A stretch of 64,000 bases of DNA from Antedon mediterranea (Eukaryota > Echinodermata > Crinoidea > Comatulida > Antedonidae): the NCBI RefSeq assembly GCF_964355755.1, contig NC_092675.1:23662412-23726411 (forward strand). The letters are read 5' to 3'. This document shows positions 1 to 64,000 of this stretch, piece after piece. Position numbers and translations under genes: made by a program. Below the pieces are notes generated by a model. It ran no database searches and had not been told where the DNA came from. It was given only the letters and a program-made list of their open reading frames with translations. The first letter of the stretch is position 1. Every line of letters begins with the position of its first letter.

Positions 1-24
1 CAAAATAAATTCTCCATCATCCAT
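1..24 (-). CDS. Start of exon 11 of the receptor cyclase (cut by window edge)
   Basis: A pyrimidine-rich tract followed by TTTTAG precedes position 24. Reading on in the phase left by exon 10 gives R-W-M-M-E-N-L-F. That resembles the juxtamembrane segment that follows the membrane helix in receptor cyclases (basic residues, then ...EL..LLWKI). Only eight codons are visible, so this is a phase-supported guess. Confidence 0.45.
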
Positions 25-3000
25 CTAAAACAGTAGCAACAGCAGTAAAAGTAGCAGTATATTACCAGTAGCAGCAGCAGTAGTATTATCAACAGCTGCT
101 ACACCACCAATACCAGTAGAAGTACTACTAGTACTATATAATGTTATTGTTTCATAAATTATTTTTAGGATGTGGTAACAAGCTGAATTATATATTCTTT
201 AATGAATTTTCAGATCAAAATAAATATAACTTTATAATGAGGTTATAATGTGAATAAGCTGTCTCATACTTTGTTTAGATCATTTTGGATCTTTGGAAAT
301 TGAAATAACTGTTTTAAATTAGTTTTTAAATTAATATTTACCTGTATATACTGACAGAAATAATTATGATGATTATCGGCACTATACACACAACTGCCAT
401 ATGATCTAAAACAAAATAAAATGCCAATTAGAATAACTAACAAAAAAAAAACATTATCAGTTTTATTTAACTACAATATAAACAAACACGGATGTGCAAT
501 ACTCGGGGTACAGCAAAAGAAGCTGTAATGACATCATAAGACGGGATGTGACGTCACATACACCTTGCTACCAAATAGTTTATACGGCAATACGGTACCA
601 TCTTCGAGACGTCATATGGCTGCATCCGGTTTGAAATTTTAAAATCCGGCTCTATAGCTTTGAGTTGGGTACCCCGAGTAAAAACAGTGATTGTGATTCT
701 GTGTATGGAAGGAATAAAATAAAGTAGTTCTTAGATATTTTCACAACCAAGTTTACAAGTGTACTTACTTGGAACTTGACAAAGTTCACCATAATATCCA
801 CATGTCGGGTAATCTATAGGTGGGCTGGTGCGATGAGGCCAATGAATACCAGGCAACCCAGAGAGTGAATTGTACATCTACAGTAGGTGATTAAAAGTAA
901 AACATAATTTATTCTGTCAAGTAAAACAGATAAAAAAACATACCAAACTATGATATTGAACCAAGAAGAAAGCAATAATGTAATACAATCAACCAATTCT
1001 ATTTTTTATTGTAAATGTAATGTATCTCTCCATTTCGTGAGGCTTTTTGAAATTGAACGAATTGAATATAATAAGCTAAAAAAAACGTGAAAACAAATTA
1101 ATTCAGAAGTTTAACAAATATTTGAATGTTGAGAATTAAAAACACTTGTTAATTATTTCAAAAAATTATCTAGATTTTCAGGAATTTTACTCAGACCACC
1201 TATAACTAGTATATTTAAAAGAAAATTATATGTAAAAGTACTGTACCATCTAATTCTCCCTTAGACAAAGTTTTAGTAAAATAATTCAACTGTGCTAGTA
1301 TGATTTCTTTAGTCTCAGGTCTCAGGAAACAAGATGTTCTCAACTTCTATAGGCCACCTACACTGCGACCGATTTAATAAAATATTAATTGAATAAAAAA
1401 GAGCATTAAAAATATTTTCTTACCCATATTCTATTTGTAATATTATGTTTGATCTGTGCTACTGCTAGCATTCCATTTTCACCATTTGATGGCAACTGAT
1501 TCATATCTCTGACATCATAAGCAACATAGGAATCGCCACTATCAATATCAAACTGTATTGACACTGAACTAATACCTGAAAAAAAAAAAAAACAACAGAT
1601 AAAACAAGAACGGACATCAAGATAAAGATTTAAGTCGTTGGTAACTATTGTTATGGATATGCTATCATGTGTTAATGTTCTGAATGTCATCTTTTATTTT
1701 GTATTTATTCATTTTTTTGGAGGGTGGCGGTGGGTACATGACCGAGCAGAGGCAGGGCATCAAATTGAGGTGCCGGATTGGCTTGTTTGCGGCAGACATG
1801 TTTAAATGTTTTATTCTATTCGACATCAAGCACTCTAGTATTCAACTACTGTAGGCCTACAAATATTACAATGGAAAATACATTACTCATTCAAGTCATC
1901 TGTATTGTATTATTACAGTATATTTAAACAAGACATTCTAGTTTTCCTGTACTAATTTGCATATACTATTTCCAGACTTATTCTGCTAAATCCTAATACT
2001 TACTACCTTATTTGTTATGGTAAAAAACAAATAAAAACAAACTTTGAATCTCTCGTCCTTTAATCTTGTTGATGAAAGCAGTTACATTTCCAATATCTTC
2101 TCCATCAACTACCATCTCATGCAGAACATTTGCCCAGAGTACAACTGCATCGTACAAGAATGCACCGTAAGTAAACCATGTTCTACTCTGTAATAGTAAT
2201 AGTAGTAAAACCAAAAACATTCATTAACAAAATTTGTTTACATAATATTATGTAATACCTCTTAATTTATTTCTTATTAGCATCAGTGTTCTCCAGAAGC
2301 AGGTTTGACCAGAAAAAATTGGCAGAATAAATTGTCTCAAACCGGTATTAAAAATGGTATAACAAAATTATACATAAAATAAACATTATTAATTAAACAA
2401 ATTATCTAGTAGGCCTATAGGCCTAGTGGTAGGTTAGGCCTATAGCAATTAACATAGACAAGAGCAATTGAAGGCTATATTTTGTCAGTTGGATAGACAA
2501 TTTGATTTCTATATTGTAAAAACACTGAGCAATTCATGCAAACAGTTTTATTTGTATATGTAACCATACCGAGGAGGCACTGGGTGAGGTAAATGGCTCT
2601 GCTTGAGATATGTTGACAACTTCTTCCTTAAAACTGTCATAAGTAGGGTTTGCATCGATACTAGGGGTCAACAGCAACACCGATTGGAATGCTATATCAG
2701 CTGCCTCATCCTCTCCATCCTCTACACCTAAATCTACACACAATGAGTAAGATTTCCCATAAATACATACACTTTTTAAATATGAGTGTTGCGGTCATTA
2801 AATGTAATGTTGATCTTTGCATCCAATCATATTTAAGTAAGTTTTGTCCTATATTGTACCATGGAGAAATAAGTTAACTTATTTCTCCATGATTGTACTA
2901 AATGCTCAGTAAATTGAGATTGAGAGTATACTGTGCTTTTTTAACATGCATCAGAGAGCTGTAGACAGTATACCTACATGTTATTGTTTTTTTTTGTTAG

Positions 3001-6000
3001 TAAAAAATAAAGATTCAGTCAGATGTTTTGTCTATGATGTAAATGGGTTAAAGACCCCTTCCCTGCAATTTTGGACGTTTTTTGGAAAATAATACATATA
3101 TATCACTTTAAAAACATTAAACCATGTCATTCCTTGTCTTAAATGTACGTTTTATGGTAAATTATGATAAAAAGTGAGAAACAATGCACTACCTAAGTAG
3201 CTCGCGGCGATCGACCTCTCGTGGACGGTCTTAGGCCTAGCCTAGCTAGGCTTAGTTTTGTAGGCCTAGCTGGTAAACATCGGTAACGTACGAACATCGT
3301 ACGCTACCTATATACCTAGCCTGACGTTGTATAGTTGCTGCATTAATTGTCTTTCTATTTTTGCCAGACTCCGTTGATACAAATTGGGGAAAACCCGGTA
3401 TTTTCGCTGAAAAGTTAGGAGTCTTCCATTTGTTTTGGCCTCACGATCGATCGAAAAGTGGGCGAATTACAGGTGAAAAACAAAAATATCAATCCGCGCG
3501 CAATGCATTTTGGGATTTATAGCGGGCCGCTATAATTATTAGAATCGACTTATTTTTCACATTTTTAACCGTTTAAAGACGAAAAAAGTTATCGCAATAG
3601 GATCATATAGTATTATTTTTACATTAAATATAGTTTGTGATCTTAAATTAGATCTAAAAAACGTAGGGAATGGGGCTTTAACTAACTACTAAATCATAGT
3701 AGATAAAATATCATCATGTTGGTGCAGTATCCATTGCTTCACTACAGTAAGTTTGGATCTAACCATAGCCATCAGTACAAGCTTTTTGGTCTAGAAGTAT
3801 GAATGCCAGGTTTATGACTTATACTTATACTGAGCATGTTCAGTAAAAGTATGTCTGAGTATTAGTGTGATTAAGATTAAGAAGTGACATCTCATTTTAC
3901 TAATATGTATATATATTTACAAGATATTTGATGGAAATCTTCATCACTGCGTTCATTGTAGTCCAGAATCGATCCAATAATAACATAATCCCCAGTATTT
4001 AGGATTCCTACAGAAAATGCTGCCAATGCAAAAAGTCGTAGTTCCCATGGCTCACCAAAAAATACATATACTGAAATGCAAAAATACAGTAGGTTAACAA
4101 AAAATTAGTTTCACTAAATTGCATGAGGGAAGTTGAAAATGATATTTTTGTATCTGTACAACAAGCATTTTTTAAAAAGGTCGCATCTGATGCATGTGTC
4201 TACTGTAGACAATTTGCCATAAGGAAATTTCCATGAGAACTTAGATTACCTAAACATTTTATTCTCAAAGTATCATAAATTATATGCCTTATAAGTTATA
4301 CTTATCGTAATGTCTTTAATATTTCTAAAAAATATGTAGAAAATAGACATGTTTTCAACAAAAGAACTGATTTATGTATGTAATGCAAGTTACTGAAACA
4401 TGAAGTTTTCCTCTCATTCAATTTGTTGTTTTTTATTTAAATGAAAAGACTATAGTTTTCTAAAGTATGTCTTTTTAGTTGATGTGCATCAAGATTTATT
4501 TAAACTTTCTCAGACAATTGTTTCTATATAAATTAGACTTTATTATATCATTTTGGGACTAAATTCTGTATGTTATGACTTTGACAAGGCAGAAACTAAC
4601 TACAATTGACATAAACATTTATATCAAAGAAGATGAAAAGACACAGATTAGAAAAAATATATCAAAATAACAATTTTATAGAGTTCTGCGGTGTGACGTC
4701 ACAACGATAGAGGCCGCTGCATGGTTGCTAGCCAACCAAAAAAATGCGTTCAACGCTACTATGTTGATAAACTGTACAGATCTGTATTTCTATCAAATTG
4801 TGTATCTATTCTTAGCTTGATTTTAACTTAAACTGTAGTTGAAGAATAAATAGATCATTAAAAACAAGTGTTTAGTGAAAATTATTAAGTTTTAAAATGA
4901 CTACTTCAATAAGCCTATTCCAAACTATTGGTGACTTGAGAGTCACTCAGGCAGGTTTAACACATTTGTTGGTTGGCTAGCAACCATGCAGCTCCACCTA
5001 CCATACGTCAGCACCGCAGAACTCTATAAATATTAAAATTGGAGCCTACTTCTAGTTCCTTGATATGTTTCCTGTATCAGATGTTTAAAGTTGTTCTTTA
5101 CACTGCAGACATGTTGTCTAACTTCCCTCAAAGCAACATCTGTGTACATGTCGCATCCTTGCGAGCTTGGTTCAGTTGAGTAAATCTTAATATTGTTGAT
5201 GGTTTTTTGGTTTTCAAACAAAATATTTCTTGTGAACCATAATGGTATTAACCATTTGGATTCATTACGTGCCACTAGTGTTACCTATAAAATGTTGGAT
5301 TTGAAATGTATTTATATAAATGAGGTTCTGTAAGTTTATTTACATGTAAAAAGACAGATGAAACAGTGATGACATATTAAGGCTGTATTACCAAAGAGAA
5401 AAAAAAAATTTGGATCATAATGTTTGCACACCAACGTTGGGAAAAATGTGCAAACTATAAAAATGTTATTCAAAACAATAAAAACTCAGAATATCTGACT
5501 TGGTAGTTCACATTTAAACAAATTGTAAATTCCATTAAATGAGTTTTTTATTTAATATATTCAATTTCCGAATATTTTGGATTTCAAATATTAATTAATA
5601 CTAGCTACTTACTAAAGTAATCAAAACCACTCAAAAAATAACTTGACATGAACAAATATTTGATTAAAATTTACATCAACTTTTAAAGTTGACGTTCCTT
5701 TACACAGTTAAAAAATAACTTTTCTGAGTGGGGAGTTCATTCTGGGTAGAAAGGCACAAAGTCAGTTTTGCACCCGCACATGTAGGATCTCAAGGAAATA
5801 TAATATAAACACTTGATTATTAGATATTAATATAAAACAAAATTGATATTTATAGTATGACCTACTTTTTGCCAGTTGAAGGTGTTCATCAACTCAATTA
5901 TTGCATAGCTTATGTACTTTCGTTTAGGCAGTACACTTAGAAATAACTCTGGTGTGTCCATGTCTTCAGTTTCATAAATATCAACATAACAAGCCTGATA

Positions 6001-7381
6001 AGAAATAAATCATAATTTCTTCTGGCTCTAAATTCAAAATAGTACTGCAATTAAATAATTTCCCATAACAAAATATTATCAAATATATATCTACAACGAC
6101 TACACTGTGATCAATGAAAAATTACGGCATGGGCATATTTTGTGTTTGATACATTGTTTATGTTAAGTTAATAATAATTTTTTAGAGTTTCTAGGCTACT
6201 CATTATGGATATGCCCTACTATAAATCTGAAATATAAAAAAATATAAGTACAATATCAAATAACAAATTAAAACAAATTCATCTCAAAATATCATTTTAT
6301 TAGGATTTACATGCTACGACTTTATCCAAATTCCCTCACTGGCACTGATAAAGGGCTAGTGTTGCCTGAAAGCTCTGCTAACTTTTCTGGCTGTTTACTT
6401 TATCGTTTTGATTTAGCTTTTCGCTTTTTTTTTTGTATCTCCATTGAGATCCAGCCACTGATACCCACAGCATTGTCATTTTTTTCAGTAATTTGCCTTT
6501 TGATTTTATTAGGATAGATGAATTAAAATGTGTGTTTATGAAACCAATTTCTACTAAATGAATATAGGCCTAGGCCTAGGTATATTATTTTTATTGTTAT
6601 TTGATGAATAAACATATTTGTATTTGTAGTTAGGCCTACTTACATAATCTATCATAGGTAAACCAATAGCAGTTGAAAAACGGCTTTCATAATCACAGCT
6701 GCAACCAGTTCCAACAAAGCCAAATACATTGTCTGCCCACATTGAACTAATAGCTGACAATGAAGAAGCTGCATCGCATGCGGTGTCTTGCCAAACCCAC
6801 GTCAAATTTAAATCTTAAGAAACAGGGAAAAAAATAAATAAAATTAATGCCCTAAAATTGGCCTACCTAGCCTAGGCCTCCTATAGGCGGCCTAGCCTAA
6901 TACTAAAGTCATAAAAGGAAGTAGCCTAGCCTAGGCCTATATATAATTATAAGTCACATGAAAACACATTGTAAATGTAAGACAGGCCTAACTAGGCCCT
7001 ACTAGGCCTAGACTAGAGGCTAGGCCTACGTCTATTACTAGTTAGGGCTAGGCCTAGTACAAGCCTAACTTAACTAGGCTAGTATTAATTAGGCATAAGG
7101 CCTCATGCCACGCCTAGGCTAGCTAGGCCTAGGCTAGACATTGTGAACTTCAGTTGGCATGATGGCGAATTCTCACCCGGTAAAACATCAGTATTTTGGT
7201 TGATGTCATTCACGGCCTTAACAAATGCGCCAGCAATTGACGTGCCGTCGTATACGGCATGATTCGTCGATACGATTGTATGAGAGTGAATAAATCCTAA
7301 CTTAATTTCTTCGCTTCTAACAATAACACTAAAAATACTTAAAAGAGAAATTCGAAAGTAGAGATTAAAAAACAGCAACAT
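1..7381 (-). CDS. Receptor guanylate cyclase (natriuretic-peptide-receptor-like), N-terminal part, partial
   Basis: Exons on the minus strand: 7381-7177, 6813-6644, 5994-5866, 5284-5050, 4070-3921, 2733-2570, 2187-2043, 1575-1424, 877-769, 405-342 and probably 24-1, running off the edge. All have AG/GT borders and matching phases and encode about 515 residues. The start chosen (7381) opens a hydrophobic signal peptide (MLLFFNLYF...SVIVRSEE); in-frame ATGs further 5' (7531, 7444) would bury it. The body reads as an ANF-receptor/type-1 periplasmic-binding fold: KLGFIHSH near the start, GTGCSCDYE at the usual cysteine position, LPMIDY, AIIELMNTFNWQKVTLVAR, YDAVVLWANVL, and a membrane-proximal PPIDYPTCGYYGE like the P-x-C-G segment of this family. 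Exon 10 is a transmembrane helix (AVVCIVPIIIIIISVSIY). The family makes cGMP when a peptide or other ligand binds outside. Kinase-homology and cyclase domains would lie left of the window. A decoy receptor without cyclase (NPR-C type) is not excluded. Confidence 0.87.
30..135. repeat. Imperfect AGC/AGT trinucleotide repeat
   Basis: A run of degenerate CAG, TAG and CAC triplets, located in the last visible intron of the receptor cyclase just upstream (in transcription) of the exon at 24-1. It also supplies the pyrimidine-rich tract on the minus strand. Confidence 0.7.
502..678. mobile_element. Small MITE-like element with CTCGGGGTAC termini
   Basis: CTCGGGGTAC at 502-511 and its exact reverse complement at 669-678 are flanked on both sides by TA, as expected for a Tc1/mariner-type target duplication. 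There is no coding capacity. It sits in the receptor cyclase intron between the 877-769 and 405-342 exons and contains a TGACGTCA palindrome at 549-556. Confidence 0.6.
2860..2891. repeat. Perfect 32-bp palindrome
   Basis: The first 16 bases (CATGGAGAAATAAGTT) are followed directly by their exact reverse complement, centred on GTTAAC with no spacer. It lies in the receptor cyclase intron between exons 4070-3921 and 2733-2570. Confidence 0.85.
3047..3682. mobile_element. MITE of about 0.63 kb with GTTAAAG...CCCT terminal inverted repeats
   Basis: The left end reads GTTAAAGACCCCTTCCCTGC. The reverse complement of the right end reads GTTAAAGCCCCATTCCCTAC, 17 of 20 identical. The ends are compatible with a TA target duplication. 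The interior has stretches more GC-rich than the surrounding intron (around 3200-3250 and 3480-3530) and no reading frame, so it is probably non-autonomous. It is intronic in the receptor cyclase gene. Confidence 0.6.
4675..5030. mobile_element. MITE of about 356 bp with long terminal inverted repeats
   Basis: The outer end TTTATAGAGTTCTGCGGTG (4675-4693) is repeated as its exact complement at 5012-5030. Pairing resumes further in, with GCATGGTTGCTAGCCAACCA against its complement near 4968-4990, so each arm is about 60 bp with a mismatched middle. It lies inside a receptor cyclase intron and ends only about 20 bp from the splice donor of the exon 5284-5050. It carries TGACGTCA at 4694-4701. 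Confidence 0.75.
6300..6520 (+). mobile_element. Retroelement-like fragment (dispersed repeat)
   Basis: This intronic block contains an open stretch (LTGTDKGLVLPESSANFSGC...). Its last 45 bases (CCCACAGCATTGTCATTTTT then TTTGCCTTT) recur at about 22751-22797 in another gene, so it belongs to a repeat family. The reading resembles 3' ends of Penelope-like or LINE elements that I recall from invertebrate genomes. The class is uncertain. Confidence 0.4.
6840..7140. repeat. Cluster of AGGCCTA/CCTAGG palindromic words
   Basis: A dense, irregular run of GGCCTA, TAGGCC and CCTAGG words in intron 1 of the receptor cyclase, immediately after the first coding exon. It is the densest patch of the window-wide TAGGCCTA excess. 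I see no fixed repeat period. Confidence 0.7.
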
Positions 7382-8175
7382 CTTCAATAATATTAATATG
7401 CGTTCATTTCGTTCCTCTCTTCTTCTTCCACCACCACGCGGCATGCGCGCGCGCCCCACCTCAAAACTTTTTGTCTGTAATATTCTATATAGCGCCCTCT
7501 TACTGAAAAAAAGAGAAAAACTTTTATCCAATCAGATGCTCAGATCGAATTTACCGTTCGAGAGAGTGCTAGCTAGACAAGTTTAATTTTGTTATTGAAA
7601 GTGCTTTTTTACATATCGAATTCCCAGCAAATTATTTATTGGAAGTCACATACCGGTCTAAAGAAAAGAGACGCTTTGCAACTTTCGGTGGAAATTTGAA
7701 ATCTATTATTTTATAGTTATTCTAAAAAAAGGAGCATTTAAGAGCAATATACCAAGTAATCCTACTAATAGATTTTGTCGTCATGAAAGTAAATTTGGCA
7801 GTTTGTGCTGCTAAACTATTAATGGCAACGAATATAATAACTGAAACGTTCAACATTCATTTATTTAGATACATAATATGAGAATAATCACAAATAAGTC
7901 TTATATAAATCATAACAACTAATGTCAAAGGTCATACACTTATTAAAATAAAAATATAAAATATAATGCATTGTTATGAACAAAATGAAACAGAAATGAT
8001 GACCAGAGTTATAGATGGAATAAAAAGATCTTTCCGTTAGTTTTAGGACAACAATTTTCATTAGGCCAGAGAAGTGCGTGTACAAAAGTCTCTAGATATG
8101 CAAAATTAGCTATTTTTGTGGCATTCCATATTTATAGTTTATGGTAGATTTGTGTTTTCCTCTGGTCCATTATTT
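7382..8175. other. Spacer between receptor cyclase 5' end and alpha-arrestin A 3' end
   Basis: It should hold the receptor cyclase promoter and 5' leader (a CG-rich patch at about 7430-7460) and the 3' untranslated region of alpha-arrestin A. I found no coding exon, RNA gene or clear TATA box. Confidence 0.5.
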
Positions 8176-11100
8176 TCACAAACCAACTGGCGGATAGTAG
8201 CTGTACATAGGAATGTATGAGGATGGTTCGAATGCTTTCTTATCTTCTGGTAATAAAGTCCGACCAAACACTGATTTCCCGTAATTTGGAACAGGTCCTG
8301 CAAACACAATGTCAATACAGAACTATTATATTTTTGTTGATTTCTAAATCTGTTGATTCTTAATCAACTATACAACTAGTACTGTATTTATTATAATATG
8401 TACTTATACTATTCGAATAGTTATTATTGATAAGCAACGCACTTATTTACATTTTGATACACTCAAAACATTTGTGAAATGTATTCATACACGAACAAAA
8501 ACAATATATAAACAAATTATTTAAAAAATCGTTGTTGTTTTACTGGATAACTGATAATGCTAGACTTCCAGTAATAGCACCTAATAGGACTACAAACATT
8601 AGGTAATGTACATAAAATAAACCAATAAATAAAAATTACGTCCAAGACAGTTTAACAGAAAAACTTGTCAGTTGCCAGCTATCGTCAACTGTCTTGAAGT
8701 ACGGTAAGTTTTATTATTGGTTTATTCATAAACATTAACTTATTACACTATTATTGTCCTCTGAAACCAAATATAACATTTCACACTTCGGGTCTACAAA
8801 TGTGAATTAGGTTTTTGTATAGAGATCGTACCACAGTAATAGCTAAATCCACCAAACGACTTTGTTTGAACCTGTGATGATTGTATCTGAAGCGGGATGC
8901 TCAGTTTCCTTTCTTTGTTGTCTCCGATGTTAAGTATCATCTAAAGTAACAAAAATAGTGAAGAGTCTATAAATTACAAGGATTAAATACCATTCTGCTT
9001 GTAAACGAATATACCCACAATGAAACATAATATACTAAGATATTCATGTCCAAAAATAGAAATAACTTCGCTTAATATAGTCAACACCTTTGTCGTTCCC
9101 GGTAAAGCGAGTCAATCGACTAAGCACATGCAAGGTCACTTTCCCGCCCTACTCAGTACTCTGTCATAATTTTTTTCTCTTCCTAGAAATGTATCTTAGA
9201 ATATAGAAACAATGTTCAAATTGAAAAATAAATAAATAAAGAAAGAAAAATTGGAAGCCCAGTTGCCCAGCCCCATACCTCTAAACAAACCATGGAAGAA
9301 AGAGAGTGTGCGAAAGATGAAATTTTTCTCAATGGAAAGTTCTTGCTCTTTTTTACAAATGAAACATCTTACCTCAATCGCATAGTGTATATCTATGAGC
9401 CGACTAATGCTTGATGGAGGAATTGGTGGGATCATAAGTGAACTATTTGTCCATTTCTTTGTTTCCATTCCTTCAACGTCACTTACAGCTTTACAGTCAA
9501 CTGCTCTTTCTTCCCGTCTATCACCATTTTCTCCGTGGTACACTACTTGTTGGTAAACGCAAATTTTTCCCGTGATCGTTTCTTTTGAATTGTTTTTTAT
9601 CTCTCCGCTGAACAAAATGGAATCACCTAAAAAGCGAGAGTATACTATAATACTAGACAAAAGTGAAAAGGTATGGAATCTCGATCCATAATTATGAAGA
9701 TTTGAAAATTATTAGTCGCGTGCGTGCAACGCGACTCTACAGCTCACTATTTCGGTCCGATGGCCGGTCGGTCGGCTGGTCGGTAAACACTAGCTAAAAT
9801 TTGAACACGCGACTGCAGCCGCTAGCCATGTATATGGTCTTGTTTAGAAAATGAAACTCACAAAAGTCGTTATTAAATAAATACGACAATGGACAGTATG
9901 TAACAAAATACATTATGATGCAGTGGTTCAATGTAGTTGTCATAGGCCTACCCAGCAAGTTAATATTGTTTAGAATGTGTACATATCCCCAATTATATTA
10001 AAATCATTATTATACACATGCATCTACAGATATAATTATTCATATTAATTTTCAATGTATTACTACCTGGATGGTATATGCTTCTATCAGTAGTGAAACT
10101 GTAAAACACTTTCCTTCTTCCTGGAAAACATGGACAGATTCTAAATGAGTTTGGTTTTGATTTAGTCACAGATTCCTATTTTAAAGAAATAAAAAGTTAT
10201 CTTCTTGAATGAAGTAATCGTCGTCTAATTTACTAACTTTACTAACTAAATTGTTTGATTTTTTTTAACCGTGATTTTGATTTTATTACAATACTTTGTG
10301 TTACAATGTTATACAGCCTCGTGGAAGAACACCTTTCTGGTACGAGTTTTTCTTTCCGTTGCAAGATCTTATTATTATTATTAAGCATACGGTAGTCTTT
10401 AGCCAACTTCACATGACATGAGTCATCTGTTAACTATCGAGAATTTCATGACATTCAACAAACCTAAATTAATTAAATTAATTTAAATGTTTTTATATAA
10501 TATGTACACTGTTTACGAAATAAAGAATGAATGAATGACAATGAACTGAAAAGACGTTTTCCTATATACTGTAAAGTACAGTAAAACCAAGTTTACAATA
10601 AGCAAACCTACAGGTTTGATTTGTATCTTGCTTCGGAGGTAAGCATATTAATTGCGTTCAATATTACTTACCAAATATGTTTCATCATTGAATGTTATCT
10701 CGTGGCTTGCAACGGTAAATGGTAGTTGTGCTTTTTTCTTGAATTCAAATCGTGTCGGTTCTAGCGAAGCTTCGAGCCAATATCGAGTAAAACCCATAGA
10801 GCCTTCGAATGTTGTCGGAAGCGACCTGGAGGATATACATTTTTACAAATGGTTATCATTTGGATCAAACACCTCTAAGATAGCCAAGAATAATAATGTA
10901 ATAATTATGTTATAAAGTATTGTGCATTATGTTCACAAAACATATTTATTCGAATAGGCATGCAATATTGTATATTGAACTTACTCGTGTGGAATTTGGA
11001 ATTCAAATCTGATTTCATTTCTACCAATAGGCATTTTTTTCTTTCCCCCGCCTAAAAAATATAAAGATATATTAACACATAAAATAAAAGCAAATGATAA

Positions 11101-13316
11101 TAGATAAAAAATGAATAAATAGAAAAATAAAGATAGTAAATAACGAATACATCGAATGAGTATCAGCAAAAACAAGTACCGTTTTTGGAAATTCTGTAAG
11201 AAACGGGTCGGCAATACTAGGCCTAACTAGTTAAGTACACATCGTAAAAGAAACTGTTATTAACATCAGTGTGGTGGTAATGAGATATACGCATTCGTCA
11301 CTCTTCTCATCTATATATAAATTTACGTAAGGGCAAAAATCGGTAAATCGTGCGTTATTTCTAGAATGTTTACGCGATGGTATATAAAGTTGGTTCGTAC
11401 TTTCGGTACTAATTTTAACCACCTGATGTAACCCTGTTTACTAATTAAATTGAGTTCGATAATTAGTTATTGACGATTAAAACGAATTTAGGTTCAAAGA
11501 TTTGCCCCAAATAGGGGTGTTTTCCGATCGTGGTATACACTGTCTAATGGATGTCAATTTGAAAAATACCCGCACACAATAATACGAGGACGCTTCGCAT
11601 TTTCCTATCTCCTCCTACGATAATTGTTTTTAATAGCTGAAAACCGGTTGAACAGTTCGAGTACAGCATCATGATGTTGAAGACAGGCCGATTTTCTTTA
11701 AAAAATGCTATTTTGATACATGTAATATACGTTTTTACAAATGTATTGATTTGTGATGAATGGAACATTCCAAATTATTTGGTTTAACCATAGAGGTATA
11801 GATTTAGATTTATGGGCCCCCTTGGAGAATAAACATAAATAGTATTGCAATGCTGTACAATACTGTTAAGGTATTGTTAGATTATAAACATATAATATAC
11901 AAATAAATAAACGTTATTACTGACAGTTGCTTCTCAACGTTTGTATTAATTAATAATTTAAAAATATATAAACGTACGTAGTGGTACGTGTATCGTTACA
12001 TGTACTTTACTATTTCAATAGACTATGACAGTGAGAGTTTTAACAAAGTATTAAATCGTAAATGGTTTACTGTATTTAGTGGTATATTATTTATAGGCCT
12101 ATAAAACATTAAAAACAATATTTCGTTACTGAGTGGATAAGAATATATTTTAAAATGTTTCCTCTTTGTACCTATCTTCTTCCCCCATCCCTCAACCCTT
12201 AATGTTACATACAAAACACAAATTGGGTTTGTTTAAATGAGTCCAAATAAAAAAATTTGACTCATTTTGTTTCTCTCTCGGAAGTAATTCCCAGGGTGCT
12301 AATTTTAGCTGACTACATAAATCATCGTGTATATTTATTCGTTTCTGTAAACGACAATGTATTATAGTCCTGCAGTACGTACATTTGAAATCTCCATTTT
12401 TTTCTCGCTGGAAAATACTGTGTATTCGAGAACCATCTGTGGGCACGACCTAGATGGTACGCGAGCGAAGCGAGCGTGCCATCTAGTTTATACAATAATA
12501 ACAACGCTAAACTAATTTATAAAGTTAATGTATTCGTATTACTGATACGCATACTTACGCTTTCCTCCCCAAAGTATTTGATTATCCCGGAAATGCCATT
12601 CATCCGAGTCATACTCCTCTTCCTCATCCTCATCATCTTCCTCTTCACATCCACCATCTTCTATTTTCTCTGATTGTTTTTTCACCTTTTCCTTGCTTTT
12701 CTTGGATTTTTGTATTTTGTTTTTCTTTGTGACATCCTCCTCTTCATCGGTGTCATCGTCTTCTTCATCACTTACGTCACACATTGCGTTATCATATTCA
12801 TTGTCAAGAGTTGTACTCTAATTCAAGAAATAAAAAAGGTCAGCTTTAAAAGTGTTTATTAGGATGCACACGTCAAAGAAGTAGACCAGTATGGTATGGT
12901 TATGTCAGTGTATATTCACTTAGTGTTAAAACCATTAACCATGAACTTACAATTACTTTTAATTAAACAGTTCTTAGGCATAATCTTACATTACTGTAAT
13001 TGAAATAAGGTTCCCGTAAAGGCATATTTTCCGTGCACATATTTACATAATTCACTTCTACACACTTCTATATTATCTTCCAACCCCGGCCCGAAAATGT
13101 ATGAACAATAGGGCCTATAGTTTAACGTAGGCCTATCAATAGTTCAATTCTTACCAAAGATGTCTTCCCACAAATGTCAATCTCCAACTTTGAAATCTTT
13201 GAAGGCTCATTTAGGTGTACCACGACTACTCCACAAATAGTATCACCTAGTCCAAACACATTCTCTCCAGCAGTGTGTCTATCAATTATAATTTTAAAAT
13301 CGCGTATTTTTCCCAT
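8176..13316 (-). CDS. Alpha-arrestin (arrestin domain-containing protein), copy A
   Basis: Eight exons: 13316-13155, 12817-12559, 11051-10985, 10825-10672, 10175-10067, 9626-9373, 8940-8832, 8297-8176; 411 residues ending in TGA. Phases are consistent throughout. Family hallmarks: MGKIRDFKI with GDTICGVV (first strands of the N-domain), EIRFEFQIP, LPTTFEGSMGFTRYWLEA (the family's LPxSFEGxxGxxRYWxxA), a C-domain opening with FRICPCFPGRRK, DSILFSGEIKNNS, and SSLMIPPIPPSS. Alpha-arrestins are membrane adaptors that promote ubiquitination and endocytosis of receptors and transporters. Exon 2 inserts an 86-residue charged segment: acidic (DEEDDDTDEEED), then lysine-rich, then acidic again (EEEDDEDEEEEYDSDE). 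No PPxY motif is present; the C-terminus ends YSYYPPVGL, so NEDD4-type ligase binding would need another route. Copy B next door is its tandem duplicate. Confidence 0.92.
8616..8727. repeat. Imperfect inverted repeat able to form a long hairpin
   Basis: About 38 bp at 8616-8653 (AATAAACCAATAAATAAAAA, then TTACGTCCAAGACAGTT) pairs with 8687-8727 with few mismatches, leaving a loop of about 33 bases. It lies in the last intron of alpha-arrestin A. It could be a small transposon remnant or a hairpin RNA precursor. Confidence 0.6.
9741..9845 (+). repeat. Dispersed repeat, copy 1
   Basis: AGCTCACTATTTCG, a GGTCGGT-rich core, CGGTAAACACTA, CACGCGACTGCAG and ATGTATATGG recur in the same order and orientation at 29491-29598. 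It is intronic in alpha-arrestin A. Class unknown. Confidence 0.75.
12450..12486. repeat. Short palindrome around GCGAGCGAAGCGAGCG
   Basis: CTAGATGGTACGC and its near-perfect complement GCGTGCCATCTAG flank a GC-rich centre built from GAGCGAAGCGAGC. It stands out in base composition from the AT-rich intron of alpha-arrestin A that contains it. Confidence 0.7.
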
Positions 13317-14862
13317 GCTGTTTTGCGTGTTTTGGTTGTTGACATTCCAGTGTTACTTATAGGCTAAAAGCAGGACTATTATCAAGAATGAATGCAATGA
13401 AGTGTTAAGTAACTGTATTGTTTGTTGCACCCACTCTTGTCTGCACGTCAATGTCGTATCGTACAAAAGCGTGTGGTAGAGAACACGATTCTTGATTTGA
13501 ATTGCTAAGTTAAAGTCAAACCGAAACAAGTGATTTCTTACGCCCTCAAAATTCCTATCCTGGATTCATGTTATAACACCTTGATCACAACGTCACGAAT
13601 TCAATTCTACTAACACCTTTCCATTTTACGTGGGTCTGCTTTCACAAAGGGTCGTTCAGACTGAGTTAAGTTACCCGCCAATCTTCACCGAATGATTACT
13701 GTTAATTCTGGTTGGCAGGGATAACTAAGAGAAAGTAGTTGGTATGTTCTTAGTTTAGCAAGTTGAAATATGCATTACATCACTAAGTATGATGCGATAC
13801 TATTGTAATAAAAAAGTGTTGTATTATATTGCCTTATAGAAATAGTTATATTAAGTATTTTATATAGTTATATAATACAGATATATAATACAAGACACAG
13901 ATGTCAAAGGTCGTAAAGCTTTTGTATAACGATATTAATTAATAATAATGATAATAATAATATATACGAATTTGTAAAGGGCCAATTCCAGCAACAATTA
14001 GTGATCCAAGGCGCTGTGGCGTATTTCTCCAATCTGTGCTGAAATGTTATAATCAACCCTTCAAGGTGAAGTCAAGATGTGGCCACTTCTGCGAATCAAC
14101 TTCTCGCGATTAATTGATTATTTATTTCCTCTGTTCTTTTTCACAAAATCATTTATTCGTATTGGAATATACATGGACGATTTGTTTTTGTATTTACCAG
14201 ATGACGAGGATTAGTTTGAGATATCGAGTACAAAAATGGTTTACGCAATCCCTCCCACTCACAAATAGTATAGTTTTGTTAAAATTGGCAATTATTCACG
14301 ATTCAGTTTGAGAGTCTCATTTTATTGTATTTGGCATCAAATAATATATATTTACATGCATTTACATAAAGTATAATTAGGATATATGCCTAATGGTAAA
14401 TAAGAACATGAGCTGTTGGTTAAAATCCTGGTTTATGCACACACATACTAGTTTTACCAAAATTAGAAATATGCCAACGAATCATTTCTAAGAATCTCTT
14501 TTTTTGTATAATAAATATTGAATTGACATAAATCGATATATTTACACGCAATTAGTTCAAGTAGACCATACATACAAACGAAAATGAATTAGAATAAAGT
14601 AATATGTATGAAGGTAAATTAATGGAAACTTGTTTATTTATACTGTTATCAGCCACCAGCAAGAACACTTTCTATTTTGTATAGTGTTAAATACCTTGCA
14701 TCCAGATACACAAGATTAGAATATGCCTTTATAACACAAAAATACTTTATAATATGTCCAATATGATTGATACATTTTATACTGGTATAACTATTAGATC
14801 AACACAATAAACAACAATACAATTTTTAAACTGGGTTATCGACTATAGAATAGATTGTAATG
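13317..14862. other. Spacer between the two alpha-arrestin genes
   Basis: This holds the promoter region of copy A and the distal 3' region of copy B. I see no coding exon, no clear TATA box and no recognised repeat. Confidence 0.45.
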
Positions 14863-14891
14863 TTACTCGTCCGTGGAATTGTCGTAGGCTC
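14863..14891 (-). CDS. Candidate alternative last exon of alpha-arrestin B
   Basis: A good acceptor (TTTGATTACAG) precedes 14891. In the phase left by exon 7 of copy B the reading is G-A-Y-D-N-S-T-D-E followed by TAA at 14865-14863. It lies about 450 bp beyond the main stop, so splicing exon 7 here would replace the KYIPMYSYFDPT tail by a short acidic one. Only eight codons are involved, so chance is possible. Confidence 0.35.
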
Positions 14892-15338
14892 CTGTAATCA
14901 AATAAACAAGAGAGGGGATTTATAAAATAAGCCAGCCTTGTGCATAGCTAACAAAATAAAACTAGTTGTTTGCACGCAACACAAATGTTTGATAAAAAGC
15001 AAAATGATTTGAATAAAACTGAAATATTTATGGAATGTGTGGTCTTATAAAAATAATTATTATATTATTAAATCCTACCAGTAAGTATAATATGAACTTG
15101 TATAGTGTATATCTAGAATCATGACTTATTGAAGTAAGTACTCACATTACATACTATGTTGTACGGTAATATCTAGTGACAATAAACATGTATATTGGAT
15201 GTATATAACAAACAGAATGTATCGAAAGACTTGCAACATTTTACCATGTATTAGCACATCGAGTATAAATTGTAATAAAACCTATATTGAATTGCATTGA
15301 TCACATCAAATTACATTCTTTTACACCATACCGTTCTT

Positions 15339-18300
15339 CTATGTTGGATCAAAATAGCTGTACATTGGTATATATTTTGAATCGCCTAAAACCTTTTCAT
15401 TGGTGTCCGTATCTACCGGTCCAAACACACTGCTTGCATACTGTGATCCTGAGAAAAAATAAACCATCAGAATAAGTTTAAGTAGATGCAGAAAAAATAA
15501 ACCAACCAGATTAAATTATTTACACATATATAAAACTAATAATGTTGGCGGCTTTTCAATATATAGCATTCTTTCGCTTTAAAAAGTAATGTTCAGGAAG
15601 ACCCACTACAGATTGTTTGAATGCTTGGTGCAATTAGTTTTTTTAAGCAACAGTTACTTTGATAGAAACTATAGGCATACACTTTGTACATACACGAAAT
15701 TTAAATATATTTTGATGGTTTTTCTAAAAGATTCAAAGTCGTGTAAGGATGTTTACAATCTATCACAAAGACGAAGGAAGGCAAATAATCATGAATAACT
15801 ATTTGTTTTTACCTGAAAGCAAGAATTCTGTGCTCATACTTTTACTTCTTCCCACTCCTCCTCCTCCAAAGCCAGACGAAGAGGACGAACTCATTGTCGC
15901 AGTTGTATCTACTACTGGAGGTAGATGCATTGGTAATGGAACGGTTCCGATTAGGACGGGTATACACACAGATGTCTCTTTAGATCGTGAAACTTTTAAG
16001 GAAAGCTGGAATATCAAAAAACACCACGTTAAGGCAGTTGTGACTATACGTTGTACTTTAATGTAGCTTAACATTTACAATACTACAGTTCACAGTTAGC
16101 ATGCAAATTTAAGCCTGGATTACTTAATTGTGAATAATGCGTTATGCAAAAGTGCCAAATTGCAAAAATATATCTGTATTTATAGCAATGACAACAATTT
16201 AATTTGAGTAATCTTCAAGTAGGTCCCACGAAGATTATGTATCTCCCCCTCTCCTCATATAAAAACAAATAGAAATAAGCAATATACAGATTGCAGTATG
16301 AATTGGTTACCTTAAGGTAATATTCGACCTCGATATATTTGCATTTGAATGAAGGTGGAATTGGAGGCATCTGTAATGCAAAATTACTCCAATTCTGGGT
16401 GTCTTTCTTGCTAACCATTTGCAGGTCTTCTGAGGTCACGATTTTGTCCGTGACTTTACTGTTCATTTCTTGAGAGTACGTTGACTTTTGGTGAAACGAT
16501 ACACTTGGTTTGATTTTCTTATTGGATGAATTCATTATCTCTCCACTGTAAATTAAGCTTTCACCTGTAACGAATTACACTAATTTATTCTTTAACACAG
16601 TTAAAAGTGTTTAAACTCTGTAATATTAAATGTTGTGTTTATACTGCAATGTGCGGATGTCAAATATTATAGAATCACTTGTTTATATATAAGTATATAT
16701 GTATATGTTAGTGAATACCGAAACTGCAATATGGCCTATTCAAAGTTTTTTTTTTATTTAATCTTCATTTTGTGAAAATACATCATTAATAAGAGATATT
16801 AATTCGTAAAGATTATTGTAATTTAATATAATATTATACACCATATACCAAACGTAGTACATGTATTGCTTATTTAATTCATTACGTACCTGGTGAATAT
16901 GATCTTCTTTCTAGTACTAGGTTGAAGTAAAGTTGCTGTGGTTTTGAACAGCATTTAGCGTTACGTAATACTTTCTCCTTATTTGCACTCATCTTAACCT
17001 ATGTAAACATTATTGTACGTATATATTATATTGAGCATGTGTTAATGACTCTTTATTCAGTAGGCCCCTATAATCTGAACATAACCACAGAGGTTATGGT
17101 AGGATTTTGAGTCATAAAAAGAAATGCACCGGTGAATCTTTGGTGGGCAGCGGGGTTTTCACTCTTTTCTTCATCTTAACCATTTTATAAATTAACTTTA
17201 AAAATTATCTTTTAAAATCAACATATGTTAACAAAGAATTGATTACTGATAATGTAGGCCTATGGGTTAATATAACTCATCAATAATAAGTAGATGGCAT
17301 TACAAAAACATGTGGCATGGAATCGACAATTGAAAAATATTTATATGTCATCATACGATCTTCCCATAAAAATGAACATGTTTTTAACTTTTTTTCTCAG
17401 TGTAGTTATGTTAACATTCGTATTTACACTTACTGCGTACATTGGGTGTGTCAAATCCACTGTATTTATCACTGTGATAATCTTTCTTGATTTCTTGTCA
17501 AAATCAAACATACCAGGATCTATTTCCGCATCTAACCAATATCGGATACTTCCATGTTCTCCTTCAAAGGATGTTGGCAAATTACTAAGTTTGAAGAAAA
17601 AAAACAGTCATTACCAAATTCCATTAAAATAATTCTTCAGTAGAAACAGTTTTCTTTTCAAATTGTATATTTACTAAATATATGTTAAGATTTAGATATC
17701 ATATACATTATTGAGACCTACCTTGACGGTAAAACAAACTCAAATCGAAGATTGTTTTTTCCTGGTGCAAATATTGTACTTGCATTAGCTAAATAAAATA
17801 GAAAAAAAAAAATCATTTTTACAGAATTGTAAACCAAATGTAATCGTTTTATAGAGATAAAAGAAAGAAGATTCGCTATTAATAAAGTATTATATAAATT
17901 GTAATTACAACATGCGCTTATTTTTATGTCGTTTCGTGGTCTCAATACAATATTGATGAAAACAAACTATTGAGTAATCAAAAAGTAAAAAAGTGCCAGT
18001 ATTTTTTTTTTTATTATTTTATCTTTTAAGCCTTATGAAGTAATGACTCACAATCTCCCCATATTATCTTATAATCATCGACGTAAATGTCATTATTTGT
18101 GTCATCGGTTTTATCTTCTTCTTCATCATTTTCATTATTCTCCCCTTCATCGGCTATCTCTTTTCCAATATTCACCTGTTTCAAAATAAGTATATTTGAC
18201 ATGCATATTTATACTTTTTCCTCAAATTAAGTTGGTACTCTCTATAATTTTGTCAAGAAGAATTCAATGCGTATAGAAAATTCTGTCCAGTATAATGCCT

Positions 18301-18590
18301 ACTCTAACATGATGAATGTAAATGCATCGACTTTGCACAGGAGAGAGAAATTTAGAGCAAAAGTATGAATAATGGTTTTAAACGTACGTGACACCAATAG
18401 TCACAATAACAATACTAACTATATGAATAGAGATACATACCATAGATTTTCCAAACAGATGAATGCTTATTTGTGGAATCTTTGTGGAATTTGCGAGTGT
18501 TAAAGACACCGAGCCGCAGATACTTTCACCAACTCTGTATACGGCTGAAGCATTGTCTAAGCATATTGATAAATCTTGTATTCGTCCCAT
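15339..18590 (-). CDS. Alpha-arrestin (arrestin domain-containing protein), copy B
   Basis: Eight exons: 18590-18441, 18175-18052, 17788-17722, 17584-17434, 16998-16890, 16564-16311, 16005-15813, 15448-15339; 385 residues ending in TAG. Phases equal those of copy A at every junction, and exons 3, 5 and 6 have the same length (67, 109, 254 nt). That equality decided the acceptor of exon 5 (16998, not 16992). Hallmarks: MGRIQDLSI, GESICGSVSL, LRFEFVLPS, LPTSFEGEHGSIRYWLDAE, CCSKPQQLYFNLVLERRSYSPG, LQMPPIPPS, CIPVLIGTVPL. Exon 2 gives a shorter acidic insert (ENDEEEDKTDDTNND) ending YKIIWG, matching NQILWG in copy A. Exon 7 is longer than in A and adds a Ser/Gly-rich stretch. Both copies end with a YIPMYSY motif. 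There is no PPxY. The role is inferred to be adaptor-type, as for copy A. Confidence 0.92.
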
Positions 18591-20569
18591 AGCTCAATCA
18601 AGTACAACACAATACTCATAATAAAGTACGAAACTGTAGATTATATACAATATTTTTATTTGTTCTGAACCCATCATGGATGATTACGCTATCTGAATAG
18701 AGAAAAGACAAGCCGTGCCCACATACATATGCCTACGTATCAACGTCAGGATTCACCTACACAAAATAACGATTATTTATTTTATTGTCGATATAGAGCG
18801 GATCAAATATGTAGAGTGGCGACAAAGCCCACTGCTGGACTGAGCTGAGATGTACCATAAGAGGCGAGAAAATGCCGATGAAATTAAAGCAACATACATG
18901 AACCACGATATCTTTACTTGCTGCTATATTTCAGGCAAAGCACAATTTCTGTGTCAAATTATTTTAAATTTTCATAATGTTTCCGGCTTTATTTTGAACA
19001 AATATCAATTGTTTATTAAAATATCAAAATATAAATAAAAATATGAGGACAGGTAAATCCTAATATGAGGCAAGAAAAACTGGCTGATATGTTCCATCAC
19101 AAAGAGACCGAAACGTGATATGATTTGCTCCAACACACACAGGAGATCAGAGGAGGTAGAGATTTTTGGTTTTGTTGTCTGTCAGGTACATTTACCGTTT
19201 TTTAATTACACAGGTAGGAAGTGCGGTCGGTGTGGTTTATTTTAAATTGTTATTAAAAAAAACCCCATTATTGTCAAGTTCAAGGATGGTTTAAGACTCG
19301 TCTTTCAGATTCACAGCGAGAGGGCGGTTTAGACGATTATGTTTAGGTGAAAGTTGTAGTTTTAGTTTCAGTCCTTTAATAAAAAAAAAAGTTTCGGTTA
19401 ATTCGATTCTCTTTAAATTTGAATTAGTTTTCCTTTTGATTAATTGTATACTTACTTTTTTCGTTCGTATTACTATAGGCCCTAATTAACATACCGAGTG
19501 GTTGTAGGAGCACAGGCACAAACATATTCAAATGTGATATGATATCATAGAAGAAATAAATAAAGTATTTCTTCCATGGCGAGATTATAGTTGCATCGAT
19601 CTCGATATTTACACGTCATAAGATGTAGGCACAATTATTTAAAGAAATAACAGTTCATCCATTATTCATTATTCATTTATTTTTCTCATTATTATTTTCT
19701 GCCTTTAAGTATATAAAAACAGTTTACTTATAAATCAACGCCGATCAGTCAAGTACATGACTAGATAACTAGTTACTAAATGCAATCGTACAAATCTACA
19801 TAATAAATTATTATAATTTACAAAATATGAGTATAAATTAGAACGTATTTACATTAAAGATTCGGTCATATTTACAACGGTATAAAAATTGATGACAAAC
19901 AAAAGGCGTTGTCTGATCTCAAACAAATTCAAGACCAAAAATATTACATATTATTTAATTGGAATTATATAACTACCGTTCCAAGGAACGAAACGTGGTG
20001 TTATATTGACCGGTCAATATAACGCGTCTAGCTGACGTAATTAGATTACACCCAATAAGAAAAAAAACAGGCCTCATTTTAGTGTCATTTTTGTTACAAA
20101 AATAACAGTATTTTAAAAATTGCTACAACGACCTACCGGAGATACAATATTTTCATTTTTTGGGCTTTGTAATTATAGAAGATAGTGTATTAGTATACAA
20201 GAACTATTTACTTTCAATATATGATGAACGTTAAATATATATTTTATACGACCACAGTTAAGATCGGATAAAGAGGTTTAACTAGACATTGTAGCTTTGT
20301 TTCTTGATTTATTATTAGTGTATGTGTTTTTTTGGTTTTTTTCGTATTCGTATTTAATGTTATATCCTGGGGTTGGTCTTTCTGACTTATATGACCATCC
20401 CCCCACGTGATTACATTCATTGTATTTATTATCCTGTATGTTATTGTGTAAATTGAATTGAATTGATATCGGTATGTATTTGTATAGGTGTCATAAAATA
20501 TGTCAAATACTGTTGGCTTGGAAATGCTAGGAGATCGCATTTCCTACTTAGACGTCTCTGAAGCTGAAT
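18591..20569. other. Spacer between alpha-arrestin B and the first MAM receptor
   Basis: This holds the upstream region of alpha-arrestin B and the 3' untranslated region of the MAM receptor; AATAAA on the minus strand at 20430-20425 is a possible polyadenylation signal. A perfect palindrome at 20000-20023 is listed separately. I found no exon. Confidence 0.45.
20000..20023. repeat. Perfect 24-bp palindrome centred on ACCGGT
   Basis: GTTATATTGACC is followed at once by its exact reverse complement GGTCAATATAAC. It lies between two co-directional genes, about 1.4 kb upstream of the alpha-arrestin B start. It could be a dimeric factor site or a transposon remnant; neither can be told from sequence alone. 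Confidence 0.75.
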
Positions 20570-23500
20570 CTACATTTGGCATTCCAAAACTTCATAATAC
20601 TCTTCGTCGTGCTTTAGCTCTTCGTAATCGTTTGAAGCATTTGACAGTCCTTTACTAAGTTTATCCCTCAGAGAAGATAATGAAGATTTTCGACGTTGAT
20701 TGTTTTTCGCTACAAAACTTGGTTGATGAGCCAACCCATTGTCGTCTGCGTTCCTGACAACGTCAGGCATTGTTGCATACTCTGATAACTGTGAATATGT
20801 TTGATCTGCTGGTGATAGGGTAAAATATACAGGTGACACCGGGGAGTCGGTGTTAGTTAAATTGTGATTAATTGGTGAATTTCGAGATAAACTGCAGTCT
20901 GGTATGTCATCCACATCTTCGTATGTTGCGTCAATATTAACACTGTGTCTATATGGCTGTTCTTCTTTAGCTTCTTTTGGTAAGGATGGTAGACGTGGCA
21001 ACGACTTACCACGTTCTATGGGTGTCATTCGTTGTTGAAATTGTATTCCTTGTTGTGTCTTCGGGGTGCTTGTAAGATCTATGGCACCTAATTCAGCAGA
21101 ATTGTTCAAACCACCCTCTTTAGGTTTGGTTAGTGTCATATAACCTGATGTTGTCATCAGTCCGGATTTTGATTCTTGAAAACGTTTGCGTTTAGTTTCA
21201 GCAGCAACTATTTCCACTTGCACTTTCTTCTTGCGACGATTTCTGAGAAATAAAATACAGAGTTCATGATTAAAAGATTTATATCATTGTTTTTGATAAC
21301 TATAATTAAATTCGTCAAAGTTACTATATTATTTTGGAAACAAACGAAAGTTTGTCAGATTATTTTAAACTGTATTACAGTTTACACTGGTTTTCTCTTC
21401 CTCAATTAACGTATTGATAACAGTTCAAAACTCAATCCAAATCGTCTCTTGGTTTCAAAGTGTAATTTGTTCAGGAAATGTAACTGTTTAGTTTACGGTA
21501 TACAATACGTGACTTAAAAAACTATACCAACCTTCTAAGTAAGCAACAGTGAATTATAACGCTCATAATGATAATGAAAACCAAACCAATGATTATTCCA
21601 ATTAAAATCACAATCAAGCTGTCATTGTCTGAAAAATATAATACAAATTATACATTCATTATTAAAATTTAATTTTGGAATATACTGATTGGCAGTAGGC
21701 CTACTGTATTTTTTAAAGATATCATCATGTTCTTTTTATTTGTAATTGTAATTACTATATATGTTGTACTCATATGTATCATCAAGGAATGAAAATGAAA
21801 TGAAAATTGTTTTCGTTGAAGCTCTACTGATGAAATGTATATCACGGAACCATAGTGAGAATAATTTGAATACAATTTGAGTTTATTGGTTCACGTATTG
21901 ACTAAGGTCAAATTATACCGTATAGACTTATATGCTTACTGTATAGTTTTCAGCAATACATCTCAAAGATGTATTGTCTCCCAGCTGAAAAAATAATTCT
22001 TAAACATTTTTTTTGTTAATCCACTTTCACCAAAAATTGGATCGAAAAAATGTAATTTAAAGAAAAAAATAGTCAAATTGGCTGCCAGCCAATAGATTTT
22101 TGGTTGAATTATAACCATTTTTTTTCTATGAAAGTGATTAACTTTATTAAAATTACAAAATAATATATTAAAAGTCTGATTTAATTAATCTTAATTTTTC
22201 AAGTTTTTGGGAGACAATAAATCTTTAACTTAACTGTCATAAATAAATGTTTTAAGCTTAGTCAATGTGCAATGTGTATTCTATAAGGAATTCCTGGTGA
22301 TTTGAAGTCTACTATTTGTGTAACATTCTGTAAAGAAATGATGGAATGATTGCAATATTATTATTAAACTCTGTAAAGTAGTATTTTGATATCATTCTCA
22401 CTTAAAGTTTGAGACAACTGATACAATTTTAGGCACGCGTGTGTTTTTTTTCCAAACCATTGTAACATGTCTGATGTCGGAAAGGCGGTAGATTACAAGT
22501 AGGTTGTTCACATTGTGTTTCCTTTGTTTACTCTGCTGGGACGACAACAACTATTACGACAATAGTGGGTTTTATATTGGATACAATAAGGCAATAGACC
22601 TTGCGATTGTGGGTTTATGAAATGATCCACTTTCTTTCAGACAATTAATTTATTCACCATCTGGTATAAATATCCCATGGCATCAGTCAAGTAGTTTTCA
22701 GTTTTTAATACTTTAGTAAGAAAGAAATGATACACTTAATAAGTTAATTAACCCACAGCATTGTCATCTTTTTTCAGTTATTTGCCTTTGGATTTATATA
22801 TATTTGTATATATATATTTATATATTCTTTGCCTGATTTGTTTATATATAAATATTGTATATTTATATATATATATATGTAACTGAAAATAGTTTATATG
22901 GGCTATATATTTATATTATATTTCCTCATCTTTATCGTTTCAAATTAATTAATTAATATTTCAGTATATCGCCGGGCTGTTTAGAATTAATGTTTATTGT
23001 CTGATGAGTTTGTGTGTATGTATGTATGTATATGTGTATATATACATATATATAGGTGTGTGTGTACATATATGCATATATATACAAATAAATAAAATAA
23101 TTAATTAATGTTAATGTTCTTTGCCTGATTTGTTTATATATATAAATATGTATATTTATATATGTGTGTAACTAAAAATAGTCTATAGTATAGGCTATAT
23201 ATTTATATTATATTTCCTCATCTTTATCGTTTCAAATTAATTAATTAAAATTTCAGTATATCACCGGGCGGTTTAGAACTAATGTTTTTTGCCTGTCGTG
23301 TTTATATATTATATTAATGAAATGTATTATTTGTAACTTGTACTTACTTTTTTTAATACCTTATTCATTTGTTTTATTATTGAATGAAAGAAAGAAAATA
23401 AATGTTTACGTTGAGTTGAATTACCGGTGATTTATTTTTAAATATTTGTCTTGTGTTAGTTACAAGGGACCGTGTCTACAAGTAGTGTTAGTTAAAAGGG

Positions 23501-26500
23501 ACCGTGTCTACAAGTTGTGTTAGTGAAAAGGGACCATCTACAAGTAGTGTTAGTTAAAAGGGACCATCTACAAGTAGTGTTTGTTAAAAAGGACCGTGTC
23601 TACAAGTAGTGTTAGTTAAAAGGGACCATCTACCAATAGTGTTAGTTGAGAGGGACAGTCTACAAGTAGTGTTAGTTAAGAGGGACCATCTAGTGTTAGT
23701 TAAAAGGGACCATCTACAAGTAGTGTTAGTGAAAAGGGACCATATACAAGCAGTGTTAGTTAAATGGGACCATCTACAAGTAGTGTTAATTAAAAGGGAC
23801 CATCTACAGGTAGTATTAGTTAAGAGGGACAATCTAAAAGTAGTATTAGTTAAAAGGGATCATCTACAATTAGTTAGTTAAAAGGGACCATCTACATGTA
23901 GTGTTAGTTAAGAGAGACCATCTACTAGTGTTAGTTAAAGGGTCCATCCACAAGTAGTGTTAGTTAAAAGGGACAACCTACAATTATTGTTATTTAAAAT
24001 AAGAATTTTGTTCATTGAAAATCACTTTTTTATCGGATTGAATGCCTTTTTGTAAACTTTCTTTCAGAACTGGTCACTAAAATATCAACTTGATCATCAA
24101 CGTTCAAACCACCTGAAATCATGCCTATAAGGCCTCATTATTCGACTTTCTGGGTGTAACAATTTTAGTGATTTATTGAGCAGAGAACACAGAAGTAACA
24201 TTTGGTTTAATTATTCTTATAAATATGATATACTGCTTGATTCGGTATTCGGAAATGATATGCGTTTTGTTGGTAGGCGGTCAAGGGTATATTGTCACAA
24301 CAAAGAAGTGGGATTTACCAGTTTGACGTCATCAACTAATTCACTCACTTCAAAGTTCATAATATTACTATTTCTATTGATAACATAGTAAATACCGCAT
24401 TCAACAAAAGAGATATTGATTTTAAATGTTACAATGATAATTTACATAAAGGTTTTACTTTAATGTGTATGTATTTGTTTTTTAAAATTACGTTTTTAGG
24501 GATTTATTGCTGTTTGACTCTTTGATTTTTGACTTTGATTCTTTCCACTGACTAAGATTTAGAGTTCATCTATGCCTGTAAATCTAAAAGGTAGAATGAA
24601 TTTGATCTCATGTGGATTTCGATCAGAGTGTCTGATCAAATTTACGTGTTCTTGGGATAGTGTAGGCGACCTACCATTAACCTAACCAACACCGTCAATC
24701 TTAATCAGTCCAGGATTTTTACAAAACTGGGTACCCTGGTATGTGTTTAGAGGTAATAGGGGCTACCTACATCTTTCGAAGATCACGATAACAGGGTAAA
24801 TATACCTTTGGTTGTTGAATCTGGGAAATTTGTAGTTACAGCGGAGCTATTTTGTGACGTCAGTGATGAAATTCGTTCTTTAGTTAAAGATGGATCAGCA
24901 GTTATCGGTGATTGTGTTGTTGGTCCTTCAGTCACTAATTTAAAAAAATACAGTTTTTAATTAACAAAATTTTAAAGAAAAACAAACAGAATTGAAAATA
25001 AGAAAATGATTTACTTTTTTACGTGGATTGAAAATGAGAACTATAAATCTTTCCAGGTTTTTAAGCTTATTAATTTAGTATAGTAGTGGTACTGGGCACG
25101 AGAAGAATTACTAGGGTCGACAATCAGCAGGTACCATGTATTAATTAAACTTAATAGACATTAACGGGTTTTGTTTTAAATTTTAACTATTTTATTGATA
25201 TTATTCATTATTAGACATTGATGAATTTAAACGTTTTCTTGCTGAATATAACATAAAGTCGTACAATGTCAAGCTACCCTAATTATTTATACAATACTTA
25301 CAAACATGACCACTTCGAACAACAATATCATCAAGGGCTACACCACAATTACTACCGTTTACGGTTGCTTCAAAATATATCTGTCGAAAAAAATGTCAGT
25401 GTTTGAAGTATTTGAATAATTACATATATGAATACAAAGTATATAAATGCGACCAAAAAGCTTTATTATCAAGTTAGGCCCTATTTAGTAGAAATAATTA
25501 AATACTCGTCTCACTAAGACCCGGAACAAAAGACCCAATACAAAACAATAATTTATTATTATAAGGCCTATTATCGGTGAAATTATAGAAAACAAAGTCT
25601 TTAAACATTTGGAAATGTGTAACTCTTTTCCACAAGAAAAAAATAATTGTAGTTTTCAAAACAAAAAGGAATAGTCTAACTTAAAATAAGTTTAAACACA
25701 AGATACATTTTACTTTTAAAATATAACGAACTGTCTATTTTTACAATTAAAATAAATGTATATATTGAAATAAATTAATAATACACACATTGTTTTCTTA
25801 ATAATTAATGTTTGTGTCAAAATGTTCAATGTGGAATATTTATCTAACGACAGGTCTACAGAATAACGGAAAGGGAATCTCGTCTCTGTCTCTCATAGAG
25901 TATTCTATGAATGTTGCTGAGGGCAAAACACCCTGACAAAAATAACGTCATAGTGTGCAAATACAATATCTGGTAATGTTTAGTCTAAGAGCATTGTGTA
26001 TCCGGCGATGGATAATTTTAACGGCTATGTTGTGGTGAACTGTATGACATATCACAACAATAATTATATTGGCATTCATGTTAATGACTCCGATTTGCGA
26101 GTGTTGTGCTTTGTTTCCAAAGTATCCACGTATTTCTACCAGAATAAATAATGTTAACAAATTTTTTATGATTGTTTACTTTCATCAATTTTTATCATTA
26201 AAAGTCAATGTATAAATATAGTTAGGGTTATTTGAGTTTATTCCGGCCAACGGTCGACTTTATTTCGCCTTCTTAGGCATATTTATTTTGCATCAACAAA
26301 ATATTAATACATTCTTAAACAAAAACAAAATATCTTAAAGAAAGAATGAGTCTATAACATGTGGCATGCTGATTTTCTTTCTGTATTGTGTACAACAATG
26401 GACAGACAAAAAATAGTTGATAGATCTTTCACCCTACAAATTCCTAAGCATTAATATAGTTTAATCAGTATCTAGCGACCAAACACATTTTATATGCTTA

Positions 26501-28882
26501 AAGATGTTCAGATGTTCACTATAATTTTATATTTGTGTCTTTTAATTTGGCCAAAGAAAAAACTGCATATTCAAGAGTAGTTCATCTTGTGCATCAATAC
26601 ATATAATACAGGTGGTTAAATATTTTAAGTATTTCAACAATACACGCTTGCATACCTTCTCACCTTGATTGAGCTATGCATATCATAGCAACATATATCT
26701 TTTTTAGGTATACCTCAACTATTAGATTTATGATACTGATTAAATTAAAGAAAAGATGATATCATGTTTGAATAAAATCAAGAACTCTTTACATGGATAT
26801 GGTCATCATTTAAAAACTCACTTACCTTAAATGATTCCTGACAATTCAAATATATATTTGTTGTGATCCACCTATCAAGCTTATCGCCCGTTCTTTTCCA
26901 TATTGCCCTTGTTTCATTTCCACAAGCAAATACTTTTAGTTTGGGATACTCAAGTTGAACAGGTTCGTTTAGATCCCACATGTAATAGGAAAAGGTCAAT
27001 GTACCCTTTCCTGATGGTAGCTCTAACTCTGGTATATTTGCTATTGATGTGTAAACACCGCTTTCCCGGTTCCAAGAATGCAGCACTATAAATAAACCTG
27101 TAAAATAGATCTTAACTTAGTACAATTCACAAGGCATGAATAATAATAATAATAATAATAAATAACATTTATAAAGCGCAAGAGACAAAGGTTTCAAAGC
27201 ACTGTGTTTTCCAAGATCTGTGCAAGTAGTAGCGTGTGATTATGCTTCTCTGAAGAGATGAGTTTTGAGTTTAGTTTTAAATGTGATTACAGATTTTGAT
27301 GAGCGTATTTCGAGGGGTAGAGTGTTCCAGAGTTTTGGGGCTGCGACAGCGAAAGCACGATCACCGTAAAACCGAGTTCTGGAACGGGGTCCAGGTTTTA
27401 GAAGAAGTCTGCTGGATGAACGAAGCGAAAATGTCATTTGAATTTCGTAGTAAATATAGGTTGTTTGATTGTTATTTATAACACACATGAGTGACTATCT
27501 GACTAATTTCGTATCACGTGGTGTTCAGTATAGTTTCGTAGTAAATGTACATAAACACACTTCTGTGTTAGGCTATTGGTCCATGGTTTTCTCTTGCGCT
27601 ATTTGCCAACTTTTTAATAAAAATTTAAATAAAATGAATTTCTATGTCACGGTAAAAGCTCTATTTTATGGTTTTATGAAAAAAACGTTATGTTAGTGAC
27701 TGTAACTTAATTGTAAGGTACCGGAAATATGCCTAAGAAGTTGTACTGATTTTATTTACCTTTGACATCCGAATTATCTCTGATTGGTGGTTGTTTGTTA
27801 AATTGTGTAAGTGACCAGTGCAACACAGATGCAGTTCGTACGTCGATTTTAATTTCGCATTGTGTGATATTTTGTAGGTTGCATTCGTATAATACTAAAA
27901 AAAAAAACAAACAACATGATTATAACATTCAAAGAAAAACTCGTATAGTCGATATGAGAATATAAAAAGAACACAAGAAAATAAATGTGTAGGCTACTTT
28001 AGCCTATTAATAAAATTAAACTAAACCTTAATTAATTATCTTAGATATATCAATTACATACAAGAAACAGAGTACTTAATTCAAACTTTAAAAAATGCAA
28101 AATGAAACAGCCGGTGTCCAAGGGGAAATTATTGAATTCTAAAATTCTAAAATGTTTATTAGGCATATACTAATAATAGTATGAAATAATATGGTCCGGG
28201 GCGAATTGTATCGTAGGGGCGTAATTGTGAATAATAACATAGATATCCTCGCAAACAAAACAACAAAATGGTCAACATGATGATTCAGTCAGGCAAATTG
28301 AAAACATCGAGTGAAATAGCATAGCATCTGACCACAGGTGTAGACCACCAAGGATTTAATAATATTATTATTACAGTATAGGCTATGTTGTTGATGAATA
28401 TCACCAAGAAATTTCATGATATCAAGGGAAAGACGTTAGACCTTCTACAAATAAATAATTTTAATTATTTGATTACCTCCCTTCTGCGGGTTACAACGTC
28501 CGGTTCTGATTTGTATTGTAGGGTTTATTTGAAAAATACTCAGTTATATCAAATTTGATTTACAATGATTTTGAAATATAGGCCTATATTTTTATATTTC
28601 ATAGGCCTAAATAAAACAAGATGGATTCTATAATATTAATTAGTTTCCTAACCACGTTCAAATGCTGAAGCTGACGGGTTGTATGTATAAATTAAAATGT
28701 TTCCTGTTTGAAGCAAATTGTATTAGATAAAAATATCCGAGTTTAACACTACAAAGTTGATAAAATAATAAGATAGCCTACTCACCCGATCCATATGTAT
28801 TTATTATTGCAGTAGTTTTATCACAATTTACCTGAAGATAAATACTGGAAATTATTAACACAGCAAACACAAATATGTTCAT
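20570..28882 (-). CDS. MAM-domain single-pass receptor with two ITAM-like motifs (receptor 1)
   Basis: Seven exons: 28882-28786, 27894-27760, 27097-26826, 25380-25302, 24934-24806, 21628-21532, 21242-20570; 493 residues. Exon 1 gives a signal peptide (MNIFVFAVLIISSIYLQVNC). Residues about 34-194 form one MAM domain: YECN start, LTFSYYMWDLNEP, W followed by a second W, IYFEAT and GVALDDIVVRSG at the end. MAM is an extracellular adhesion or recognition fold. Residues 195-237 are a Thr/Ser/Pro-rich stalk, and about 241-264 a membrane helix (LIVILIGIIIGLVFIII) followed by a basic stop-transfer stretch (RRNRRKKK). The 223-residue tail is rich in tyrosine motifs: YMTL (304), YEDV, YFTL-x6-YSQL (409-422), YATM and YEEL-x6-YEVL (476-489). 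No catalytic domain is visible, so signalling would depend on SH2 proteins. I do not recognise an orthologue by name. Confidence 0.88.
20585..20626 (-). other. ITAM-like motif 2 of receptor 1 (YEEL-x6-YEVL)
   Basis: In-frame codons in the last exon read YEEL-KHDEEY-YEVL, residues 476-489, four codons before the C-terminus. The spacing of six and the two leucines fit the ITAM consensus exactly. The acidic residues around it are also typical of ITAMs. Confidence 0.75.
20786..20827 (-). other. ITAM-like motif 1 of receptor 1 (YFTL-x6-YSQL)
   Basis: In-frame codons read YFTL-SPADQT-YSQL, residues 409-422, followed by EYATM. The spacing fits the ITAM consensus. It is 53 residues before motif 2 in the same tail. 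Confidence 0.7.
21965..22226. mobile_element. MITE of about 262 bp with TATTGTCTCCCA termini
   Basis: AAAGATGTATTGTCTCCCA at 21965-21983 pairs with TGGGAGACAATAAATCTTT at 22208-22226, 18 of 19 matching. It has no coding capacity. It is intronic in receptor 1. Part of its interior recurs inverted at about 41225-41340. Confidence 0.75.
22751..23300. repeat. AT-rich tandem block with duplicated units of about 0.3 kb
   Basis: TTTGCCTGATTTGTTTATAT starts one unit near 22828 and again near 23121, with a third, decayed start at about 23288. Each of the first two continues through TTCCTCATCTTTATCGTTTC and TTTCAGTATATC(A/G)CCGGGC. TA and TG dinucleotide runs fill the rest. It lies in the large intron of receptor 1. 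Confidence 0.8.
23455..24000. repeat. 30-bp minisatellite, about 18 decaying copies
   Basis: The unit begins GTTAGTTAAAAGGGACCATC and ends TACAAGTAGT; some copies have ACCGTGTCTAC in place of ACCATCTAC. Copies are cleanest around 23520-23800 and fade to the right. Because the unit is a multiple of three, both strands stay open here (LVKRDHLQVV-type on plus, TNTTCRWSLL-type on minus); those readings are repeat artefacts. It is intronic in receptor 1. Confidence 0.92.
27120..27440 (-). mobile_element. LINE 3' end: reverse transcriptase tail, 3' UTR and TAA repeat
   Basis: On the minus strand about 65 codons down to a stop at 27240 read ...FYGDRAFAVAAPKLWNTLPLEIR...FKTKLKTHLF, a widespread C-terminal signature of non-LTR retrotransposon ORF2 proteins. 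Then come about 90 bases of 3' UTR and an ATA/TTA run at 27138-27160. It is 5'-truncated and lies in the same orientation as receptor 1, in the intron just upstream of the exon 27097-26826, about 40 bp from its acceptor. Confidence 0.8.
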
Positions 28883-29330
28883 TTCAATCGAGTTCTTTAA
28901 CAACAGAATGATATATTGTCGTAAAATAATAATAATCCGTGAATGATCGTTTGTAGTCGCTAATCTTACTGCTTAATATTTAACAACGACAGTACGTCAC
29001 ACGCTTCTAATCCATCAAGACCATGAACTTCACTCCTCCTCTCATTTGCATATTGCCATATATGGTAGTTACGACGGATTACTCAGCATGGCAGAAGCTG
29101 CAATACTTCTGGCGATGGTGTGCGATTTCATTTTCTTGACTCAATTATCACCCATAAAAACTCCAATCAAAAAACAAAACGATTTCGTTACCATTTCCAA
29201 GTTTACGAGTTTTTTTCGTCATCAAATACGCCGTAAGACCGTTAACCGCTTGTCAGACAAAGAGTCACGTAATCTCATGCGATAAAAGATATGCCAAATG
29301 GGAGTTGGGAAAGACGTAAGTACAACAATT
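28883..29330 (-). promoter_or_regulatory. Putative promoter region of receptor 1
   Basis: Upstream of the ATG at 28882 the minus strand has TTAAATATTAA (about 28986-28976), which could serve as a weak TATA-like element, and just before it GTGACGTA (29000-28993), a CRE half-site. No transcript evidence is available, so this is a position-based guess. Confidence 0.25.
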
Positions 29331-29490
29331 GTATTATTAATACAAACTAATATACTTTTATTTCAAGGACATGTTTGAATGTAAATACTTTCGTTGTTGG
29401 TAGCTTAATTTCATATTAAATCGTTTCGAACACCGTCACTCCTTTAAATATATTCATACACCAATCTTGTAATACATACTCATGTATGTT

Positions 29491-29598
29491 AGCTCACTAT
29501 TTCGTTCGTTCGATTGGTAGGTCGGTCGGTTTGTCGGTCGATCGGTAAACACTAACTCAAATTTGAGCACGCGACTGCAGTCATGTATATGGCCTTGT
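29491..29598 (+). repeat. Dispersed repeat, copy 2
   Basis: It matches 9741-9845 in the same orientation: AGCTCACTATTTCG, a GGTCGGT-rich core, CGGTAAACACTAA, CACGCGACTGCAG, ATGTATATGG. Confidence 0.75.
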
Positions 29599-30129
29599 TG
29601 TTATTAATATAATATATTATCCGAATTAAATAATTATTTTTTCAAGGGTAACCCACCACCGGGCGAGTTAGCTGATATTCCATAATTTATTATACAATAA
29701 ACAATAACATACAGCCCGTATCATTATCTCCTACACACTAGTCTAAATGGTTAATACACCGTCATAATATAATTGATATAAAGACAAATCTGATAATATA
29801 TAATTAAAAAGGGCCTATAAATTAAACGATTTTGTTAAATTTCTGTTTGTAAGTTTTTTTTATATGGATGAAATATTTCCGAAATAAAATAAATTGAATT
29901 GAAATTGAAATGATGACCTGAGAAGATTGTTACTTAAAAATCAGAGCAAAACACAATCATGCATAATTAAAAGAGAATGAGATATGTTTCTTATTTATCC
30001 TGTCACAGTATATCAGAGACGGTTGCTTTCTGTGGAAAACATCAACACATAATATTATTTTTACAAACGCCTGCGACATTGCAGCAACGTAAAAGTTGGT
30101 TAATTGTTATGTTAGTTCATTTTTATACT

Positions 30130-30420
30130 GGGTGACCTCTTCAGTCAAAGACTGATCTCCCAGAGGGCCCAGTTGGTGATCAGTGGCTGTGATGTACTAA
30201 TACACCGGGGTAACCCACTACTCGTCTCGAAAGATATACTAGGTTCTTTAAAGTGCACACAAGCTAGTTGTGTACACTGGACCTACGGTTTATAGTCCTT
30301 ATCCGAGAAGACTCGTTCTACCACCAGAATCATGGAGTGAGTGAGCCTCAAACCCTTGCCGATGTTATGGCTACGTAATTACGGTTCCACTGTCTTAACC
30401 GCTCGGCCACTCACTCACTC
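30130..30420 (-). mobile_element. tRNA-derived SINE, copy 1
   Basis: Read on the minus strand from 30420, the head carries GTGGCCGAGCGGTTAAGACA, which matches the A box and D-arm of Leu/Ser-type tRNA genes. About 55 bases later GGGTTTGAGGCTC is a decayed B box. A non-tRNA body of about 200 bases follows. The 3' part does not pair with the 5' part as an acceptor stem would. Confidence 0.75.
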
Positions 30421-30740
30421 AGCAGATTGCTGATAATATACGTCCAACCGTCGTATTACTAAAGTCCTTCAATACAAATATTGATACTTTAACAATTAAT
30501 AAATAAAATAATAAAAGCACTCGAAAACTGAGTGAAGTACTTTTGGCATACATAAGATTTCCCTCGAATATTTATATATTTTTTTATTTTTGTGTCTTAA
30601 TGACCATGGCATTTTAAATAAAAAAAAATTTTTTTGGGCCTATTTAGTATAATTTCCTTTACAAATTAATGTTCTATAATAATTATAATATTCCTAATTT
30701 TCTAAGAAAAATTGAGGGCGCTAAACATATAATTTACGAG

Positions 30741-30881
30741 ATCAAAGGAGGTGGCCATACAAAAGATGTTGAGGCCCTACCACAGCCTTCGGGTCGTTTC
30801 CACGACATCAGATGCATTGATGGATTCGAACCCACGACATTTATTAACACGACGCACAGTCGACTGAGCTAACTGGTCATC
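30741..30881 (-). mobile_element. tRNA-derived SINE, copy 2 (different family)
   Basis: The minus strand from 30881 reads GATGACCAGTTAGCTCAGTC, with an intact A box (TAGCTCAGTCGAC), then a near-perfect B box GGGTTCGAATCC at 30833-30822 and a short unrelated tail. No acceptor stem closes, so it is a SINE head and not a tRNA gene. Confidence 0.75.
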
Positions 30882-33800
30882 TTGTTTAAAAAAAGTGTAA
30901 TACAAGCTTCGTTCCCTCAAGATGACGTTCATGAATATACATATTTATGCCGCCCATGAATTACGTAATATGCCTATTATGAATTACGTAATAGGCCTAT
31001 GAATCACGTAGGCCTATACATTGTCATCATCATTTGAAAAGAGATATTTAGAGTGTTAAATTAGGAAATAGGTAAGCTATCTTTGCGGGTACTGTCACAC
31101 AAATTTGGAAAAAATAGAGCTGCTAGGTCCACATAAATTGGATGCACTTGTAAAATAATCGTAGGCCTACTAGCTACCTAGCTTGAATTGTTTACTTACT
31201 GCGTACTGCGAAGACCTGAACTCCGAAGAGAGCGAGCTGATCATTAGAATAGCGTCACGCTCTGGAATGCATAATTTGCATAAATCACATGTGAGAAATG
31301 GTCGATTTTTGGATTGACTACTTTATGATGACTACTATATGATTTGGGAAAGCAATGGAGAAAAAAAGAGTTTCATACAACTACAGTATTTTTAAACGCT
31401 TCCAGTGGCGGATTCTGGATTTTCAAATAGGAAAAATAGGTTGGAAAAGTAGATTAGATTTTTAATTCTGAAAATCTAAAATGAAACACAAAACACAAAC
31501 ACTGAATTTTTTAAAGTTTATTAAACACAATGGACATGATGTTTATAGCAAAAATAAGTTAAAAAAACAAAAATTAATATTCCTTAAAACATTGCTTACA
31601 CAACCTTAAAATAATATGTTAATAAAGTATCTTGTTTCATGATAACATCCTGTATTAATAACGTATACTTTACACTTTTACCTGCATGTCTAGCCAATAG
31701 ATTTCCAATAATGAGTTCAATGGTGCAAATTATGAGCTGAAAATAGAACATTTTATCTTTCACCAAATTGTATTGATTGAATGGTTTCGATACAATGGGA
31801 AACACAGATACGAGTGTGTAACAAGAAGGACCGCGTACAAATTAAAAGGAGCATATAACGAGATTTAACGAGCATATCAAGAAAGGGCTCAATGTATAGT
31901 AGTTATTGAATATCATGTGACCCACAATCCTCCAATCAAATGACAAAAATCCAACCAGGTGTTCTGTAAATACAGTATAACATCATTTTCAGGGGGAATT
32001 AATCATTTGTTCATTATTAGTACAGCCAATTGTAGATTACTTATACGATTCAAAGATCTTTATATTTGTTGGTGATTAGGACTTTGTAAATATTATACTG
32101 TAATAATTTAATTTTAAATTTAAATTGAATCTGTAAATACTTTAAATCGCTGATTTCATACCGCATATCATATCTAGAATATGAAATATCAAATATCATT
32201 GAACTAGCAAAAACGTTAATAGTGTAATGAAACCGGTGGTAATAACCTAGATATGAATGAATGTCTTTAATATTAAAAATGTATAGGCTACATAATATAA
32301 ATGAAGTGAACAAAAATAGATACTGCACAGTGTGCATTTTTATGAAACCATGCTGACTTTTATGTCGGTTAAAAAAAAAAACATTGTCCCGTATTGTCCA
32401 CGACAAAAGCCCAAAATGTGGTCAACGTTTTACAGTTGGTCTGTTTCTGTTTAAAATAAAGTTTTAAATACTTAATCCAACATTACCTTATATAATTTTT
32501 TTTTTTTAATTAAATAAATGTTTAGGCCTACAGAATAATACACACGTAGATGAATGGCGTCGGTGGTGAGATGTATGTTATTACCACAAGAAAAGAAAAA
32601 AAAAACTCTACTCTAAATAAAGACGGGCTTGTAACTATACATTAAATATAGCATTGTGTATACATAAATCAATATGACTCAATCATAATTATACATTTTA
32701 GGAATCATAAATATTTTGTTTTCCTTTTTTTTTTTAGAGACGACAATACGATCCAGGACGCACTTTTTGTCACGGTACTTTCTTAGGAAGAAATAATACA
32801 TGGTATTAATTATTTTTCTATTTTCCTAAATAAATCTTAACAATAAACTGAATCTATCACTGCATTCTGAATAATCTCTTCCAGTGACCTGAATTCTATA
32901 CCATTAAGCCACACAGATGACATGCAGAAGATTGTTAGCACAACCTATTTGATTCTGTCCGTGCTTATTAGCGCCCTCTATAATGTTCTAACTTATGCCA
33001 AAATCTCATTAATTATTTCTGACTCAGACGTCAAGAAAATAAAATCTCGCACCGGCGAAGCTGACTGTCATGTAACAAAATGATCTTTTTAAAACCATCA
33101 CCACTATTAGACATTTATTTTAATTTCAGTGTTTGAACAATTATTACTGCTCCAAATTACAGATAATAGGCCTACAACAAAAAATGTTGTTCATTATGTC
33201 CTATTTTATGAATGTTTTGTTGTTATTCATAAACATTAAGCACCCTAGTTATTGGACAAGGCGTATATATGTATGGCAAACTGCCGAAAACAGGCTATAC
33301 TGTGAACTAAACAGTTTTATTTTTATGTAAAAAACACTGTACATGTGATATTGATGAAATTCATCAAAGTCAGTGTACGCTAAGTAAATACATTAAAGTA
33401 TGCATAGCGAAAAAGGTTAAACCATTACAATATTAAATGTTGTATTACTGACTATATATTGATAACATGTGAATGTTTTTTAAAGATACAGCTACGATTT
33501 AATTGCAAGGTTCAATGGCTTATGATAATGAAAACCGGCTCATCTGATTGGACACCAGCATGAGTTTGTCGGCTCAATGTCATCTTGAACTCGTCCTCAA
33601 TCTCGAAATTCCTACGCTCAGATAAAAATCATAATGTAATATAGGATTGTCATGTATGTAGGTAATCAGGATAACATGTTACAGTTATGTAAAATATCAC
33701 TAATAGTACTTGCCGTTCGCTTGCGTCTGTTACATTAGCATTAACTTGCTGCTCCACGATAGCCATGTGTACACATAATACAACTATTCTTTGTGCCTAA

Positions 33801-33899
33801 CAAATGACAAGCTACGAAGCCATTTCTTGCTGCTGACGTCAATTGTTATGTTTTGCTTCCTACCAGGAATTTCATATTCCCCATAACATACATATCATC

Positions 33900-36800
33900 T
33901 CAAACAAGAGAGTAGTCTAAAGTATTTTCAATATTAGTATGTGAAGGTGCTGATAGATTATTAAGTTGTGTGTCAATTTGGTAGCCAGAAAAGCCCAAAT
34001 CGTTAGGGCCTAAGCAACGATAGTCGTCTGAATCAGATTCATCCGCTTGGTAATCAGATAATCGAATACTATCTATTGTCTCTTCTTCCCGCGCACACAA
34101 ATCTAAGTAACTATTAACATCCATTCTACTAGTAGCTTTTTCAGAGATAAAGTCCTCCTCGTCGTCCGCATGATAACTTTCTAGTTCATCTTGACCTGGT
34201 TGAACTGGCTCTGTATTTTCTTGCTTTTCGAGAACATAATATTCATGATATGGTTGAATATTAAATTCACTATCTTTCTGATATGTGTCTCTTTGATTCG
34301 CTTGTGATATAACATCAGGAATATGATAATAACCAACTTGGTTTACTATATCCATCCCGTAAGTTGGATTAGCGCCAATTCTCCTTGTGGAATGTCTTCT
34401 AAACTGATCAGGATCCATATACACGGGCGGATCATAACTCCGCGCATGCGCCGGTACAGTGTTACTATTAAAGTGAAGCGGAACTCTTTTAAAACTAGAA
34501 GTAGTGGAAATGTTTTGTAAAGACATATAAGCTGATGTGTCAACTTCAACTACACCAGTGCAAGCGACTTGTAGTTTGGTGTAGACGGACGGCACCGGAC
34601 CTTGTAGCTCTACATAACCTGCAGGGTCATATAAATACGGGTTCATGACCCCGTCTACAGACGATCCTGATGATACCTCAAGCTCCTTACGTCTTCTAAA
34701 ATATAAAACAAAAAATTAGCATTAACAATATGAATAAAAACAACTGTATATTAAAATCAGGGTGTCAATTTGAATAAAATCGAGTAAGATGAATGGAACA
34801 GACAATAAAGATTACTGAAGATTGGTCAGTGGTCCTGTAAAAATAACCCCGATAATAATTACATGTTAGAAATACAATATACTGTATTACCTATTCATGT
34901 ATGTCATCGTTACCATCAATCCTTTTGTAAAAATTAATTTACTGGCAAACAATTGAATAGCAGATGTTAAGAAATATTGAAGTTGTAAAATCAGTTTCGC
35001 TTCAATGGGGCATAACGCCTCAGTAAATAGGAAGTCTCAGAGCACTAGAATGAATTAATTCCAAATAATTATACAAAGCGTTTCTCTCTAAACAATTGTG
35101 CAAGCAGTTCGGGGGAAAAAGAAATTAAAAAGCAATTTATACACAGGGCTGGCACAGAGAGCGATGATAGCGAAGAGCTGTTCTCACTCTTCAACTTTCT
35201 CGAATGGCTAAGATATAGAAAACATGCAGCTTAAGAAAGTAACTGAAAGTAACAGCTTTGTTGATCCACATCAAAACACCAGTTTATGGCCTAAAAGTAA
35301 ATGCTTTGGTTATTGGGGACTAAAGCAAGATTTGGTGGCGCGAGTGGCGGTAACAATATTGATAATTTGGACCGGTAATTGCACTCTTTTGTACAGAGTA
35401 CAAATTTAGTAAATACTAACATATAGGCCTATGTCATTTTTGTCACAATATATATAACGGCGTCAATTTCAATACACATTTTAAACGTTATGCTAACGTA
35501 ATGGAGACGTTTACTAAAAATGCGGCAACAATTCGTTAAGCATCAAACGATGCAACATCATCGGCCCATGCGCAGTAAGCTGTTATTTCTAATATATAAA
35601 ATGCATTGAATTATTCGTGTACTTGCAATAATTGACAGTTGGTTGAGTATAATACCATGAATTGTATCGGGTGACAAACAATAATTAAGGAGTTTAACAT
35701 TTAGATTATTCACATAGTTCTTTACTAGTAAACAGACGTTCAGCCATATAATAAAGTAATGTTAATTTTGGTATAATGTTCATATCATACATTTCATTAC
35801 AAGATATTATGATGTAAACATTGATAGGCCTATGAATAATATTTAAAAAAAAATGTAATCCAAGAATAATAGCTACATATTAGTAATATTAATTATACAA
35901 CAATGAATTATCTATAACAATTAACATTAACACTTTACACAATGTTCAAATGGTGCCTTGAATACTGCTATAATTATCAATACATTTACATTAATGTACA
36001 TTTTCTCTTCATACGAACCTCGTATCTAGATGAATGTCAATACAGTAGTAAGTTAAGATCTACCTAGTGACAGCTTCAGAATCGTGTGTATACACGTATA
36101 TACGGACCAATCAGAAAGGCCTAAATAATTATAAAAGAATTTAAAGGCTAAACGCGTATTGTGCTAAACGTGTTGGTATAGGCAACATGTTAAAAAATCT
36201 AAACAGCTAAAAGTATTAAAAATGTATCAAGGAAGTGGGTACATATGCCTACGTTTAGAGTCTAAACACATGGACAAGCTTAACTGTGAGAAAAGTAGGC
36301 AAGCTCGATGATAATCTACGATGGTAACTAAATAATAACTGGAGTTGAATCATTCAATACTCTAAACAAACAAAAGTCAATAAATCATATTTTTTTTAAT
36401 TGATTGGCAACATTTATTCTCAAACAAAACTAATGTACCGACAAGACCATTGATGCCGAACAGTTGATGTTGATTGGAAAGTGTTGTGATAACTTAGGCG
36501 AGTATAGGCCTATTCTAAAAAGGGTGACACAAAAAAGACGATCATGGAAACTAATGCAATGTTAACTAATAATATTAATATTATTAATTATTAATAATAA
36601 CTATAATATAAAGCAAACAGCACACAACTATCTTACTTTTATTTTTAGTGACACTATTCTAAAAACACTTTGCTCTGTCTACATAATTTAAACGGTTACT
36701 ACACCGATCTACAGATTGTTGAAGTACTGAGTAGGCCTACTCTAAATAAATAACATCATAATTCTATCATTTGATATATCTTTACAAAAAGAAAAAGAAA

Positions 36801-39800
36801 ACCAAGATTTATAACTAGTTTTGGATAAAATACTGTTAAAAAATATACCTCACAGTAGTTCCAAACAAAATCAGTTGTCACTAGATATTCATGACTGACT
36901 ATTGCAGGTCATTGAGATACGGTCTACGTGTATTAAATATGTTTATGTTATCTATGTCTACAGGTTATATAATGCAATTATAAAACGTGTTCTCAGTAGT
37001 TTAATCATTCGTTGTCGTTTCCATTAATTATAATTATTTAATATAAACATGTATCTACCTATAGATACAAATGACTTTATCCTTCTGAATTATATATACA
37101 CATTGTACTCAGGTCAATGCGATACGGTGTTTACGGTCACGATGAACAATGGCAAACTGCAATATTTTGAATATTAATTAAAATACAATATAACAATAGA
37201 AATAAGCACAGTTAGTATAGAATAAAATAGCAAATGCTAAAAAAATTCTAATTTATCACGAACAAACTCACATTTATATTTAATATCAACAGGAATAATA
37301 TTGGTTAATCCATTATTCTTGTAGATACCTTGTATAAAATAAAATATCCACACAACTAACGAAAAGGTTTTAATTTCTTCTTGACCAAACCAAGGTTACT
37401 TTAATAAAAGTTCAATTTATTCATATGCTGGTTAATTAGCTTTACGATCGATTTTAATTGCAGCGATCAACCTCAACGAATAGTTGTATGTTTTGTTTGA
37501 ATGAGTGTAGATTAATAACGAGAATATGGTACTATTGTCAAATAAAATTTAAATAAAAAAAAATCGTATCGTATGTTGAAACATTTGTGTCTAATAGAAT
37601 GTTTTCTTTGTTTGATATAGTTAACATTTCCGTTTATTTTATTGAAAGTTGTTTTTCAGATTACTCACACAAAATGGACATAATATACAAGCTCTGGATT
37701 GGCACATTATATTATCGACTGGACCAACTGATTGTTTCATTGGACAAGACGACTGACCAACCTGACCAACCCCCTGGCCGGAAGATTACAACCACGTCGT
37801 TCATTAATTTTAGAAACTAATCGAACATCCAGTCACTCGACTACGAGACTACGCCACGTGACTACATGATTGTATTGGATTGGGGAACATCCAGTCACTC
37901 AACGCTGCGCCACGAGACTACGCCACGTGACCACATGATTGTATTGGATTGGGTATGTGTATAAACATTGATTTGTCGTCACTTCTTCAAAATTGAAATC
38001 TGGTCATGAATCAATATATCAACCGTCATCGCGTAGCTATTTTCTGTATAAACATCATTAAGTACGGATCAAGACTAGATGCTAATTATTAAGAATCCTG
38101 TAAGAATATGCCTACAAGGCGTTGACTAATTGAATGCGTTGAGCTGTGATTTCAGGCGGATTGGCGCACACTCTATATTCTACTTCTTGGAGGTTGTATT
38201 CATAGTAACTTATTTGTTCGATCTTAAAAATCTATACTTTTCAAGCATTAAATGACCTTAGTTTAAAACCGTAAAATAGTTAAATTAAATACTACCGGAG
38301 GATATATTGAATACGACATACGAGGCTATACGTACTGCAACACGTACAAATATAAAATAACTAACTCTATTTCATTTATCTTAAATAGATTGTTTTAAAT
38401 TGAAACCTATAATGTGACCCTTCGAGATAGAATATAAATTCAGACTGGAACATAGCCTACTTACGTAATTTTTATTAGACCGGGGGTCATTCTTATTTCT
38501 TTAATTATAATATATCAATTAAACAAGATAAATTCTCTGAGGATGTAGTGTAGAAAAATTATAATGCAATTTTATAGGCCTACTATTTGACAAATAGTTG
38601 CTGTGGAAGCACCGTATTCATTCATACAACTACGGTTTATTTGAAGAATTTGATTCACTTTTGTCGTATAGTCTGAACTGTCCTTTCGAAATTAACCCAC
38701 CGCAGTTGTGTTATATGTAATACAATATTACAAAAAGCCCCAGGATATAAACAAAAGACAAAGTTGTACTTTATGTATCAAGTCAAAGTAATACAAGACT
38801 ATACACGGCGCTTTAAATATGAACACATTATTACAAAAATTAGACATGCATATAACTAAACATTACCATTACCGTTAGAAAATAGTCGATAAAATTGTAT
38901 ATGAAATTCGATCGTTTGATTGTCTGTCAGATACAATTTATCATATCTAACCATGCCATTCAAATTTGACTCATGTATATAGGAAAGATATCATCAATTT
39001 TAGAAGCTGAATTATGTTTTACAAACTAGTAATTGATCAGGAGCGATGCATCTGAAATTTGTACATACTATTGGTAATCAATCTAAACACAAATAGAATA
39101 AGCACTTCCCCTATTATCAGTTATGTATAGGAACATGGACACATTGATTTAAAGCGTGGTTCCCACTAGCGACGCAACACAAGGACGTAACGCAACGCAA
39201 GTGAATTGACCAATCACAATCGATGGTTTATTCGCTTGTGATTGCTAACTGTCTATAACTTCGCTTGTCATTGGTTAAAACGCTTGCGTTGCGTTTACGT
39301 CCTTGCGTTACGTTCTAGTGGGAACCAAGCTTACGGAGTAAGTTAGTATATTTAAACACTTTCAAAATGATGATTATTTTACTTTCTTGTTCTTTTTAAA
39401 AATTTAAATTAATTAAATTCTAGTTCAAATTTAGTCCACTATCCATGTATACATGTCAGAATACTGATGCTGATGTATGTTACATTTTTATATATTTGCA
39501 GAATATATCACGTGTATACTGATTATAATTCGCTTAAAATGTTGACCATACATGTCGGTACATTAACAATGGTCCATACCTGCCAAATTGAAAATTGAAA
39601 CTATATACACGACTGCCTACGGAATTATATAAAGTGATTGATCAGCATATATATTAGAAGTAACTTTGCTAAAATTACAAAGCTATTATACATACGAACG
39701 AATACATTTGTATTATTTTACCACGGCAAATATGATATTGTTTATTTTAAGTAATGTTTTGACGTCAGTTTTTTTACATCTCAGTTTATACTTCAATATA

Positions 39801-42800
39801 CAGATAGCATACACCCACACGATCACACTAAGAAAAGTTCAGTGACACCGCGTTCTTGACATGTTATTATAAACATAATTTCTTTTTTCCTGGTTGCAAC
39901 TAGATATTGCATGAATTATTTTCTAAGCTTAGGAAAGTTAATAACCATCCCACTTTGTAATTACCCGTCCACAGTTGACACATATCTAAATACACATGTA
40001 CACACATGTGTATCTCTTTGAGTTATAGTGGATATATAATTGCTGCAAGACTGCATGCATTTTATGAAACCGTTTTAATATATTCATTATCAGGTAATAT
40101 AGATGAATTACTCCAATAACCATTCAATACAGTATATACTGTAGACCTAATATAACTTACGATTTTCATTGCTGTGGCATCAACTACTGGCTCTTTCTTT
40201 AGTAGTTTATGGCTATAAGTTTTCAATATTTACCACCAAGATTAAAGGTAGAAAAGAAATATTAATTTCCGACAATGATCATTTGGATCTATTAATCTTA
40301 ATGTTCTATTTATATTTAAAATAACATGCATTTGTTGTCCTTTATAAGGATATAACTAAATACTGAACATGCAAGTAATTACTTCAAAATAGTGCTTTAA
40401 ATTTTAATACAAATTTTAATATTTTATTTTGTATTGTTTGTGCCGTTTGTTGGGAGTATAATGTTTCGTGTTCAATACGGAAAATTTTATGTTACTTCTT
40501 CAATAGTAAGTAATAAGTTAATTAAGTTAATTGACGTACTATATTAAAATGCAAATACATTTTTACACTTATTTATTTTTGTTATACATAAAGTGGCCAT
40601 TAACATATATTATATAATTCGAATCTTTACAAGAAAAGTTATTTTTCTTACATATAGGCTATTAGAAATATTATATAAATGCTACTCAGTTGTTAATCTT
40701 CTTTTAGCCATTCCTCATTTGATAATTGCTTTTTAGTATATAGAATGACTTTATTTTCGTAGGAGTTGATACTGAATGAAAATCAATATATTTCTTACAA
40801 TAATACAGTGCACTTATGCCTTTTATTACACATTCCTAAACCCTGTATTACTGTATATACTTATGGTCGGCTTATGGAATAACTTCATCGAACTCGGAAA
40901 TATTATATAAGTATAAGAGACCAATATTGTAAAAGTTACTTAGGGAAGATTAAGACACTAAATAAATCTTTCAAACGACAGTTAACTCAAAATATCTAGA
41001 TTGAGCTTTCAACATATACTAAGGAGAGAGTGCATTTCTCAAACTCACTCTAGAAAGATTGAAACTTAAAACTCAACAGAAAATGTGATTTAGATTAATA
41101 AAAAAAGACTTAGAATAGGCCAATCCGCAGTTGTAATAAAGTTAATCTCTTCTGTTGCAGAAAACAACTTTAAAAAATAATGTTTCACTTAAGGAAAGAC
41201 AAAATAAACTTTTAATTCAACTAAAACCCCATTGACTTCCAGCCAATTTGACTATTTTTTGCTTTAAATTACAGTTTTTTTTTTGGTAAATCATTATTTT
41301 TTCGATCCGATTTTGGTCAAAGTGAATAGCTATTATGTGACATTAAAATGCAATATTCAACAAAAACATTTAAATAAATATATATATTTTTTTTAAGGAA
41401 CAATGTTTTCAGTAAAAGTCACCATTGCACAGAATGAATTTCTAAAATTGAGATTTTAAAGTTACTTGGGGAATATTACCATGGCAGGAGTTTTTCAAAC
41501 TTGCCAATAATTGGTAGGTTTTTAAAATCTTCAAGGAAATTGTGTTCTACAAAACCTCTAAAGGAAATTGCGAGTTTTATTAAACTTGCCAAGGGAATTG
41601 CGAGTTTTCTCAAACTTATCAAGGAAATTGCGAGTTTTTTCAAGGAAAATGAATAATGTTTCTCAAACTTGCCAAGGAAATTATGAGTTTCATCCAAACT
41701 CACAAGATAACTGTTGCGTAGTTTTCTCGAACTCATTAAGAGAAGAGCAAATTCCTCAAACTTCCCATAGAGAAAAGTGAGTTTTTCTTAAATTTAAACA
41801 GGAAAGTGTGGGATTCTCAAACATGCTAAGAAAACGTGCAAAATTTACTTAGGACAGATTGCATTCTTAATTCAATTGCGCGAAGATTGAATTTCAAAAA
41901 CTCGGGGACGGCAGCAAGGGAAGAGACCGAGTTCCTCAAACTCATGCAGATACGATTGGATGGAGTGTAGATTGTTGTTTTTATAGTGTTGCTAGCCATT
42001 CGAGTTTCGACTAGCTTCACTAAGTCTGTTTACTGTTATTGTATTATTCTTTATTTTCAAACATATCATGCAACTCACATTATTCAATAAAAGAAATATC
42101 ATTTTTCTTAAATCACTTACCGTTTACGTATAAAACAAATGAATCCCAAAATTACTAGTAGAAGTGCTATTGAAAACACTGGTGCAGTCAGGCCTACAAA
42201 TAGTATTAATGTCTTTTCTGTAAATAGAACAAAATAAGAATAAAAGAAGGCATTTACACTTAGTTGTTTTCTGTGTAAATAAGAAAAGAAGCAAGTGTTT
42301 ACATTATAAACAATTAAGAGTGTTATAAATCATAGTTAATAGTTGAAAAAAGTGTTTACAACGAAAACGTAGTAACGAAAAGTGTTTTTAAATGATAAAA
42401 TAATATTTATCATTAATCAAAAACGTAAATGAATATACATCTAAATTTATAATTAGAATTAAGTATATTGTCGCAACTTCGCATTATACTTTATTAACAA
42501 AACATTTAACAATAATAATGCCAACTTGACGGTAGCAATGAAATTGTAAGATATATGTGTAATTTGTGAAGATCCGATTACGATATTCAGTAGTGACTAG
42601 TAGTAACTATTAATAGAGACATTAGCAGTTGTTACTATAGTGTAGTATGTACAAAGTGTATTTAGAAATAAGAAATGTTCATGTAATAGCAAATAAGACT
42701 TAAGATTACGTCGGAGACACCGAATTTAATAAAGAAAACAATTTATAGAGATCATTACTATGTATCATGGATGTAAGGATTCAATGTTTTGAGTCTCATC

Positions 42801-45800
42801 TTACGACAGATAGGTATGTTGACCTACGTCCCAGCTAGCATACCCATAACCCGAAGGGATGATAACGAGAAGGAAACTATTTTTCCATCCGCTTTCTCTT
42901 TCATAACCGGCGGCTGTTTCTTATGCTTCTATAGCAGTAAAACGATTTATGGTCAATTACATTGCATAGAGTACACAAATAATTTTAGAATCTAGATTGT
43001 AAATACTTTGAATCTGTTGTGAGATTATTGAATTAAATTGAAATCTTCGCGATATATAAAACAATCTTAAAAACTACTGCATGTGATGTTGGATTTCATA
43101 ATGATATTAATTGAGGTTTCAAATAAGGTAGGGTAAAAAAATAAAACAAATACAAAGCGGGTATACTGTTTAACACACTTGAATTTGGATCTTGGTTGCT
43201 GCCGTCTATCTCCTGCATCACAGACCGACCGACGGAAGGAGAAGTGGATATTGTTGAACCATGTAGCGCCCTCATTTCACCATTTGTTGTACTTGTAGAG
43301 TCATATATTACTTCAGACCCAGCTACTGACGTCGATGGCGACCTCATTGCCATCGTTGTCATGGCTACTGATGTTGATACGTAAGGCACGCTTTCTGTCA
43401 ATACAATAGAAAGGAAATGGTATTTGCAATTATGTATATAATGTATAATTTCCTTATCTAAAATGTATTAATAGTGCATATTCAATACTAATATTATTTA
43501 ACTACTTTCTAATATTAGAAATATAAATATATGACGTAATTGATAATACTTAGGTTAACAGTTAGTATCTGTCTGTAGAGATTTTAAATAGTTAATAATT
43601 AACAAAACCAAATGTGATCATTAATTGATCATTTAATGTCATATCACTTCTTCAATTATAAACACCATCGGTATACAATATTTCATCTTTATAATATCTT
43701 AAGAGAAGATACCCCAGTTAAACACCAGTTAAAAGTTGAGAACAACTGGGTTAACTGTGATTTGGTTATTGCAACTGCTTTGCCAGAACGGTAACTGGTT
43801 TTCTCTTACTTGATTTCCATCAAAAGTGGTTTTTAGATATGTATTGAAATTTTTGTTAAAATAGAACTGAACCCGCGCGCTATATGGTATGGTACTTTAC
43901 TACGTATACACTCAGCGCATAACAGAACTAATTATGTTAATTTACTACATTGGTACTCATACGCGATCTTTAAAGGGGAATAAGCATGTGTCTATATGCC
44001 AACAATATCCTAATGGATCAACGTGCACGCGAATGTCTCCACACTCGTTTTGACAAGTATGTTATTTGACGCCATTGAGTTGTTTGTTGGTACTTTCAAC
44101 CTAATAATAAATAACGCTGACGTTAGGTGTAAATGAGAGTGTGTGTATACTTTAAATCCAATCTTGCGGCAAGCATGTCATGAACCAGAATAAATATATC
44201 TTGCACATCACGTAGTAATCCTTCACGAGTCGTCTATATATTCATTAGAACTGCTATGCATGCGTCAGCCGTCAACGAACACGCAACCATGCAGTAGAAA
44301 AGGCACAGAGTAGAGAGAACATGAATCAGAGAGAACAAACAAATCAAATAAATGAATATTGCTATATATTATGATAAAAGAAAAACAACAGAGATCCGCA
44401 GACATGAACACAATATTTGCATTTCTGAACCACTGGTCAACTTTTTTTTCGCGACGTGTTTATGAGTGTAATGGTACAAAATAATGGCAAGAGGTGAATG
44501 ATGAAAGGTTATATTTCAACGAGGCGAAGCCGAATGCCATTATTTGTACTATTACAAGAATATAAAGCATCCATTATTTGTTTTATATAACATCTAAATA
44601 GATTCCTGTCATTTGAAACAGATTGAATAAAATGTATGCCTAGGCCTACATTTAATCCAAATTGAACAGTAAATATATTTGTTTTTGTATGGTTTTTTTT
44701 ATACATTAAATATTATATTTTTTGGGATTTATAAACACACCTACTGTAGTGTTAATTTGTCAACAAACGACCAAACAATCCTAGGCTTAGCCTGATACCG
44801 ATAGGCCTAGCCAGGCTAGAAAGGCAGGGATTCGATTACAAAATTTGGACAGGCAACTGTAACTTATCTAGGCTAATTCTGTTTTTCCAACGATTTCACG
44901 TCATTAATTAATCAAATCATAAAAACGATCTAAAGCTAATTTATATGTTTTTTTCCGTTTTATCTAAATTAGTACATAAACTCTCAAAGAATGTACTTTC
45001 GTCGCGATAGGCCTACACTCGTGTATCAGAAATCATCGCAGCGACAATTTTAAAAAAGGGCGGCGCTGTTGGATTTATAAAGTAGGCCTAATGGTCTAAA
45101 AAAAGATTTTTAAAACGCAATTTTGTTTTTCGTAAACGAAAAAAGAGGGACAAAATTCTATTAAATGACCATTCAATAGTGCGTACTATTGCACGCTATG
45201 TGACCCACAATGCGTACAATAAAATGAAAGGAATTTATTTAGGTGTTATATAATAAGTAATATTAGGTTGTTCTTTGTAGAACCATATCATATACATCCA
45301 TAATCATCAGGAGAGAAACGTTCGCGATCGTTTGAAATAAACTACACTACTAATTATCATTATCTTAACGCTCTGCGTAAAGTATGAAACCGTTATGTTA
45401 TTAATCAATATACCAGAAGGGGAATGAACTTGGCCTTAAACTTTCGATTGAACCCAGCTTGTTTGTAAAATGATTCCCCTTAACGATGACAATGCAAACA
45501 TAACAGATGAGCTGTGTCTCTACACCGGGGGCGAACATCAATGGCAATGCAATAGAAACATCTTAAAATAATGAGATTTAATATAGCTACTGTGTTACAT
45601 TACTGTAAACGTTATCCTTTAATTAATAATAGCCTTACGAATATTAACCTACCATCAATTGAAAGGTCAAGCAAAATAATATCATCGATTGCAATGTCAC
45701 TGTCACGTGTCCCACGAACGCCTTCAAATAAAACCTAAATGCAAAAATACAATAACAAGTCATGTTATAGTTTGTTATTATAAACATAATCAATGCTATA

Positions 45801-48800
45801 ACATACTGCCCATTCGCAATGAACAGAATTAACCCAACGTGACATTGGTTTGTACATTATCGTAGAGTTATTAGAGAACGTGAGTTTCGGTTCGACCCTT
45901 TCGAAGAAACCCTACATGTGTTTGAATCCATCAAGGAAAGTGTATTATAACAACCACTTGAAATAAATGAAATCGATAATCAGCATTTATCACCATACAC
46001 TAATACATAATATGCAGAAAACTAACATAAGATGTAAGTATAATATGTATTATTTTAACTTAATTAACACCAGAATTGAATAAGCCATTTTGTTACAGTA
46101 AAAGATGTTCCAAAATTTACATGATTCTGCCGCAAATAAAAAATTATATTCTATACATCTTTAAACGCACGAATAACGAAATATCTGCTGGTATATTCTT
46201 AATATGGCGTATATTCATAACGCATGCATAAAATCCTTGATAAATGCAGAAATAATGCTTTTCGTATCGTATATCAACGAACATTAACATAAAAAAGCTG
46301 ACCTCAGTCAGAGTAGTGACAATAATATACGAACGTAGCATAAGCTATCTTGAGTGGTATAATTGATTCATATTAAAGGATAATTTTATCGTGACGTCTT
46401 GGGAAATAGTAACAAATTGTCACACCTTGCTTAATCTCAATTTTCTTCTGTACCTCACAAATCATTTTGCGTAGGCCAAATCATTTCTATGAAAATCCAA
46501 CATTCTCGAATTTAAAGAGTTTTGTTTAATAATAAGAAGGAAACTGCATAATGTTGGTTTATATTACGAAATGTCTTAATGCTATTTTTCAATCATCAAT
46601 CCAAATGTGCATATTGCTTTATTACACGTTCAGACCCAACGTAATTGTACATAATGTATTGTACGGTACCAGCATATTACTGCATTTGCTATCTTCACAC
46701 TTTGTATATCCTCCATGGTATATCCTCCATTAAGGGGATACTTATTTCGGTCTTGAAGATTTCCCCATATAATATGGGTTCTACTCTAAGGTGTACCACA
46801 AATTCATATACATATTAGTTACTTCATATTAGTTACTTCATATAAGCTTATTATCTAGACCTAGGCCTATAATAGTTATATTTAAAATTGTCAAAATATT
46901 GTATATAATCGCTATTATATACATTAGGACCCAACAAAGTGTCCTTAAATATTCGAGTGTCCCTTAAATAGAAGTTGCCCGTAGTGTTTAAACAGTTTTA
47001 TATATTGGAAATCTAAATTGAATTGCTATTCTTATTTTGGAGACATTATCATAGTTAGATTAATTGATCCTTTCTTTTAAAAATAAAGCATGCCTGCTCT
47101 TATAAAGGTTGTTCTTATATAGGTTGTTCTTATATGTACTTCTGAACTGAATAAGCATTGTCGGTATATTTATGTTAATAAACGCGAGGGTAATTACGGA
47201 TCCGTAATTGGAAATTTGCAAAACGATAATGAGGTTTATGCCAATTTCTTATTGTTCCGTATGTCGTTTCGGTTATACGTACATTTAGTAACACTACGTG
47301 ATGTTACTGAATTCAAGATTCACATTATTTCACAGTGCGATACTAATGAGTAGGGTGAATAGCAGCGGGTCTTTAGCCAAGCCTGAAGTGATGGTTGGGT
47401 GTGAACACGCGAATTCGCTGTTGATGTCCTAATCATTCGCAACTTGAAGTCAATTAAATGACTATTATGACAACACTATTCCATCTTTTACATATTTTTG
47501 TTTAGGTCTAATGCATTTTCAGTACAGTACAGTTTGAATTACCTACATTAACCAGTAAAATTGCCACACACACTGTGTAACCATTATAAACACAAAACAA
47601 ATCGAATCCCATGATAATATGGGATTCGATGGCAAGTCAACTTACTAGAGGTGTAAGGAAAGAGTTCCAATGTGGTAAATTCCATGAGTTTAAAGAATTA
47701 GAATGGAATAATAGTTATATAAAATCAGTTGCATGCATTAATTGTATTTTTCTCACAATTAAATAAACCGTTGATGGTTAAAAATGAGCTGTGAGCGCGC
47801 GCCTCAAACTTGTGTGCAGTGCCGAATTGTTAATTTCTTCACCCAAACATTATACAATCGCCAAGAGTAACAGGACACTTGGCTAATTGAGGATCTTCTT
47901 CTAGGCCTACTACTGTAATACCATTGACATAATTATATGCCAGAGAGAGTTTAGCTACCTCCGTGTTGACAAATTGACATGCTGCAGTAATTGGTTATCA
48001 TTATGTTATATTGTATAATTCATAAAATCGGCGCCATGGCTTCGCACAATGTTTTACACGAGAAGAGGAGAAACACTTTCAAAATAATTACATTTTCAGC
48101 AACGATAGTTGTTGAATTTACGTTTTACTGAGTTGGGTACATGATAAATAGGTAATAGAGATACATACTTGGAACTGACCGGAACATCCGAATACTATTT
48201 CCGCCATAAGCCATCGGCTACCTTGTGAATTTGACTTTATCCATGTTGGTTCGCCAAGAGTATAACCATTTTGTTGACAAACATACACCTTAACAATATT
48301 TTTAAAAAGAAAGAAATAATAGAAGCTATTTCGACGTATAGTATACTATTTCACACGCCTTTTGCTAGATTCTTAAACTGTACCTTTCTCACTTGTTTGT
48401 GTACTGTACAAGTTGAGTAAAATATACAAAAACTTGTCCTGGAAACAATAGTTACAGTAATTCTGAAGTTCTTTGGTTGTTGGTTTTGTTTTTGGAATTT
48501 TTAGCATGATCTATGAAAAATTAATTTCTATATTTATAAAATATATTTCTCTCTTTGAACGTATACCGTCTATATTTGTCTAATCAGAGGTAGACTTGCC
48601 CCAAGTCTGTATTGTCTTTTTTTTATTTATTTGTTTTTATTTCGACCGCGATTTTTGTCTAATATTTTGTCTAGTATACGTATGAAACGCCATATGTGCC
48701 AAAATATTTATCTTTTTACTAATATTAAGACAAAACTCCGTCTGGAACCCAGACTAAATTAGAGGATATGTTTATTATGTATAGGATGATGTATTTATTC

Positions 48801-51800
48801 ATTTCTTTATTGTGCTAGTGTCAAAGCACTGGTACCACGTGTGTCAATGAATCAAATGAAACGGGTAAAAAAGCATTGACAATGTTACGCGGATGTTGAT
48901 AAATACCATGAATGTATATTTTAAAAATGACCCTACTCATGCGTTTTCCTTAAAGTTTCACAAAATAATTGAGGACATTGACATCAGCAGAGTGGCAATA
49001 CATAACTTTTGTAAAGTACTATGTTCGTCTTGACGGGAAAATTATTTACATTAATTTGTAATATTTCATATTACGAAAATTATTTGAATATACAGGTCAA
49101 TAATATTTCTATGCATAATTTATCATGTGTTTTTTTTTGTATATAATGTATTGACAGCATTCATTCCAAACAGATAAGTTTATCTCCCTTCCGAACAAGG
49201 CCGACCTGTGACGAACGATGCCAGCATGATCTATGATTATCCCGTCATGCTTAGCGCATTATGATTAACGCTGATTTATTATGCATATTTTAATAGCAGT
49301 AATAAACAGCAAATAAATAGTGAGATATTGAGTTCACTGCTTTTGATATTTAGCAATTGAAGTTAACGAAGATTTATTATTTATTATTTCATAAATAATG
49401 CAATCTTATGAGAAAGACATTAAGTAGAGAAACGTGTTAAAACGATGCAAATTTACGTTGTACACAGAAAGACGACGAGAATGACATTCAGTTTGTAGTG
49501 TAGGCTACACAAACCTTTGTCATACGGCACTTTTAACAGTGAATTTGTCAGGATAAGGCTTATTTTTAGGAACAAAAAATAAACTATAATATTATCGTAT
49601 ATAGCCTATCTATAGTTAGTTTTTTAGTACATTCGCCATGAGCATTGTACCGTAACATATATCATGTGTACATAATCGTGCCCATTCTTGATACGGTCTC
49701 CCATATTGTTACATTACAGGCCACTGGAGCCTTATCTAACCCTACCCTGCATCACTGCCCCACACGTAGGCCTACTGTTAAACACATGTGACATGTGATT
49801 ACAGAATTTTGCCTATGATACTAATCACTAGACACGTCACTATTCGGATGAGCCACGGTAATAGAGTTGTGTGGTTGTCACCTTACCAAATGGAAAACTT
49901 GATATGTTTGTATTATTCGACTAAAAATAATAATAATCATCATCAAATATCGGTTACGTAATTTACTATTCCATTTTTTTCTGAAGTCAGATGAGCGTTG
50001 ACGAACGCATTAGGACATAAAAACAATAGTTATGATGAATTATTTATTTTGAAATGCAAATGAAGTAATTAAAAGTGCAAATCTGTTTAATGGAATCTTA
50101 TTATAAAGATTAGCATTTTAATTCACTTACTTTAAGGTCACCGAGCGAATCTGGTGGATCACGGTCTTCCATATGATAATAAAACCTTAGCAAACCTCTA
50201 CCAGCCGATAACTCTAGTTTGTCACCTATTTGCAGTATAGCACTGTCACCTCTTCTGTCTGCATTCGATTGTGTATACATGTAATGCCCTAAAACATTAA
50301 AACAAAATGCCTACAGAGTTATTTTCACTTTAAGAATATAAATGGATTTATTTTATTTAGTATAAATCTAGTACTGTACGATTTTGTTTCGAATCGTACA
50401 CGTCGATCTCTATCTGAAAATTTTATGAGAGTGGAACACAACGAATTACATGTTAACACGTTAAAAACGCCAATAATTATTAAAAATAAAATTAGCAGTA
50501 TCATTTTTGTTTTCTTTTACTAAAGTGTTTATATTTGGAGATAGACTATGGAGTGACAGGTTGTTCATGCCTAAAGCACGGTTCGTGGTGAACAGTTCTA
50601 AAGTGGCAATTCGGTTTTCGAATGGGGTCTGATGAAATCTGTTCAATATTTGTCCATTCTTGTTTTTTTCCCTGTCCATCTTATGGGCTGATGGCGCTGT
50701 TTCTTCATTCTGAGGGGTTTCCATGTATAAAACTGTCCGTACAATATAAGTATCTATCGGCGTTCCATACACGATTCCGGATGTACAATGTTGGCCCTAC
50801 TGTTCACCGTTCTGCTGAAATTTGAAGTTGGATTGAAGTTAGAGTTCAATACAGCAATATTCTTCTGATTGCACATTGGAACCACGGAGTACTGAATTGA
50901 TTCCATTTAAGTTGCTTTCAGGCACAATACAAACATGTATGTAACAGTATAAAGATAGCATCGATATAAGGATGGGATCGTCAATGTGTTTTACTGAATT
51001 ACCAACGGATTTGGACCCAACATGTGTACGAACGATGTTGTCAACTATACCGATAGTCGATTGCTATAGCTCTTAATGATTGTATATATTTTTTCCCATT
51101 TTCACTGGCGTAATGAGGATTTGTAAGACGAGATAATTAAATGAGGCTGTTAATTGGAAGAATACATCATTTTCATCAAGAAAACACCAGTTGCAAAGGA
51201 AAACGTGCTTGCCTATCAAATTAAAAGGCATTGACCAATGAATATAATTGAATGCACACGTTTGATATTGTTATAAATATTGTATACTGAAAATTATTAA
51301 TTATTTAAAGACAACGTAACGAAAATAAACCCAGCCCAACCGAGATCCTAACCCGGAACTTTCTGCTTGCAGTGTAACAAAACACCTTTCCAAGCCTACA
51401 GTACCACCATAGAAATGATCTTCAAAACTTAGTTTTTCTGATTGTAGATGACAAATGTTAAACGAAAATTACATTTCATTATTTTAGGCAACTCGAGATT
51501 TTGAAAGGCTAAACCTGAAGCTGAAAGGGGATTTATTAAATGTTCACGAGACATTAATGTTGTTTTACCTTTAATATTATGATAAACGACATATTGGACG
51601 ACAATCAGACACCATCTGACAGCAGACGACGTCCAATAATTCAATAACTCGATTTTTTTAATTAAGAAACTATTAGAAAGAGTTACATGGTGTCTCCAAC
51701 TACGTTATTCTGAAATTTAATTTCATATTAACCTTTAAAATATGAATTTATATTTTTGTATATATAATTCACCTTGGGCCAATCAACTGAGTACGGCGAC

Positions 51801-54800
51801 AGTGCTTAGGCTGTATCAAAGATCTCGGATCGTCGAAAGTCAGCGATTCATGATTTATATTGTGGGTTGTGGAAGGTTAAAAACTACCAATGAGTCTACT
51901 AAGTACTGTGCATGAGTTTGAATCTGATTTGATTATTGATTTTCAAATCGTAATACGAGGTTATGAGATTATTAAACGTTATCAAACATGGTATTTAAAC
52001 AATATAATGTATAACTTAACGTATGTTTAAAATCAAGTCTTGTAAATATACATGTTATTCAACAGCCACTGCTGTAGTGTGAATATGACCTACGAGACCC
52101 TCTCTTGCACACTTGATAGTGTTCCATTGGGACTACACTGTTCATGTTCAATAGACTACATAAGACAACCCATCGTATAGTCTGGGTTCCAGACGGAGTT
52201 TTGTCTTAATATTAGTAAAAAGATAAATATTTTGGCACATATAGCGTTTCATACGTATACTACTTGATTTTGAATTTTCAGACAAAAATCGCGGTCGCAA
52301 TAAAAACAAATCAATAAAAAAAAAGACAATACAGACTTGGGGCAAGTCTACCCATCGTAGTATATGCTCTAACATGTTAAATCTAAAGTCTCTAAAGTAA
52401 GACAAAGGCTTCGTTACACGAATATATTATTATGATGAACTGTCAAAAAAGATAAATGACATTGAGTTAAAAGGAATATGACATACACAGTATAAAGTGT
52501 CACATTTTCCTGTAGTGTCAATGAAGAAATTAACACACGTTTATGTTCTCTAGTTCATCTATGGTCGTAAACAATTCAAACTGAATGTCGAACATGTGGA
52601 TAAGCTACAGTGTTGATTTATAAACCCATGACCTCTAACACGAGTTGAATTAATAAGTAAATTTCTACATAATTTAGGCCAGGAATAAAATAACGTATTT
52701 CTAATTAACTTCACGAACAACATCCAATTAAGTAGCTGATGATATCAGTGGGTTTGAATTTAATTGGTAACAAGGGATTTTCGTTACAAAGAGCGAGATT
52801 TACGGTGATACTAGGCTTTACTAAACAAAAACAATTTAGCAAGGATGTTTTATCATTAGATTACTACTTTGGAGACAAAATGATAATTGATTGTGCATCA
52901 TCAGCAGATAAGCTGCTCAGAGATTTGAATACTGTAACATATCACCAATAGGTGAAGGGGTTAAGGCGCAGGTAGTGAAGCCAAACCAACGATATTTGCA
53001 AATTATTTTGCCGGGGATTTTGCCTACAGATATGCAAGTCCTTGAACATTGCTGATTTATGTTTAAGCAATCCCGGCCCTCCCCTGCACAAAACGTGACG
53101 AATGGGCATCGATCTATCAGGCTTACGCGCAGACAGAGCATAAATGGCTGCATTATCGGTATGTTTGCGTTATTACTCCATACGTTTTGTATTCAGTCGT
53201 CAAACTCAAATACATCTGTCTTTGCAAAACTTGATAATCCCTCATTGAATTTAAAATTGCTTTACCTGACATCAGAAAAATAATGACTGTAACGCATCTA
53301 AAATATTCTCATTTGCAAAACTTTTATTTTTGCAAACGCCCTCCGATGAGGTCATCACCATTATTAATTTACATACGAGTATGTATCGAATGTTTTCTTT
53401 GCACTATTCTCTACAGTATTGATACTGTGTTTGTAATGGTATTGTAAGGTACTGTACAAAGCATATTAAACTTGTGTGTTATATATTTAATCTATTTTAT
53501 TAGTAAACAAATTGATAAGCGATTAAACTTACACGGTATTTTCTTTACCGATGCATGGTGAATACACAGACAAAGAAATTAAAAAAGAAACAAAGATAAG
53601 AAGATAAATAATAATGTAAACACACGTAATCAATTTGATACAATAAACCATCACCTCTTTGATACAGTTTAAGTACACAAAGTCAGAACGAACTAACTTG
53701 ATTACGTACACAATTTCAGTGACCGGGTATTGAAGGCGAGGTGTAGGCAAAACATTTCTATTGATCATACATTCCAATAATTATCGATCTATGTTTCATA
53801 ATTGTTGGTATTTTATTTGAGTTACACAAGCTTGTTGAAAATAAGCATTTTCTTATCAGCGGGGGATAGTTTAAATGACACCGTAAAATCTCTATTCGTT
53901 TGTAGACAAATGTTGTAAATCGAGAAGCATTTTTTTTTTTAAACTATGAAAAATAAACGGTGTGGTAAAAAATGTTATCAGATGACTTAATATAGGAAAT
54001 ATAACTTGAATTTACGTTTCTAGTATTTTTATTCAACTTCAGAGTTTTATTTGCATGCTATATCAAAAAATAACCACCGTGGGGCTATATATCCACCATC
54101 TTTTTTCACCTTCTAGAGAGTCACATGTTATTACATAAATAGGTTATACTACCTAACTACTGAAAAAGTCTTCCTGGTTTTTATAGCAGAATTTCGCCGA
54201 ATTTAGTATTTTTTTCATTTTATTTAGTGGAAATTTCATCTTGATTTATATTACAAATATTTGATTTATGTACAATTAACCAGATATTATGTTTAAAATT
54301 CATGCCTATACCTGAGCTTTAATATCACAGATTCCGTGATACAATGAGAGCGTAGGCCTACTGTTACTAAAATAGTTACAGCAATTATTTTCATGGGCAA
54401 GAAGCATTTTTGTTATTTTTTTACTCATTTTACATCACACGAAGTCTGTCTCGGATACTAAATAATAGTAATATTAACATTCGATCAATAATGCATTTAA
54501 TAATCTAATTTACATTGCATTTTAATGTATTGATTTGTCAAATGTAATATTATTTATCATGTATTGTTAAGATTATGCTGTAGGTAACCTATATTATGCA
54601 CTATATACATATTTTGTAATGATGCGGTTAATAACCAGATGCCATTAAATTCTTACTAAATTAAACAATACAAAAAATTACTATAACAAAGTATTATTAT
54701 ATTAAAGTATTATAATGTTTATTCAATTAATAATAACAATAATGAATCACGTCTAAATATTTACCATAATACAAAAAGTATTTAATAAACATATGCTATT

Positions 54801-57800
54801 GTAGGTACAGGTAGGCTATATCTCTAAAGTACGATATACTGTAAAACAAACAAACTCCAAGTTTTAACCTTCGTTTGTCATCTTTACTAAATATGTTTTA
54901 AATATGATTCGCGGCATATGTGATGTTTTTACTACAATTTGAATTTTAAAACCGTCAAAATGAATGAAAGAGTGGGCTGAGATGGGCATCTACAGGTAAG
55001 TTTAGGCTAGGCCTAACAACTTTTATTTTAACAAAAAAAAAAGCGTTACAACCGATTTGTGTTGTAGTATAATCGTGAATGAAATGTGGCTACATTTGAA
55101 TAAGATGATTTTACTTTGAATAAATAATAAATATTTCCTTAAAATCTCATCAAGTCTGCCAATGGAACGAGCATGAGTCACGTGTCCACGCCCCGTAATT
55201 TTCTTTTTTATTCAAAACACGATCTCTAGTCCTCATTGGATTGTTATATTTCCCCACATCACAAACAAACCATTACACGGAAACGAGTGCTCATTAAAAG
55301 ACGTAGTTTCAGATCGCTTTGTCCATATTACTTTTGAGAAATATATATTAGATGTGTTATTCATAGCTTTCATTGTAAATAAGCTGATCAAACAAAATTT
55401 CTGTTTTAAAAACAGTAAAAATTGGCTTTATTATCATGCATTGTCTATTTTGCAAAATCAATTAATAATAATGATGATAATATTATTAATTAATAATCAA
55501 ACAAAACAGACACAACATTTAAAAACCAAAACTACAATATTATAGGCCTACACTTTAATGTGGATTTGTAATACTGAATGTTCAATGAATATTCTTCGAA
55601 GAATTAATGTACTGTATTAGTAAAATGCCACAGTATACGGTTAACATTTAAAATAAAAATAAAAAATATAATGAAAGGTTTTACTCAACAAATTTCATAT
55701 TAAACTTAACCGAGTACTAAATATGTAGAACAACTAGTGTGTGATTAGAACAGCATACAAAAACTACATACAACACCATTTTTGATTTTTTTTTCATAAC
55801 CACGACGATAGCCATTTGGGTAAAATCGAAAATATTCCCCTTGCTTTTCTTGAGAATCCATCTGAGACATTGTATGTCGTCTGATGAATCCATTGTATTT
55901 CGAATCGTTGTGTCTGAGTGCATTGTACGTTATGGATGAGAGAATTCCGTGGTTGTTTATTCGTATTCATTTACTCTACCTATCATAAATCACTTTTCCA
56001 TCTAGACTTTCACTAATAAAAATAAACCACGATAACCTATAATAACCCTGAATCCTTATACCTAGTAGAACAACATATTTTGAATTTAAAAGAATAAATT
56101 GTGTTTAGTTTTAGAAAGAATGGCGCCGTAGTTTTAAAGGATTTTACATTAAAATAAAAAATATCGAACAACCATTAAAATGTCTTAATGTAATTTATAC
56201 GACAAACTAAAAGCATCAAAACAAATTTGCATTGTATAGGCTAGGAAAAACGACGTTCCATTTTGTATAGTACCAGTAACGCATAATGATTAACATAGTA
56301 CACAAACAATTACAATCCAAAACTATTTTACGCATTTTACTAGATTAGTTGGCACTATCAGTAGGCCTACAATGACAACAACATTTCACGGTGAATGTTT
56401 GAGGAAAATCCTTTCAGTAAGGTTAGGTTGTGACGTAATCTTGCCAACAGACAGAAAGTAAACTAACAAACTGACAAATAAACAAGGCCCATTGCATAAC
56501 CTCATTAGCGAAGGTAACATTTGCGAAGGTAATACAGCTACATAATATATTTTTTCAGCATCGTCATCAGTAAAGTTTAAGTATATACATATACATATAC
56601 AGAGTTACATAGGTATAACATGTGACGCATGTACCATAAGCATTAACCTATGACGTTTGATACATGTGACACTAGTAGGTATTACATACTTTACATAATA
56701 CTAGACAGATAATACCATGTGTGAAGATAATTACAAAGAATGGGGTGAGATAATAGTACTGTAGGCCTACTCACTGTACTGTATTTTTGGATTTGAAAAG
56801 TTCGAGAGTGATAATTAATTTGTTATTATCTAGTATAAAATACTGTACCAGTAAAAATGAAATTATATGTACAGTGCAAATGTGAATAACATTGATAAGG
56901 ACAAGATTTTACGAATGATCATCATTGTCGTTGAATTTAATTTACACAAATGCATTTTTAATAACTTGATATATATATATTTGAATATTATGATTCATTT
57001 TATTGTATAGTTTTTATCACGCACCTGATATATTCCCATAGGTGTGGTCGCTGCTGGGACCAGAGTATGCTCCGCCAGTCAACCCTCGCCATTTCGTCCA
57101 ATCAAAATTGTCATTCGGATAACTCCATTGTGTTATTTGTTCACAATTTTCTTCAGATTCGAAATCACACAAAAATACCTCTGAAAATTAAACATTAAAG
57201 CCAAAATTAATTTGAATTATAATGCATTCATTTGATAATTCCAATTCGGAAGTGCTCGTCATTTGCAGTACTATATAAATAATCTAACAACATCTGGTAG
57301 AACTCATCAATGATGATGCACATGATAATATATTATAATCTAACTATTGTACATTTTATAAGGCAGTATTATGAATGACCGTATTTAGAGCAAGTAGGTA
57401 TGTTTTATGATTGTTTATTCATAATAATTTATATATTCATATTATAATATTGTTGACTTCAAATTCTTTATATGATTTATCAGCAACTCATTTTTTTTTA
57501 AATAAAAAAACATACTAATACTATGGTACAGTAGGCCTACTACTGTACATAATCCACAACGGAATTGGAATTGGTCAATTGTTTGGTAAAACAATTTGAA
57601 AATGGAAACATTGTCTTGTCCGATGCAAAAAGTACAATAAATGCTAAGTTAGAGCGTATACAGTATTTAAATGAAATCGTGAATTATAATAGTATTCACT
57701 TTTAACGTTCTATTACGTATAAATTATATCCAAAACACGGCCAAGGCCGCACGCGTAAAGCATATCTTTATGATGTCTTTTCAGTCGAGCTGCTATCATT

Positions 57801-60348
57801 ACTGCTTAAGGGAGAGTGTAATAAAATAATGTGCACCGCTGTTGTATACAGAAATTAAAACTTACATTTTATGGTCAGAAAAATACGGGATACAGTACTG
57901 TAATAAATCGAAAATCATGTGATTGGAATTTCTTTTTGTGTGAATGAATGTAATTGTTCAAATTTGGGCTGATACAATAGAGGTTCAAACTTCAATTTAG
58001 TCGTGTTTTTGTTTAATTATGAATATATTTTAAAGTAAGCAAGATAATAATTTAAACAATGGAGGCATGGTTACAAAAGAAATTAAATAGTGAATATAAC
58101 TTATGGTTATACTCTACATTGAAACGTAGCAACTCAATATACCTTTACATGTAAAAATGATTCCAATAAATATAATGTTTAGGATTTTATTTGTGTTACA
58201 CGATTTTCTTCTTATCCGTGGAGAGGGGTGGGGATTTTAATTACACAGTAAAATCACTATTCTTTTGTACACAAATGTTGTAAGTAGAGAGGAATTTCAA
58301 AACAATAATTCAGATGACTAAATATAGTAAGTAATCTTCACTTCAGATTTTTATTTTCGTACTATATAGCAAGCATGCTCTACCGTATTAACACGCATAT
58401 AGGCCTACCCTCTTTTTGTATTTTTTCACTTTCTATGGAGTCACCAGATTTGGTGTACATGGTATAGCAACATTTTGCCAAATTACGTATTCCACCATTT
58501 TTATAAGACAAATTTATCTTTTTTCGTCTTGATTCTTGTGTATACATAATTGATGTATGTACATTTAACCAAATACCATATTTAAAATTCATGCCTGCAC
58601 ATGAACTTTAACATCAAATTGAGGTACCCTACTGTAGGCACTGTATTGCCAGTATACCTACAGTCCTACATTTTACAAAATCTTTTATCCAACGGTGTGC
58701 ATCTCGAACGAACACATTTAACTTCGTGTTATAGCTATGATTCTATTTTTTACGTAATGATCACATCAGAAAATTAGATGTATACACACACACGCATGAG
58801 TTACTTACACCATAGAAGATAGAAAATTATGATAATTTGACGTGAGTAGTATAAAGAATGCATAGCTAGCAGCCATACTGATTCGAAAGCGTGAAACCAT
58901 GCAGGTAATGCCACACTGAATACATTTCAATAATAATATATAAACAAAAAGAACAATAGAGAAGGGGATTTACACTCGGGATAAGGGTTGAAAATGCCAT
59001 AAGCTGTATTCTTATGATATATTTATACCATGGACGACGATGACGAGTATGCTATTTGACAGGCATTCAGTGCTAATGGATGGACATACTCATGAATGTT
59101 TCCAATGTTTAAGCTTAAGGTTTATATTGGATCAAACGGCCTAAAGGCATTTTGTCCCAAGACAATGGGATTTGCGAAAGGGATCAAGGACTTCAAGTAA
59201 GGACTTCGACGTTATATTTGTCCAGCTGTTAAAGTTAATAACATTCTATCTTTATGGTGTTAATAACATTCTGAATACAATCTTGAATCCATTATTATAA
59301 TGATTCTAATGGCTGTACCATGTGTCAATCAGATCGTATTCCTGTTATTGAATATAATGAGAGAGAGGAATTACATTAATTCCATTAAAAATGTATACAG
59401 TACATTATCATTATCGCAGAATGAATATCTATAATATATACTAAAACAAAATGTTTGAATATAAAAAAGAATAATTAAATACAATCAAGGTAAAATATCA
59501 TCAATTCACTTCAATAATGACGCGCTGCGCTTTTGAAATAAAACTTTAAAAAAAATATATGTATAATATTCAATACATATAATGTATTATGTACAAATCA
59601 ATATAAAATAACAAGAGTGGAAAATGTTCAAAAATCTAACTGCTCCAGTGGTTTCGAGTGCTTGAAATTCAACTTTACCTTATATGGTGGAATGGAATAG
59701 TAATAATGCTATTGTTATACTAATATAATAGAATTTATTAAAAAATAGATGATTGTTTTGACAATAAACAAGTTGAGGGTATGCAACAACAATAGATAAA
59801 TTGAGGTCGAACTCTATCTATATATCTATTGAAGAATAGTAAAATGGAGTTATCGTTGTTTAATTCTTTCTAGACCAAGACCCAAGCTTACGGCAACAAC
59901 ATTCACTTGAATGCTCACCACATTTGTCATATTGAGGAGCATTATATATGTGAGTGAATATTACATTTAAAATGTATTATTTTTTGCCTCCCCGTGTAAT
60001 AACTATATATAGCTATACAGTATTTTATTTATTAACCAATTCGATAGTTCGAATTTCGAAACATCACGACATCATTACATTATATTAAATAAAACGTGCA
60101 TAATTGTGTACATATTTTAAGTGTCTTGCCATGTTATGTGATGATATAATTGGATTGGATACTTCCGATACACTTAATTTTATGTACAGAACCAAGGAGG
60201 AACTTCCTCTTTAATAAGATGTATTGTGCGATTTTACTGTAGTGTAGCAATACTCACGTTGATAACATAACACAGTCTTAACCATCAGCGACGAACAAAG
60301 CAGAATGGATGTCAAGCTAGCATATAACCTCTTGAACAAAACAATCAT
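33900..60348 (-). CDS. MAM-domain single-pass receptor with an ITAM-like motif (receptor 2)
   Basis: Eight exons over 26 kb: 60348-60258, 57180-57025, 50288-50131, 48288-48169, 45734-45653, 43394-43179, 42217-42121, 34695-33900; 571 residues with consistent phases. Exon 1 encodes the signal peptide (MIVLFKRLYASLTSILLCSS...) and ends at a GTGAGT donor. Residues about 31-202 are a clear MAM domain: VFLCDFESEENC, FDWTKWRG, GHYMYTQ, GLLRFYYHMEDRD, QFQVLFEGVRG, DIAIDDIILL. A Ser/Thr-rich stalk (203-274; its donor, 43178, could also lie about 15 bp further on) precedes a membrane helix (276-302). The TM exon is 97 nt, as in receptor 1. The 264-residue tail has YVEL-x7-YTKL (334-348) close to the membrane, then YMSL, VYMDPDQF, NPTY, YYHI, YYVL, YLDL, YRCL and a C-terminal YSLV that could bind PDZ domains. 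There is no catalytic domain. It is the tandem paralogue of receptor 1. Confidence 0.88.
34572..34616 (-). other. ITAM-like motif of receptor 2 (YVEL-x7-YTKL)
   Basis: In-frame codons near the start of the tail exon read YVEL-QGPVPSV-YTKL, residues 334-348. The spacing of seven lies within the ITAM range of six to eight. It sits about 30 residues inside the membrane, unlike the distal motifs of receptor 1. Confidence 0.7.
37824..37953. repeat. Two-copy tandem repeat of about 65 bp
   Basis: AACATCCAGTCACTC starts both units (37824 and 37886), and each ends with CACGTGAC(T/C)ACATGATTGT then ATTGGATTGGG. The second copy has an extra six bases after CACTC. Confidence 0.85.
39152..39332. mobile_element. 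MITE of about 181 bp with TGGTTCCCACTAG termini
   Basis: AAGCGTGGTTCCCACTAG at the left pairs with CTAGTGGGAACCAAGCTT at the right with one mismatch. Pairing continues imperfectly through ACGCAA and GGACGTAACGCAACGCAAG motifs for about 60 bp per arm. It is non-coding and intronic in receptor 2. Confidence 0.8.
41225..41340 (-). repeat. Inverted copy of the interior of the 21965-22226 MITE
   Basis: On the minus strand TTGACCAAAATCGGATCGAA, TGTAATTTAAAG and AAAAATAGTCAAATTGGCTG occur in the same order as in 22030-22090. The terminal TATTGTCTCCCA repeats are not recognisable here, so it is a truncated or eroded family member. Confidence 0.65.
41470..41840. repeat. Degenerate array of about 30-33 bp units
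   Basis: The core CTCAAACTTGCCAAGGAAAT then TGCGAGTTTT recurs around ten times with drift, and looser copies (TCAAACTCA, GGAAA) extend from about 41030 to 41950. Open frames across it on both strands are repeat-driven. It lies in the last intron of receptor 2, about 300 bp from the membrane exon. Confidence 0.75.
43395..48168. other. Receptor 2 introns on either side of the exon at 45734-45653
   Basis: Apart from that MAM exon, this stretch holds a perfect hairpin at 47601-47630, short tandem words near 46805-46845 and 47100-47140, and scattered TAGGCCTA palindromes. No further exon is supported. Confidence 0.45.
47601..47630. repeat. Perfect 12-bp hairpin with 6-base loop
   Basis: ATCGAATCCCAT, loop GATAAT, then ATGGGATTCGAT. 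It lies in a receptor 2 intron with no coding context. Confidence 0.8.
48590..48755 (+). mobile_element. Hairpin-ended repeat, copy 1
   Basis: One end is AGACTTGCCCCAAGTCT and the other GTCTGGAACCCAGAC; each is a small self-complementary stem, and the two ends are unrelated to each other. The interior (GACCGCGATTTTTGTCT, GTATACGTATGAAACG, AATATTTATCTTTTTACT) matches 52178-52351 in the opposite orientation at high identity. Confidence 0.75.
52178..52351 (-). mobile_element. Hairpin-ended repeat, copy 2 (inverted)
   Basis: It is the reverse complement of 48590-48755, with the same two terminal mini-hairpins and a small insertion near the middle. The two copies lie 3.4 kb apart and bracket the MAM exon at 50288-50131. 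Confidence 0.8.
53855..54325. repeat. Diverged direct repeat, copy 1
   Basis: Shared landmarks with 58195-58618 in the same order: GTAAAATC(T)C/ACTATTC, ACAAATGTTGTAA, CAGATGACT, TATATAGC/TATATC before CACC, a CTTTCT/CCTTCTAGAGAGTCAC-type block, ATTCATGCCT and ACTTTAA/GCTTTAATATCA. Identity is moderate. It could be an old transposon family or a segmental duplication. Confidence 0.65.
57181..60257. other. First intron of receptor 2 (3.1 kb)
   Basis: It contains direct repeat copy 2 (58195-58618) and scattered AT-rich sequence. An apparent signal-peptide-like ORF near 58805-58892 fails on splice phase (see rejected items). Confidence 0.5.
58195..58618. repeat. Diverged direct repeat, copy 2
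   Basis: It pairs with 53855-54325 as described there. The two copies flank the first MAM exon (57180-57025) of receptor 2. Confidence 0.65.
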
Positions 60349-63300
60349 AGTACGTTAAGGCTGTATCCTCCAAAATGTTGTTTTACATTCCAAAATCAGT
60401 TGGTAGTGAATGTATAACGCAACAGTTGAAGTTATATTTTTCGACTCGACTAACCGAAGCAGACGGCTTGTGAGCATTTTATCGACCAAAGCAAGGTCTG
60501 CTTGTTTACTGTACTGTAACCTTCTCAAATCAGATTGGCTTACAATCGACTTATGCATAATTCATGTTTCACGGTTCACTGATCATGACCGGTCAATAGA
60601 ACCTCGGAAGTATTTGGTAATTAAAAATGAAATAATGTACATCGATTTTATTCAAATCAATATTATGTTATATATTTTTCCTTCACTTAATACGACTTAA
60701 GTTTCAATGACTGGGTTATTGAACAAAATTGTATTTTTAATTTATTTTATTCGACGCGAGATTGCTTCATTACCATATTTGGTGTATGAAGGCAAGTGCA
60801 GTATGTAAACCATTGAACAACACGGAGAGGTAATATAATAATGATGTTTTTAAAAATATTTAAGATTTTAACACACTATTATCTATTATTATTAATGTTA
60901 ATACTTCAACTACCGTATTTTCGAACATTTCAAGCACATTGTAAATGCTATATTTGTTTTAATAAGATGCCTATTTGTTTAATGCAAGTATGTTTGTGTA
61001 CAAACAAATTTAAAATGTAGTTGGCCTACATACATATTAAAACAAATTATTTATATGACAAGCACATGAAGCCTACCAATAGTAGTGCTTCTTGGGCATT
61101 CTGACTTTATTTTACTTTTTTTAATACTATATCAAATTCGTAACTACTGCAGTAAACGTGTATTTTTTGTAAAAAGTTAGGCCTAGTGCTCTTTTGTTGT
61201 TTTGTTTAATTATCCTGTTGTCGATTTCAGTCTTCTGGGTGTTGCATGTTTCATTGTCTTGTCTTTTCAATCTGTTTTTGGATACAAATGTAGGCTAATA
61301 CTTTTTATTGTGTTCTGTGGGTTCGTCCCACCTTCAGGCCTATTAACATATGTTATAGATATCATATTTTTAAAGCATATTTTTCCTCTCGTTTATATGT
61401 TAAAACGCTAAAAGTAGTTAAACAATTTGCTAGGCCTATACATAAAATGATTGATTTTGATGTTTTTTAAACCATAATTGCATTCGTTATTTTACATTTT
61501 TTTTAAAGTAATTAGGCTATTACATTGAATTTTCGTAAAGTCTATAGTTGATTGCTTATAATGGACATAAAAAAATATACAAATAGATATTCGATTGAGG
61601 ATACGGTAAATATTTGTGTGTAAGTGTCATTGTTATTGTGGTTACATTGTCATTGGCGAATAAAGTGTATCGAACACATCGTGAAATACATTAGAAGTTT
61701 GACCTGCGGCATTGTATGAAAGTATTGATAGGCTAATTTTTGAATATTTTTTAGAATATTATGACTATTATTTATTGTATACATATTATTCCAATATTAT
61801 TAGTAGGTATACCTGTACACGAAAACCAATAGCAATAAACCAACAGCGAGAAACTCTCCAATTATGGATACATTATCTTGAGGCTTATGGATATTTGAAA
61901 GTCAGCATATTGCACCTGGACCATTGGAAGACAAGCAATTATCTACCAAGCTGCAGCTCCACTTCTGACGAATTGAATCCCTTAAAATAATATCCGAACC
62001 TGGGAAATGGTGTAATCTTAGATCCTAAATGAGCGTAAAAAAACTAAGTAAAACGATACTATTGATAACAATCATGATTTAAAATAAATATGACTTGATC
62101 CTAGCTATACAAATTAATTCTAAAAAACAATCGATTGGTAAAGGCGGGTTATAGTGAAAGCATGTTAACCATGAACTCCTCTATCAAATCTCAACAGGTA
62201 AGACTCATTCATTTTCTTCTAGTAATACATTTCACTAGGCACAAAGTAAACGGTAACAACAAGATAGACATATAACATTCAAAAACATACGCATGCAAAA
62301 CAAAACTGCACGACTTAATAAATGGAAAAGCTGTGAATGAAAGAGCTGGATCCACCTCAACAAAGTTCTTGGTATTGATCTCTTTATTTCAGAAAAACAA
62401 AATGTTGGCCTATACTGTAATTACAATGAAAAGAAAACGAAAATCACAAAAATATGATTCGCTTAGTGAAGAGTCTAGGACCTTCACGAGATGCAAAGTG
62501 CACCTAACAAGATCAATTTCACTCTAATTCACAACACTTTTAGAACCGAAACGCATTTGCCCTTAAGCCTCTATAAGGGTATTCTTCACGATGCAAACAT
62601 GAACTAGAACTACAATTATTTGGTAAATCTAACAAGGAGTTGTTTTTCACACCTCCAGTCTGCTAAATCTGATTATACGGATTATGACAAATATAATTGT
62701 GTATGAAAAACTTCAGCTACTTAGAAAGAGCTACTCAATAAATGAATTGAAAAATCGGGGGCGCTGTACAGGTAAAGGGCGGTATATCAAAAAGTACATG
62801 ACACGGTTAAGTTAAACTGTCACAATTTATTTGAGAATTTAAAGACAGGTTTTTAAATTGTGACAAATTACTTTTCCGTACCATTTCTAATACTCAACTC
62901 ATTAATAGTGCTCACGGTTTTGTATATTTCCTATCACCCTCTGGCTACTTTCTCCTAATGTTCTCATTAAATCGAATAATGGATGTTATCATACAAACAA
63001 ACACACACCCACAACAAGTAATAATACACATGGTAATAGAGGGAAAAGGTGAACCAGACGTCTAAAATGAATTAAATCATAACATGCTGTTTGGGGGCGC
63101 TAATATCGATAGCTTATTATGATTATGGTACAATGAGTATAAAACAATGGTACCCCTGTATTTACCTGTACTTGCTAATAGCTTTCACTTCAGCCTATTC
63201 TTTCTCTCCTCTGGTAACATTATAAAATACTATTACTTGCAGACGAAAACTCCGATTACCTAAAAAATCAGTCAGTATGATTTGTACCCCTTTCATTTAT

Positions 63301-63806
63301 TTGGTGTTCATAACTTGGGTAAAAAAATAGTTAATTGATTCTATACTAGTTAGTTAAGTTACTCAACAATCTAGAGAACGGTCTACATTTTGGTGGACAT
63401 AAAAAGTTCATTCCATTTTGTTATGCAAAACAAATTTGATTTGTCCAGGTTTACAGACACAAAGAATGTTAATAGGTGTAATTGTCGTACTGTTTGTAGT
63501 TTGATCTTGGTTTGTAGGACTACACATTTTTGTACACCAAAACATAGTAGTAGATCCGTTTTTATACAATTTTTACCCATAATTCTCTTTAAAAGTAAAG
63601 TTGTGTTTATTTTCCCGCTTGTCAGTGAGTTATCAAATTGGGTTTACCACTGTTCCTTGTTTTTTACACCTTACCTAATTTACATCTAATGTATTGTAGG
63701 TACTATTACTGTATAATAGTTAATACCAATGTCAATACTTGTTTTGTTTACTTGTAATCCCTCATAGTCGTATGAATAGAGGGAAATTGAGGCGAAGCAA
63801 AATTGC
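60349..63806. other. Region upstream of receptor 2
   Basis: The first few hundred bases should include the receptor 2 promoter; I see no convincing core element. The rest is AT-rich. Open frames at 61202-61411, 61712-61990 and 62333-62527 show no recognisable domain or exon context. No gene is supported. Confidence 0.45.
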
Positions 63807-63998
63807 TTATAAGCCCCTCGCGGTTATCATGTCATATTGTACAAACGGTGTGAACTTTAATGGATGGTTTACCAAAGCCTCGTTTAGCCTATTTTTAAAC
63901 AAATTTAAAGAACTAGCAGAAACAACATAGTCAGAAAGACCATTCCACAAAAGTACAACTCTAAACGAAAAAGAATTTCTTCTCAAGTTTAACTTTGC
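63807..63998 (-). mobile_element. LINE reverse transcriptase C-terminal fragment
   Basis: On the minus strand 63 codons ending in TAA read ...LRRNSFSFRVVLLWNGLSDYVV then SASSLNLFKNRL, a familiar C-terminal signature of non-LTR retrotransposon ORF2 proteins (CR1/L2/RTE-like; clade not resolved). It runs off the right edge, so more of the element may follow. Sequence to its left (about 63360-63800) may be its 3' untranslated region. Confidence 0.75.
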
Positions 63999-64000
63999 TC

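Follow-up and report, generated by a model that had tools for sequence, protein, structure and literature searches.

Results

Two tandem genes predicted to encode MAM receptors

The window, meaning the whole 64-kb stretch of DNA that was analysed, contains two neighbouring genes on its minus strand, here called gene 1 and gene 2. Gene 1 comprises seven exons running from 28882 to 20570, which join into a 493-residue protein with a single stop as its last codon. The exon borders are GT/AG with matching phases, exons 2 to 7 starting in phases 1, 1, 0, 1, 1 and 2, and the protein reads in the order signal peptide, MAM domain, Ser/Thr-rich stalk, uncharged transmembrane helix and single-exon tail. 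The exons of gene 1 are as follows.

28786..28882, minus strand: exon 1, start codon and signal peptide (MNIFVFAVLIISSIYLQVNC...), donor GTGAGT (from sequence)
27760..27894, minus strand: exon 2, N-terminal part of MAM (Pfam MAM and gene model)
26826..27097, minus strand: exon 3, central part of MAM (Pfam MAM and gene model)
25302..25380, minus strand: exon 4, C-terminal segment of MAM (IYFEATVNGSNCGVALDDIVV) (Pfam MAM and gene model)
24806..24934, minus strand: exon 5, Ser/Thr-rich stalk (gene model)
21532..21628, minus strand: exon 6, transmembrane helix with no charged residues, CCLLRR at the inner border
20570..21242, minus strand: exon 7, 223-residue cytoplasmic tail with two ITAM spacings, SGYMTL, YATM and YEDV, stop

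The preliminary description of this DNA had reported the tail exon at 20570-21242 without giving its strand. The exon proved to be real and to lie on the minus strand, where one open frame holds both motif pairs together with SGYMTL. The sole stop of this frame is its last codon, while the other two minus-strand frames contain 17 and 14 stops and the plus-strand frame that was tried contains 20 and is not open. Exon 7 is 673 bases long, follows the acceptor TTTATTTCTCAG, ends with the stop and encodes 223 residues; its GC content is 0.401 (window 0.318) and falls in the order GC1>GC2>GC3. The MAM ectodomain that had been assigned to this tail was also borne out, as the upstream exons join in phase and the Pfam MAM family (PF00629) matched residues 55-191 with 44.7 bits (E 1.6e-11) against a curated cut-off of 26.4. 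The other nine Pfam families listed for gene 1 all fell below their curated cut-offs. Matches of gene 1 to PDB sequences were weak, the best (0.046) being an unrelated membrane protein, with enteropeptidase, a protein that contains a MAM domain, at 0.15-0.16.

Two further features were seen within the introns of gene 1. A repeat of roughly 30 bases (like TAACTAACACTACTTGTAGATGGTCCCTTT), read by eye, occupies about 23440-23980 in the intron before the transmembrane exon. An ORF on the minus strand of intron 2 (window 27240-27494) contains APKLWNTLP and presumably resembles the end of a LINE reverse transcriptase.

Gene 2, which was absent from the preliminary description, is a tandem paralogue directly upstream of gene 1 and extends from 60348 to 33900 on the minus strand. 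It was traced from an open tail at 34695-33900 on the same strand as gene 1, and its exons, listed below, join into 575 residues with a single stop as the last codon.

60258..60348, minus strand: exon 1 (proposed), signal peptide MIVLFKRLYASLTSILLCSSLMVKTVLC, donor GTGAGT, phase 1
57025..57180, minus strand: exon 2, N-terminus of MAM (CDFESEENC...FDWT...GPSSDHT) (Pfam)
50131..50288, minus strand: exon 3, MAM (Pfam)
48169..48288, minus strand: exon 4, MAM, matching the second half of gene 1 exon 3 (Pfam, blastp)
45653..45734, minus strand: exon 5, C-terminus of MAM (VLFEGVRGTRDSDIAIDDIIL) (Pfam)
43167..43394, minus strand: exon 6, Ser/Thr-rich stalk (gene model)
42121..42217, minus strand: exon 7, transmembrane helix (gene model)
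33900..34695, minus strand: exon 8, tail of about 265 residues with 20 Tyr, YVEL-x7-YTKL and SAYMSL, stop

The Pfam MAM match of gene 2 (PF00629) was stronger, at 89.9 bits (E 2e-25, residues 35-196; curated cut-off 26.4); the query had E at residue 31 where the DNA gives Q, a position outside the match. The start phases of exons 2 to 8 (1, 1, 0, 0, 1, 1, 2) repeat the gene 1 series with an extra phase-0 intron added within MAM. The proposed exon 1 is the weakest part of the gene 2 model, since it ranked third in hydrophobicity among the 12 candidates listed and was picked by eye on its shape and consensus donor. Both genes share the architecture of signal peptide, MAM, stalk, transmembrane helix and single-exon tail, and their homology runs from the latter half of MAM as far as the inner border (blastp default E 8.4e-12, 22% identity; E 1.15e-12 with composition adjustment off). 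In the Pfam searches neither gene showed a phosphatase or kinase catalytic domain or a further ectodomain of the known MAM receptors.

Tyrosine motifs of the two tails

In both genes the signal peptide, the hydrophobic exon and the basic border lie in frame, which places the tail motifs, as read from the sequence, on the inner side of the membrane. Tail 1 carries YFTL-SPADQT-YSQL and YEEL-KHDEEY-YEVL, both with exactly x6 spacing, and tail 2 carries the single pair YVEL-QGPVPSV-YTKL with x7. The ITAM consensus given in the excerpted text of PMC12058738 is YxxL/I-x6-8-YxxL/I. This core consensus occurs twice in tail 1 and once in tail 2. An extended form of the consensus adds an acidic residue three positions before the first tyrosine (-3); this residue, which lies outside the core, is missing from all three motifs (S, S and P are found there) and counts against the ITAM reading. 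The ITIM consensus (S/I/V/L)xYxx(L/I/V) gives one candidate fit in tail 1 and four in tail 2. SGYMTL, previously placed near the membrane, is indeed present in tail 1, its Tyr being residue 36 on a numbering that starts at the basic border and gives the tail 225 residues.

We compared the pairs with several chance models. Of 200,000 composition shuffles of tail 1, 1.16% contained one or more ITAM spacings and 0.004% (P 4e-5) two or more; for tail 2, one or more appeared in 4.3% of the composition shuffles (P 0.043). In a background of 419 other ORFs, each at least 60 residues long, 12 contained a pair and one contained two, which amounts to 0.084 pairs per 225 residues, and two pairs in one tail would therefore be expected in about 3 of 1000. 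The tail 1 pairs thus exceed chance for the tail alone, though this tail was selected from a larger reading; gene 1 offers good evidence beyond chance, gene 2 by itself a marginal case.

The tails are rich in tyrosine motifs of other kinds as well. There are 9 tyrosines and five YxxL/I motifs in tail 1, 20 and seven in tail 2, and between them the tails carry YATM, YEDV, YMDP, SGYMTL and SAYMSL. YxxL/I motifs are in excess over shuffles in both (P 0.001 for tail 1, 0.002 for tail 2), and the chance of pairs is therefore raised. When the five YxxL/I of tail 1 were kept and placed at random, at least one pair formed in 24% and at least two in 2.0% of placements; with the number of tail 2 kept, at least one formed in 40%. 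The earlier statement that two exact spacings are unlikely by chance held firmly against composition and less so, at 2.0%, once the number of motifs was kept. The same excess and the same variety of motifs would be expected if the tails were general phosphotyrosine docking platforms for Grb2, SHP-2, PI3K or PLCgamma, with the ITAM spacing a by-product of dense YxxL and the partner not Syk. What speaks against such platforms is that the pairs are spaced exactly x6 twice in gene 1 and x7 once in gene 2, while no ITAM spacing occurred in any of 15 other Tyr-rich receptor tails of the same genome (189-344 residues, 9-18 Tyr), a weak control of non-independent tails, since a single Ig gene cluster supplied 13 of them. 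On balance we consider the docking explanation unlikely, but worth keeping in mind.

YxxL can also be read as YxxPhi, the rule for a sorting signal whose unphosphorylated form is read by AP-2, and all five YxxL of tail 1 fit it too. The proteins would then be internalising adhesion or scavenger receptors, which we regard as improbable: one or two YxxPhi are enough for sorting, to which the spacing of a pair is irrelevant.

Relation between the tails

The similarity of tail 1 to tail 2 was not above that of shuffles, as 1312 of 3000 shuffles reached the observed top score for the best 8-residue matches. Two blocks that are attractive by eye, TTSGYMTL/DTSAYMSL (TSGYMTL/TSAYMSL) and YATMPDVV/YYHIPDVI (YxxxPDV), were dropped as evidence of homology because shuffles give the same score. 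In a search of the genome (18 contigs, 354 Mb), each tail matched itself alone. Since the tails are no more alike than shuffles and the tail 2 pair is near chance, the paralogue gives no proof that the ITAM was retained by selection. Genes 1 and 2 have their architecture and motif class in common, and an ITAM that was inherited, regained or accidental would be compatible with these sequences. The least probable explanation, that of an ordinary MAM adhesion receptor with a fast-evolving tail matching the motif accidentally, draws on the choice of the tail out of a large sequence, on the background ORFs with pairs and on the dissimilar paralogue tails, but we find it very doubtful in view of two pairs in one tail plus one in the sister gene.

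Candidate signalling partners in the host genome

The preliminary description had proposed a Syk-type tandem-SH2 kinase as the partner of the ITAMs, and a Syk orthologue was found in the host genome, with both SH2 domains and the kinase matched. At C6:536-545 kb, on the minus strand, two SH2 domains and a kinase are ordered as in Syk. The first SH2 domain has SYK as its best PDB match (E 6e-38), the second aligns to the second SH2 domain of SYK (E 1.4e-30), and the kinase, joined from two pieces, matches ZAP-70 (3.9e-45) and SYK (1.9e-44). The top row for the kinase was a chain labelled EGFR (9p9u, 7.4e-61), above ZAP-70 and SYK, and this chain was the sole row in a narrower kinase search; it is unexplained and counts against the assignment. 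One Arg in each of the two SH2 domains aligns with an Arg of SYK, and we take these to be the phosphate-binding residues. The N-SH2 domain of SHP-2 was found on C3 at 14.10 Mb (E 5.4e-78), and SH2-kinase pairs at C6 3.43-3.45 Mb may be Src-family genes. Syk is also named among sea star egg transcripts in the excerpted text of PMC11593052.

Search for further members and other MAM and Ig genes

Scoring of 150 of 436 candidates gave at least 152 MAM matches in the genome. By eye, we read 9.9 kb around MAM exons on each of C10, C6, C3 and C1 and recognised no membrane receptor with an ITAM tail; three of the four stretches presumably show CUB, LDLa or trypsin-type motifs, and the one on C3 something else. 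The other MAM clusters may hold further members of the family. No MAM domain or ITAM tail of a third gene was seen by eye among ORFs of at least 75 residues in the 40 kb past the window end, a length limit that MAM exons of gene 2 size could escape; the ORFs there were LINE-like and transporter-like. The best non-self match of gene 1 in the genome was to Ig receptors on C7 (E 4.3e-4), over the end of MAM, the stalk and the transmembrane part, and may be compositional.

Dense one-strand arrays of MAM exons were observed at C7:20.59-20.70 Mb and C11:14.94-15.11 Mb, and these are possibly giant multi-MAM genes. A tandem cluster of Ig-domain receptors lies at C7:3.267-3.654 Mb, many of them readable throughout as a single ORF of about 500-785 residues. 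A member of this cluster gave at least 100 matches at E<=1e-4 with 73 of 352 candidates scored, these being matches rather than genes and some containing stops; among those listed, 98 lie within 3.267-3.654 Mb, all on the plus strand, and 2 at C7:8.91 Mb. Eight of the nine members fetched end in LTYA(D/E)I...LDYATV, two ITIM/ITSM-type motifs, the ninth being cut by the end of its stretch. These motifs recall, we presume, the tails of SIRP and Siglec.

Other features of the window and genome

Arrestin-domain exons were recognised in the window on the minus strand between 9199 and 18593 and probably belong to two tandem genes.

9199-9708 and 16218-16574, minus strand: Arrestin_C (Pfam)
17344-17607, minus strand: Arrestin_N (Pfam)
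13122-13352 and 18378-18593, minus strand: pieces of Arrestin_N, below the curated cut-off (Pfam)

The palindrome TAGGCCTA has 48 sites in the window with varied flanks, 87-fold over base composition, and three other palindromes have none. It was found in 9 of 12 further loci, 1 to 6 times each versus 0.03 to 0.11 expected, and was absent from the other three (L012, L013, L045).

Elsewhere, C2:7.83-8.21 Mb contains 12 Hox-type homeobox matches, of which 11 share the plus strand; the exception is the second one counted from the posterior end, which is inverted. Two posterior homeodomains presumably resemble ambulacrarian Hox11/13, and the cluster suggests an ambulacrarian. Gene loss and inversions of single genes are described for the more canonical ambulacrarian Hox clusters in the excerpted text of PMC6307216.

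Discussion

Based on the gene models and motifs above, genes 1 and 2 are best explained as tandem, self-contained type I receptors of a small family, with a MAM ectodomain and a Syk-coupled ITAM, a reading to which we give close to an even chance. The wider proposal is somewhat more tentative: an ambulacrarian family may use MAM, and not Ig or lectin domains, wired to Syk via ITAMs in its own tails with an ITIM-like site in the same tail, the tails turning over fast while the ITAM is kept or re-evolved. The architecture, the MAM domain, the ITAM spacings, the host Syk and the spacing in the paralogue all favour what had been proposed for gene 1; the paralogue tails give no sign of conservation, and an immune or clearance role would be a putative one.

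Under the Syk-coupled reading, a ligand would cluster the MAM ectodomain, a Src-family kinase would phosphorylate both tyrosines of the ITAM, and the tandem SH2 domains of the host Syk would dock on the doubly phosphorylated motif. Docked Syk would then start calcium, actin or transcription signalling, while SHP-2, recruited to SGYMTL/SAYMSL, may act as a brake, and PI3K may be drawn to YATM. The ITAM would sit in the receptor's own tail and a partner chain would be unneeded; the transmembrane segment of gene 1 is without a charged residue and therefore implies no adaptor chain. Roles in recognition, clearance or adhesion sensing would all be compatible with such sequences.

Several known systems resemble these genes in part. 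The spacing YxxL/I-x6-8-YxxL/I is that of vertebrate FcgammaRIIA, CD3zeta and DAP12, whose ectodomains are, in contrast, Ig or minimal. CD3zeta and DAP12 are signalling chains of larger complexes, whereas FcgammaRIIA, like Draper, carries the ITAM in its own tail, as proposed for genes 1 and 2. Draper/CED-1/MEGF10 likewise have a self-contained ITAM-like tail, acting via Syk/Shark-type kinases, but their ectodomain is EMI/EGF without MAM and their spacing is wider. RPTP mu/kappa, neuropilin and ALK share the MAM ectodomain and single transmembrane helix and differ in having further ectodomains and tails that are short or carry a phosphatase or kinase. CD3zeta is described in the excerpted text of PMC12058738 as having several ITAMs in a single chain. 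Among invertebrates, the excerpted review PMC11999971 describes the oyster IgSF receptor CgIgIT2, which combines five Ig domains with a transmembrane domain and a classic ITAM, and cites a paper whose title calls it an inhibitory receptor. It is similar to genes 1 and 2 as an invertebrate single-pass receptor with an ITAM, and unlike them in its ectodomain of five Ig domains in place of MAM. The excerpted text of an amphioxus LRR receptor paper (PMC10199209) contains no mention of ITAM.

The preliminary description knew of no family that pairs MAM with ITAM, and none was found among the literature matches listed, which come from a collection with few subscription journals; some of those for MAM and ITAM dealt instead with semaphorin 3A in bone, crustacean virus receptors and neuropilin-1. 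The MAM-ITAM pairing may thus be new, a novelty that is provisional, while ITAM receptors outside vertebrates have already been reported. If the Syk-coupled reading is true, ITAM-Syk signalling would be attached to yet another type of ectodomain outside vertebrates, in the apparent sister group of chordates, and this would bear on whether immunoreceptor signalling arose as different sensors were connected to a single old kinase.
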